Shown: positions 1-64,000 of the stretch, piece after piece
Position numbering within the stretch: the stretch's first letter is position 1
How the letters are laid out: every line of letters starts with the position of its first letter
Source of the DNA: Membranipora membranacea
Lineage: Eukaryota; Bryozoa; Gymnolaemata; Cheilostomatida; Membraniporidae
Assembly: GCA_914767715.1 (NCBI GenBank)
Contig: OU612071.1
Span: 1,798,001 to 1,862,000, forward strand
Length of the DNA: 64,000 bases
Direction: 5' to 3'
Notes under the pieces: model-generated
Seen by the model: the letters and a program-made list of their open reading frames with translations, nothing else
What the model was told of the DNA's origin: nothing
Databases searched by the model: none
Program-made: the position numbers and the translations under genes

Positions 1-1050
1 CTGACGGACCTGAGAATTGGCTATAGTGTGTGCACCACGATCTCCTCTGCCTCTGCCACGGACGCGTCCTCTAGATTGATTATAACCTCTATTGTTATTA
101 TTTTGTTGACTCTGTTGATAGAATGCATTGGGACATTCCCTTGCATAGTGGTCAGGCGCATTGCAAACAAAGCAGGGCCTTTGTCCTTGTTTGTTTTGAC
201 TAGTGTTACCATTCTCGGTAATTTTGATTGAGGTTACTGTTGACTCCCCTGTTTTAACTATCAAATGCATTTACGTTCAGCTGTGAAGCTTTTAGACCAG
301 TTTCTGCCCCGCTAGCAGCCTGGTACAGCTCAGTTAGAGTTTTATTGGTCAATGGCATAACTGTTTCCTTGATGCCCATTTCTAATCCAATTCTGAAATA
401 CAGCAAAATGAATGGAGATGTCTCATCTAAATCACTTTGAGCAACAGTCTTACGAAAGCGCTCAAAATAGGTTCCCACGCTTTCATATGACCGTTGCTGC
501 ATGTTTGCCAGTTCCATGGCAGCCTGCTCGGCCCCTTTACCAGCTCTGAACCTTGAGCTGAATAGCTTTCTGATTAAACTGTAACTACCTGAGGCATTCT
601 CCCTCACTACTTCTCTTAAATAGGTATCTGCAAGATCTTTAACATACAAGCCTAGTAACATAACATGATGCTCCGTAGGCACATCATTCAGCAAGCAGCA
701 TGTTTCAAAATGGGTCAGGAAAGATTTTACATCTTCATCTGACTTTGCAGTAAATTTGAGACCAAACTTTACCCAATCTTTCTTTCCTGAGTTATTTGAA
801 TTACTGCTTGCTGAAGGATAAGTCTTACCTGGGCTTGGTGTTTGTTTAACAATCAGCTGTGTCTGTGTCCTCAGGGGTGTATTGATAACTGGTGTTGTAG
901 CCATCCGTCGCCTTGTTGTCCTTGATCTTTCATTTGCCATTTTTGTCATCATCTGTTTTCCATCTCATCTATTTGCTTTGTCAGCTGCTCAGTGAGCTGT
1001 TCCATTAGCTTTTTTTGTTGAGCAGCAAATGTTAGTGTTAACTGCACAAG
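1..1050 (-). pseudogene. Decayed gypsy-type gag (copy B), cut by the window edge
   Basis: Reading the minus strand, a coiled-coil-like stretch rich in Gln, Glu and Lys (about 1050-955) is followed by a 232-residue open frame (952-254). That frame has the helical character of a Ty3/gypsy Gag, including motifs such as FLTHFETCC and YFERFRK. In another frame at about 200-20 there is one CCHC zinc knuckle, CFVCNAPDHYAREC, followed by an Arg/Gly-rich tail. A stop codon after NAFDS (near 254) and a frameshift near 240 separate the capsid part from the knuckle, so this copy is dead. Gag packages the element RNA into particles. Protease and RT would lie beyond the left edge. Confidence 0.8.
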
Positions 1051-1079
1051 CTCCTCCTTCCTCGGTGGGCTTGGTTATA

Positions 1080-1975
1080 AATTGTCTCGTGAACATGAAT
1101 TGGATGAGCGCCTAAGGATAAGCCTGGTATCCTTAAGTCCTCGGACAGTACAGCTTCTGTCAAGGAGCCATTATGGTAGTACCACATGATCCTACCCTCA
1201 AGTCGTAAGGCCACCTTTGGTCTAGAACTACATCAAACATGAATGCTCTGCCGGTAAACCACGTTGTCGGTGGGGTCTAGAAAGCCTGTATGGGTTGATG
1301 TGCCGATGGTAATATTTATGGGTAAGAACTAGGAGCAGTTGTCTTTTGCCATGGGGAAAAATGTATAATTTCTGATCTCAGTACAGGGATAAACCTGTAG
1401 AAATCCTTGACCAGCTTCTGCTCTTATATTGCTATGGCCAAGTATGTGTCTGGCTACACTCGTAGGGTGGTGTTCAACGAGAACGTTCAGTGTTCTCAAT
1501 GCTTGTGCCATATTGTTGCAGGTAAATTTGTACAACGCCCAGTAAAGATTCATTTTTGTTTGAGCAAGCTTATAGGCGAGGGGTTGTCCATTATACTGAA
1601 GGCGCCAGCCATGCCACTACCGATTTGTACATACTGTTGTTCGCGTACAATTTCTATGGAATCGCTCAACATTTTGTTAACTCGGGAGGTCAAGTTTTGG
1701 GTTGATAGGTCTGTTGTATTGAAGGAAACTACTAAACCTTGATGGAATTTTAGAATCGGTGCCTTGGTGCATGCATTGGTTGGTCTGATTCCATGGTCGT
1801 AAAAGGTAAGGGCTATATCTTCAGCGGAGCCGATGAAGTGATTGTCCAAATACCTTCCCTCGACTTCAAACCATTCCTCATATTTACAGAAATTCTCCTG
1901 TTGTGATTTCCATACTAAAAAGGCCGCATCACCCAATCTGCACTGGCCAAATTCGAACTTGTAATGTGTTACGTC
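1080..1975 (-). pseudogene. Glycoprotein-like (possible env) retroelement remnant
   Basis: One minus-strand frame stays open over about 290 residues apart from three internal stops (near 1550, 1329 and 1235). It contains at least five N-x-S/T sequons (NTT, NLT, NYT, NIT, NGS) and scattered cysteines, which suits a secreted or envelope-type glycoprotein. It lies between two gag remnants in the same orientation. I see no protease or RT between it and the upstream gag knuckle, so pol is deleted or this is a mosaic of elements. I recognise no named env family and no clear fusion peptide or membrane anchor; the envelope reading is inference. Confidence 0.4.
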
Positions 1976-2089
1976 ACCAAGGCTATTCTACGCTGCGATG
2001 TAGCTACATTGTTTGTATGAAAAATTGTGCCACTTACAACAATATACATACAATATATCTGCAGAGTTCCTGGTGGAGTATACTCCATT

Positions 2090-3663
2090 TGGCTAACGGC
2101 ATTCACTTTATTGTACTCTGGGCACTGTTTCCTAATATGGCCCCATTGTTTGCAGTGGCCACATTGATCTTTGCCGTGAGTACGAGGTGTTTAGGAGTGG
2201 TCGGCCTGAGCACCCTTGTTCCATTGTTGATGCTGGCCGTACCCTCTGTTTTGGTTACCGTGGTTATTTTATCGATCATTGCGATACCCACAATGGTTAT
2301 TGTAATTATTATTGTAATTACCGTTTCTGTTTTGATTGTTGTTGTAGCCCTGACCTCTACCTTGCACCCGATTTCTACTCTGGTAGTTTTGAGGCACTCT
2401 GGTCTGATTTTGCACCAGATTCCTAAGGTGTGACACCTCTTTGTTGAGCGAAGTCAAACTGTCTTTGACCTGGAGCACAGTTTCCTCCTCCTCTGACTCG
2501 TGATCGGCGTTGACACCACAAACTTTCTCGTTCGCTGCCTTCTGATAGTCTAACGCCTCTTTCCTTGCCCCCTCTAATACTTTTTACATTCTTCTTGACT
2601 AGAGCGTCTTTTAAAGAGGGTTTCATATGATCTATGAATAGACCTGAAAGTAGTTTTTCATCCCTCTGACCGTCACTGTATGAGTAATTAACGGCCTCCG
2701 TGAACCCCCCGTAATATTCTAGAACTGACTTTTTCCCGATTTTTATCAGCTAGACCTGCTTAGCACTAGTTGCAAACTCATCATTGAGCTTACCTTTCAG
2801 CTTGCTAACATTTCCTGATAGGTGGGGTTCTGTTCGAATCAGATTTTTGAATACCTGGTAGGCCCTGCCGTCAAGGGCTTCCACTAGAAATTGAGCTTTC
2901 TGCTGCTCATCTAGTTGGAGAGTCACCATACTCCGTTCCCATTTTACAATAAATGCCTCCCAGTTTTCCCCAGCAGCGCCCTTGAATTTTTCTGTTTTGG
3001 GGGTCTCACGCGATATAATCACATTTGATTTTTGTTTTAGCCATTCGGACGGTAATGACAGGTTCGGTGAGGAGGGAGCAATCCTTGTTCTAACTGCTGG
3101 GACTGGAGGTATAGGGGAAAAACGCCACTTTGGGCTCAACCATATAACGCCTGGTCAGTAGAGGTAGGTGGCATACTGGTAAGGTTGAGTTGTTCTTCAA
3201 AAGAACGTCTCAACTGCTCCTGTTGCCTTTTGAAATGTTCTTGCTGGAGATTCATTTCCCGCAACATCTCAGCCTGACTTTGCTGGAATGAACGTTGTTG
3301 CTTCAACATTTCCTCCTGCAATTTAGACTGCTGTTGTTAAGCTCCTTGGCCTGGTTTATCATAATGATTCTGCAATACCGATTGAGCTTTCCTCAAAGTT
3401 TCCCGCTGTTCTTCGCGGAATGCCTGTTCCAAATAGGCCCTCTGGTTCTCCAATTCCCTCCTGTGGTTCTCTTCGGCTGACCTCAACCTCAACAGCTCCT
3501 CCTCTATCTGGAGGGCTAACTCTCTGAGCGATTGCCTCTCGATCAGCTGTTGTCCTTGTGTTGGTGGGGGTAACATGGAAATCAGAGTATTTTCCCCAAA
3601 CCCAAAGCCACTGATGCTTCGATCAGCACGGGTGCTCAAATCTCTCCTTGCAGGTCTATCCAT
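2090..3663 (-). pseudogene. Decayed gypsy-type gag (copy A) with coiled-coil N-terminus and zinc knuckle
   Basis: Pieces in three frames follow one another from 3663 leftward. The first is a basic start (MDRPARRD) and a long Glu/Gln/Arg-rich coiled coil (3550-3180). The second is a capsid-like block (3139-2750) with WEAFIVKWERSM and FLVEALDGRAYQVF. The third is a short helix segment (2630-2480), an Asn/Gly/Arg-rich tract (2400-2290) and a CCHC knuckle, CGHCKQWGHIRKQC, near 2150-2110. Several frameshifts and a stop just before the knuckle show it is inactive. Together this is the Gag of a Ty3/gypsy-type element. The unusually long coiled coil ahead of capsid is the notable trait. Confidence 0.8.
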
Positions 3664-4383
3664 TGTAGGTGAAGCGGGCGATTCGTTGTCAGACGTTCTC
3701 TTGGGTGAAGAGGAATTGATTGAAGTTTAATTGCTCGAATAATTCAGGCGTATCGGACGTTTGGTATAAGATGCTTGATGTTAGGTTTCACGTTGAATTT
3801 GATTAACGCTGTTCGGCTGAGTGCACTCGGTTGTCGGGTTTTTAACAAGTCGGTAGCTTATAAACGATTAATGATGTGCGGTTTTATTGCATTGATAGCC
3901 CCTTTAGTTGCCTGATCAACGGTGATTATAAAATTTTATTGCCTTGAAATTGTGAAGAGGCTGCTTGCCAGAGCTAAGATTGTGTAATCAGGAACTGTAG
4001 AGAATCCTTTTTCTAATATAGTAGTAATATTTTTCTGGTGTGTAATAAATTTTTGTTGATAGACGCTTGCTCTGCTGCGCTGTTTGGCAAAAATATACGC
4101 AGATCCGCGTAAAACCTCTCTTGGGAGTAAAAACTTCCGAAAAGGAATGTATACAAAAATGTATGTTGTATGTAACAAAAAATGGATGTGTTTGTGGCTT
4201 AATCAATTTTAATGCACAAAATTTTGTTTTACTCTGTAAAAGTGTGCAGAAATGCTTTTTGTAAGCACTTTTTCAATCTATTTTACTTTACTACGTCAAT
4301 TTGATTTGCGTTTTGTTTCTTTGCATCCCAGCAGGTTCAGATCCTCCCAGAACTTATCGATCAAGCTCCTGGTAGATCGCCAA
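3664..4383 (-). other. Leader and possible primer-binding site of the copy A element
   Basis: This is the non-coding stretch 5' of gag copy A on the minus strand. At about 4383-4368 the minus strand reads TTGGCGATCTACCAGG, which resembles the TTGGCGACGAGG primer site of the intact-start element at 6609. If so, a 5' LTR would begin just right of 4384, and the minus strand there has an AATAAA near 4550. LTR ends were not resolved. Confidence 0.35.
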
Positions 4384-6349
4384 CAAATAACGTCAGATCA
4401 AAAAGGGGCCTGACGAGCAAATGAAAATACACTGTGTTGTGACCTAACACCTGGTCAAAAAACACAAAATTCTTGTTAGCAAAATGGACAACAATACGTC
4501 CAACAAAGCTCCAGTCAATTAGTGACAAGCAAGATATATCTAGGCCTTTATTGTGGGTGCTCGCTTGGCATGCGAGAGCATTGAACTTAGGCAGCTCCAC
4601 CAAATGAACTACCTGAATTTAGTAATTCTGACAATTAAGATATATTGATATCTGATGATATATTATTTAACTCACTTCATATTATTTCTGTTTGTAGAAC
4701 CTGAATTCTGCAACAGGACTTCTTCTGTATAGAACTTGTACTCGTCGTCTGTCTCTGCATACTCGTCAGTATAGCTGTAGAGCTGCTCGATTGTACATCT
4801 GTCTTGGCTGGTGGTTTGAGTATAAAAGCCAAGATCACAGTACATGTATGCTGATTACTGGTAAGCCCAGCCCTTCTATCTATAGTGTAAGATCTTCACA
4901 GAGTTGCTGTAAAATACTGGGCAGAGGGTGTAATATTCTGTAACATTAAAAATCCACAGTCTATTGGGCTGACGTGTACTGTTAGTCCATATTTGGAAGT
5001 ATGTAGCAAAAGCGAAAACTGTCCAATAGCTATAAGCTATGTAAGTGTATAGACAGGATACCCTCGGTTGATCACAGGGTATCTCTGGAGACATAAAAGA
5101 TGGAGTATAATTCGGATCCCGCATTAATTGTAGACACTTCGTAGTCTATCTACAGGGATTTACTTGTGCGGGAGTAATAATATTGACCACTTTTTTTTAT
5201 GAGACTTACTTTTACCAATTTGCTATGCTCAAAATTAAATCCTAAAAACTTATGAGATCACGGTAATTACACGGAGCATAGCATGTCTTGTCAAGACAGG
5301 CTACATTGAGCCATATTTAATAGCGTTAAGCATGATGATTAATGATAAATATTGATTTATAATTCATTAGAAAATCAATATCATGCAGTGCACCTGGTTT
5401 GGCACACATTGTGACACTGTAATTTAACTATAAACTGAACTGAAAATTATTGTATTCCTACACTTTTTTATATCTAATTTTCTTCTAAAAAAAGAAAATT
5501 AGATTCCAAAACTTTAACAGCAGAATCAAATATAGTTGAGGAATGTGTAGCTATAATGATTTTAAGAAATACTAGATATTTACTGAGAAAAATCGCTGAA
5601 TGTAAATCTGTCATTATTGACTGATAGGGCATTGTTTATGAGAGTCCTACATATGACATCATATTCTTGCTTATAAATGTAAACAAATTGTCATGATGTA
5701 TTTGGCGCCAAATCGGAGCACATAAACATAAGCAGAATTGGGTGATCTATCAACCTGGATAGGGACGGGAGAAAGTGAATCTGGCCCGTACCCCCTCTTT
5801 AATTGCCCCGAAATAATAATAAGGTCAATTAAACAGCTACTATACAGCATTCTATACTGACATTTGATTAGCCGTAGGATGTGTAATTAATCAATAAAAT
5901 AGCATACGCCTTATTTATCAAAAGGGTACATCGTACATGGCGAAAGCTTTAACCGTTGCTTTAACACACAAGATTAGCTATATGACCTAAAAATAGTAAA
6001 ATGAGTTCTGTGAACACTCTCACAGCTCATCATCAATCATTATCAATAAGGTGGGCTATCCTCCTGCGCCATGGCCTCAAACCATTATGTTTGGTTCAAA
6101 CTAAAACAAAATGCCTCGTAGCATTGTATGTTCAAAATTGGTTGCAGAGAGGGATTGAGCATGTCAAAGATCAATGTTGGCATCTCATCCCCAAAGCCTT
6201 CTCTGTGGTGGTCAATAGACTCAGAATTTTGATGAAAGATTACTCACACAAACACAATTATTACTATTATAATGAGTAAACTATGATACATGGGCACATC
6301 GAGCCAGTTCAGCTGCAGAACCCCTACAAACTTGATTGAAATCAGCCAT
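4384..6349. other. Non-coding stretch, no gene seen
   Basis: AT-rich sequence with only short chance frames. The left end (to about 4650) may be LTR of the copy A element. A plus-strand TATA-like GTATAAAAG lies near 4820 without an attached gene. Nothing else is supported. Confidence 0.5.
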
Positions 6350-6414
6350 TGTTGTGTCCTCATATGCAGTGACCACTAATTAAGTCACGTGCTCATTTAG
6401 TATGCTGCCGATAG

Positions 6415-6422
6415 TATAAATA
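6415..6422 (+). promoter_or_regulatory. TATA box in the LTR
   Basis: TATAAATA lies about 190 bases upstream of the primer site, in the position expected for the U3 promoter of the element. Confidence 0.5.
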
Positions 6423-6446
6423 AGGCATGCCATCACAATTATAATC

Positions 6447-6501
6447 AGTTGATATATAGTTGATATATAGTTGATATACAGTTGATGTACAGTTGATATA
6501 C
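6447..6501 (+). repeat. Five 11-bp tandem units in the LTR
   Basis: The unit AGTTGATATAT/C repeats five times without gaps just downstream of the TATA box. Such arrays in U3/R often vary between copies. Confidence 0.85.
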
Positions 6502-6608
6502 AGTCATTTATAAGTCATTGACACAATGGTCACATAATAAATGTACACGCTCCAACAACCAATCAAACAGCTTGATTTATAAACAACCAACAAAACACAA
6601 AATAAACA

Positions 6609-6622
6609 TTGGCGACGAGGAT
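6609..6622 (+). other. Primer-binding site of the gypsy element
   Basis: TTGGCGACGAGGAT follows the LTR end directly. The TGGCG start is typical of tRNA primer sites in Ty3/gypsy elements. About 240 bases of leader separate it from gag. Confidence 0.7.
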
Positions 6623-6865
6623 AAAACTCGAAGAGATTGAGGTGGAGAAGGAGACTATGCCAAAGAGGGTGATAGATCCATAAACAGACGGTACGCAGCC
6701 AAACACAGACACAGACTAAGCGAAGAACAGAAGCCCATGACAGTGACGGAGACAGAAAAGACTATCAGAATAAGATAAGTTGATTTCCGATTACTTGTAG
6801 TACTAAATGTAAACCTTTACCCATTAGAAAATTTTCACTGAATAGTGCATATCAGATCATAAAAG

Positions 6866-7370
6866 ATGAGTCTAGATATAGGACGCCCAGGTAATTTCGA
6901 GGTAGAAGGTGAGGCAAGTGTAGTAGCTACAGCTTGGTTGGCATGGATCGAGGAGTTCGATTGCTATGCTGATTGTAAGGGTTTGTTCAACCCCAGTGGA
7001 ACTTCCGCTAAGGAAACATCGCTTAGGAGACAACGCCAGGCATTGTTGTTATTCTGTGGTGGACCACGTGTTCGGGAGGTGCTTAAGAATCATAACGATT
7101 CAATCGGGGAGGTTACTGAAAAATGTCAGCCCAATGATTATGATGGCACAATTCAAGTCTTGAACGCGCATTTTTTGGTAAAACCAAATAAATGGTTCAT
7201 GCGTCATGTGTTTAGGCAAATGCGTCAGACTGCAGGTGAGACGATAGCCCAATATGTAAGTAGACTTAGAAAATGATCTGTAGGCTGTGAGTACGTTGAT
7301 GTTAATGACTCGATAGTTGATCAGATTGTTTCAGGCTGCTATTACGATGCTCTTAGAAAAAGTTCTTAGA
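6866..7370 (+). pseudogene. Ty3/gypsy gag (capsid part), interrupted
   Basis: The frame starts MSLDIGRPGNFEVEG and continues with WLAWIEEFDCYADCKGL and a capsid-like helical region ending in ETIAQYVSRLRK. This matches the Gag of Mag-like gypsy elements, in which a WLxWxExF motif is near the start. A TGA at 7275-7277 stops the frame; coding character then continues (CEYVDVNDSIVDQIVSGCYY) until a frameshift near 7360-7370 moves into the next frame. The product would assemble the particle. The start is supported by the leader length and by conservation from residue 1. Confidence 0.85.
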
Positions 7371-9225
7371 AGCAGGGGAAACTCTTGACCTAGCAAAGCT
7401 AATGAGTATTTCAGCATCACATGAAGCGGTCGAAATGCAAAATAGGGAAATGAGAAATGGTCAAAACCCTGGTGCTAGCGCTCATGCTAAAATTAATGCT
7501 AATGAATTTCCCAATGCAACAGGTGGTGTCAACCGATTAGGCTCATTTGTTAGGCATGGAAATAGTGGTGGCAAGCCAAAACCCAGATATGAAGACTCCA
7601 ACGGTGGTAAATGCTACAGAGGTACATCAAATCGTAAGTCAGCTGAATCATGCTATAGGTGTGGTTCTTCCAAGCATAGCGGTAGTGATACTAACTGCCC
7701 AGCCAAGGATAAGCAATGTAATAAATGCTCAAAAATAGGTCATTTTGCTATTGCGTGTAGGAGTGTTGAACCTAAGAAAAAGGTGCATTCTACATTGTCA
7801 GTTGGTAGTCAAAATGCTGATCAAGGTCAGGCAGCATTTCAGTGCAAAGCTATCAGGCCGAAGTTTAATCTAGACAAGCTTGAAATCAGAGTAGGAAACA
7901 TTCCGCTTGATGTGCTTGTAGATTCTGGCTCACAGAGCAATGTGATTAGTAAAGACACATTTGATTTACTTGTGTCAAGAGGTCTTAGAGCCAAAGTAGA
8001 GCCAACAGACCTGGAACTGTTTCCGTATACTGCTGATAAGCCCATAGACTTGTTCGGATGCTTCAATGCGGAACTAGAAGCAGGAAATCAGCGGGCAACA
8101 GCTGAAATCATCATTATTAATGATAGGGATCAGACGTCGTTGTTGAGTAATGATACATCTCACGCACTAAAACTAATCAAAATAGGCTACAACGTAGGAG
8201 TAAATAGCTTAGATTCTAATACCAGTAATGTCAGTAATTACGGTAGTCTGCTAGATAACTATAAGAATCTATTTTCAGGCGTAGGTAAATTCAAAGGCCC
8301 AGATATAAAAATAGGAATAGATCCTAATGTAGCTCCAGTGTGTCAACCATATAATCGTGTTCCATTCGCACTGAGGAGTAAAGTAGAGGCTAAACTAGAA
8401 CAGCTAGTTAAATCAGATATCATAGAGGTAGTAGCAAAGCCTACACAGTGGATTTCACCTTTGATTTCTGTACCTAAGGCTAATGGTGATATTAGGCTAT
8501 GTGTTGATATGCGTAGGGCAAACCAGGCAATTATTAGGGAAAGACATCCCATGCCGACTGTTGATGATTTATTACAGGATATGAATGGCAGCAACGTTTT
8601 CAGCAAGTTAGACATGAAGGAAGGTTTCACGCAATTTGCGCTGCATCCCGATTCAAGGGATATCACAACATTCAGTTGTCACATTGGCTTATATAAGAGG
8701 TTATTTTATGGTTGCTCTATGGCTCCAGAGAAATTTTATGCAGAGATTCATAGATTGATTCAAGGCATTCCAGGTGTAGCAAACCTCGCTGATGATATTA
8801 TTATACATGGCTCAGACAGAGCTGAGCATGATGCTAGATTGATACAGGTTCTGGACAGGCTCAAATCAGCAGGATTGACACTCAACAGGCAGAAGTGTAC
8901 ATTTGGTGTTGATGAGTTAGAATTTGTAGGTCATAAACTATCAGCAAAGGGCATCGATCCGATGGCTGGTAAAGTTGATGCTATAGTAAACGCTAAAGAA
9001 CCAACATGCATAGAGGAGTTGCGTTCTTTCTTAGGATTAGCGAATTATTGTAGCAAGTTCATACCAAATTTCTCGACCAAGACAGAACCACTGCGCAGAC
9101 TGAAAAAGCAGCCAGCAGATGGCAAGCAAAAAGGTGTCAAAGAAAAATTTGTTCTCAACCAGGAGCAGATAGTAGCGTTTGAGAAAGTGAAGAAAAGTCT
9201 AGCCAGTAGTGAGACTTTATTTTGA
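7370..9225 (+). pseudogene. Ty3/gypsy gag C-terminus, protease and reverse transcriptase
   Basis: One long frame holds, in order: two zinc knuckles, CYRCGSSKHSGSDTNC (spacing off, x6 before the last Cys) and CNKCSKIGHFAIAC, from about 7651; an aspartic protease with LVDSGS near 7921; and RT with RLCVDMRRAN, FSKLDMKEGF and the catalytic box NLADD near 8790, followed by ELRSFLGLANYC in the thumb/connection. LADD replaces the common YxDD. The enzyme copies element RNA to DNA. A one-base shift near 9218-9225 breaks the join to RNase H. The order PR-RT-RNase H-IN places it in Ty3/gypsy. Confidence 0.93.
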
Positions 9226-10262
9226 TCTCAAATATCCAACTAAGGTGGTAGCTGATGCAAGTCCTTTTGGTTTAGGTGCTGTTCTTATCCAGGATCAGGA
9301 GGATGGACCACGGGTTATTAGCTATGCATCGAGAAGTTTGAGTGATGTTGAATCTAGATACCATCAGACTGAAAGGGAAGCTCTAAGTTTGGTGTGGGCA
9401 TGTGAAAGATTCAAGCCATATTTGATAGGCAATAAGTTCGATTTGGTTACAGACCATGAGCCACTGAAGGTTATTTATGGTCCGCGTTCAAAACCATGTG
9501 CTAGGATTGAACGCTGGGTGTTACGTCTTATGCCATATGATTACACTGTAGTTTATTGGCCAGGTAGCAAAAACGTAGCAGACCCTCTCTCAAGGCTCTC
9601 AGCAAGTAAAGTTTGTGATTTGTCTCTCGCAAACAAGGCTGAAGCATATGTTAGATTTGTAGCTTTAAATTCTGTACCTAGAGCTATGACCGCTAAAGAG
9701 ATAGAGAAAATTTCTTTAGAAGACGAGGAATTATCCATTGTTAGGAAATGCATAAATTCAAATAATTTTGATGTTCGTGGTATATCAAAGTCCTGTAAGC
9801 TAATTAGTGGTGAATTGTGTGTGATAGGAAACCTAGTATTGAGAGGCAGCAGAATAGTCATACCCTCTCAACTCAGACCACATGTTTTAAATTTGGCTCA
9901 TACAGGACATCTAGGGATCGTTGGTACTAAGAGGAATTTGAGGACTAAGGTTTGGTGGCCGAACATTTATAGCGATGTGGACAAACACATCACAGCATGT
10001 CATGAGTGTCAATTAGTAGGTAAACCAAGTTCTCCGGAACCCATGTTGAGTTCTGACCTCCCAACAGCGCCCTGGAAGGAAGATGCGGTAGATCAATTTG
10101 GTCCATTTGGTCATTCTAGCCAGTACTTGCTTGTTGTTATTGACTATTATAGTAGGTATTTTGAGTGCATTCCGGTGAAATCGACCAGTGCTGCAACCAC
10201 ACTAAAGGCATTAGATGAAGTTTTTCAAACTCATGGAATCCCACAGTACTTTTGTTACGAGC
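9218..10262 (+). pseudogene. Ty3/gypsy RNase H and truncated integrase
   Basis: RNase H is seen as VVADASPFGLGAVL, YHQTEREALSLVWACERF and TDHEPLK, ending VADPLSR. The integrase zinc domain follows (AHTGHLG ... CHECQ), then the start of the catalytic core with AVDQFGPF carrying the first Asp. Homology stops after TLKALDEVFQTHGIP, before the second catalytic Asp. The rest of integrase and the 3' LTR are missing. The remaining frame to 10324 looks like read-through into unrelated AT-rich DNA. The element therefore cannot integrate on its own. Confidence 0.9.
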
Positions 10263-10749
10263 AGCTATTTAAATTCTTCATACCACTCGGAATACTGTGT
10301 CATTCTGGTTCATTTAATAACTAATTACAAATAATTCTGAATAAAACTGAATAATCATAGCAGTAATAAATCAAAATGAATCAGATTATCAATAATTTAA
10401 GAACAACAGTTAAATTAATAATATTTATTTACAAGAACATAAGGAAATTTTCATCAAGTTAGATAAATAATAGTTAATTACAAATATCAATGTTCACTTA
10501 GAGTTTACAGGCATAACAATATATGGATAATAAAACTTGCAGACAGACAAAGGAAAAATAATACTAAAGCTTCTTCTCGACAAACTGACAGTGCCGATTC
10601 CTCTAGAAGCTATTCTCATTACATACATATAATATTAATGAGAGTGAAAGTAAACTATACAACAATGGAATCTGTCATTGAGGAATTTACCTTTTACAGG
10701 TGATACTATAAGAAGCCACATGGATAATATGGAGTAATCTCAAGAACTG
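10263..10749. other. Non-coding DNA between the truncated retroelement and the next gene's stop
   Basis: AT-rich, no coding frame. It probably contains the 3' UTR of the minus-strand ankyrin-nucleotidyltransferase-TPR gene; several TTTATT (minus-strand AATAAA) sequences are present but none can be singled out. Confidence 0.4.
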
Positions 10750-10856
10750 CTATTGAGACGAGGTCTTTGAAGTGGCCTCTTCCATCATGTTACCGGCCTT
10801 TACTTCTTTTTTTTCTGAGATGACAAAATACTGTTCTTTTGTTTCGTCATCAAAAC
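10750..10856 (-). CDS. Probable terminal exon 6
   Basis: After a CGGCAG acceptor the frame reads FDDETKEQYFVISEKKEVK and ends ...SKTSSQ at a TAG (10750-10752). It joins exon 5 in phase (GATKV-G-FDD). The tail is acidic/basic and probably disordered. It is used only if the second exon 5 acceptor is chosen. Confidence 0.45.
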
Positions 10857-13800
10857 CTGCCGAAAATAAATGTATAAGACATGAGACCAGTCAGGTCTTC
10901 TCTTCAGCATATCTTGGATGCAAGCAAATTTATTCATGTAAGGCATTTTGATAACACAATAAACATATTATTATGTGTCAGACATACAGAACTCGCGCAC
11001 AAATCTATATTATATTTTCATGAAAACTTACCAACCTTTGTTGCACCGTCTTCTCTTATAGGCCTTAGTCTCGTTTTTGTCTGTTCAAAGATTCTTGCGC
11101 AACAATTCTTCACGCATCGGAAGTAAGACATCAGCACTATCACCTGTAAGCGCAGAGCTGTCAGTTTTATATCAATAAATCTAAGGTTGTCTAAAGGAGA
11201 ATTTCAATGAGATTATCATGAGCAACATGAAAACTAATGACATGATCTTATCACACAATGCCAATACCAATGCTGGAATTGCTAATTATCAGCAGCAGAA
11301 ATAGGAGCCACAGCTATGCTGATAGTCCAGCTATTAAATAATTAGCTAAAGTTGAGCAGAGACAGAACTAACCCAAGTCACAATAAGCAATGGTGTATGA
11401 GGCAGAAAATGCATATGCGTGCGTTTTAATATTTTGCCGGCATCTTTTCCCTTTAATTTTGGAAGCTATCATGAAATATTAAACATAGGTTATTGAATAA
11501 TAGAGGTGCCCCAATGCAAGTTAGTGGCATCAAATTACCAACCAGAAAGTATTGTCTGACTTTAAGCAATCTATACGGTATTTAGATATCTGAATTTCTG
11601 AAAGGTGTTATATCAGTGTGAGCCTGAGTTAGATGTAAAGCTTTAAAAACACATGCTTAAATGCTGAGCCTACTCGATGTGCAAGCTGAACTTCCAGGAC
11701 AGTTAGGGTGGGCAAGGAAGCTGAAGTACGCAAAAAATGTCCAACTTGTGACTTATATGTATTACGTTCAATGCCGTCGATTGCATAAGTGAAACCTGAT
11801 ACAGGGGTCAGATGCCATGACAATTGCGACGAGGTGAAGGGAAAACTTACCTCTGCGCATTTGTTTAGCTGAAATGTAAGAAATAAAAGGTGTGAGATTT
11901 GTGAGTAGGCTTGGTTATAATTTAATCAATGAAGAGTTGGCAGTCTCCAGACAGTGCGACTTAAGGTTGCACAAACAAATGCCTCAGTTCAGTGATTGAT
12001 ATGTGGTGTCAAGATGAACTGCTATATATCTTTTGAATATTTGACAAGCTAGATTTGCCATTTTCAATCAAATTTCTTCCGATGTTGTATTGAAAATTTA
12101 TTCAATTCTTTACAAGTTTAGTAACAGACCAATAGCCTCTTGACTTTTTTTGACAGGTTACAGTTTTTTCTGTTTATGTAGTACTCTCACATGATATAAG
12201 ACTTTGTGCGGATTGATCTCATGAATTCTTCTCACCTTTACTGCAGTGCTGACTGACATATCTATCTAAACTCTTCTTCTCCTCACCGCGTCGTTCCTCC
12301 ATCTTTCTTGCTTTTTCCTCTAGAGCTTTTGCTTGTTCATTTTGTCCAAGAGCTCTTAGAATGTTACCTCTTTCTGTCATAAGAGCAGCGTACTCCTCAT
12401 TACAGGACGATTCTCTGTAAGCCTCTTCCATATAACCTTGCGCTTCAAACAGTGAATCATTTGCCTTCTTCACGTCACCATTCTCTTTCTCTATTCCAGC
12501 AATAGCCACAAGAACTCGGGCAGCATGCAGATTTGAACGATTTTCATGGTACACCTTTAAGGCCGCCGAGTAATGCTTGTTTGCTAGCCCCAAATCTCCA
12601 CCATTGCGCTTTGCCAAGTCACCTCGTGTTTTCTCAAGTCTCCCATAGTCTCCATGAGTTGGCTGATTTGGATGAGCTTCGTTGAGTGTCATCTTAGCTG
12701 TCTGATACCACTGATCAATATCTTCTGGTTTTTCAGCGTCAACTGATGTCTCCACGTCACAGTCAAACAAGATACTTCTCAGCAGGTCATCCTCTGGAAG
12801 CAGCTCAAGTCCAGGTCCCAGGTTACCAGTCGCATGCAGTGCACCTTGAATCAAGCTGATTTCACACTCAAGACTTTTCCTTCGATCATCATCAGTTATC
12901 AGCTTTTTGGTGATGTATGAGGCAGTGTCAACATATTGCCTATGTCCAAACTTTTCTGCTAGTTCAGTGAGAATTGCTGCCTTTGTATTGCCGTCAACGT
13001 TTTTATCAATTACCAATTTCAAGCCTAGACACCGAGACTTTGTGAAGTATTGCTGAGAGATGTCCTTGTTGCCATTCTTAGCGAAAATTTCACCAATAGC
13101 ATAGACACAGTGTGCTGCTTCTCTAGAAGGATTGTTAACATATTTAAGTCTACCTTCCAAACTCAGCCGATCGAATCCTTCAATCAAGCCTAGATCACTG
13201 CACTTCCCGCCCGTTGCTGCATAGAGAATGAGCTCCTTGAGAACTTTGAACAGCATTTGCAAAGGTTTCACTCTATTAGAGAACAGCTGCATTAGAACTT
13301 TGGCTGTTTCAAGCAGCACAACAGCCTTTTCCACTGGTGAATTCTTTTCAGTCAAACTGTTCAGGGATATCTCACGTTGTACAGTAATACTTTCCTCGTG
13401 TGATTGTTGAGTCGGATATGAATGTTTCAGAGCTAACTCATACGCTTTCTTAGCATCTTTAAGCTTCCCCATCCCGTTGTTACACCTTCCCATACCCCTG
13501 TAGACCTCAGTTAGCTTGACTCCGTACTCTGTAAGCCTCAGCCTGTCATCATGTAGACGCTGGTACAGCTCCAGGGCCTGTTCGTAGTTCTTTAACTGGA
13601 GATGAGAATGTGCCAGAGTGTAACAAATATTCAGATCATCAGTAGCTATATGGGCTTGAACAACTTTGCTCCATTGAAGAGAAAAGAAGTCTGCGAGAGA
13701 AGAACTCATGGGGTTTTCATTTACCTCCATTTTAGTGGCCTGCTTTACATCTTTTGCTGTCGAAAGGTTATTCATGATGGAAAGGTGATACTGCATATCT

Positions 13801-16800
13801 AGTATACTCTTGCTTAGGGTGTAGAACTCCTCTGTTGCTATTCTCCAGAGTTTACGACCAACAAAGACAAACTTCTCCTCTCCTCCATGTCTAGCCATGA
13901 TTATATCTGTCTCTGTTTCCTCTGTATTCCCTGTGGTGAACTCATCACGCTTAGCGTCCATGTATAAATAGCACCTCAGACGTGAGTAGGATGCAAAGGC
14001 AAGAAGAAACTGAAGTGAGTGTGCGAAACTCCTTTTTGACTCTTTTCTCCATGTTTCCAATGTTCGCCATGAGTCACGCTCTGAAGAACAATTGATGATT
14101 GCGCTGTCTAAAAGAACAAGTGATGGGAACCGATAGAGTAAAGTTTTAGCGTTCAATGTAAATCCTGCCGAATAATCATCAAACTGAGGCTGAAATCTGT
14201 ACCGCTTTATGTCACTGTGCAGCATCTGCAGGCTCACACTTAGTCTGTCAGAGTTTATGTTCTTGTCTATGGACTTTCTTTTAGCCTCAAAGCTTTTGAG
14301 CAGAGTGTCTTTTTTTACATGCGAGTATATAAGAGAGGTGAATCTCAGCATAGCAGTAATATCACCTTTTATAGCCTCTTCAGGGTCTGGGTGTTTGAAA
14401 GTTTCCTTATATACTTTACTGAGTGCACTTGGTGTAGTAAGAAACTGATTGGGATGCTCAGAATTTCCTGTCGGTACATTCCCTGATGTTTTAGTTATCC
14501 CATCGATTTGGTAGCCATGATCCCTTCCATCAACATACCATCCTGACAGTTCCTTAATGTCTAGTGAGCTCAGCTTTGTTTCCCTGAGGGCACCAATGTA
14601 GAAATATGTCATGACTGCCAGCCGCTCAAAATACTCAGTGTGACAAGCTTTCTGAATCAGAAAAAGGTACTCAATATCAGAATAAGGTGTCGCCTCACCT
14701 CTACCTAGTGAGCCTATCCCAACCACAGAGAATACACAAGGAGGCTCAGCCTTAATACTCTCTAGAGACTTCTCAACAACAAGAGCAGCGAATTCCTTCA
14801 TCTTCTCATTAGAATATTTCACGAGTTGTTCCATTTCTTGGTTTTGATAACGCGGTGTCTTCCTCTCCAGTTCCGTTATCTGATATTTTAGCTCACTTCT
14901 AATTGAGGAGAGACTGTCATGTAGAGCTTCAACATTCTTGTAGAAGAACTCAGCACTTAAGTTCTCGTCAAAATAAGTCTGGAGTGCTGCCCAGGCTTTC
15001 CTGTTCCATGGATCATCCAGTGACGAACTGAATCTCACAGCAGCTGAGTTGTATAGGGTGAATGCCTGTATTATAAATATGATGATATTTCATTTGGTTA
15101 TTAAGCAATTCAGAGAAGTTTCCCAATGGAATGGATTGATACAAACTCATTAATTTGTTGATACTAATCAAAGTGAAGAGCTACAAATCTCCTTCGTCTG
15201 TTCTGTCTGTCAGTAAGAGATTGTGAGTGTGAGAGGAAGCTAAATGTTAATGCTACCTCCAACAGTAAGTATAACACCAAAAGCATCAATATCACCGTCA
15301 TATTCAAATGATAATTTCTAATTCATGATAGTGTTCCATTCATGACATCACACTCACAACACAAAGATTTCACCAACTTCAGGGGACCATGGTCATTAGG
15401 GCATTTCAAATATATTTATATCTCGTGAACCTATAACTATAATTGGTTGAGAAACGTTTTGAAGACTTTTGTTTCTATAAATATTGCCAGTTTTAGCTGC
15501 ATACTGAGGCTATTTAAAAGGCGGTGCCGGAACTTTGCCGACCTGCCGACTGCCGACAGGCCTGTTTTTCAGATATTTCAGTCTTAGCATTTGATTTCCA
15601 ACCTAAATGCAAAATGCAAGTGCATATGCTAACAGTATGCAAGTGCATATACTAACAGTACCCCCAGCACATGTTGGCAACCCATTTAGGGCAGTTAACT
15701 GACTGAACTTACCATGTTTCCTTGCTTCTTCTCCCCTTCTTCCTCTCCCTTGTGAAAAATTTTCTTTTTGCATGGGGCCGCCATCTTTCTTTGAAATGTT
15801 TTGGGAAATGCGCTCTCATTCTCATTTTGAAAAGACAACCCTCATGCTTTTTGAAAGAAACATTGCCTCTTTATTGTTATTCAATAAAATACAAATGTTG
15901 GAATTTTTATCCAGGATGAAAACCAAAGTTGTTGACTCATGGTTTCTAGCTGAAGACCTGTGTGTTGTGCAGTGGTACGACACCACTGTATGTTGTATCC
16001 TGAACAATGGATTCATTGATCCATCAGTTCAGAAGGCAGGCATCCCAGGATTCCCTGGATGTCTTGAGCATGTGAGCATGATTTGGTCAGCAATAAAATC
16101 TGATAAACAAGCAAAATCAAACCTTGAGGTAATCTGGTTGGATTTGGCGAATGCCTATGGTTCTGTACCGCACAGCATAATTGACCTCGCACTATCACAC
16201 TTCTGGGTGCCCGACAGGCTAAGGGTTATGGTTGAGTGCTACTATAAAAAGTTCAAAATGCGATTCACTACTAAGAACTTTATAACGAGCTGGCAAGAGC
16301 TGGCAGTAGGCATCCCTATGGGATGTGCTATATCACCTTTGCTATTCCTTATGGTGATGGAGTTAGTTATGCGGAATTCACAAGGCAGTGTGAATGGGAT
16401 CAAAATTGCGAATAACCAGATACTACCGCCGATAAGGGCCTTTATGGATGATATTACAATAATATCACCAGATAAGGCCCAGGTTGTAGCTTCAATCGAT
16501 AGACTGCATGAGTTGATAGAGAGATGTGCGATGCAATTCAAACCTAGCAAGAGCCGGTCCCTGTCCTTGTGTACTATACCTACTTCATAGGAACAGAGCG
16601 TATTCCCACGCTTGCAGAGCAGCCTGTTAAGAGCTTAGGAAGATGGTATAGTTTACCGATCACAGACAGGTTTCGCGGAAACGAAGTGAAAAAGCAACTC
16701 ATTACAGGGCTGGATGCGGTTGAAAAATGTGGTCTGTCTGGTAAATACAAAGCCTGGATTCTCAACTTTGCACTCATGCCTCGAATTCTGTGGCCTCTGA

Positions 16801-19800
16801 CAGTTTATGATGTTCCGCTAACACCAGTTGAGAGAATGGAGCAAATGATTAACAAGCACATGCGTAAGTGGCTCGGAGTTCCAAAGAGCTTCAACACTAA
16901 TGCACTGTATGCCAGTTTGTTTACTCTTTCACTACCTATGAAATCGCTTGTGGAAGAGTACAAAACATCAAAGGCGAGACTGGATATGATGTTGAACGAG
17001 TCACCAGACCAGGTGATAAGGGAATGTGCTCCAACACTTGACACTGGTAAAAAATGGTCTGTCACAGAGACTGTCAGAGATGCCAAATCTCGACTGGAGA
17101 TAAGTGAGATTGTGGGTGCTGTGTCAACTGCACGTCATGGCATCGGCTTGGAAGCAAACCGGTGGTTCTCAAAGGAAAGCCCAAAGGTTAGACGGGAGAT
17201 GGTAGTTGATGAGGTGCGAAAGATGGAAGAGGAGCGCCGCCAGACACAAGCAGTAGGCCAAGCCCAACAAAGCAGGTGGACTTGTTGGGAGTCTGTTGAG
17301 CAGCGTCAGTTCAAATGGACAGAATTGTGGTCAATGGAGCCACAAAGGATCAGATTTCTGGTTGGTGCAGCTTATGATCAACTACCGACCCCGGCAAACC
17401 TGGAACGCTGGAATTTAACCGAGATCTTGAAATGCGCCGAGTGCTCAGCTAAGGGCACACTTCGACATATACTGTCAAATTGCCAACAGAGCCTGGGAAG
17501 ATACACATATAGGCATAATCAAGTCCTGAAAGTGTTGTGTAAATATGTCACGGAGAAGCGTGAATAATATGCTAATGCTGGTGGTGAAGCGCGTGAAAAG
17601 ATATTGCGCAAAAAGGGATTGATGAACAGCGGAGAATGTATGTATATATATTGTATTGTTATCAATACTTGATAAAATTCATTGTTGTTTTGCTCTGTGA
17701 TGCCAAAAAAATATAAAATAAATTATAAATAAAAAATATAAAAAATATCTATAAAATGTCCAAATTATAAGATGGAATTAAGCAGCCGAGCACACTCTGT
17801 TCGGAAACAGTTTTTACGAATTTTTACTCGCTGCTTGGGAATACAGAATCTACCAGAGTGCAGTCTCACTAGCTCGATTGGTAGATCGAGGCTAGTATAG
17901 GTACGCAGACATTTATTTAACGTTCCTGGTACAGCTCATTGAGTTGGCTGATTTTATGACATGGTTCAGCTCATTGCGGTTTTCGACTGACATATGGTCG
18001 TGGATAATACTGAGGTGAAAGGTAAGCACAAATTCTATAAATGACTCATAGGCTAGACGAATAGTGCTGTCTTTGACTTTCATTGATGATAAACGCTTCA
18101 TTATATAGAGACGCTTGCTTGCCTTCTCCACAGTTAGAGCAGTATTCTCTGTAAAGCCAAGTTTGGGAGTTAGGATTGGCCCAAGATATTTGTACTTGAC
18201 TACTCGTTCGATTACGCTTTGGTGAATAGTGACTGGGTCTGGAGTTGAGTTGTGACGCTGATTTGTAAATAGGAGCTCTTTGGTCTTATTGGAGTTTATG
18301 GTAAGGTGGCTATTGTCACACCATTTAGCTATTCTGTCAACTTCCGATTGTAGTTGGGAGTTGTCGCCTCGGTTCAAGCATTCAAGGATGATTGTATCAT
18401 CTGCGTATTTTATGATATGTTTGTTTGGCAGTGTAGTAGACATAGCCTCAATATAGAGAGAGAATAATATAGGGCTCAGTACACAGCCCTGGGGACTGCC
18501 CACTGAGGTGCTGATGGATTGCGATTTTCGACCAGCGGCAACAACGGTCTGAGATCTGTTTGTAAGGAAGCTGTGAACCCAGCGGATAATATTACCATTT
18601 ATTCCTTTAGCATGCAGTTTATCTACTAGTACAGATGGATCGATAGTGTTGAAGGCACTGCTAAAGTCGATAAACAACGCCCTGACGTAGTTCTTAGCGT
18701 CACTGTTCAGATGTTCTGAGATGATGTCTAGAAGCACAAGCAATGCGTCATCGGTCCCTCTGTTCGATCTGTAAGCAAACTGATTTACATCTGAGATTTT
18801 TGTGGTAATGTATGGAGCTATGAGATTTTCTAGAAATTTGGCTATTATAGATGTGAGCGCTATTGGACGGTAGTTTTTCGATTCATTGGCACCTGGAATT
18901 TTCGGTATGGGTGATATCATTGCACTTTTCAAGATTTGCGGCACAGTAGATGACCGGATGGACAGGTTAAAAAGATTACAAATAGGTTGGGCCAGTGAGT
19001 CAGCAAGCGTTTTAAGCACTCTACCACTGATTTCATCAGGGCCTGTCCTCTTATTAGTGTCAACATTCTTGAGCACATTGTACACTTGATCAATAGAAAA
19101 AGGATTGAAATCAATATCAGCATCAGGTAAGCTAGGTATATCAATAGCACGTTCAAATCTACAGAAAAAATCATTTAACTTATCAGCATCGACAGAGCAT
19201 TCTTTACGTTCAGTATTCATTTTAAGCAAGGACTTGAGACTAGTCCAGGCAGTCTTGGGATCAGCTTTGAACTTACTATCGGTCTCAGCTGCTAGAGCTG
19301 ACTTAGCCTGATGTATTTCACGTTGAAGCTGTGATCGTAAGCTTTGTAGTTCATTGTGATTTTGATTATGGAGAGCTTTGTTCCAGAGTGACAGCAGCTG
19401 TTTGATTTTACTGTTTATCCATGGTTTGTGGTTGTACACTTTCTTCTTGACTGTGGGGATGCACTCATCAATGCAGAACTTCAGGTAGTCATTGGATATT
19501 GTGGCTTGTGTATCTATATCCCCATTGTTGGTGTCTAGAATGGCAGACCAGTCAGAGGTATCCAGGCAGTTTTAGAGCTTAAGAATGTTTTCATTACTCC
19601 AGATCTGTTTTGTGACATACCTGGGTTTGGTGGTGGAATCAGTCTGTCTATGGTCTTTGGCAGGTGAGATGCGACCTCACAGAGCAGCTCAGCATGCCAC
19701 AGCATTTTGTGATCGCGAACCAAAGACCAGACTTAATTGTTTGGTCTGACAAAGAAAAAGCACTAATACTGATGGAATTGACGGTGCCTTGGGAAGAAAA

Positions 19801-22800
19801 TATCTCATACGTGCATGAGAGAAAACTGACAAGATACGAAGATCTGGTCACACAATGCCAGGACAAAGATTGGAATTTTGAATTATTTGCAGTGGAAGTT
19901 GGCTGCCGTGGATTCATGGCTAGATCAGCTACCAAACTTCTGACTAGAGTTGGGCTTTCAGGAAGAGCACTCAAACAAGCCACAAAAAGCATAGTACATG
20001 AGGCAGAAAGCGCATCTGCATGGATTTGGCAACAGCACTGTGTGAAGACAAAAGCTAAGTAATCCTATGACTTTTAAGCTGGTGTATAACACACTCATTT
20101 TGTTTTGTGGAGTTTGCCAGCATTTAATTCCTTTTGTTATAATCATTGTTAGGATTAGAATGAGGGGATTAAGTGATGATAAGCAAACTGCTTGAGGTAG
20201 AAGGCTAAGCAAGATTATGCCTTTAATTCTCGAATTAAAGTAGTTTAATCTCTGCAGGGTGAAAAATCAAAGTGAGTCTGAGATAGATCTAAGGTATTAC
20301 AAACATAGGATTAAAAGCTTGGCCCTCGCATAAAAGGCAGGCAGAGCGAGACAGGAAATCACAGTCAGCCCACCGGCTGTAGCGCAAACAAGTCGTCTCT
20401 CTGACTTGTGTATGAGTTGTACTATGCTCAATGTGGTGAATTTGAGTGGCGAACGAGTGGCACCAGGGGCGGGTGCCTTGACGATAGCGACTTTGCACCG
20501 ATGAGTTGATGGAAAGCAAACCTCTATGCACTGGTTTGGCTTAGAGTATAAGCATGAGAGTGATGGGCGAACATTGTTGCACTGAAACAATGAAGAGTTG
20601 GCAGCCTCCCTGGTTGCGCAACAGCGTAAACACACCAATTATGTCAAACCACCGAAACTGACAAAATGCACTGAGGGATCGATGAGATTGATTGAGATGC
20701 TCAGCAACACACAGGGGTGGCTTTATGCTGCTGGGGCCAGCCATGAGGAGGTTGTACTAGAGAAGGCCTCGAAACAGCGTTTGACTCATGGTTTCTAGCT
20801 GAAGACCTGTGTGTTGTGCAGTGGTACGCGCACCACTGTATGTTGTATCTCTGCAACCAATTATATTATCTAATTTCAATTTCCAACAGTAATAAGATAC
20901 CACTGTATGTAACTACATTGTAGCAATATTCTTGTGGGTTTCCTGTGTCCATGTCTTACAACTATCGTGATGATTGCAATATATTTTCAGAATCAGTTGG
21001 CCAGCGTTCAGATACTGTAAACAGAGTGATCAACCTCTCTGATCTTGATTCTGTACTAACCATTAGTGATGATGATCTCCATGCTTTTAATGGTAAGACA
21101 CACCCATCATTCGAATGTTTCACAGGGAAGATAGTCATTGGCTTGGTAGCAGCCAAATCAAAAATAATCTCATGCAATTTGGGCTTCATCTTACATTGTT
21201 CAATTGCAACTTTTTTTTGCTGCGACACCGCCAACAATGGTTCGTTATTGGCTCTCGCTTTAGACTACGGCCCACTGTGGTGATTTTCCCCTTTTTGAGT
21301 TTAAATATAATATGCATGAAGCTTAGTTCAATGCAGCAGTTGTCCTCTTTTTGTCAGTGAGGCTGCAACTCGTAAATATTATACATAAATTATAATTCAA
21401 AATGGCGGCCCCCATGCAAAAAGAAAAGTTTTCACAAGGGAGAGGAAAAAGCAAGGAAACATGGTAAGTTCAGTCAGTTCACTGACCTAAATGGGTTGCC
21501 AACATGTGTTGGGGGTACTGTTAGTATATGCACTTGCATACTGTTAGCATATGCATTTTGCATTTAGGTTTGAAATCAAATGCTAAGACTGAAATATCTG
21601 AGAACAGGCCTGTCGGCAGTCGGCAGGTCGGCAAAGTTCCGGCGCCGATTTAAAAGGTTGACACAGGACTCTTAATTAGACTAAGACCTTTCATATCTTT
21701 TCAATTATAGGGAGGCGCTTCAGTAGCTTAAACCAATCACATCAAAATGCTCCTTTCAAAACCAAAACAACAGTGTGTGCATGGATAAATAATAAAGCTT
21801 AGATGTGAGTTCAGTGGTGAGAAACTTACCCTAAGAGCATGTTGCCACTGATGATAAATCTTTGACTTGGACTCGTAAATCCCAGCCAGAGCACTCAGAT
21901 GAGACTGCTGCGATTCAAAATCCCTGATTCCTCTCTGCATGTAGCTTTCCTGGAATAAGCTCTTAATCCTCTGTATCTTCAATTAAAAGGAATGAACAAA
22001 ATCTTTTTTCTTTTTGTTTGCAACCGAGATATCCCAACTGAGAACAAATTTGAATCATACTCTTTTAAAGATTGGCAAACTAAAAAATCTATGAAATACA
22101 GAAGTTTGTAGAAATTATTTATTTTGAGAGATCAACACTGCTTTGGATTACTTTTTTAATTATCATTTTAGTAGTTTCACTCTGTAACTAATCAAGGTGA
22201 GTCAAAAGGTAAGCTACCACCTTTTTGGCATTTTATTATTGTAAAAGCTCTTTTCATTGGCCTAATCTTGGTATTCGTCTACTTTCCTTTTCAGTTGTAT
22301 TTCGGATGTGAAATGTACAAGTTTGTAGATTAAGTTTTGTCCAATAAACTTCCTTACATAGAATATAAAAGTCAGCACACTGTTATATAGATGCCTTATT
22401 AGCTCAAACACATCCGGATATATGACATTCACTGCATTATTTTAACCACTTTCCATTTTTTGAGAAAACAAAAAACTGAGAAGTATCAATATCCAGATAT
22501 GCATATAAAGATTCCAATCCTAATTTCTCTTTTTCTTCTTATAGTTTAACGCAGAATAATGAGGACCTCAATCAGAGTTCGTTCTATATTAAATACGTCT
22601 CACGCCTAACTGGACTTGATTTTACCGTACCTAAAAAGATAACATTAATTTACACTATCCCTTATGGCAGATAAGCAATTTACAATGAGAGTACTTCTCA
22701 CCTACCTTTGCATTGAATGCTCTTTCTGAACTTTTCTTGTATTTCTGAACCTCCGAATCTGTCCTACGGCCTTCCATATTAAAGATTGCTTGCAGCTGCT

Positions 22801-25117
22801 GTTCTGGTGGTAGAGTATCTAATAAAGCCTTCACTGTGTCTGTGTGACCTTTCCGTGATGCCCCGTATAAAGCTGTCCAACCATCCGTATCCTTTATAGA
22901 GATGAGCTGCAGCTGCTGATCTGGTGTTAGATTATCTAATAAAGCCTTCACAGTGTCAGTGTGACCTCCGAGTGATGCCCCGTCTAAAGCTGTCATACCA
23001 TCCATATCCTTTATAGAGATGAGTTGCAGCTGCTGTTCTGGTGTTAGATTATCTAATAAAGCCTTCACTGTGTCTGTGTGACCTTGCTCTGATGCCCTGT
23101 ATAAAGCTGTCCTACCATCCGTATCCTCTATAGAGATGAGCTGCAGCCGCTGATCTGGTGTTAGATTATCTAATAAAGCCTTCACTGTGTCTGTGTGACG
23201 TCGCTCTGATGCCCTGTATAAAGCTGTCCTACCATCCGTATCCTCTATAGAGATGAGCTGCAGCCGCTGATCTGGTGTTAGATTATCTAATAGAGCTTTC
23301 ACTGTGTCTGTGTGACCTCTGAGTGATGCCCCGTATAAAGCTGTCATACCATCCGTATCCTTTATAGAGATGAGCTGCAGCCGCTGATCTGGTGTTAGAT
23401 TATCTAATAAAGCCTTCACAGTGTCAGTGTGACCTCCCCGTGATGCCCTGTATAAAGCTGTCCAACCATCCGTATCCTCTATAGAGATGAGCTGCAGCCG
23501 CTGATCTGGTGTTAGATTATCTAATAGAGCTTTCACTGTGTCTGTGTGACCTCTGAGTGATGCCCCGTCTAAAGCTGTCCAACCATCCGTATCCTCTATA
23601 GAGATGAGCTGCAGCCGCTGATCTGGTGTTAGATTATCTAATAGAGCCTTCACTGTGTCTGTGAGACCTTCCTGTGATGCCCCGTCTAAAGCTGTCGTAC
23701 CATCCGTATCCTCTATAGAGATGAGCTGCAGCCGCTGATCTGGTGTTAGATTATCTAATAGAGCCTTCACTGTGTCTGTGTGACCTTTATATGATGCCCC
23801 GTATAAAGCTGTCCAACCATCCTTATCCTTTATAGAGATGAGCTGCAGCTGCTGCTCTGGTGGTAGAGTATCTAATAAAGCCCTCACTGTGTCTGTGTGA
23901 CCATACAATGATGCCCAGTATAAAGCTGTCTCACCATCCCTGTCCTCTATAGAGATGAGCTTCAGCTGCTGTTCTGGTGGTAGAGTATCTAATAAAGCCC
24001 TCACTGTTTCTGTGCGACCTCGCCCTGATGCCCCGTATAAAGCTGTCACACCATCCGTATCCACTATAGAGATGAGCTTCAGCCGCTGTTCTGGTGTTAG
24101 ATTATCTAATAAAGCCCTCACTGTTTCTGTGCGACCTCGCCCTGATGCCCCGTATAAAGCTGTCACACCATCCGTATCCACTATAGAGATGAGCTGCAGC
24201 TGCTGCTCTGGTGTTAGATTATCTAATAAAGCCTTCACTATGTCTGTGTGACCTCTGAGTGATGCCCCGTATAAAGCTGTCCTACCATCCGTATCCTCTA
24301 TAGAGATGAGCTGCAGCTGCTGCTCTGGTGTTAGATTATCTAATAGAGCCTTCACTGTGTCTGTGTGACCTCCGAGTGATGCCCCGTCTAAAGCTGTCAT
24401 ACCATCCGTATCCTTTATAGAGATGAGCTGCAGCTGCTGCTCTGGTGGTAGAGTATCTAATAAAGCCTTCACTGTGTCTGTGTGACCTTTCCATGATGCC
24501 CTGTATAAAGCTGTCCTACCATCCTTATCCTTTATAGAGATGAGCTGCAGCTGCTGCTCTGGTGGTAGAGTATCTAATAAAGCCCTCACTGTGTCTGTGT
24601 GACCATCCAATGATGCCCAGTATAAAGCTGTCTCACCATCCCTGTCCTCTATAGAGATGAGCTTCAGCTGCTGTTCTGGTGGTAGAGTATCTAATAAAGC
24701 CCTCACTGTTTCTGTGCGACCTCGCCCTGATGCCCCGTATAAAGCTGTCACACCATCCGTATCCACTATAGAGATGAGCTTCAGCCGCTGTTCTGGTGTT
24801 AGATTATCTAATAGAGCCTTCACTATGTCTGTGTGACCTCTGAGTGATGCCCCGTATAAAGCTGTCCTACCATCCGTATCCTCTATAGAGATGAGCTGCA
24901 GCTGCTGCTCTGGTGTTAGATTATCTAATAAAGCCTTCACTGTGTCTGTGTGACCTCCCTCTGATGCCCTGTGTAAAGCTGTCCCATCATATTTAGTCTT
25001 ATTAGAGATGAGCTGCAGCTGCTGATCTGGTGTTAGAGTATTTAATTTAGCTTTCACTGTGTCTGTGAGACCTTTCTGTGATGCAAGTAATAAAGACTCT
25101 GATAAGCCAAGCTCCAT
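10750..25117 (-). CDS. Ankyrin-nucleotidyltransferase-TPR gene (whole spliced gene)
   Basis: Six minus-strand exons with GT-AG junctions make one gene. They are 25117-22706, 21970-21830, 15065-12236, and then probably 11868-11851, 11143-11032 and 10856-10750. The first three join in phase 0 and give about 1,794 residues: 20 long ankyrin repeats (1-790), a linker (805-870), a GlnD/DUF294-like nucleotidyltransferase with GSLGRGE and SDIEY (about 970-983), and TPR-like helices (about 1330-1420 and 1660-1790). Ankyrin and TPR arrays bind proteins; the middle domain would move a nucleotide onto an unknown target. Nothing shows a signal peptide or membrane segment, so it is probably intracellular. 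The biological role is unknown; an immune or stress-sensor role is only a guess from the repeat-plus-enzyme layout. Confidence 0.8.
11032..11143 (-). CDS. Probable exon 5 (alternative C-terminus)
   Basis: A TTACAG acceptor and a GTAAGT donor bound 112 bases. Continued from exon 3 in phase 1, it reads GDSADVLLPMREELLRKNL and stops. If an acceptor seven bases further in is used (GTGATAG), it reads VLMSYFRCVKNCC... and stays open through exon 6. Sequence alone does not decide between the two. Confidence 0.5.
11851..11868 (-). CDS. Probable 18-nt microexon of the same gene
   Basis: An acceptor TTTCAG and a donor GTAAGT frame exactly 18 bases on the minus strand. A multiple of three, it keeps the phase whether included or skipped (AKQMRR after the Lys of exon 3). 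Support is from splice signals only. Confidence 0.45.
12236..15065 (-). CDS. Exon 3: nucleotidyltransferase domain and TPR repeats
   Basis: The exon begins AFTLYNSAAVRFSSSLDDPW after a TACAG acceptor. At about 14714-14669 it encodes GIGSLGRGEATPYSDIEY. This is the GS...DxE signature of the nucleotidyltransferase fold, in the form GSxxRxE...SDxE typical of GlnD/DUF294-like proteins. The third catalytic carboxylate could not be placed. After a helical middle come TPR-like units such as LAHSHLQLKNYEQALELYQRL and MGKLKDAKKAYELALKH. A second set near the end includes GDLGLANKHYSAALKVYHE and LGQNEQAKALEEKARKMEE. A donor AAAG|GTGAGA at 12235 lies ten codons before an in-frame stop (12219), so both splicing and termination are possible. 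Confidence 0.88.
15522..15793 (+). repeat. Left terminal inverted repeat
   Basis: Matches the reverse complement of 21403-21647 with scattered differences. The differences include an extra copy of a GTATGCAAGTGCATATGCTAAC-type unit and an insertion in the CTTCTTCTCC stretch. On the minus strand it contains ATG directly abutting a GTAAGT donor. Confidence 0.9.
15870..17640 (+). pseudogene. LINE with restriction-like endonuclease: reverse transcriptase part
   Basis: The first frame (to 16588) carries RT motifs: VIWLDLANAYGSVPH, VGIPMGCAISPLLF and the catalytic box AFMDD. After a frameshift near 16580 the second frame (to 17567) continues with GTERIPTLAEQPVKSLGRWY, the thumb-like KAWILNFALMPRILWPL and a CxxC...HxxxxC zinc motif, CAECSAKGTLRHILSNC. 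The layout matches RT proteins of R2/NeSL-like LINEs that end in a PD-(D/E)XK nuclease. The nuclease part is found beyond a nested insertion at 19658-20062. The start is truncated at the left terminal repeat. Frameshift plus interruption make it inactive. Confidence 0.85.
17640..19657 (-). mobile_element. Nested jockey/CR1-type LINE fragment
   Basis: A minus-strand LINE splits the RT and nuclease parts of the plus-strand LINE. Its RT frame (19439-17913) has NKRTGPDEISGRVLK, SKNYRPIALTSIIAK, ALFIDFSSAFNTIDPSVL, GSPQGCVLSPILFSLY and the catalytic box YADD. Homology continues upstream to about 19655 (PWINSKIKQLL, TSDWSAILDTNNGDID) across a stop. The endonuclease domain is missing, so it is 5'-truncated, which is usual for LINEs. 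An A-rich tail (minus strand) lies at 17770-17640. The RT frame itself is nearly intact, so it is younger than its host element. Confidence 0.88.
19658..20062 (+). pseudogene. LINE restriction-like endonuclease domain
   Basis: The frame resumes as VRCDLTEQLSMPQHFVIANQ, with the nuclease core RPDLIVWSDKEKALILMELT (PD...ELT, a PD-(D/E)XK arrangement) and WEENISYVHERKLTRYEDL. It ends with VEVGCRGFMARS and VKTKAK. This domain nicks target DNA to start target-primed reverse transcription. It is the C-terminal end of the protein begun at 15870-17567, displaced by the nested LINE. Confidence 0.85.
20063..21402. other. Right interior of the 6.1-kb element, no recognised gene
   Basis: Short frames only. 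A segment at 20780-20849 nearly repeats 15930-16000, the start of the LINE RT region (DSWFLAEDLCVVQWY). This suggests internal duplication or a second partial copy. Confidence 0.5.
21403..21647 (-). repeat. Right terminal inverted repeat
   Basis: Partner of 15522-15793. The plus strand reads GGAAACATGGTAAGTTCAG at 21455, an ATG joined to a strong splice donor and pointing outward. Confidence 0.9.
21830..21970 (-). CDS. Exon 2: 47-residue linker
   Basis: A 141-base exon lies between a CAG acceptor (GATACAG at 21971) and a GTAAGT donor (21829). It encodes RIKSLFQESYMQRGIRDFES through YHQWQHALR in phase 0 at both ends. It joins exon 1 to exon 3, and the join HALR|AFTLYNSAAV reads as a continuous helical stretch. 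It was found through splice signals and phase. The intron upstream (22705-21971) is 735 bases and the one downstream is about 6.8 kb because of an inserted element. Confidence 0.8.
22706..25117 (-). CDS. Exon 1: 20 ankyrin repeats of 39 residues
   Basis: The exon starts MELGLSESLLLASQKG at 25117 and ends ...SSERAFNAK before a GTAGGT donor at 22705. Nineteen copies of DGxTAL plus a leading half repeat are seen, each followed by a GHTDTVKALLDNL-type helix and a loop TPEQQLQLISI. The unit is 39 residues (117 bp), longer than the usual 33 because the loop after the second helix is extended. Neighbouring units are nearly identical at the DNA level, pointing to recent unequal exchange. Reading past the donor adds only a short unlikely tail (VGEKYSHCK...), which supports splicing there. 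The start fits because the first helix pair begins within ten residues of Met. Confidence 0.92.
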
Positions 25118-26156
25118 TATTCTGCTCCGTCAAGTAGGTGGTTCTTATGTCTGATACCTAAATAACATAAATTTCAATGATTATAATGAGCAGCATTCAA
25201 GAGTAAATATCAGTGCAGATTTCAAAGGTTCATCTACAGATGGTTGTTTTGAGTTGACCTGTGGAGTTCTCTTGTCATAATTCAGTGCCAGAAAGGAGGG
25301 AGAGAAGTTTTATATAAATCACAATCCAGTCATCCACACAAACCTTGATTTTGGATTGCGACTCAATACCAACTCCTGTTACTACACTATTCAGTCTTAT
25401 TACGTTACATACAATTAGGTCCTTACTGTATATTGCGGCATTTCACAAATCTATGGATGGAATTTGTTTATGACTGAGAAGAATTTTCCAAGATGAATGT
25501 GGCAAAGTTACATTGTTGTTGAAACTAAGGGTTTTAGAATAACTGATACAACTAAACTCAATACAATCAATAGAACAGGCTCACCTCAAATCACTGTTAC
25601 AAATGTCTGAGATCTCATCAGTACAGAGCTATCAGTGGATTGTCCTCTCTACTAGCCACCAGCCTTTTGGTTGACTCTACAAGTAATATAACTCTCATAT
25701 GAGCAATCTAGCTGTCTTCATGAGTATACATATTGCACAGTAAACAGTCATAAGTAGAGTCGCACTCCCAATCTTGCCTTCTTCGTTTTTTCTTTGCTTT
25801 TTAGGTTTGGTCTACTTTTGTTGTTGGTTTTTGGTGTTTTTGACTGGATCCATAATATGTAATAATAATATATAAATATGTAGTTGGTACAAAGGTATTA
25901 TATGATTCCTCGGTACGAAATATGATAGTAGTCTGTTTGCCGCTACGTGACTGACAGGTTTCTGGCTACTTCACGTTATTTATACCTTTGTATTCCAGCA
26001 GCATGTAAAAATGGGAGTTGCCTTCATTTATGTCTGGTGGGGCAACTCCAAAGTAATACATGATGCCTTTTAGAATCAGGGAGGGTGGGAGAGGTGGAGC
26101 TTGCGTCCAACAAAATTGACCAATCAGAGCTCAGTATTTGCTCTCAATCCATACTT
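25118..26156. other. Upstream region of the ankyrin gene
   Basis: No coding frame of note. It should hold the promoter and 5' UTR of the minus-strand gene; no clear TATA box or initiator could be singled out. Confidence 0.4.
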
Positions 26157-26238
26157 GCCAACCTGTACGCATAAAGCGTTTATGTGCGCTTATTTGACAC
26201 TAATTGAGTTTTAAACGCAAAACGCTAGCTGAACGCAT
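26157..26238. repeat. 82-bp dispersed repeat, copy 1
   Basis: Nearly identical to 47329-47410 (one difference seen). It contains nested GCGTTT/AAACGC inverted motifs and GCATAAA...TTTATGTGC. It directly abuts the minisatellite. Confidence 0.9.
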
Positions 26239-26249
26239 GGAAGCGCGAC

Positions 26250-26545
26250 AACTTGGCCCGAGCCAAACTTGGCCTGAGCCAAACTTGGCCCGAGCCAAAC
26301 TTGGTCCGAGCCAAACTTGGCCCGAGCCAAACTTGACCCGAGCCAAACTTGGCCCGAGCCAAACCTGGCCCGAGCCAAACTTGGCCCGGGCCAAACCTGG
26401 CCCGAGCCAAACTTGGCCCGGGCCAAACCTTGCCCGAGCCAAACTTGGCCCGAGCCAAACTTGGCCCGAGCCAAACTTGGCCCGAGCCAAACTTGGCCCA
26501 GGCCAAACTTGGCCCGAGCCAAACTTGGCCCGAGCCAAACTTGGC
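26250..26545. repeat. Minisatellite A: 16-bp units
   Basis: About 18 tandem units of CCCGAGCCAAACTTGG. Because 16 is not a multiple of three, every frame on both strands stays open and encodes similar repetitive peptides; these are not genes. Each unit contains TTGGC(N4)GCCAA, which can form a small hairpin. Confidence 0.95.
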
Positions 26546-27590
26546 CTCAATTAGTAAAACTTGGCCCCATGCAAGAAAACTTGGCCCCAAATATAAAACT
26601 TGGCCCCAATTAGTGAAACCTGGCCCCAAGTACTGGAACTTGGCCCCAATTAGTGAAACCTGGCCCCAAGTACTGGAACTTGGCCCCAAATAGTAAAACT
26701 TGGCCCCAAATATGAAACTTGGCCCCAAATATGAAACTTGGCCCCATATACTGAAATTTGGCCCCAATTAGTAAAACTTGGCCCAAATATGAAACTTGGC
26801 CCCAAATATGAAACTTGGCCCCATATACTGAAACATGGCCCCAAGTAGTAAAACTTGGCCCTCAGTACTGAAACTTGGCCCCAATTAGTAAAAATTGGCC
26901 CCGTGTAATGGAACTTGGCCCAAAGTAGTAAAACTTGGCCCTCAGTACTGAAACTTGGCCTCAATTAGTAAAAATTGGCCCCGTGCAATGGAACTTGGCC
27001 CCAAGTAGTAAAACTTGGCCCCAAATATAAAACTCGGCCCCAAGTAGTAAAACTTGGCCCCATATACTGAAACTTGGCCCCAAGTAGTAAAAATTGGCCC
27101 TCAGTACTGAAACTTGGCCTCAATTAGTAAAACTTGGCCCCATGCAATGAAACTTGGCCCCAAATATAAAACTCGGCCCCAAGTACTGAGACATGGCCCC
27201 AATTAGTAAAACTAGGCCCCAAATATAAAACTTGGCCCCATGTACTGAAACTTGGCCCCAATTAGTAAAACTTGGCCCCTCATATAAAACTTGGCCCCAT
27301 GGAATGAAACTTGGCCCCAATTAGTAAAGCTTGGCCCCGGTTAATAAAACTTGGCCCCAAATATGAAACTTGGCCCAATTAGTAAAACTAGGCCCCAAAT
27401 ATAAAACTTGGCCCCATGTACTAAAATTTGGCCCCAATTAGTAAAACTTGGCCCCTCATATAAAACTTGGCTCCACGGAATGAAACTTGGTCTCAATTAT
27501 GAAATCTTGGCCCCAAATATAAGACTTGGCCCCATGAAATGAAACTTGGCCCCAAATAGTTAAACTTGGCCCATAATATAAAACCTAGCC
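26546..27590. repeat. Minisatellite B: 18-21-bp units
   Basis: About 50 diverged units of the type AAACTTGGCCCCAAxTAxT continue directly from minisatellite A and share its AAACTTGGCCC core. The middle of the unit varies (AATATG, ATTAGTA, GTACTGA). Confidence 0.93.
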
Positions 27591-28222
27591 CAAGGTGTTG
27601 TACTTTCAATTAAAGAAGAACAAACATAACAATGTTTCATTACAATTTCACATCGAGACAACAAAATGTTATAATATAATAAATGAATATAATAAGCACT
27701 ATTTTAATATGTAATATCAAACTCTGTTTACAGGCCCGGGACTTCTTTGTTCCTCTTTCACAGTGAGAAGAGATGGAAACACTTTATAAAACCAGGATTC
27801 AACCAAAGTAAATTACGTTGACATCATATGTGCGCAGCAATTCCATTTTACATCTTGCATGAGATCAAGGAGACGTGACGGTAACTCCACCTGTTTGTGA
27901 GTGATAACTCTGGGTAATGAAGAATGGGCTGATCTTTTATATATCCGATATCAAAATATATGTTACCTCTCATGTTGTACGAAGACTGGGGAAATTGATC
28001 TGCAAATCTGTTATAATATGACAGTGCATTATCATCCACTATTTAGGCTGTATTTAGTGATTGGTCATCCAAATCTGATATATGCTCTACTGGATACTTA
28101 ATATCTTCCACTCCTGAGGTTGGATAGAGAACACTCAGTCCTGACAGACTATGAGCCAAATTGCTATGAATGACACATTGCAACAGTTATGGGGATCTGA
28201 CTAGCTATCAGCTTATCAGCTA

Positions 28223-28370
28223 TATGTGATACCATAGTATCTTCCAATCACATAGGGTTATATCCAGATTGATGGATGTAGATCCTCGGTAAGCCAATCT
28301 GCAATATGTGATACCGCAGTATCTTCTACACTCATAGGGTTGTACAGCGATTGCTGGGTGCCAATCTGTT
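28223..28370. repeat. Two-copy direct repeat, ~82-bp period
   Basis: TATGTGATACC(AT/GC)AGTATCTTC begins both units, at 28223 and 28305, with matching downstream sequence (CATAGGGTT, GCCAATCTG). Confidence 0.75.
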
Positions 28371-30337
28371 GAAGATTGTCTTGCTGCAAGTGGACTATAG
28401 TGTAGGAGTTTCTTGTACAAATGTTCACCTGCCCAGTTCCTATTATGAAAGACTGTTCTACAATATGACCTGGCGATGCAGCTAATTAGTCACGTCATTG
28501 ACACTATATTTTATATTTCTATTTCTATATTTATCTATATTTTCTATATTTATCTTGATAAAATGAGCTTCAATGTGGCATATATTAAGTATTACAGACA
28601 AAATCAACCTAAATAAATAGTCCATACAATGAGCTGCAATAAACATGAACATGCTAATTGTTTACGCATTTCTGGTCTGCTTACTGTATGTATATTTCTG
28701 GAGTTATCTGTGTTATGCTTATAAGAAGGCAATTCTGAATTCAAACAACAGCCACAGTATTTTGGTTTGTGATAATTGCATCATACAATTTTTTGCAAAC
28801 CTGTGAACTTGCCATGCCAACAAGGGTTACATATTGCTCATGTTTGCATGCTTACTCAGGAATGAAAGCTAAATGTGTTCTAACCAAGAGTTATTTACGG
28901 TTGATGGTGAAAGGCAAATTTTAAAAATAAATGATCATGATGGTGATTTGTAAACAACACAAGGAATGATGAAAGTGATTTGTAGCTTAAAGTTTGGCAT
29001 GTTTCATTTCACCTTACATTATAAATGGAAAGTTGGCTGGACTCCATATATTATAGTGCGTAGAGGCCTAACTCTGCAACCTAGCCACATCAGCATTTCA
29101 AGCCCTTTGAGAAATTTGTAGAGTATTATTATGTCAAAAAGTTATGTAAAGTTAAAACACACTCCATCTTGTTCTCACTGTCGACCTGGTACAGAAAATA
29201 AATGGAAAATATCAAACAGTTTATACGCGCAAAGTGTTGCTAGGGTTATCTGGTACCAAATGTTAACACCCAACTACTTGATGTAGTCAGTAGGATGCTT
29301 TCATTTTTCTTGTTATTCTATTCATTACTTGGGCAACATCCACTTCAGTAAACAAACTATAATTATTCTTACTGGATTATATGCTTTGATTGTGTTATTT
29401 GGAGTTTTCATCTCATCTCCGAAAATATGACTACTCCTTTGGCTATCAGTTTCTATGAAATTTGGCCTTATAAGCTCCCCTATAATATTTAGCTAATCCA
29501 TGAGAAAAAAAAACAGAAATTTGATAGTAGGGAATTAATCATTTGATAGATTATTGCATTTCTTATCAACAATTGACACACTGAGAAAGAGGAGGTGAAC
29601 TCTGGCTAGAGAGCAATATGGCAACCCTTAGGTGCCCTCGGAGAGGAATTAAGGTATGTATATTGAGACATTTCATTGTTAAAATAAGTACCAGGACTAT
29701 TCTGTGTCACAAAGATGTTGACATATGTAGTATATTATTCAATGACTATGTTTTTGTCAAACATTAATCTTATCGCAGCATTAGCATAATACAATATACT
29801 GAATCGTATTACAACATATAATATATTCGGAAAAATATATAAACATTTTCTGTCGTTCTTCTTTCTATAGCAGAAACTGGACACTCTGTGAGTTGAATAT
29901 ATTGATTATACTTGTCATTATTCCATATTTTGTGTTCTATTGTTTTAACTAGTGGCAAATAATTGTTTGAGGATCTAGTAAGAACATCTAGGTGCTTGAT
30001 CTTGAGCTCAGCAGAATAAATTCTTTTCGGTCTTCAAGGATAAGAGTTTCATATGAGAATAACACTTAACACTTACACATACATCTTTCAACGTAACCTT
30101 GAGGGAGAAGAGCATTAACAAGAAAAATATTCTCCATTTCGCAAAACTCCACAAGCAGTGTATTGGTGTTAGCTGCCAATAAGTCAAACTGAAACGAGCC
30201 TAACCTAGCTAAGATGCGATGTACATGATATCCTGTAGTGAGTAGAATGTGGAAAAGTAAAGTGATACCGTCTGGGAAAAATGATGTTAAGCGGTGAATT
30301 AACATATAGAAAATGTAAATCTACTAACTTTAATGAC

Positions 30338-30362
30338 ATATATATATATATATATATATATA
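30338..30362. repeat. (TA)n microsatellite
   Basis: About 12 TA units. Confidence 0.95.
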
Positions 30363-30517
30363 ATCGCATGTATAATTAATACCTTTGTACTCACTATCAG
30401 ATGTTAACCCTGTTCTCATCCCAACCATGGTGAATGTAGATTGTATCCTACTTCAATGTCACTCTTGGTCGCATTATATCGGTTATAAATTAACTAATAT
30501 TGGGTTTTGCATTTTAG

Positions 30518-32687
30518 ACAAGGACTGAGCAACAAATTTAACAACTGTTTCCTCAACTCTATTATTCAAGTCCTAAGGGAGACAAAAGCTATCAAGATGT
30601 GTTTGACTGAGGATCTTTGTAAAGGTGAGTTAACATATTATAACACCACATGTGTCAAGTTATCCTCACATTTTCGTGTGAGCTGATAACTCATAGTTTT
30701 TATATAAATGTGTGCGTACAATAAAAATTTAGACTTTTGAAAAAAGGAGAAAAATGCGTCAAGAAATAAATCCAGAGAGATAGTATCTGCGATTCTGTGG
30801 CAAAGCAATATACACATAGTTGGACCTACAAATGATACAACACAATTATTTTTGTTTACCCGTTAAATCACTTAGGATGGTTAATTTATTTTACACTATA
30901 CTATGTAAGGCGGCCGGTGAACCCAAATATAGGGATAAGACTGGTACATTACCCTCACTACCCATTTCATACTATTTTTCTAAACTCAGTTAATTTTTGA
31001 ATAAGTTACTCATATTTATTCTTTAGCATATGTCATCATAATAATAAGGGGAATTTATCATTTCTACAACATTGTACTCATCAATTCTATTTCAGATCTC
31101 GGTTCGCATTGTGCGTTGGCAGCTATTTATGGTGAATGGGAAATCATTATGCCTATGGTGAAAGGTAATGTGTTTTTTCAGTGCACTAGATAGATAAGAT
31201 AGACTGCAAACAGGTTTTGAAATTTTGTTACTTCAAACTTAGTTTATCTATAGCGCCTGTAATCTTGATCAGAAATTGTTTTTAAAACGAGCTTTTCAAG
31301 GAAAGTACTGTAAAATAACTTTTGGTTAACAACAACAGATGATCTTCAATGTGTTTTGTGTCTTTCAGAGTTGTTTCCAGTCATTGTAAATGGAAGACAG
31401 CAAGATGCTAGTGAGTTCTTTATCTTTTTAATGAATCATCTTAACGACCAGACATGCAACGGGTGAGTACTCTCAACATATTATTGGTTATCTAGAAAAA
31501 GATGTGGTGAAAACGAGGAATCTATGTGAAACAGACAGTCATAGCAGTAATAAAAAACTGCTACTCTCGACCACCTATTGTCTTGTCATATATTTATAGG
31601 GGTGATCACACAACAAGATTTGTATTCAAACTACCTTAACCCTCCAGCAAATAAACATTTTTCCAGTACAGTTCATCTAATGCTGATTGCTGCTGACAAA
31701 AATGATACTTTCTCATCCACTCTAGCCATTTATGGAGCGATACTGAGCAGATAAATATAATTTAACATTTCAGGCTCTAATTGTAAGGAGCGATATGTAA
31801 TCTCAGACAATTTTGAATCATCAGAATATGATAAAGGGTTGAGTCCCAAGTGCATTTACTACCTGCCGTGCCAAGTTAAGATTATAACTCACAAAAAACC
31901 CATTGCTTTTGCAGCTGTCCACTAAACACTACAGCAGAAAAGATATCAAGTTTTCTGAATTTACCAGACCATCTCGCAGTGACTTTCAACATCTGTGGCG
32001 CAAGTGAGAAAAAGAAGACCTTGATATCAATGCAGCAGAGGATTCAGATAACCGATGTATGTTATTCATTCAATTATGTTGAATATTATTCATAGACTAC
32101 ATTTATATACCAGGAATTTCATGAGATACGATCAAAAGTTCAATCTCTCCAAATCACATTTCAAATGAAGCACAATGCACATCTACGTACTGTGTAACTA
32201 GTTAATGAGCCATACACCGACACACTTATAGTTTCAGAGACATGGTCATAGCAGAGGTTACACTCTTTATGCAGCAGTTGTACACAAGGGAGCTGATCTG
32301 CATTCCGGGTTACTACTCTATAGTCAAGCATAAGGGCCAATGGTTTGAGATAAATGATGAGAAGGTAAAAATACACTGCACTTTAAGCGCAGTTTTCAGA
32401 TCTACGCTGCATGTTACATTTGGAATCAGACTGCACTTTATATATTAATACCCATTAATACCCATATATTAATACCCATTCAATGCATAAACAGCATAAA
32501 TAACCTGCTGGTGATATGATAATTCTGATATGCTAGCAAGGGAAAATCTTCAATCTCCTCATATAATTTTACCGAAGAGAACTTTGACTCAATATTATTT
32601 GTGTGTTTGCAGGTGTCAAAGATATCAGAGCTATCTCTGAAGCGCTCACATCCGTATATGCTCTTTTATGCACCAAACGACACACAG
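30518..32687 (+). pseudogene. USP (C19-type deubiquitinase) domain, six exons
   Basis: Exons: 30518-30624, 31096-31164, 31369-31462, 31915-32056, 32238-32364, 32613-32687. The Cys box reads GLSNKFNNCFLNSIIQVL, then the QQDASEFFIFL box, LPDHLAVTFNI, and the His-box region YTLYAAVVHKGADLHSG | YYSIVKHKGQWFEINDEKV, ending HPYMLFYAP. These are the ordered boxes of ubiquitin-specific proteases, which cleave ubiquitin from proteins. The usual CxxC fingers insert is absent, so the domain is short (about 205 residues). Exon 5 is 127 bases with both ends in phase 0, so it has one base too many, exactly where GHY with the catalytic His should be. Confidence 0.85.
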
Positions 32688-33086
32688 GTACCCAAAGATG
32701 ATTGTTAAAAAAATCTTTCTTTACTTTCGGCCGATATCGTGTTAATTGAATTAAAAAATGTACATGGATATGAAAAGCAATTCATTGTCGGTGTTAGTGG
32801 AATAACTGCCGCTTACACTTCTTATAAGTACACATCCAACACTGAGATAATGTGCATAAAAAATTCATTAGCTCACTTTATTGGTTGGTGAGCAAGAGCA
32901 TCAAAAATAAACGTTTAATTATGTGACACCTTTTTGCTTTACATTTTTTCTGTACATGACGTTTGAAATTGTTAATGAAAGAAGCCAGATAGATGAGATC
33001 TTGGTGCAAAACTGAAAAGTAATACAACAGTTACAATCATAGGATTTAAGTAACTCCATAGATCATAATTATTTGTAAATTTTTAG

Positions 33087-35520
33087 AACATTTCTTAAAG
33101 GTCGCACAGCTAGGAAGGCCACTAAGTGTTCAAACAGAAGAAATAGCAAGCAATCTAGAGCCCAAGAATGATAGACAAAGCTGACCATTTCTAGAGTCAC
33201 AGGGAGTAGTCTCAGGAAGGAAATCTGCCAAAGCACAAACTCAAACACAGCTTTCAAGAGAATCAGCACATCCTAAAGTCGATCATGCACAAGAAATGGG
33301 AATTATTGGAGACAGGCAAATACATCAGCCAAGCATAACAGAGACCAGCCAAAATCTCATGGTCGCCACCCCGCAACACAGCTCACAGGTCAAGGTTCCC
33401 AGAGATAAGACGTCCACAGCATAGAGACACTTGGATGAAACCATGGGCAACTGCTTTCAAGTTCTTGCTCCTCCGATTGAAGCAAAGAAACAGAAACATG
33501 ACAATCAAAACATTACAGCTGCAGAGGATGCTCAGAGGAAACAAGACAAGGTTTGGCCAACTAGCGTGGGAAAAAAACAACTTCCAACACTACCATCAGA
33601 GACAACTGGCAACAATAGCAGCATTAGCATGTTTTTAGAAGATGACGAAAGCCAGAGAGAGGATCAATATGTATTTTTTTAAAACAGTCTTGAAGACAGT
33701 CAGATTCATACAGATTCGGACAACCTGCTTCTACAGATTCAGAGAGCTGCAGGTAATTCACAAATATACCCAATGCCTTCACAGAGTGAATTTGCAAGGG
33801 AGAGCACTGAGGAGCATGCGCTCCTAGAATCAGGATACAGCCTATATAACAGGTCTCTGCCTACTACCTCAAGTAAACCTGCACCAGTAGAACCAGCAAA
33901 AAACCAGCCAATATCGTCACAGGGAACTATATTACAGAGAGTTGACCAAGTATCAGAAACTAATGACATGCATGCTCGGACTCATTCTGGGGATCCCAAG
34001 TCAGGCAACTTAGTGTTCAAATCAGCGCTGATATCACAGATATATGACAACAACATGATCAGGAGTGGCAGGGAGGGGCAGTCAATAGGAGTTGAAGATT
34101 ATCCTAGCTTAATCAATCAGATAGCCTCAGCCGGAAAGCTTGCAATCCAACACTGCAAACCAACAGTAAAGTCAGCCTTGAGCGTAATTTGCCGCCCATA
34201 CAAATATGCTGTACGATCTACAACAACAGCACTGTAAGCAAATTTTGAATCAATCATTGATGTTTCAATTTTAATACTTTTCAATGGACAAGGAAGTTAT
34301 GTTCATATTACAGTCAGGGGCGTAAATTCTAAAAAATTTCACTCACTGACTTTTCAGAGATGAGCATAATAATCGGGCGCAGCCCGATCCACACGCCGTG
34401 GCGGAAATTTTTGCATATCGGTAGCAAAATAGTGCAAGCAGAGAGGTATTTCAATAGCTCACTGAGCTGTTGGGTACTTTCAGGAAACAACTCAATAGCA
34501 GTAGAAGATTACGGTAAAAATGCTCCAGTTATAAAGCACCCATTTGAAAAAAAACTGACCTTGATGGGATTCGAACCCACAACAATCTTATTCCAGTGAT
34601 TATAAGGCAGACGCTCTACACACTGAGCTATTCAGCCTCTCACGGAAATCTGTGGGCCGTGAGTGCTAATATACGCCACTGATTACAGTAGCTGAGTGTC
34701 TAGTGATAAAATTAATTCTATAAATGTTCTATTATTTAGTAAATGCAAATACAATAATCCATACATAATGCATATGCATAGCTATGTACCTTAATTCAAC
34801 AGCAGTTCAGGATGTCCTAAATATTGTCATTGATGTTATGGAAGTTCAAGAAAATCTTACAAAATTTGAAAGTTATGCTTCTTTTTCACAAGGTATAGGA
34901 AAACCCATACACTCATACCAACTGGTACAATGACTGAAACACAGGATGACACCGGTAAGTAACCAATTAATTGATTTAATAGTAGGATGCAAAATTTACC
35001 ATTATTGAATTTTGATTCATACTTTGCAGAATCATTTTCTGTTGACGGTGAATAATATGTTTAACTGTACTGTTTACTGCCTCTTTGCCTACTAGCTGTT
35101 CATCTGAATATCTTATTCTGTCCTTTCAATAGGAAAAGAAAAGAAACACGAATTTGATAATCAACACGTCATTGCAGATCTTCATGATGCAAACACTGAT
35201 CTGGAAATTTGGCGTTATCAAGATTCATCACCCTACTCAGATTTACATGAAACAGACGAAACAATGTAAGTGCATAATCTGCTATTGATTGTATTGAAAT
35301 TTTAAAAGAAAATAAACAACCTTCAGAATAGGATCATTAGTTGTAATTATCCGCTTTGCTGTGAGATGCTTGTTCATCTAAATTAAGGATATTATTTTAT
35401 AGGTTAGCCGAGACCAACAGTTTCTCAGGATACAGCTCAGAAGCAACTGGAGATATTTCTCTTAGCAAACCGCAGTTACTCATGATTTGGTTATTCTATC
35501 CTCCTATATCCATCTTCATT
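33087..35520 (+). pseudogene. Long disordered spacer of the fusion, exons 7-10
   Basis: The main exon (about 33101-34233) is open for about 380 codons except for TGA 33181, TAG 33421 and TAA 33680. It is rich in Ser, Gln, Thr, Asn and Pro (KSAKAQTQTQLSRES, SLPTTSSKPAPVEPAKN) with no recognised domain. It joins in phase to 34893-34954 (YRKTHTLIPTG), 35133-35265 (HEFDNQHVIADLHDANTDL) and 35403-about 35490 (LAETNSFSGYSSEATGD). In-phase acceptors ending AAAG at 33100 or ACAG nearby would link it to the USP end. Consistent phase over four exons argues these were once coding. Confidence 0.65.
34500..34640 (-). repeat. tRNA-derived SINE, copy 1
   Basis: The minus strand reads like a tRNA: A box TAGCTCAGTGTGTAGAGC, anticodon-loop-like CTTATAATC and B box GGGTTCGAATCCC. 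The 3' end does not pair with GGCTGAA, so no acceptor stem forms and it is not a working tRNA gene. Flank ...GGAAAAAAAACTGACC is shared with copy 2. It sits in an intron of the fusion gene. Confidence 0.7.
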
Positions 35521-35668
35521 TTCAACCAAACTATGAGCATAAAATAAAGCAACATGAGCGGTTGTCACAGCACTTCTTTTTAGGGTCATTATATGAGTCA
35601 AAACTATGAAAGTTACTTGAAGAACTGAAGTCATCTGAACAACTGTATTGAAAATGTTTGCCATGTAG

Positions 35669-36303
35669 ATGCAGGACAGGATGGTTTTTCATTCGTATCA
35701 GCAAGAACTAAGGTGAAACAAGACCAATCTCCAAATATTCCTAAACACAAAGAACTGTCTGGTACGTTCAATGACTGGTGGAAGAAGGAAACTTTATTGT
35801 AATAAAAGATTAGACCATAACTGCAATGACCTCATCTTTTTGCACAGTTTTCAATAGATATTAAAACTTACATGATGTTTGGTTTTATTTATAACATTGA
35901 TATGTATCATTACATTATCGTAACTGCATATAAGTCAATGACATTGGCTCATTGATCAATTTATAACTTTCTACAAATAGGTTTGGCTGCAAAGACAGGT
36001 TCTTTTGTTGAAGCGACAAGTCACAGACAAATCAAAGCAACAACTAGACAACGTGGAGGTATTAAATTTGTTATTTTGTTTATCACAGATAAAAAAGCTC
36101 TTTGGATCACGGGCTCTGTCAAGTGAACAGTATGGGTAGACCTGTCTGATGAGCAAGTCAGTTTCTAAGACATGATATTGTTTTATGTAAATCTTTCAAT
36201 TTATTCTTTTTTCCAATATTGTCAATTGCACCAGAATCTCTTTCATAGAAAAAGAAAAAGATGCAATGCAACTATCGGAGGAGGCCATACTTGACGATGA
36301 TAG
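35669..36303 (+). pseudogene. Spacer exons 11-13 of the fusion
   Basis: Small exons at 35669-35761 (AGQDGFSFVSARTKVKQDQ), 35981-36058 (GLAAKTGSFVEATSHRQIKA) and 36235-36303 (ISFIEKEKDAMQLSEEAILD). The last is in the frame needed by the FLYWCH exon (GATAG|GCAATG) but is one base out of phase with the previous one, so a small indel or a missed splice choice is likely. Confidence 0.55.
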
Positions 36304-36459
36304 GTAAAAATGTTGAGAAACATCATATTCTAAATGTCTGTAACATATATTATAATCGCTGACAAGAAGATTCAACAAGGATTCAGCATCAGGATCTAGC
36401 TTTAGTAATACTTTAATACCTCATTTATAAGGCACCGGCCTTATAAGTGAAGCACCTTC

Positions 36460-36605
36460 CTTGGAAAATTTAAAAATGCTTCAGTTATGTGGCACCCCAC
36501 AGCTACAAGGCATCCCTTTGGAAAAAAAACTGACCTCGATCGGATCCAAACCCACAACATTGTGTTCACAAGGTAGGCGCTCTGTCTACTGAGCTATGCA
36601 GCTTT
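36460..36605 (-). repeat. tRNA-derived SINE, copy 2
   Basis: Minus strand: GCTGCATAGCTCAGTAGACAGAGC with a weakened B box (GGGTTTGGATCC). It shares the tail AATGCTTCAGTTAT and the A-run with the copy at 34500-34640. Confidence 0.65.
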
Positions 36606-36946
36606 CCTTTTCAAACCAACGTTTTGGTCTAAGTCAAATATAAAGATGCTTCAAATAGGTGCTATAGATGCTATAATATAGGCGCATATTATGCTCCACT
36701 CTCTAAGGCGCCTTCATCTATAAGGCACGGGCCTTATAGGTGAGGTATAGCGGTATTATTGTCACTATTCTCGGGTCAGAGCAGTTGCTCACAGGCAAAA
36801 CACAAAAGTGTTGCAGAATCTTCATACTTTGTCAGAGTGGAAAATTAATTATCCTTATCATAGCTTCATAAATACAAAAAATGATTAAACAGCTAAATCC
36901 TACGCACATACATACTACATAACATATATCATAATGCACATTTCAG

Positions 36947-37722
36947 GCAATGTATAGATATAGTTATCGATGGTCCGAGATTTGCGTTAGTGAGAGCAGC
37001 GACCCAGCGTAAAGGGGATTGCTTAATCGATCGACATCTAGGACATCGCTATGTTAAGAAGAACAGGGATTGTGAGGTACTTCAGCGACATCCAACTACC
37101 GAACATAAACATATTTTCCTGATTTTGGAATAAGCTGCCAATAAAATGCAACTGACAAATTTAATAATAAAACCATGAATTGTACTGAAATTGTCTGTTG
37201 GCTTGACATGACTACTGTATACTTTCCTGATCTCTTGATAGGAAGTGGTAGTTTCATGGCGTTGTGCGAGGTATGGCAAGCCAACAAAGTGTAAAGCAAT
37301 GGTGAAAGAGTCGAATGGAGCATTCAATATAAGTAGAGGGGATCACAATCATCCTGCCTATAGGAAACCACTAGAAGGTGCTCGCATCGCTAGAGAGGTA
37401 TGGTAGTTGACACTATAGCCAAACTATAAAGTTTGTCTGCTCTCTGACAATAATAATCTATGAATGTTACAGATTACTTGCATTGAAACAGATGTGTTTA
37501 TCTGATAGTGTGATGTTTGTTTATTGATTCTACCAGGCAGAAAAGTTAGTAAATGAGGATACGTTTGCCCCGACATCAACAATTGTTGATAGGGCTGTTA
37601 AGAACCTTTATGAAGAAACTGCAGTTATACCCCAAGCCGCAAATCGCAGAAACTTGCGCCGTTTGATACAAAGGAGAAGGGCCAACACAGTACAGTCACA
37701 GCCAGCCAACTTAAGTTTTGAG
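36947..37722 (+). pseudogene. FLYWCH zinc finger and following helix block
   Basis: Exon 36947-37076 encodes PRFALVRAATQRKGDCLIDR and GHRYVKKNRDCE. Exon 37242-37397 encodes VSWRCARYGKPTKCKAM and ISRGDHNHP. Together they show the FLYWCH pattern: F...., G..Y, W.C, C.A and H.H, with two Cys and two His to bind zinc. Exon 37537-37722 (AEKLVNEDTFAPTSTIVDRA ... RLIQRRRA) is the conserved block that usually sits between FLYWCH and the MULE catalytic domain. FLYWCH fingers bind DNA and are common at the N-terminus of metazoan MULE transposases. These three exons carry no stop. Confidence 0.88.
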
Positions 37723-38059
37723 GTATATGGCTCATCAAAAGAATTGGTATAGAATTATGCATGTTACACTTACTCAGGATGAAATGTGTTAGTCAATAGA
37801 GGTGTCATATTATATGCATAGTTGCTCTTGCTTTGCAGAGAGACTGTTTTGAAATTGAATTGTTTACAAAACTTGAGCATTGCTGTGTCTGTAGGTCTTA
37901 ACAAGCTGATCAACAATGTTTGAAAATCCTTTTCCCAACGATTTATAACAGGCGGCTCACAAACCACAAGTTTATGTTCAACTTGGTTTCCATCAACATT
38001 GAAAAGATTTATATCTAATTCTGCACAGTTACTCATTTGACAATGTTTTATCTTTAAGA

Positions 38060-40362
38060 TGCCTAACTCCCCCGGATTCCTGGTTGGAGATGTGAGAGGG
38101 CCATCAGGGGGCAGAGCACTCATTTTTGCCACGAATAGGCAGCTCAGACTTCTTACAAACTCGGAAATATGGTAGTTTGAGTGTTACTGCAAAGTAACAA
38201 TGCAGATATATTTTATAGTCAGATCTCATAATACGGAACGTTATAATACCGAAATACCGATGGTGTATCTTGCTATGCAAATCAACCAGACCGAGGGCAG
38301 GAAGCACCAAAGTTTGAAATGACAATAATTGAAGGAACCATTGCCACCGAACCTGAGTCTAGGAATTCAAGTGGTTCACTGTTGTCTGTAGAGGAGAATC
38401 ACTACATTGTATGGGATGCGTGGGCCTTGGTAATTTAGAAAGTCATCCTGTCTCAACAAACAGCATCTATCGATGCAGCCGGCCAATTATTGAATTTGCA
38501 TGTTTGCAGGTCTTCTTCCTTTTGTCACCTCTTTTCATAATATTGTTGTATTTTCAATATATTATTTTCTTTCTTCAGCATGACTAATTTCAATTGTAGG
38601 GGTATAGATGGAACCTTCAAGACAGTTGTCAAACCTTTCCAACAACTTCTGACAATAAACTGCTTTGTTAGAACAGCCAATGGGGGAAAGCAACTACCCT
38701 CCGTAAATGTCCTTATGTCTTCAAAGCAGCAGGCAGACTATTTGATGGTTAGATATCCTGATTAATTAGCGACAGGTCACCCACTGATCAGACTATCTCG
38801 TTTAAGATCACGCCATTATTAATTGCAAACCAGTTAATATGTTAAAGTTGAACTAAAATTATTCAGAAATTTCTCCTGTGCAGGTCGTCAAGTGGTTACC
38901 TGATCCTATTCTTAACTACTTTCCTCGGATTTGGCAATTGAAGAGCCTCACTTTAATGACCATGCTAATTATTCTCTATAGCAGGATTGATCGCTTGCGT
39001 GTAAGACACTTTGGTCTGTTGCTGACTTTCAGATTTAATGTAGAGGAAGTAGGATTTTTGTGCAATTGTTGACATTTTTTTCCTTTAACGATTAACCTCT
39101 CCAAACTAGTAGCTTGGTATCAAATAATTCTTGACATCTTCTAATATAATTACTATACTATTCCACTGTATTTATTTGAGACTGTGTGTTTAAATTCGGG
39201 TTTGGTGTATTTTAAAGAATGCCTGACTGCTTTCCAATTATATTTTCCATTATGCCTTCTTGTAGGTGTTCAATGAGTTAAAGAAAATCGCCAATCTCAA
39301 TGTTCAAACCATCATCATCGATTTTGAGAAAGGTACACAATTAAATTGTTCGTGAAAGAATATCATAACACACCTGACTGAGCTGTAAATCTTCTCATTT
39401 TTCTGTTTAGGGATCTGGACTGCTGCTTCAGCAGCGTTTCAAGGAGTACATATAGTCGGATGTAATTTCCATTTCCAGAAATGCATCTGGCGCAGGGTGC
39501 AAAAGCTTGGTAAGAAGTCAACGTTATGCATAAATAACTATGACTATGATTAATAATAATATTATGATTATAAATATGCAAAAACTTGATAGTGCTTGGT
39601 TAATGTTACAGGTCTCGCATCAGGCTATCGCCATCACCACAACACTCGTCATGTTTGTGGGTTTCTGTGGGGGCTCTCCTACCTACCAGTCCACTTGATT
39701 CAGGAAGCTTATCGCTATGTGGTCGCGGAGAACAACGAGCCTCACTTTAGGCAGTTGTTTGAGTAATTTGAGATTACATGGCTCAATGGAAGATTTGAGC
39801 CAAAATTCTGGAGTGTGTATCGACAGGCGATAAGGACAAATAACTCTCTGGAAGGTAACTGTCATTCAATTTCACAATTCGTTTAAGGTTGTTCATATTT
39901 GAACAAAAACCTTGTAAAGCAATCTTCACTTGATCAGAAAGGTTCATCACTCAGTATGCAATGAGCAACAACCAACATTTTGTTTCTGTGTTACAAAAAT
40001 CTATGCTTTAAATCATAAAGTTAAAGCTATAGTAGCGCCTTTTGGTATATGACATATTGCTTAGGTAGTAGAAGAATTGCTAATAGCATGACAATGAAAA
40101 TTTACTTGAATGAAGCTCATCGGTAAAACTGAATTCATAGGCTATCTAAAATATTGCCACAAGTCCTATTGGAGGTATCTGGTTAATCAAGAGACAGTGC
40201 TCTTGATTAGCCCAAGACATCCAATATGATACCAAATATTGGGAGGCGTTACTATAGCTTGAAAGTAAATAATAATCACAGGCTTCTTTAAAACAGGAGC
40301 TATGTGTGCCTATTGAATAATATTGTTTCCGTTTTCAGGCTGGCATAACAAGTTTAATCGCC
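38060..40362 (+). pseudogene. MULE transposase catalytic domain, broken
   Basis: Exon ending 38171 reads GGRALIFATNRQLRLLTNSE. Exon 38600-38747 has the first catalytic Asp (GIDGTFKTV, FQQLLTINC). Exon 39266-39332 has the second (TIIIDFEKG). Exon 39411-39509 has the GCNFHFQKCIWRRVQ zinc-like motif, and 39612-39854 contains LSYLPVHLI, ITWLNGRFEPKFWS and RTNNSLEG with the third acidic residue. Exon 40339-40362 has GWHNKFNR. This is the DDE domain of Mutator-like transposases (MULE family). A TAA at 39764 replaces the Tyr expected before FEITW. The stretch 38878-39072 between the first two core exons looks like intron. Confidence 0.87.
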
Positions 40363-40986
40363 AGGTGAGAGTCGATAAGCCCCCAGGGAGATATAAACCC
40401 TCTTAAAGGGGAGGCAATGTTATATATGCCATGCCTTAACGATGACAGTTAATTAGTCTGCTAACAGACATCACAGGATGTGATGTCAGATTCTTTTTGT
40501 TCTTTTATAATGACCACAATGCAGTGGCTATTTCCTTTCTATGTAAACCATGCTAACAGTAAGATGCCTCTGCTAGATGCTCCCAATAAAATATCGTAAA
40601 ACATCCCCAACACACAAACTTAATACTCGCCTTAATGGGGAGTTAGAAATTCAAACCCCTGCCATTACAGCCACTAGGTCGAAGGAAAAATTTTCCCCAA
40701 AGAGAGCCAACAACTGTAGAGGGGAGAGGTCAATGTTAACCACAGGTGTTAACCTGTGGAATTTACACCTACTGGGGGAGGAGAGGGCGGCTCCTTCTGC
40801 TTTGCGTGGGAGGTTGGCGTCCTCGCTGTGGGGGTGTGGTTAGCTTCTTGTTGAGTAGCCTTCGTTTTCCCGATAATCGGATGGTTGCCATACTAGTCCT
40901 GGACTAATCTGACCATGCCGCTGCCTTATTTTATTTCACTATTTTAGTCCTTTGATTTTAATTACAATAAATTGTTGCAAAAACCA
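40361..40986 (+). mobile_element. 3' end of a Ty3/gypsy element with LTR, inserted in the MULE exon
   Basis: Directly after GWHNKFNR the frame becomes VRVDKPPGRYKPS and stops at 40403-40405, as gypsy polyproteins do. A polypurine tract (AAAGGGGAGGCAA) follows, then an LTR starting TGTTATATATGCC at 40418. The LTR holds AATAAA near 40585 and 40966 and probably ends ...AAAACCA near 40986. The rest of the element is missing, so the fragment arrived by deletion or ectopic joining. Confidence 0.7.
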
Positions 40987-41159
40987 AAAAAATGACTGGA
41001 TGAGCTCATGTTGATGTTCCAGGTAAGAGGGACACGTGCGATTATTTACAGCTTCGCGAAGGAAAACTGTTTGTTTAGTGGTCTACGTTCCGCCCCTTTT
41101 ATAGTATGCGGCTTATAATTACACGCTACAACGCTTCTCGCAGCAGATTATACTAGATA

Positions 41160-41931
41160 AGCCTGTGCCAGTTATAAAGCAGTTATCAACAGGTGCAAAA
41201 TCAATCAAATACCTAGCCCGGATTATGTTATATCTGGTCATGCTTAAAACTAAACATCCCCTATATTTTGAAACACAGGATGGTACAGGAAATATTGAAC
41301 AATTTGTACAGATGGTAATGGGACTGGCGCTACTTCCACCTGAGGGAGTGGTTCCAGCACTAGGTTGGCTAAGAGAAATGGCAAAGTCAGCCCCTGCCGA
41401 AGAATTGTTGTTGTATTATGAATATGTTTGGAGATGGAAGCCAACAGAGGTTTCAGTAAAGATACGTGCCAATAATGACTTGGAAGGTAGGGAAAATCCA
41501 AGGATCATCAAAGGGAATGCAACGCATGTTTACAATGCTTGTTGCGTATTCATCCACAATGTTTTTATGTCTTTCCAAAAAAATGATTCGAGTTGTTTAT
41601 TTTCTTACTGAACACATTTCAGATCAACACAATAATAGTATTTAGCATCTTTTCTAACAATGCTGAAGTAATTGAGGACCTGACAATCTGCCTGTGTGTT
41701 GGTATTACTAATTTTGTGATTCACTGCCAATCTTCATATTGCCATTTGGTTGTATTATCCCTCCACAGGCTACCACAAACGGCTGAATGACCTAACCAAA
41801 GCAAAATCAATCACATGGAAGCTTATGGCAAGGCTTGCTTTAGAGGCAAAGGAGGCCATGAAACAGGTGCAGCTGGTGAAGGTGGGAGAGGCCACCAGGA
41901 TAAGGAATAAACGATTTCTGAAAATAAATAG
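41160..41931 (+). pseudogene. Second MULE transposase, C-terminal exons only
   Basis: Exon about 41160-41486 encodes FVQMVMGLALLPPEGVVPAL, LLLYYEYVWRWKP and RANNDLEG. Exon 41769-41931 encodes GYHKRLNDLTKAKSITWKL and a helical tail RIRNKRFLKIN. The RxNN.LEG|xHxxLN join uses the same intron position and phase as in the copy at 39854/40339, so the two are paralogues with a shared intron. The sequences are otherwise well diverged. No FLYWCH or catalytic Asp exons accompany this copy, so it is a fragment or its other exons lie elsewhere. Confidence 0.8.
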
Positions 41932-42151
41932 GTCAATTTTATCAGCCTTTGATTAGTTTAATCGTACGAAAAACCTCAAAGACCTACTAGGGTTCATTGC
42001 AATCAGGCTGATGAGATAGGCATATCTGCAATTGCGATAGAAGAAGCAGAATATGATTAGTGAAACCTCACTGCATGTTACACTGGTGTAAACTACATCG
42101 AGAAATGTACTATGAAAACAAACAAATTATATGCGCGTAAGTTAAACATCC

Positions 42152-43320
42152 TTGCATTTACATATTACGTATTTTATTGTCCTAAGCCATGTCAACTGTT
42201 ACATTTATTTCTATAAGGTTACAGTTTACTTGGCTTTGTTGACTTGTTGTTTTACAGAGCTTTCAGGACTGGAAGAACTCGTAAGTAAAAATTTTGTTTA
42301 AAATCAAAATTTAAAAATCAAGTGTTTTCCCAAAAAACATAAGTCTGTTGATGTTACTTGTTTTATATATGCTTTGTGACTTGGAGAGCTCAAAAATCAT
42401 ACTTGGCTGCTTTTTTGAAAAATTTGAAAACTTGAGTTTTAAAAACTTTTTCCCAAAAGCTTAAGTTTTTTCCCTAAAACTTAAATTTGTTGACTTAATT
42501 CGTTTTTAAGAGGTTTTGGGACTTGGAGAACTCAAAAACCAAGCTGGGCTGTTTTTTTGAAAATTTGAAAACTTGAGTTTTTCCACAAAAACTTAAGTTT
42601 GTTGACTTAACTCGTCTTTTAGAGGTTTTGGGACTTGGAGAACTCAAAAATCATACTTGGCTGCTTTTTTTTAAGTTTTAAATCTTAAGTTTTTTCCCAA
42701 AAACTTAAGTTTTTTTTCCCGAAACTTAAGGTTTTTTCCCTAAAACTTAAATTTGTTGACTTAACTCGTTTTTTAGAGGTTTGCATTTACATATTACGTA
42801 TTTTATTGTCCTAAGCCATGTCAACTGTTACATTTATTTCTATAAGGTTACAGTTTACTTGGCTTTGTTGACTTGTTGTTTTACAGAGCTTTCAGGACTG
42901 GAAGAACTCGTAAGTAAAAATTTTGTTTAAAATCAAAATTTAAAAATCAAGTGTTTTCCCAAAAAACATAAGTCTGTTGATGTTACTTGTTTTATATATG
43001 CTCTGTGACTTGGAGAGCTCAAAAATCATACTTGGCTGCTTTTTTGAAAAATTTGAAAACTTGAGTTTTAAAAACTTTTTCCCAAAATCTTAAGTTTTTT
43101 CCCTAAAACTTAAATTTGTTGACTTAATTCGTTTTAAGAGGTTTTGGGACTTGGAGAACTCAAAAATCATGCTGGGCCGTTTTTTTTTAAAGTTTTAAAT
43201 CTTAAGTTTTTTCCCAAAAACTTAAGTTTTTTTTCCCAAAACTTAAGGTTTTTTCCCTAAAACTTAAATTTGTTGACTTAACTCGTTTTTTAGAGGTTTT
43301 GGGACTTTGAGAACTCATAA
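42152..43320. repeat. 629-bp tandem duplication with internal ~115-bp subrepeats
   Basis: TTGCATTTACATATTACG starts both copies (42152 and 42781), and long stretches are identical. Each copy carries CTTAAGTTTTTTCCC / GGGACTTGGAGAACTC subunits in varying number. Each also has a 23-base exon-like piece (AGCTTTCAGGACTGGAAGAA) between TTTTACAG and GTAAGT. Confidence 0.9.
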
Positions 43321-43328
43321 ATCATGCA

Positions 43329-43410
43329 GGGCCGTTTTTCACCGCGGGCCGTTTTGGGCCGCGGGCCGTTTTGGGCTGCGGGCCGTTTTGGGCTGCAGGC
43401 CGTTTTGGGC
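43329..43410. repeat. 17-bp GC-rich tandem repeat, about four units
   Basis: Unit GCGGGCCGTTTTGGGCC repeats with minor changes, in sharp contrast to the AT-rich flanks. Confidence 0.9.
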
Positions 43411-43609
43411 GTTTTCCATCAAAGATTGTAAAGAATCCCTAGATTCATTCATATTGAAACAGTGAAGGTTTGAGAAAAGGATACTGATCGCATCACGATA
43501 CCAAATGAGTGAAAATTCACTGTTTGAGTGGGCAGATTGCCTCACAGGTAAAGCTACAGGTCAAAACAGATCTTGAATCATTACCTGCCCTACCGTCTGA
43601 TTGGTTGTG

Positions 43610-45313
43610 GTGGATAGCTGGACATTTAAAATTTTATTTTACATGCTTTATTATTATTATTATTAGTTCTTCCCATCTCATCATTATTAGTAAATGTTCT
43701 AATTTTAACTCATACAAGCCATCTATGTAATTTTACATTGAAAATTTCCACAGTTAGTACCAATGGTTGGTATCACATGACCTACTATGCTTTTTTAACT
43801 AAACACAGTGGAATGAGTTCCTCCCAGTTAGTATTTTGCAGCTGAAGAACAAATAAGGTAATGATCGTCCAAATCCCTCCCCCCCCTCGATTTGTCTTGC
43901 AAGATAAATAGGGTTACTACATTGTCTATATCCCTTCCCTTCCCTGCCATTTGTCTGGCCAGATAAATAAGGCTACCATCTTTGTCCATAGCTCCACCCC
44001 CCCCCCCCCCCAAGGCCAGCCCCGAAGTCAGGCAGTGATATTTCCAGATGAGATAGAGTCGGCGTACTTGTTACCTTTCCCTCAGATAGAGTCGGCATAC
44101 TCGGTATATTCACAGGCAGACAGAGTCGGCATACTTGATACATTTCCACTTAGATAGAGTTGGCGTAATCGTGTTAGAGAGTCGGCGTACTCAGCATAAA
44201 TAGGCAAGGTACGTGGTTGCAGTGGCGCGTATCGCCGCCTTAGGGTAACCCCCCCCCCCTAAAATCCTCTACATGGTCCCCCCTTTGAATCCATCTGCCA
44301 GCCAAAGATGCAATTTAGTCAATTAATTCAACGATTCGAACCAACAACCGATGTACAAATGGAGGGCGAATGAGTAAAGAGAAACGCAGGGGTCATCAAC
44401 CTTTGTTCAATCAATAAAAAGTAGCAAGACAACATGGAACTGGGACTTGAATTTCTAAAAGATCAAAATATATATGCGTTGTCTAGGGAGACACAGCCTA
44501 TGAATCATCAGAAACTTTTTGTATTTATTTCCTGTTACTAGAATATCAGGCCATTGAACAACTTCACAAATGTTGTCAAATGCTTTAGATGGCTACTATC
44601 ATAAATATGACACCGCACTCTCCAAAGAACAGGTGATTGACACCCACTAGTTCTCAAAGACTTCTTTGTAGAGGATTTTGATGGGGTTACCCTAAGGCGG
44701 CGATACCCGCCACTGCAACCACGCACATTGCCTATTTATACTGAGTACGCCGACTCTCTAAAATGAGTACGGCGACTCTATCTGCCTGGAAATATACCGA
44801 GTACGGCGACTCTATCTGCCTGTGAATATACCGAGTACGACGACTCTAACGGAGGGGGGGTGACGAGTACGACGACTCTAACTGAAGGGGAAGGGGTAAC
44901 GAGTACGACGACTCTATCTTAGGGGGGGGGTAACGAGTACGACAATTATATCTGAGGTGGGGGTAACGAGTACGACAATTATATCTGAGGGGGGGGGGGG
45001 GGGGGTAACCAGTTCGTCGACTTTAACTGAGGGGGTGAGCTGCTACAAGTTTAAAAATATGAGGTGTTGCTTCTTAGGCTGCTGGATACTAACTGAAACT
45101 TATTCCACTGGTGTTTGGTTATAAAAGCATAGTGGGTCATGTGATACTATATGTGGAAATTTTCCATAGAAAATTCCACAGATGGCTTGTAATAGTTAAA
45201 AACGGTTTAAACTGGTTAAAATAAGAAAAGTTACTAAAATGATGACATGGGCAGATAACTAGTAATAATAAGAAAGCATGTAAAATGAAGTTTTAAATGT
45301 CCAGCTGTGGTGG
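43610..45313. mobile_element. 1.7-kb foldback (long inverted repeat) element
   Basis: Left arm 43610-44273 and right arm 44667-45313 are inverted copies, for example GTATCACATGACC / GGGTCATGTGATAC and TAGGGTAACCCC / GGGGTTACCCTA. The loop is about 390 bases. The inner arms are minisatellites with AGAGTCGGCGTAC / GTACGCCGACTCT units. Runs of C (43996-44011) and G (44989-45005) sit at mirrored positions. No gene seen, so it is non-autonomous. Confidence 0.85.
44740..45030. repeat. Minisatellite in the right arm of the foldback
   Basis: About eight units around GAGTACGACGACTCTATCTG with G-rich spacers of varying length. Confidence 0.8.
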
Positions 45314-47328
45314 AAAATCCCCCACAACTTGACAATCTTTTAATCATCAGTAAAAGATAGTAAAGTACAATATATAATGGTTTGGGCTAAGAATTTAGGA
45401 GGCGTCTGAATTAGAGATATGAGTATTTGTGAAAGTCATAATGCTTTATCTTTGCCAGTCTGGTATTTGGTTTGTGCTCACAATATACTGATATACTGCA
45501 ATATGAGGTCATGCTTCACCTGCCAATCTCCGCTGTTTGTCTATCCTGTTACAGGCAAAATATTTCATAGGCATCACCACCAGCCTTAGCATAGTCAGAA
45601 TTCTCCACTACATTTTTACACAACACTCTCAGGGCTTGATTCTGCGTAAACGTGTATTTGCCCCTCTTTGTCTGCCATTTCGACAGTATTTGTCAAAGTG
45701 TGCTTATTTTTATTTCTTTATTTTGGGGATGATTATTACTAGAGATAACATTGATAGCATATTCAGATAAAGGGCATATAGAGTAGGAGAAAGGCAAAAC
45801 AAACAAATTAAAGTGTAGACAAGTGCAGATGTATAATAAAAATCATCAAAGGGACAGTCTGAGGTTATAGAGAAGACAGCCCAATGGTGAAGCTCAAAGG
45901 TCAAATACAAGACACTCCAGCAAGGACGCACCGGATGGATTCCCTCAAAAGCTGTACTAATCGCAGCACCCAGACAGGGAGCCAGGCTCGTGGGCCCACA
46001 AAGTCTGATATTCTATCATCACAAACAACAAAAACCACATTCCCAGTTGAAATGACGCTCAATGGTTGAGACACGTGAAACATTCAAAAGATCATCTTGA
46101 GCGAGTTTCATTGTTGTTATGAGCCGTGGTTTAGTGATGTCCAACAAAATCCATTTAGCAAGGCGATCGCATTGATTGTGGATTTTTGACCTTGAATTCC
46201 AACACAAAAATTAACATTATAGAATTGGAATAGGAGTCTTTGCCTAACATAACATGATGCACCCTATAATTCCTTCCAGGTTTATCTGTTCCACTTAGAG
46301 AAAGTGATCGGTTGCCTGCACAGCAGATTCCCAGAAAATGATGTAAGAGTTTAAGACACAGCTAAATGTTTTGGTTGCCTGAATCTTATAGCTATCAAAA
46401 AAAGGATTTGAATGTTGCTTCAAATGTATTTTTTTCTTTGCAGTATTTGTTGTCTTATATTATCCAATTCTTTTTATATTATCTATTTTGACCATGTATT
46501 CCTTGTATTCCAATGGGAATGGATGAGGATCAGCGTAATAAATATGAGGTTTTCGTGGAGAGTTGTCTTTTCATGTCATAAGAGAGGACAAATTATGATC
46601 AACTTTGGTGTAGTGCATGATAAAAAAACACAGGGAAGACTGGTTGCTATCTTGCCAAATGAATGCATCTTAAGAACATTAAATTGCATGTTCCGGATTC
46701 ACAGACAGCTCAAAAATCAAAGTGCTGCTTTTGACCATCAACATATTTCCGCTGAGAATCTCACGGCCAGCACAGCATATAATGTTTCTGGTTTCATCAA
46801 TAATTATGCTGTTTTGTACATTGTTGAGCAGTTATTTGGTCCCGATTAGTAAAATGATAAGTGAATGAGATTTGGTGAGCAATGAATTCAATGCAGCCAT
46901 CTGCTAGTGCCACACATAGAAAACTGGCTCACAAAATGTCAGCATCGACAGAGTATGGAAGATAATATCCCTGAAAGACAGACTGAGCCATAGATTTCAA
47001 AATATTCTGGTCAGATCCAAACAGCCGTATGCTATATTTACCAAATCCAGTTAGTTCACTGGAGCATTGACCAATGACCTTAGGATGGACTGAACTGATA
47101 AGCAGGAAGTATCTTATCGTATTCCATAAGCAGGTATAAGTTATCAACCTGAGGTAAAGGGATAATGTTAAATACTACAGAGTACTTTTACCCTCAACTC
47201 TTGAAAGTCAGAAATTGCTGGAAAGGCTGGAAGTCTCTTACTTTTACATCAGCTTGAGAAGCCAAGTCTCCGGCCACTAATTCACAGCAGTTAATTTGTT
47301 TAAGTGTCAGCAGTATGATAACATTCAT
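45314..47328. other. Stretch without a recognised gene; one longer frame
   Basis: A plus-strand frame of about 145 codons (46412-46849, ending IVEQLFGPD) has no family I recognise and starts with a hydrophobic, T-rich stretch that looks like chance translation. An exon-like piece near 46280 (VYLFHLEKVIGCLHSRF) follows a CCAG acceptor. Either may be a decayed transposon fragment. Confidence 0.3.
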
Positions 47329-47410
47329 GCCAACTTGTACGCATAAAGCGTTTATGTGCGCTTATTTGACACTAATTGAGTTTTAAACGCAAAACGCTAG
47401 CTGAACGCAT
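47329..47410. repeat. 82-bp dispersed repeat, copy 2
   Basis: Partner of 26157-26238; same orientation, one difference. Here it is followed by ordinary sequence and not by the minisatellite. Confidence 0.9.
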
Positions 47411-47864
47411 TTATGGTTTTTAAAACACCTGTTCATCTAATTAGGTGATCAAAAACGCATCTTTAGTGTACTGTGCTTCAGCTTACTTGCATAATCTTGT
47501 CATTGTTGATAAATAGTCTGAACAAAGAGTAACTCCTTGGTCCAAAGCTCTGGTCTTGCATTCAGAAAACCATTGTGTTGACTTGATGTGGACATTTTAC
47601 CTGGTCAAGTCTTGCATGAGTGAACATACAACTTTTCTACAAGGAGAATTAAAAAGTTGCCCACCTCCTTGTTTGGATGGGTTAACCCAGATCTCCTGCC
47701 CCAGTTTAAAGGGCAACCAGGGTTTCAAACAACTTTTCATTGACTGCAAAGTGACCTAAACCGATTAGAACATTGGGAACATGAGTGGGACATAGAGTTC
47801 CATCCATCCAAGTTTCAACAAATAACATTCTCACGCAAACGCCAACCAACACAGATTGCAAGCA

Positions 47865-49684
47865 GATTTCAAGATAAGCCTAATTAAGCCGTTTTTTCCT
47901 GTTCTCTGTTGGTTAAAAAGTACCTAACTGGAGAGAGGACAATTCCGAGCATAGGCATAAATTCAACCTCCAGTTTGCATTATTTTTACTGCATGAAACT
48001 GATTCAGTGCATTCATTTCACATTCCCATAACCCATTTTACAGTGGATATAACTCGCATGTATGTATCGCAACACCGCCCTTATTGTTTTTGATGCCACT
48101 CATAATTATTGATGTTGGGCATAGAAGCTCTTCATATCCCTAATCACTGAAGTGGTTTTTGTGTCAGGGATAGTTGTGTAAAAACACTCATCCAATTTTG
48201 TTCTCATCAAAATCTCCTGCCTTTATCACAGGATTGACAGCATTATTGCTCACTGCTTTACTTTAGTTTAGTTTAGTTTAGTTCAAACGGTGCAAGATGC
48301 TGGTAGTAGCATTTCATTATCAACACTTTCGCCAGTGGCTGATAATGAAATGCTACTACCAGCTATCCCGCCACCGTTTGAGCGCTTAAACTATTACTGC
48401 GTATAAGTAATCAGACACCTTCTTATTTTCATGGCACAAAATTGTGTCCCATAATACATCTGATATCAAACCTCTGACCGTTAGTTAGGTTGCGCCGGGG
48501 TAGGCTGCACCTAAACGGTGCTCTGTGCTTTTAGCTGATTTCTCTGCTCAAATCTTGGACTATAACTCTTATAACATACTAGCGGATAGATCTTGACGCT
48601 GCGGATCCACTCATATATGTCAGATAAATATACTAGCTACAGCGGAGCAGATATACTCAATTTAAAAAAATGCAACAGCAATGGATTTCAAATTATCAAC
48701 AAAGAGATCTTAGACACTATATCTCAAACTAGTGCAATTAAAGGATTAGCCACTAACAGCAGACAATACACAATAACTGAGAATGGATTAAACTCAAAGA
48801 AAACTAAACGAGGCTGCAGAGCTGGTAAACATAAAACCAGACAACCCACTCAACAAACGACACCAGATCCAATACCTGCACTGATTGCTGAGAAAAGTTC
48901 ACAGAGCCATCCTGTCGTTCTATACACAAACTGCAGGTCACTTAATAATTGGAAACTTGATGAATTAACTCTATACACACACACCCATAAACCTGATATA
49001 ATCTGCCTGACTGAAACTTGGATTGATGAAATTGAAGAACAATCTGCAAACATTAATGGATTCAAAAGCTATTTCTGCAACCGTAAAAATCGCATTGGTG
49101 GAGGAGTTGCTATGTTCATCAATCAGAGCGTTACAACCAAAGTTATAGCCTCTCACTCAACCAAAACTGTGTCAGCACTCTGGGTCTTGACAAGTGTAGG
49201 ACATCATAGGCCCTACATTGTATGCAGCATTTATAACCCCCCTGGTGCAGACCAGGAGATAACACTAAAATATATCCAATCAACCATCCTCAAACGCACA
49301 ACTCCTAATATGTGGTGATTTCAACAGACTGCCAATAGATGAACTCGCTACTCAATTTGGACTTTCAAATGTAGTTAATTTCAACACTCGTTGAGATGCC
49401 ATCATGCTAGATGTTATTCTGACTGACATACCATCATACAAATACTGTGACGAACTGGCTCCGATCGCCAACAATGACCACTGCTGCATCCTGCTGCGGG
49501 GAGAGGGGAATCTCCCAAGCTGCTATGTCAAAAGACAAAAGAGGCTTGTAATCCGACCGCCCAAGCTTATGGTTCTGAAGGGATTAGCTGAACAGTCTTG
49601 GTCCTCAGTACTAAATACCCAGGATATAAACAGCAAAGTTCATTTAATGAACGAAACTACATCTAAGCTTCCTGACAATCACTA
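47865..49684 (+). pseudogene. LINE copy 1, 5' part with AP-type endonuclease
   Basis: About 160 bases at 47865-48022 match 62976-63138 and mark the 5' region of the element. The frame from 48593 holds an EEP endonuclease: VVLYTNCRSLNNWKLDEL, PDIICLTETWID, IGGGVAMFIN and YNPPGADQE. After a 19-base deletion (at 49294, relative to copy 2) the frame shifts to LICGDFNRLPIDEL and NNDHCCILL. The codon CGA-GGA of copy 2 is CGT-TGA here (49391-49396). EEP endonucleases nick target DNA for CR1/jockey-type LINEs. The frame ends at the insertion at 49685. Confidence 0.85.
48281..48383. repeat. Hairpin with 24-bp perfect arms
   Basis: GCTGGTAGTAGCATTTCATT... at 48299-48322 is perfectly inverted at 48340-48363 around a 17-base loop. 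An outer CAAACGGTG/CACCGTTTG pair flanks it. It lies in the LINE 5' region and may be a small inserted MITE. Confidence 0.9.
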
Positions 49685-49722
49685 CACACAGAAAAATGAT
49701 AGCGTTAGTTTGACGAACTGAA
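49685..49722 (+). repeat. Left terminal inverted repeat of the CACACAG element
   Basis: Pairs with 58003-58040; the first seven bases are identical and the rest imperfect. Confidence 0.75.
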
Positions 49723-50949
49723 AGTGTCATTATAATATTATCGTCATTTTGGCTTCAAACATAGTTCAAACATACTTCATTATGACGCCAAACTAACGAT
49801 ATGAATGTATCATTGAATTTTGATTTTCATGCAGCCTTTCATAAGTCAGACATCGTTATGTTAACGATTTGTTAAGATTATTGTTTTCTTAGCGTTAAAT
49901 ATTCGTTGATTAAGTTCCTTTCATAGAATTATGTTTACAATGTAGAAGGGGTATAGGCTGAGATGGCTATAAACTCATGAATGAAACTGGGACCATCTAA
50001 TTATACCAAACTCAATCAATTAAATGGCTGTTTGAACTTTGAGTAATCTACTGGCAAGACTAGCAACATGTACATAGATTGCTATTCCATTCACAGCTAT
50101 ATTCACCTTCTTTATACTGTAGGCAACAGTTTAGATAATGAAAGTTTTATGTATAGTCTCATAGAATAGAAATGATCCTCAGGGCGAAGAGATCCTGAAA
50201 GTCTCAGTTGGTCACTTCATTGCGTATCCAGCTGAAGTCTTCACAAAATTGTAGTTTGACCAAGGACTTAACTCCTTGTTTTGACCATACATGCAGGTAG
50301 TGGGTAAGTCAAATTTGCTTACACAATGCTTATACAGTTCATAATCAAATATTCGGTTTCGTAGGCGTGGTAGTAGCTATTAGAGTCTGTGCTGTAGAGG
50401 TGCCATCGGGACTCAACCTGGCCTAGCTCGCTGTTAATGTTTGCCAAATGTTGTTGTGTATAGTCTGGGCAGATACATGTGACTAAATTATCTGCAATCA
50501 AAGAGTTAGTCCTATGAATTGTTATCCTTTTGCCTCGACATAACCATTTTTTTCTCCCCGGTCGAGATCCAGTTATGCCAGCATACTGTTTTGTTGATAT
50601 TTTCGGGCTGTGGGCAACGACAGGTTCGAAAATTACCTGTAAAGAGAGCAATAACTCTGATTTTCTTCCTCTTGAACATTACAAGCCTATATATACATAT
50701 CCTACTAATATCACAATGCATTTTGGGAAAGTCTAAAATCTCGATGTATCACACCAATGACAGAGTTACCTTTTGTATGGACCAGAATTATTGTGGGCAT
50801 AGTGAAGAGGGGCCAAGAAGGCTTTAAGGTAAAAAGTAATTTAGTGAAATAGTTTAATTGCAGGAGTCAAGGCAATAGCGGCACAAAATTAAATCTGTTG
50901 CAGGGTCAATGAGATGAGGGCAAATTTAGACTTTTAAAGTGAGTCAGAG

Positions 50950-52135
50950 TGCATGAAACCATTAGCCAGCTTTTAGTTTAAAAAACCGATGAGGAATGAC
51001 TGGTGGTGTTGGGTCAGCTTACCTTTTCAGGTGCATCTTCCAGGTGTCTGTCACACGCCCATCTCTATAACTACACTAACCATTTCTGTTTCTTTCTCTG
51101 CACAGGGGCGTCTGAAAAAAAAATTAAATAACTCGCAGTCAATCTTAAACCATCTTCATTTCAAAATTTATGCGGTGTGGGCCTACATTTGTGTTGGAAT
51201 TACCTCCCGTGAAAAAGTTAAGACAAGAAAACTTTGTGATTAAAAAACTTTTAGGCCTATAATCATTCAACTACACTCAAAACAGTCAAAGAAATACTCT
51301 TACAAGACATCGCATAAAATATTTTCAAAATTTATCAGTTGCCAAATTGAGACAAGGGTCAGTGGCTGTCCAAGGTTTATTCACACTTTATCCGCAGGAC
51401 TCCAGAAAAATAGCGGATGAGTCTCTAATTGAGATCACCCTCAGGATAACATACTCTAGACACAAAATTAAATTGCAACAAGACAACTTTGAGATTAGAG
51501 AATTTTTAGGCCTATGATAATTCATCTACACTCAAAACAGGACATATATGTAGCTTGGGCAGGATGTCGGGGGTGGGTAGTGGGGAAAGGGGAACCCCGC
51601 TCCCCAACCAACCAACCCCGAAGGCCTGCCCAGGCTAACATGTATGCATGAATAAGATTAAATTTGATGTGAGATCCCCTCTAGCATTATGCATATCGAG
51701 ATGACTGACTTTCAAAGTTTATCAGTTGATGAATTGAAACAATGGCAAGTGGCTGTCCAGGGTTTATCCACACTTTATCCACAGGAGTCCAGACAAAATG
51801 GCAAATGCGTCTATAATAAAAACCACCCTCAGGATTATATACTCTAGACACAAATGAAAATCAGTGGCAGGGAGGATTGGAGGGGCCAGAGGAAAATTTT
51901 GTTTCGAATTCATCCTCGTCAGGCCTTGGCGAGGCATAGACGAGAGACTTTTCAAAGTGAGTCAACGGTGTACAAAATCATCAGGCAGTTTAACCTCACA
52001 AATTAGAAGGGGGATGACTGGTGTTGTTATGTCAGCTTACCTTTCCAGGTGCATCTTCCAGGTGTCTACCAAGAATCACTCTCCGTTACCACTTTCTATT
52101 TCTTTCTCTGAATGACGGCATCTGAAAAAAATTAA
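50950..52135. repeat. Interleaved diverged direct repeats
   Basis: Three modules occur twice: about 50960-51128 and 51985-52130 (CAGCTTACCTTTYCAGGTGC), 51331-51465 and 51717-51853 (GTGGCTGTCCA, ACTCTAGACACAAA), and 51225-51290 and 51480-51540 (TTTTAGGCCTAT). No protein was recognised in them; the first module contains a minus-strand donor-like CAGGTGC/TTACC pattern. Confidence 0.7.
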
Positions 52136-52139
52136 ATAA

Positions 52140-54502
52140 TAAATATTTTTAATAGCTGCAATTAATTAAACCTTAATTTTAAAACCCACATATGTTGTTA
52201 GCCAGCAGAGTCCATGTTCTATACTCTCAAAGAGTATGCATAAAAAATGTACTGACGGTTTTTTTAGTATTTTCGATCACTGTAATGTGTCATGAAATGA
52301 GCATTTGGTGGTAGGTATGATGCTACCTGACGTTATATTCTACATGTACAATTTTGAGACTCCGGTGTCACCATAAGTGGATAAGTCGACATCAAACAAA
52401 AGTGCTGACTTTATTGGTTAGAAAAGCATTCAGAATCTCTATTTCAGGATGACGTAGGGGCTTATCCTACATTTATCCAGTTACTATATTTTGCAGCGAT
52501 ATCTGTTGCTGATTCTTCCCCATAAAATACTTTTTAGAATTTTGCAACTTAAACTATTTCATAGGAGAAATCAGCATCAGATGTTTCAAGCAGGCATGCA
52601 TAGGCCTAGTATTTGCAATAATACAAACTCTGACCGCATTTCATGCTAAGTAAATGTAAGTAAGTAAACTTTTTTCCCACAAACAGTCAGCACTCATGTC
52701 TCTTTCTCACAGGATGGTCACAGAGGTTTGTAACTTGGACCTAAAGGTGTGATCATACATAAGAATCTACATCTTAGGATGCTTACACTCACAGCCCCTG
52801 CAATTCCTAACCCTCCATCTCCCAAAACCTAGATCAAGCTTGATCCAATTTCCCTGCATTTAGGTTTTGAGCCGGAGGCTCACCAGTATATTGGGAAAGA
52901 CCGGACTGCGAGCAAATTGGATCAAACCTGTTCTACTCAAACCCCACATCCTTTATTTGGGGTGAAATATATTTTACTCACAGTTTTCTAGGCTGTTTCA
53001 GTCACCAGTTACAATCGTCATGTCCCAGATAAATTCAAATCCTATGTTGACACTAGGCCCCTCACACCTTCAACAATTGACATAAAATCAGGATCATTTG
53101 ATAACGAGTCACTGGGTTAAGCTTGCGCCGACAGTGTTGGCAGACTTACAAAATCTAAAATAGAAAAGATGTGAGGTTCATAATCAGTCCAGTATTTATG
53201 GATGAGTTATCAACACCACGATGTTTAGTAAGAGGAAGCAAAAGTAAACATAATATAAAGGTTTTAACCCGGCCGACGAGAGACACTGTGAACTCTCACC
53301 CTCAAATCATGCAAGCTCTAAAGGTCAGCATATGGATCTGAGAGCAGATATTAATAATTGGCAGCTGATCTAGCATATTACGCTATCGAAGACAGTACTC
53401 CACAGTAGTACAACAGGGGTTAAATGAATAGCTTGAGTGACAGTACATGACAGTACATTTATATCAACAAAAGTGAAAAAGTCCATGCAAAGATGGTCAT
53501 GTACTGTACATGACCATCTCTGCATGGACTTTTTCACTTTGGTTGATAAAAATGATAAGAGATTACCAGTGACAGTTTAACAGTAGGCCTAAAACTGATT
53601 CCCCTAGGACAGTATCTTATCTTGGTGGGTGAGATTTATTTTGGATAGCAGTGAGTGTGATTGTGTAGCTCTTTTTTAGTTTTTACTATCACAACAAGAC
53701 TCACTCAAAGACCATCAAGAGGCATGAGACGGTCTGAGAAAAAATAACTCCTTGGTCTGGCAAGTCATTCAAGCTGGTTAGCAATAGAATAGTAAGGTAG
53801 GTGACAGTGTTGAATGATTGAGCCAATAAGTTCGCTCACCAGAACTAATGGGCAGTAACTATTTAGACTAATGGCTAATGCCAATTGGCCAGTCAGTAGT
53901 TTGTTAGTAGTAGCCAAGCCTAGGGAATAGTAGTGCTTTGTTGCTCCATTGATTTGTGCAGTTGCTAGTTAAGATGTTAATCTTTCACTCATTTTTCACC
54001 TACTAGGAATAACTCATTTCCCATACACTCAACTGTCTGCAGATGCTTATGAGTTGGAATAAATTTCTTTTCTCAGAATATTTTACTTCCAAATTCTTCT
54101 TCACAACAAATAAATGCAAAAAACGGACTCGCTACAATCTTCCCAAGGTTCCACTTCAACTTTTTGAATCAAATGAAAGAACCCCCTACTTCCTTCAATA
54201 AAATTACTAATTTTGGAATTAGGGCTATGACAGAGCGGAAAAGTTTGAATAAGTCTGAAATTGATAAACAGTCATCTTACTGCAATTTTATCCTGTTATT
54301 GCCTGCCTGATTTTCACATCACAAGTAAAAGAAGTAAAGATAATTATCTACAAAGTAGCAATACCAAAGGACTGCTGAATATATCCTAATTAACATGCAA
54401 GAAGAAGAAAACATTTCAATAATAATGATGAATATTATAAATAGATAAGATAGATGTATCTAGAGGATGACTACTAGCTAGTCTACTAGTACTATCAACA
54501 AC
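52140..54502. other. Non-coding interior of the CACACAG element
   Basis: No gene seen. The only clear structure is the near-perfect palindrome at 53462-53549. Confidence 0.45.
53462..53549. repeat. Near-perfect 88-bp palindrome
   Basis: Arms of about 43 bases meet around a single T at 53505 (CATGTAC-T-GTACATG). Only a few mismatches, such as CAAAGA/TCTCTG, were seen. Confidence 0.92.
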
Positions 54503-57239
54503 ATGGATGGGTTGAAGATGGGAAGAACCAATGAGTTACTGGAACTGGCAGTACTTCTTGATGTGACCAGCACTTCCAAAGGTAAGTCCTGTTATAAAAT
54601 GGTTAGAATTGATTGAAAACAGTAGGCCTAGGTCACATCTAGGTGCTCCACTCACTGATTAGGCCTAGCTAGTACTTATCATGTATTAAGCTGTGTCAGG
54701 GTTAAACTTTCTTTTTGAACCTACCTTTGATCTCTCTCTCTCTCTCTCTGCGTATAGGCTTGACCAGTCTGCTTTCATCCTTTCATAGACAATGGTTGAC
54801 AGTGAGTAAGCGTTGTTATACTATCAGTGTGAGGCCCAAGCCTACTCAGAGAAAGTAAAGTCAGAGAGTTTTTCCGGCTTGTCTTTTCACAGCCAAAATC
54901 TTTATTTTAGATTAACTTGAATATGCAATCAACTGTCTGTAAGACCACAATATGTGAAAAGCAGTTGCTTCACCTCTTTCTTCTTGAAAAGCTGGAAGCT
55001 AATTATCCCATTGGTTTTTTGGTTGTTGGTTGATTGTGAAACATTACGCATGCATGAATCATGTTTTCTCAATATTAAAAAATTGCTTCCCGAGTCTTCT
55101 AGCTCGGATCAGATCTTAGATGGAAATGAGAAAAGTATGATAAGCTAGATATAGGCCTACATACTTTCCTCTCAACAACCTTCATTACCATTCTCATGTT
55201 TGAATTCATTATGGTAATTTGGCTAACATAATAAGTTTTTTTCTGCTTTTAGTTGGCAAGGAACCTAGCTATGGCTGTCACCTATGATTGGAGCAGGATG
55301 TGGATTGTTGACAACCCTGGCCTTGAATGGAGAACTGACGGCCTCAAAGTCGTTATCACTAGCCCTAAGGAGGTGACTATTATTGTTATAGACTTGGTCC
55401 TGCTATTCATTCTATCACATTGTAAAGTAACATAGCTTCACTGTTATTTGCCAGTCGGATACATTTGAATTATTGGTCCTGATCAGCTATTTGTTTTTCC
55501 CTCTTTACCTCCTAATAGTGATCTTCAAACTAAATGGGTGTAAGACCTTGAGCAAGTTACTTCACGGATAAAAAAGTGTTTCAATCGTCACTACAGTTTG
55601 ACTGATGAGACCAGCTTATCTTTAGCATTGATGCCAATCCATATCCAGTCTTATTGTTCCCATATCAGCGTTTGCATTTGGTCTCATATGCAAATTATTC
55701 TTTTCATGGATAAAAAACATCTCATTCTCAGTTCAATTTCAAACAATGAGACCAGCTTCCTTCATAGCGTTGACTACAAAACACTGTTTTTAGCGTTATT
55801 TCCTTAGCGTGGCAATTTTTTTAATGTAAATGTACTGCATTATGGATGATTGGAAATTATTGGCTTAAATGTAAAGTGTCTTTATCGAATCAGTTTTATG
55901 CGTATAAGACAATATGTATTGTGAAATTAGAGTTCCCCCTTTTTTTGCAGTTTTGGCTGGAATCGGAACACGTGGAAGGGAAGCACACTGCCGAGGGAAA
56001 CAAGATCAGATTACTCTGCTGATGAATCAGATGACAGGAAAAGGTTAGCATCTATGTTAACTATGTACATTATAGTAAAATATGATACGTGGCAAATCCT
56101 AATAATTGAGCGTCTAAAACAGTGGCACTAGATGCAACTAAAAAGAATTGGGTGCTTTTCTTGTCTATTAAATTTCTCTGGACCTAACCATTTTCAATTT
56201 TCTGTTTGGTTTTAAGTAATCAATATGTATGAGTGTATGTTATGACCGTGGCTACTACATTTGATGCGCTAGAGTCATTGAGCACACTGATCACGTGATA
56301 TACTATTGCATGTATATCTCTGATCGATAGAGGACAAATTCACTTAGTAGTAGTACTATCACAAGGAATTTTGTGTGACGACCTGTGTTCAATTTTATTA
56401 ATAAGTGCTGGGTACATGTAGCAGTACCTAACATGTTAGGTTCTGCTACATGTTAGGTACTGCTACTAAATTGACTCTGACGATCAGAGATACACATGTT
56501 AATAGTGTAATCGATGTCAGTGGGCTCATTGAGTGCATCAGGTTTAGGCTCTGTGCTAAGCTATCGTTTGTGATATACTCACAGTCGTTTTGAATTGTAC
56601 ATCCCTCAAGAATGGTTTATTATAATGAGTGTGTTGTTTTGCCGCCCAGGACTAATAATACCGGAGGTCGACTGTGTGTTTGCACTCCCCACATGCAGTA
56701 AAGAGATCCCCCTCTGCCTTCAATAAAAAGAGTAGCCAGTATTCCGGCGGGTAAGTGTATAGGGTGCGGCTTGAGTACCATGGGTTCCTGTACCTGTACC
56801 GCAATAACGACTTAAACTTAATAACCATGTCATGATAGCATGATTCTGACAGTGCTTTACTTATGTTGTAGATCCTTCAGACATCATTAGAGCAGTGATG
56901 AAAAGAATGCGAGTCAACAAAGTGGATGGTGCCCTCAAGCAGATAATGGTTTTGAAGGACCCTCTAACCGCCGCCGCCAACAACACAGGAGGGGTTATTG
57001 CAGCTCACCACGAGGGCAAGATTTTTATCTGTGTGCATGGTGGTTTTTCTCTAGAAATAGGTAGTCTGTGTGAGGTACTTAGTATCTACCCCCTCATGCA
57101 TTATATTCTGCCCATAGAGATGCCATGTTCAACCTTCGTGAAATTTCTCGCCCAGGTTATGGATGTTAAGGGCGAGGACGGAAAGTCCTACAAACTCAGT
57201 AAAACTCAGCACGAGCTGATTAGCAAATATACATGCTGA
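54503..57239 (+). CDS. Unrecognised multi-exon gene inside the CACACAG element
   Basis: Probable exons: 54503-54581 (MDGLKMGRTNELLELAVLLD), 54759-54802 (GLTSLLSSFHRQWLT), 55254-55372 (MAVTYDWSRMWIVDNPGLEW), 55951-56045 (NRNTWKGSTLPRETRSDYSA, if that frame is right) and about 56873-57239. The last exon encodes about 120 residues (DIIRAVMKRMRVNKVDGALK ... FICVHGGFSLEIGSL ... KLSKTQHELISKYTC) and ends at TGA 57237-57239. The phase between the third, fourth and fifth exons is not fully settled. I recognise no family and see no DDE triad. It could be the element's transposase of an unfamiliar type, an accessory protein, or a captured host gene. ATG 54503 has a good context and precedes a GTAAGT donor. 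Confidence 0.45.
54730..54749. repeat. (TC)n microsatellite
   Basis: About ten TC units, lying as the pyrimidine tract just before the acceptor of the second exon of the unknown gene. Confidence 0.95.
56418..56466. repeat. Hairpin with 19-bp perfect arms
   Basis: GTAGCAGTACCTAACATGT at 56418-56436 is perfectly inverted at 56448-56466 with an 11-base loop. Confidence 0.92.
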
Positions 57240-58002
57240 ATTTTGTGTAGATTATTTCTCATCTCTTAACATTGTCTGACATTATTATTCATTTTACCTG
57301 ATCTCTTTTCCCATCTTATTGCCCTTTTGCATACTTAAGTGTTGTATTACCTTCCTTATCCTGTTTTATAACGCATAACTCTCGGTTTATATTGCACTTA
57401 ATACTCAGTCACTTTTCTCATATTTCCTACATATAGACCTATGCCTAAGTTTTTTTCGTTTTACCTGATATCTTCTTCCTCTTATTATCATTTTGCTTAC
57501 TAATGCACTTTTTTATCTTGTTCTGTCATATTTCATTACTTGTAACTCTCATTTTTTATATTACTCTTATTACAATTTCACTTTTCTCGTGAATCACATG
57601 CATATACCACTCCTAAGCTCTTTTTCAACTCAGTTGTGAATAGAAATAAAAGAATAAGAAAATATTTGGCTCTATTTCTTGATCGGACGTATCATTGAAT
57701 TTTCGGTGTTATAAGTGAGACTGATATTTTGGAAACAATCAATTTGAATCATCATAAATTGGCAAAGTAACGCTACCAAGATCAGTATGATCATCTTTGA
57801 AGCCTCACTCTCGTTACTGTAACAACTATTTAACGATATCGTAGCATTAGCATTATTTGAATGAATAGGCCTGAGAGGCCTGCAAGCCATTTGTTATCGT
57901 TACATTGATACAAATACTAGATCCTTTTGATCAGTTTATGACCCTGAATTGATCATATTTTGACGACTTCTTAGTTCCCCTATTTAACGACTGCCTATAG
58001 TT
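57240..58002. other. 3' region of the unknown gene and subterminal part of the element
   Basis: AT-rich, with AATAAA near 57647 that could end the transcript. ATCGTTA/TAACGA motifs appear at about 57832, 57894 and 57985. Confidence 0.45.
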
Positions 58003-58040
58003 AGAATTCGATCAAATTAACGAATGTATTTTCCTGTGTG
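58003..58040 (-). repeat. Right terminal inverted repeat of the CACACAG element
   Basis: Ends ...TTTTCCTGTGTG followed by TA and the LINE sequence CCCTACAAAA. Confidence 0.75.
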
Positions 58041-60260
58041 TACCCTACAAAAACCACCAAGGTCCGGGGCGACAAACCTTTCTGGATGAGCGACACACTA
58101 GACAAAGTAATCTGTGCCAAAAATGAAGCGTACCGTAAAGGCTGCCCATCGCACAATCCACTGAGAACAATCTGCCAATGACTCGTCAGACAAAACAAAA
58201 GAAAATTTGTCCGGGAAACCCTCAACAAAAGACAAAACACTAAAACCTGGTGGGACACTATAAAAAGCTGACAAACAAAACTAAACAACAACAATCATCA
58301 ACTAATGTGATTATCGACGACACCAAACTATCTGATGACACTTTCTGTAAAAATCTCAACTCTCACTATGTAGAAGTCGGGGGAATACGAGCTACCTCGA
58401 GCTCTGCATATGTAACTACTAACACCAACAAGCTAGACCATCTGAGTATAGGAGAAGTCAAACTCCTGATGAGAAAACAGGATATTTCAAAAGCTACATC
58501 AAATGAAGACTTCCCCACATGGATATCTAAGGAAGGCATATAAGATATAGCCATTCCACTACACAACATTATTAACTGTGCCCTGGATACCAACTCTTTT
58601 CCTGATATTTGGAAAAAGGCGCAAGTAGTACCAATCCCTAAAAACAAAACACCATCTACATACAAGGATTACTGGCCTATAAGCTTATTATTCCATCTCC
58701 GCAAACTACTGGAGGAAGTAATTATATCGAAAATGAAATCTCACCTAGCAGACGTACTTAACGCTAATCAATATGCCTACCAACAGAAACTCAGTACCAC
58801 CGATGCAATACTGTAGTTGATAGATGACTGGACATCCGTTCTGGACTCAAATACTAATGTGAAACTAATAAAAAATGCATGCCTTGACTTTTTTCAAAGC
58901 CCTCGATGGATGCAGCACCCCATACTGATATATAAAATGAAGCATCTGGGTTTTAACGCTAGTGTCATTGCCTTAGTTGAATTTTTTTGGAGTCAAGACA
59001 GCAATTTGTAAAATACTGTGATAACTTTTCTGACTACAAACCCATTCAAGTAGGTGCCCCTCAAGGAACTAGACTGGGCCCCATCCTTTGGCTGATTTAT
59101 GTTGCAGATTTAAAATCTTTTGATTATGATACAAAATTTATCAAATACAACCTTTTATAAGCCTATAAGTGGTCCATCCACTGAGAACATATCTGATGCA
59201 ATACTGTTAGGAAACACCTGGTCTGAGCAAAACAATATGATTTTGAATTCCAGCAAAACTGTGATACTGAATGTGGCTTTTACAAACAAATCTGTTATGC
59301 ACCTTGGTACAACCTATGGAGGTGATAATCTCTTTATCTCTCCCTCTGAGCATACCAAGTTTTTAGGCGTATTCATAGACAACACACTAACTTCCAGCAA
59401 TCATGTTGACTATATTATATCTAAATGCTCTCAACGATTATACTTGATGAGACTGCTGAAACGCATGGGCATGGATAGTGATGGCCTGAGAACCTTCAAT
59501 ATAGCTAAAATTAAGTCTATAATCTCCTACGCCTGCCCTGCATCGTATAATCTACTATCAGACACCGATAAAACACGACTAAAGGGGATCCAGCGCCCTG
59601 CTACTCGGGTTGTGCTGCCATTCTCTGACCACTACGAGCAGAGGCTGGACCATCTAGCACTGCCACCCAGCTCAACATTCCTGCACACCCCTTGCAGTGA
59701 AAAATTCACTGAAATAGCTGACGACGATAATCAACCCTTGAACTCTCTGCTTATAGAGCAAAAATAGCTAAATATGGCCCATCCAAGTGTAGAACAACCA
59801 AAAGACAAAATACCTTTTTTGAATTTTATATGCGATTTTTTAACTAATGCAGCTAAGACTCCTTTTATTCTTATTTTTTCCATGTATGTGCTGTACATTC
59901 GATGCTATCAACCAATCACAGTAATTGAGTTAAGTCATCAATGATCTGGTGATTTATCCTCTATGTTACTTTTGATGCTGTCGCTTGGTGTTTATGATGT
60001 CTCAATAATACGATGATGGCCTATATCCTAATAATTACACACCCTCAGTGTTCTTAAAATTCCTTGAAATGTGATCCAGGTCTTTGACAACGATATTGAT
60101 GCAAAAATGGTATGTAATAATAATGTAATAATGAATTGAGACAAAACTCAAGCAGACTGTGATTATTTTCCATCTGAAGATTACAAAGACTATAACTTTT
60201 GTTAGGGTATAATATACCAGGCACCTCAAGTGAGTCTTATCCTCTCAATAAAATTCCTGA
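58041..60260 (+). pseudogene. LINE copy 1, reverse transcriptase part and 3' end
   Basis: The frame continues from the 5' part across the insertion (PTKTTKVRGDKPFWMSDTLD). RT landmarks are FPDIWKKAQVVPIPKNK, LLEEVIISKMKSHLADVLNA and NQYAYQQKLSTTDAIL. After several breaks (58540-59110), where the catalytic region is scrambled, come TKFLGVFIDNTLTSSNHVDY and SQRLYLMRLLKRMG, up to 59767. Stops and frameshifts are numerous and no YADD survives. The segment 60085-60260, ending CAATAAAATT, matches 63840-64000 and is the 3' end of the family. This is the partner of 47865-49684. Confidence 0.82.
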
Positions 60261-61596
60261 TTATCTATCTGTTCATCTAAGAATCAAATGACACAAAAGA
60301 TTCAAACTCAGGTTGGCACTTTATATTCATGATGCTTTCTATGAAAATGGGTCAAATGAAAAAATTTGAAATGTCTGCGCTTAGCGAGAGACGATTGCTT
60401 GTGAAACTATTACACACACTGTCAAAGGAAACCTGTTGAATATTCTAGTCATTGGACTCATACAAATTTCCTTATTATTCTAGTTTGCCTGCTACAACAA
60501 TGAAAACCAATACAAGGATATTTTATCATCTCCGATGAAATACACAGGACAGATGCTCAATAAATTACAACATCCAACGCAATGGAAGGTACTATCTCTG
60601 CAAAAACAATGTAGACTATAGGCTGGAAGAGGCGGAGACCAGAAGAGGCATTACATTTATTGGCCATTATCCATACTTACGCTGACTATCGGATAAAAAT
60701 TCCCTTAATACTGTCACTATAACTGTACTAGAACAGACTATACTAGATAGTAGCACACCTGTGCATATAATTGTTTGCAAACTGAATACAAAAAAGTAAC
60801 AGATTGCTAAACTTGGTGCGACAGTTAAGTGCAGTAATAATACTGAAATGTATGAAGGATAAACTCACCATCAATACTTCTGACCTCTAATCTCTGTTCT
60901 CTCAGTAGTCGTAAGAAATAATCAATGACCAGTCGGTTCTATAAACGTGACCGTGAGCCTATCGATCCGATCTTTAGATCTTATAGATTGTTTGCCTTTA
61001 TATTACTTCCCTCGCTGTCTCTAGGTGTATAAATAAATTCTCACTAATAAATCACTGGACTGTCATCTAAGCGTTACACACGTATAATGTTCCAAGGACT
61101 CATTGACGTGTGATCCTGCCCTTTGACAAATTGATACACTAATGGCTTTTAGAACTGATGAAATGAACGGATGAAATGAACTGATGAAATGAACTGAAGA
61201 AATGAACTGATGAAATGAGACTAGACTCAATCAGATAATGACGATGACTTTTGTTCATTATATGTAATTTGCAAAGAACTAAATGTGCTCCATAGAAATT
61301 GAAGTTTGCTGAAGGTTTTGTTTACTGCGCGGGTAAAATATATCAGGCTTGCTTCCTTTCAAACTCCTTATTATCTATTATCTGTCAATCTGACATTTTT
61401 GCTATTCAGGTTCAATGAAAGGTGAAAGGCAAATATAAACCTTCAATTATGTAACACTTGCCTTAGATACGTTCAATTGTGAAAAAAGCAAAATTATTAT
61501 AATATGTGAACAGTAATCGGAAACCTTATTGGTCACTTTGCAAGATACAAAAGTGTATGTATCATTATGGGATACACTGAACAGGTGCTCTAAAGC
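60261..61596. other. Non-coding stretch, no gene seen
   Basis: Short chance frames only. A five-fold AACTGATGAAATG-type repeat lies at about 61155-61218. Upstream exons of the P-type transposase below might be expected here but none was recognised. Confidence 0.4.
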
Positions 61597-62449
61597 TTGC
61601 AATATCTAGACCTGTGTTACAACTTAGGACAGGACCATATAGAAACACTTTTTTCAAAGATCAGGTCTAGTGGAAGTTTTAACAACAACCCAAATGCTGT
61701 TCAATTCACTAGTGCTATGAAAGGACTCATGGTGAAAACTGAAGTTACTCCATCTGCGAGTGTCAACTGTCTGCAACACTACACTGCTTTGTCTCACTTC
61801 TGTGAAACAATCTACTACTGATGACGATGCGGATGTAGGTGATATGTGTGAGAAGCTGAATATTGGCTTGCAAGATATACCGATATCAGATATCGTGACA
61901 TTTATATCAATAAGTAATAATTCATACAGCCGTTCCAAGTGGGATAAAATCTGTTCATTAAATATTAAATTGTTTGCAGCCAGCAATTGCGTGAGATTGT
62001 GCTTAGCTATTTTTATCCTCAATTAAATTTGTCAAGTTATGTGTAGCCTATTACAAAAAATGGCTAATTCAACGCTGTCGAGTTGATATCAAAACTATCA
62101 AACTTTTTTTCCGCCCATTTAAACCCTTAATTTGTGTATTTTAGCTGGGTTTGTAGTGAGAACAGCCAAACTGAAATGTTCAGACTGCATAGATGGGATA
62201 GTATGAGCTAGGACAGACTTATACAAATCATCTTCTCTGATCGGCATTAAAGACAGAGGGGGCCTGGTACACCCCCGCAAACATATATCAAAGTGCATGA
62301 GGGTAGCTGAAACCACAATAAGACATTTTATCGACCATGAGGGAATGCTACCTAACTCATTTCAGAAGATTCTAATTTCTACTCTCACATATATCTCTGA
62401 AATCAAAGTGAACAATTCAAATGTACTGCTCATGCTAGCTGCACTGTAA
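61597..62449 (+). pseudogene. P-element-type transposase, C-terminal part
   Basis: The first block reads GQDHIETLFSKIRSSGSFNN, then NPNAVQFTSAMKGLM; the second, after a TTTTAG acceptor at 62143, reads GFVVRTAKLKCSDC and GIKDRGGLVHPRKH. These match the order in P-element/THAP9-like transposases (QDHLE.FF..IR..G..NNNP...F, then a G+VVR...C..C...DRGGL block). A frameshift near 61770 and a TGA near 62202 show decay. The THAP DNA-binding domain and N-terminal catalytic parts are absent. It would be the remnant of an unrelated DNA transposon. Confidence 0.75.
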
Positions 62450-62975
62450 GATCCCTGACTAAAAGATATATACAAATCAGACTCTATCATGAAACAAAAT
62501 CCCAACAGATCAAATCCAGTGACTTAATAAGGAGCAAACTTAATCAATTAGTGATATTAAGTCATGTGTAGTAGAATACTTTGGTTCTTCCTGCATGCCT
62601 CTCATAATTCTGCAGTTATATTCTTGTGAGTAGATGCATTATTTTCTACATTCATTGGAGGCCAAATTTTAAAATAAATTTGTCAAATGGAGAAAAAGTT
62701 ATTCCAAATAAATTTAGTCAAAGCAGTTCATTTTTATCCATAATCATTGCATTTATCAGCAATTATACTGATTTATGCTCGACTGCACTGCACCTCACAG
62801 TAACATAACGTCGCTGGGTTATTCCAATAATTAACTGTGACACATTGCTATATTATGAGCCAGTCCAGATTTCTCTATAACTTTATGGCAAACCCCTAAT
62901 GATTAAAAGAACTCTATCTCCCTTAAGTTTGCAAAGATGCCGATGCTGAATCATAGATAATTTTATCCTATTGTA
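62450..62975. other. Non-coding stretch, no gene seen
   Basis: AT-rich, only short frames. Confidence 0.45.
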
Positions 62976-64000
62976 AGCAGTTTTCAAGATAAGCCCAATT
63001 GAGCCTTTTTTTCCTGTGATCTGTTGGTTAAAAAGTACCTAACTGGAGAGAGGACCATTCCGAGCATAGGCTTAAATTCAACCTGCAGTTTGTATTATTC
63101 CTACTGCATGAAACTGATTCAGTGCATTCATTTCACTATCCCAGAAAACATCACGGAGGCATCCTGTCGTTCTATACACAAACTGCAGGTCACTTAATAA
63201 TTGGAAACTTGATGAATTAACTCTCTACACACACACCCATAAACCTATTATAATCTGCCTGACTGAGTCTTGGATTGATGATATTAAAGAACAATCTGAA
63301 AACATTAATGCATTCAATAGCTATTTCGGCAACTGTAAAAATCGCATTGGTGGAGGAGTTGCTATCTTCATCAATCAGAGTGTTACAACCAAAGTTATAG
63401 CCTCTCACTCAACCAAAACTGTGTCAGCACTCGGGGTCTTGACAAGTGTAGGACATCAAAAGCCATACATTGTATGCAGCATTTGTAATCTCCCTGGTGC
63501 AGACCAGGAGACAACACTAGAATATATCCAATCAACCATCCTCAAACTATCCAGACGACATGCGAACGCACAACTCTTAATATGTGGTGATTTCAACAGA
63601 CTGCCAATAGATGAACTCGCTACTCAATTTGGACTTTCAAATGTAGTTAATTCTAACACTCGAGGAGATGCCTTCATGCTAGATCTTATTCTGACTGACA
63701 TACCATCATACACATTCTGTGACAAACTGGCCCCGATCGCCAACAATGACCACTGTTGCATCCTGCTGCGGGGAGAGGGGAATCTACCAAGCCGCTATGT
63801 CAAAAGACAAAAGAGGCTTGTCATCCACCCGCACAAAATATTGATCCAAAAATTGTATGTAATAATAATGTAATAATGAATTGAGACAAAACTCAAACAG
63901 ACTGTGATTATTGTCCATCAGAAGATTACAAAGACTATAACTTTTGTTAGGGTGTAATATACCAGGCACCTCAAGTGAGTCTTATCCTTTCAATAAAATT
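62976..64000 (+). mobile_element. LINE copy 2, internally deleted
   Basis: It is composed of the 5' region (62976-63138, matching 47865-48022), the endonuclease frame (63157-63873) and the family 3' end (63840-64000, matching 60085-60260). The endonuclease frame is uninterrupted: LYTNCRSLNNWKLDELTL, ICLTESWIDD, GGGVAIFIN, LLICGDFNRLPIDEL and IANNDHCCILL. It lacks the region between 5' end and endonuclease (about 550 bases in copy 1) and all of RT. Such deletions leave a non-autonomous derivative that could still use family RT. It runs to the window edge. Confidence 0.85.

Follow-up and report, generated by a model that had tools for sequence, protein, structure and literature searches.

A probable USP-class deubiquitinase gene within a large foldback-type Mutator-like element of Membranipora membranacea

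The window, a stretch of 64,000 nt from Membranipora membranacea (GenBank assembly GCA_914767715.1, contig OU612071.1, positions 1,798,001 to 1,862,000), contains one broken copy of a large Mutator-like element on the + strand. Its features are as follows:

26239..27593, +, 5′ terminal inverted repeat, a minisatellite of 16–20 bp units with AACTTGGCCC, beginning (G)GAAGCGCGACAACTTGGCCCGAGCC
30518..30624, +, ubiquitin-specific protease (USP) exon U1, Cys box (NNCFLN)
31096..31164, +, USP exon U2
31369..31462, +, USP exon U3 (GRQQDASEF)
31624..31626, no strand, deletion point of the window copy, where 2.3–2.8 kb with exons U3b and U3c are missing relative to four sister copies
31915..32056, +, USP exon U5
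32238..32364, +, USP exon U6, His and Asp box
32613..32687, +, USP exon U7, in which the catalytic domain ends
33101..34236, +, spacer exon S1, a tail of low complexity that ends in a TAA
34314..34681, −, tRNA-derived SINE insertion (tRNA match 34556–34637), missing from the copy on C6
34833..34892, +, S1b, with an ATG, putative start exon of the transposase gene in long elements; the window copy is one base short compared with five sister copies
35133..35265, +, exon S2, N-terminal extension of the transposase
35403..35478, +, exon S3, 3′ end provisional
35669..35761, +, exon S4
35981..36058, +, exon S5
36249..36303, +, exon S6, with an in-frame ATG; first remaining exon in most of the MULE-only elements read
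36947..37076, +, F1, first half of FLYWCH
37242..37397, +, F2, second half of FLYWCH, C..C..H.H retained
37537..37722, +, transposase exon M1
38056..38171, +, transposase exon M1b, 5′ edge approximate
38600..38747, +, transposase exon M2, bearing the first of the catalytic Asp residues (DGTFK)
39266..39332, +, transposase exon M3, bearing the second (IIIDFE)
39411..39509, +, transposase exon M4 (GCNFHFQKCIW)
39612..39854, +, transposase exon M5 (RTNNSLEG), interrupted by a TAA that the window copy alone has
40339..40385, +, transposase exon M6, truncated at 40385; the remaining copies reach a C-terminal stop and, in those read that far, the 3′ inverted repeat

A preliminary description had recognised USP boxes, FLYWCH and a MULE core in this order on one strand, and profile searches confirm the domains: all three exceed the Pfam cut-offs in joined exons. 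The joined USP pieces (30518–32687, + strand) match UCH with 96.3 bits (cut-off 23.9) over positions 2–254 of the 254 in the profile, while joined exons in 36947–40364 match FLYWCH with 25.4 bits (cut-off 23.6) and MULE (PF10551) with 45.6 bits (cut-off 27.6). For the protease part the Pfam profile search lists only UCH and UCH_1, with no Ulp1 peptidase domain. The exon phases, said to lead into FLYWCH and the transposase, agree from S4 through S5, S6, F1 and F2 to M1, and the Asp of DGT and the Asp of DFE are invariant in a nine-row alignment. The segment 31774–31875, initially read as USP exon U4, proved intronic.

Continuity and intactness were not borne out in the window copy, which has lost U3b and U3c, lacks two bases of the His codon in U6, and carries stops in the spacer and in the MULE part; the M5 stop is replaced by a tyrosine codon in all nine sister copies. 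At the His site of U6, eight of the nine sister copies read SGHYY and one reads SGQYY. Of the four sister copies that hold U1–U3, three have open frames throughout the eight USP exons, and two of these (D and I) also have both Cys and His; a whole UCH domain with its Cys, His and Asp/Asn boxes is thus found in two sister copies and is wanting in the window copy. The joined USP exons of one sister copy match the full UCH profile with 121 bits, and the solved structures nearest to the joined exons of one sister copy are USP21, USP36 and USP2. Among the copies read, none is intact from end to end.

The M. membranacea genome itself (339 Mb, 18 contigs) was searched for related copies. Spacer matches, 18 at 14 loci, all adjoin USP matches, and a FLYWCH exon lies downstream at 10 of these 14 USP-spacer loci; the C1 locus has only the 3′ part of MULE, and at three loci on C7 (one of them a truncated block) no FLYWCH exon was seen. 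Two more USP fragments, at 0.83 and 1.71 Mb on C7, lie apart from any spacer match. Among the 20 paralogues fetched upstream, nine carry USP, spacer, small exons and F1 collinearly on the same strand. Loci with the F1 exon number 34, of which 24 have no USP match (11 of these 24 were fetched upstream). Separate occurrence of USP and FLYWCH-MULE, named in the preliminary description as a refuting case, is thus frequent, but the USP-less forms read look like deletion forms of the long element or sisters to it.

Could the USP be a host gene that happened to lie beside a MULE insertion, both having then been multiplied by segmental duplication? The window and copy A do have at least 2.5 kb of upstream sequence in common, an ankyrin gene included, and are also alike for ∼3.9 kb beyond the 3′ break; the break at 40385 is common to eight C7 copies, and eight of the ten long copies seem to form a single duplicated cluster on C7. 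Yet the fetched flanks of the copies at C7:5.13 Mb and on C6 are unlike those of the window, a further copy with the USP block lies on C1, the block sits inside inverted repeats, and other USP-like matches in the genome begin only at an E-value of 2.8e-4. We consider such a chance neighbourhood very improbable.

The ends of the element place the USP block within it. The 5′ terminus type of the window also starts L033, L035–L037, L039–L042 and L044, each with different flanks, and its reverse complement ends the element in L009, L045 and L047. As in foldback (Tm1-like) MULEs, the inverted ends are filled with repeats and variable in length. The window shows the 5′ end only, and the paired inverted ends come from other copies; a search for inverted repeats around 30518..40362 found none above shuffled controls, because the 3′ end is lost. 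The element had been delimited as 30518..40362; the boxes are indeed present in order on the + strand, but the element is larger, with its 5′ end at ∼26239 and its 3′ part broken off at 40385.

Three copies were read on both sides, and two of them have a target duplication. A MULE-only copy is flanked by the 9-bp duplication ATCAATTTC, and a USP-carrying copy of 16,014 bp, which is without USP exons U1–U3, has both ends and the 8-bp duplication GTTGTCGC; the latter is the weaker of the two since its sequence is also a word found in the terminal motif. The third, on C6, has no target duplication, and its 5′ end is damaged.

In copies at several chromosomal sites, among them the one for which two ends and a target duplication were read, the USP block has the 5′ inverted repeat on one side and the transposase on the other. 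The nine collinear paralogues, the position of the USP block inside inverted-repeat ends and the copies on C6 and C1 together lead to the conclusion that a USP-class deubiquitinase belongs to a FLYWCH-MULE of the foldback type. The earlier suggestion of an animal MULE with an acquired deubiquitinase is thus borne out, USP, spacer and MULE lying within inverted-repeat ends in sister copies. The reading that we hold with good confidence is that of an animal foldback-type Mutator-like element of ∼16 kb, with minisatellite terminal inverted repeats and two spliced genes on the same strand, the first for a USP-class deubiquitinase whose long tail is of low complexity and the second for a FLYWCH-MULE transposase extended at its N terminus; the USP would act as a separate protein on the transposase, on site factors or on chromatin.

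Judging by the sequence, USP and transposase are most likely two adjacent genes inside one mobile unit, as opposed to one fused protein. The spacer 33101–34233 is a decayed coding exon: it has three in-frame stops in the window copy, and as few in any frame were seen in none of 5000 simulated sequences. The USP-spacer frame read past 34233 meets a TAA that is identical in 10 of 10 copies. The frame of S1b, traced back, leads to an ATG closely preceded by a stop in five of the nine copies that bear S1b; in the other four, the window included, it is open further upstream. Of the union of USP and MULE proposed in the preliminary description, what stands is one element with inverted-repeat ends that holds USP, spacer and MULE; the single fused protein is opposed by the common stop and by the separate ATG of five copies, while some in-phase alternative splices speak for it.

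For such a fusion, splicing would have to join USP, part of the spacer, the N-terminal extension, FLYWCH and MULE, and the deubiquitinase would act in cis on its own transposase. Position 33752 of the spacer is a strong donor (score 6.1, against 3.6–6.2 for true donors), and its phase fits S2 (35133) in eight of ten copies; copies W (the window), A, C and E also have in-phase joins via S1b, for instance from donor 33550 (4.0) to acceptor 34811 (3.8); and F1 has no in-frame ATG, while the phases from S4 to F1 agree. On the other hand, S2 has a weak acceptor, which scores 1.8 in nine copies and is not found by its motif in copy I (true acceptors 4.6–10.1), the S1b joins in copies D, F, G, H and I require acceptors scoring 0.3–0.7, and copy B has no join via S1b. 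Past 33752 the spacer is open in most copies and ends at the common TAA, and MULE-only elements manage without the USP-spacer part. An exon-chain model through the spacer was rejected: control stretches, some with real genes, scored equally high, and the model therefore proves nothing. All in all, we think a fused polypeptide unlikely. Less likely again is a bolder form of the idea, in which the long ancestral MULE, besides free USP, yields one USP-FLYWCH-MULE polyprotein through splicing from inside the spacer, so that the transposase arrives at the element ends together with a deubiquitinase of its own, the MULE-only forms being internal-deletion derivatives.

Another explanation is that a MULE picked up a USP gene of its host on one occasion and has since copied it unused; Pack-MULEs carry pieces of genes in a similar passive fashion. 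A comparison of exon and intron divergence gave no clear constraint on the USP exons (p 0.03–0.18 in six pairs and 0.31–0.93 in 21). Codon counts for USP are 0 synonymous and 0–4 nonsynonymous changes in six pairs, with few changes to count; the codon-count ratios, likewise from few changes, are 0.84–1.54 for the spacer, 0.13–0.52 for the extension and 0.14–0.98 for MULE. The absence of clear USP constraint in both tests would suit passive carriage, as would the majority of USP-less forms among the F1 loci. Against it, two copies retain all eight exons with Cys and His, and the diverged C1 copy retains an open spacer in three pieces at 87–91% identity. We regard unused cargo as somewhat unlikely, and prefer the element with a deubiquitinase gene of its own. 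In that element the USP would be produced as a protein separate from the transposase and may strip ubiquitin from the transposase, from factors at excision or insertion sites, or from chromatin; such deubiquitination could result in a longer-lived transposase or in less silencing of the element.

Searches for precedents returned no USP-bearing MULE in the open-licence part of the published literature that was searched. In the protein database, the MULE part had no match at 1e-5 among 2559 candidates when compared with proteins of ∼620–1970 aa; the MULE part alone had eight matches among 1642 candidates, all FLYWCH+MULE and none with USP, and the USP part had 11 matches among 322 candidates, all USPs and none of the 11 with MULE. 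Such absence is weak evidence, because the search requires shared 5-residue words and limits length. Among viral contigs, 50 pattern matches included no relative.

Plant MULEs of the Kaonashi type carry a ULP1-like domain. Several published systems resemble the present one. Ulp1-bearing Mutators occur in hydra, lancelet and plants and, as here, join a MULE to a protease of a ubiquitin-like pathway, but theirs is the SUMO protease Ulp1 and ours a USP (peptidase C19) (PMC2836005). MuDR-6_HM of Hydra is an animal MULE with a domain of deubiquitinase class, its ‘Ovarian Tumour Gene’ being OTU and not USP (PMC6446971). Since both are already in print, the claim of an independent animal case stands for the USP class of protease only. 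A USP-class domain is shared with a transposase in Trichomonas XP_001314237.1 (transposase_11 and Peptidase C19), but this is a protist protein of another transposase family, and MULE or FLYWCH are not named for it in the available text (PMC2836005). Tm1, a FLYWCH-MULE foldback element of Meloidogyne, is alike in its composite inverted ends of variable length, its mostly 9-bp target duplications and its FLYWCH-MULE transposase; it differs in that the transposase has 496 aa and the accessible part of the report mentions no protease gene (PMC3169594). Rehavkus resembles our element in its MULE-like nature, a minisatellite near the 3′ end and 9-bp duplications, but has a PHD finger, and its minisatellite is described, in the portion available, solely before the 3′ inverted repeat (PMC6446971). 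VTD and OTU deubiquitinases borne by Helitrons are transposon-borne as here, though the transposon class and the deubiquitinase class are different; zebrafish Helitron-borne VTD deubiquitinases are active in vitro, and they thus offer a precedent for the mechanism of a transposon-borne deubiquitinase (PMC9741609).

Proteases of the ubiquitin pathway (Ulp1, OTU and VTD) have been acquired by transposons of several classes, and a USP on an animal MULE would extend the series by another deubiquitinase class. Since USP-carrying and USP-less elements with related transposases are present in one genome, whether the protease benefits transposition can be asked by comparison.

Joined plus-strand exons in the window match all three Pfam profiles, bearing out the preliminary description, which had read USP, FLYWCH and MULE boxes along one strand and proposed an HMM search for them:

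30518-32687, plus strand: joined USP exons; UCH profile, 96.3 bits, profile positions 2-254 of 254
33101-34233, same strand: spacer exon; three stops in its own frame (remaining frames: 19 and 23)
36947-40364, plus strand: joined FLYWCH and MULE transposase exons; FLYWCH 25.4 bits (cut-off 23.6), MULE 45.6 bits (cut-off 27.6)

Three or fewer stops in any frame occurred in 0 of 5000 simulated sequences. The eight MULE relatives from the protein database are all FLYWCH-MULE proteins (21-32% identity in the alignment). The FLYWCH-MULE type of transposase, its introns and other elements in the window point to an animal host. Just 3′ of the element lies a second, diverged MULE C-terminal piece (41105-41500 and 41720-41953, plus strand; RANNDLEG, YHKRLND) with weak, ordered MULE profile matches (hmm 300-352, E 0.7; hmm 385-443, E 0.05); a Pfam search of this piece gave no MULE match.

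The window copy is a broken element. Compared with nine sister copies in the same genome (A to I), it has lost USP exons U3b and U3c by a deletion at 31624/31626, as well as two bases of the catalytic His codon, where eight of the nine sisters read HSGHYY and one HSGQYY. MULE exon M5 carries a TAA private to the window (Y at this codon in 9/9 sisters), and the element is truncated 3′ at 40385. The exon table of the sisters is without FLYWCH exon F2 and MULE exon M1 (plus M1b or M2 in some sisters); the genome search with the MULE part found F2, M1 and M2 in all nine.

The window lies at C7:1798001-1862000. The genome search covered 339,339,785 bases in 18 contigs and gave at least 138 matches to the MULE part (110 of 337 candidates scored). 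At 20 MULE-match loci we examined the 10 kb preceding the FLYWCH exon: nine hold USP exons, spacer, small exons and FLYWCH in this order on one strand, and 11 have no USP match there. One of the 11, on contig C3, shares the starting end of the long element, continues through 29903 and then jumps to 35379, which marks it as a form of that element with an internal deletion. Among the matches listed for the other ten, the 5′ minisatellite is followed in eight directly by a window position between 36041 and 36099; a ninth jumps from 27942 to 36441, and the tenth is without the minisatellite. The spacer matches at 14 loci, always beside USP matches, and a FLYWCH exon follows downstream at ten; the other 24 of 34 FLYWCH-exon loci have no USP match nearby. 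A spacer locus on C1 has the MULE 3′ part only; three C7 copies (0.33, 0.44 and 0.76 Mb), all ending at spacer residue 365, have no FLYWCH exon among the 34 loci listed. The spacer search gave no match beside two extra USP fragments, one with U1-U3 at C7:0.83 Mb and one with U1-U2 at C7:1.71 Mb. Further USP-like matches, presumably from host USPs, begin only at E 2.8e-4; thus no recent donor gene was seen.

At its 5′ terminus the element has GAATCCGCGACAACTTGGCCC, or a close variant of it, and at its 3′ terminus the reverse complement; each end leads into an array of repeat units. A copy without USP at C7:27.22 Mb is flanked on either side by ATCAATTTC, and a USP-carrying copy of 16,014 bp (C7:5133499-5149512), which is without U1-U3, by GTTGTCGC; the latter duplication is less telling because the word is also present in the terminal motif. 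The C6 copy, damaged at its 5′ end, has no target duplication. An 89-bp repeat (26150-26238 and 47322-47410, 97% identity) abuts the element's 5′ end with its first unit, and 43616-45306 is occupied by a separate element whose inverted-repeat arms contain 33-34 bp minisatellites.

The window and copy A have in common at least 2.5 kb of upstream flank (the whole fetched length), ankyrin gene included, and ∼3.9 kb beyond the 3′ break; copy E has 0.7 kb of the upstream flank in common. The break at 40385 is common to eight C7 copies, which we count as probably one insertion, later duplicated (for five of them from the shared break alone). The block also occurs at C7:5.13 Mb, C6:29.29 Mb and C1:39.68 Mb. 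The C1 copy matches at 75-96% in the USP exons, 87-91% in the spacer (three pieces, no stops) and 65-86% in the MULE 3′ part; the genome search for the first FLYWCH exon did not find it there. Related stretches at 34526-34636 (with a tRNA match on the minus strand) and 36500-36602, 73% identical, represent a tRNA-derived SINE; the C6 copy lacks the first of them. On the minus strand, 22655-25129 is an open frame of 824 aa built from near-identical ankyrin-type units of 39 aa, its DNA also in the copy A flank, and the 956-aa open frame at 12219-15089 matches a DUF294-type nucleotidyltransferase and contains TPR repeats.

Stops inside the spacer vary among copies; the CTG-TAA at its end is identical in 10/10. 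The next small exon, S1b, is absent from copy B; its frame reaches back to an ATG in D, F, G, H and I, where a stop lies five codons further upstream and joins through the exon require acceptors scoring 0.3-0.7. The fused protein proposed earlier, with USP spliced to FLYWCH-MULE, does have in-phase splices available: a strong donor at 33752 is in phase with small exon S2 in 8/10 copies, but the S2 acceptor is weak (1.8); in the window copy and A, C and E, where a one-base difference leaves S1b open further upstream, its acceptor (3.8) is joinable in phase with donors up to 4.0. Another small exon, S6, has an in-frame ATG and is kept in most MULE-only elements read, among the matches listed. 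The common terminal stop, the separate S1b ATG and the splice-site scores together favour two genes within one element, with the fusion a less likely alternative.

In the sisters the USP exons (U1-U2-U3-U3b-U3c-U5-U6-U7) are bounded by GT-AG sites and their phases agree; joined from one copy, they match UCH at 121 bits, and the nearest solved structures are USP21, USP36 and USP2. Within the stretches fetched, U1-U3 are present in four of nine sisters (C, D, G, I). All eight exons are open in D, G and I, Cys and His being retained in D and I and His replaced by Gln in G; copy C has an altered U1 and a shortened U7. Two tests gave no clear sign of constraint: corrected exon/intron divergence gave p 0.03-0.18 in six pairs and 0.31-0.93 in 21, the pairs not being independent, and codon counts gave 0 synonymous against 0-4 nonsynonymous changes. 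Such values fit the serious rival, that the USP is passive cargo carried without use, which we hold to be less likely. The likelihoods of these readings overlap, because some alternatives question only whether and in what form the USP is used, and accept that the element contains it.

Precedents exist in print. Ginger and Mutator elements are reported to contain Ulp1 and OTU domains (PMC2836005, PMC6446971), and a Peptidase C19 domain is reported from a Trichomonas transposase (PMC2836005); the protease of the element here is also USP-class, with a FLYWCH-MULE transposase. For the VTD domains of Helitrons, cleavage of ubiquitin was reported in vitro, and they were proposed to shield proteins required for transposition from degradation (PMC9741609). 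By analogy, the element's USP may do a similar job, which would keep its transposition proteins from degradation.
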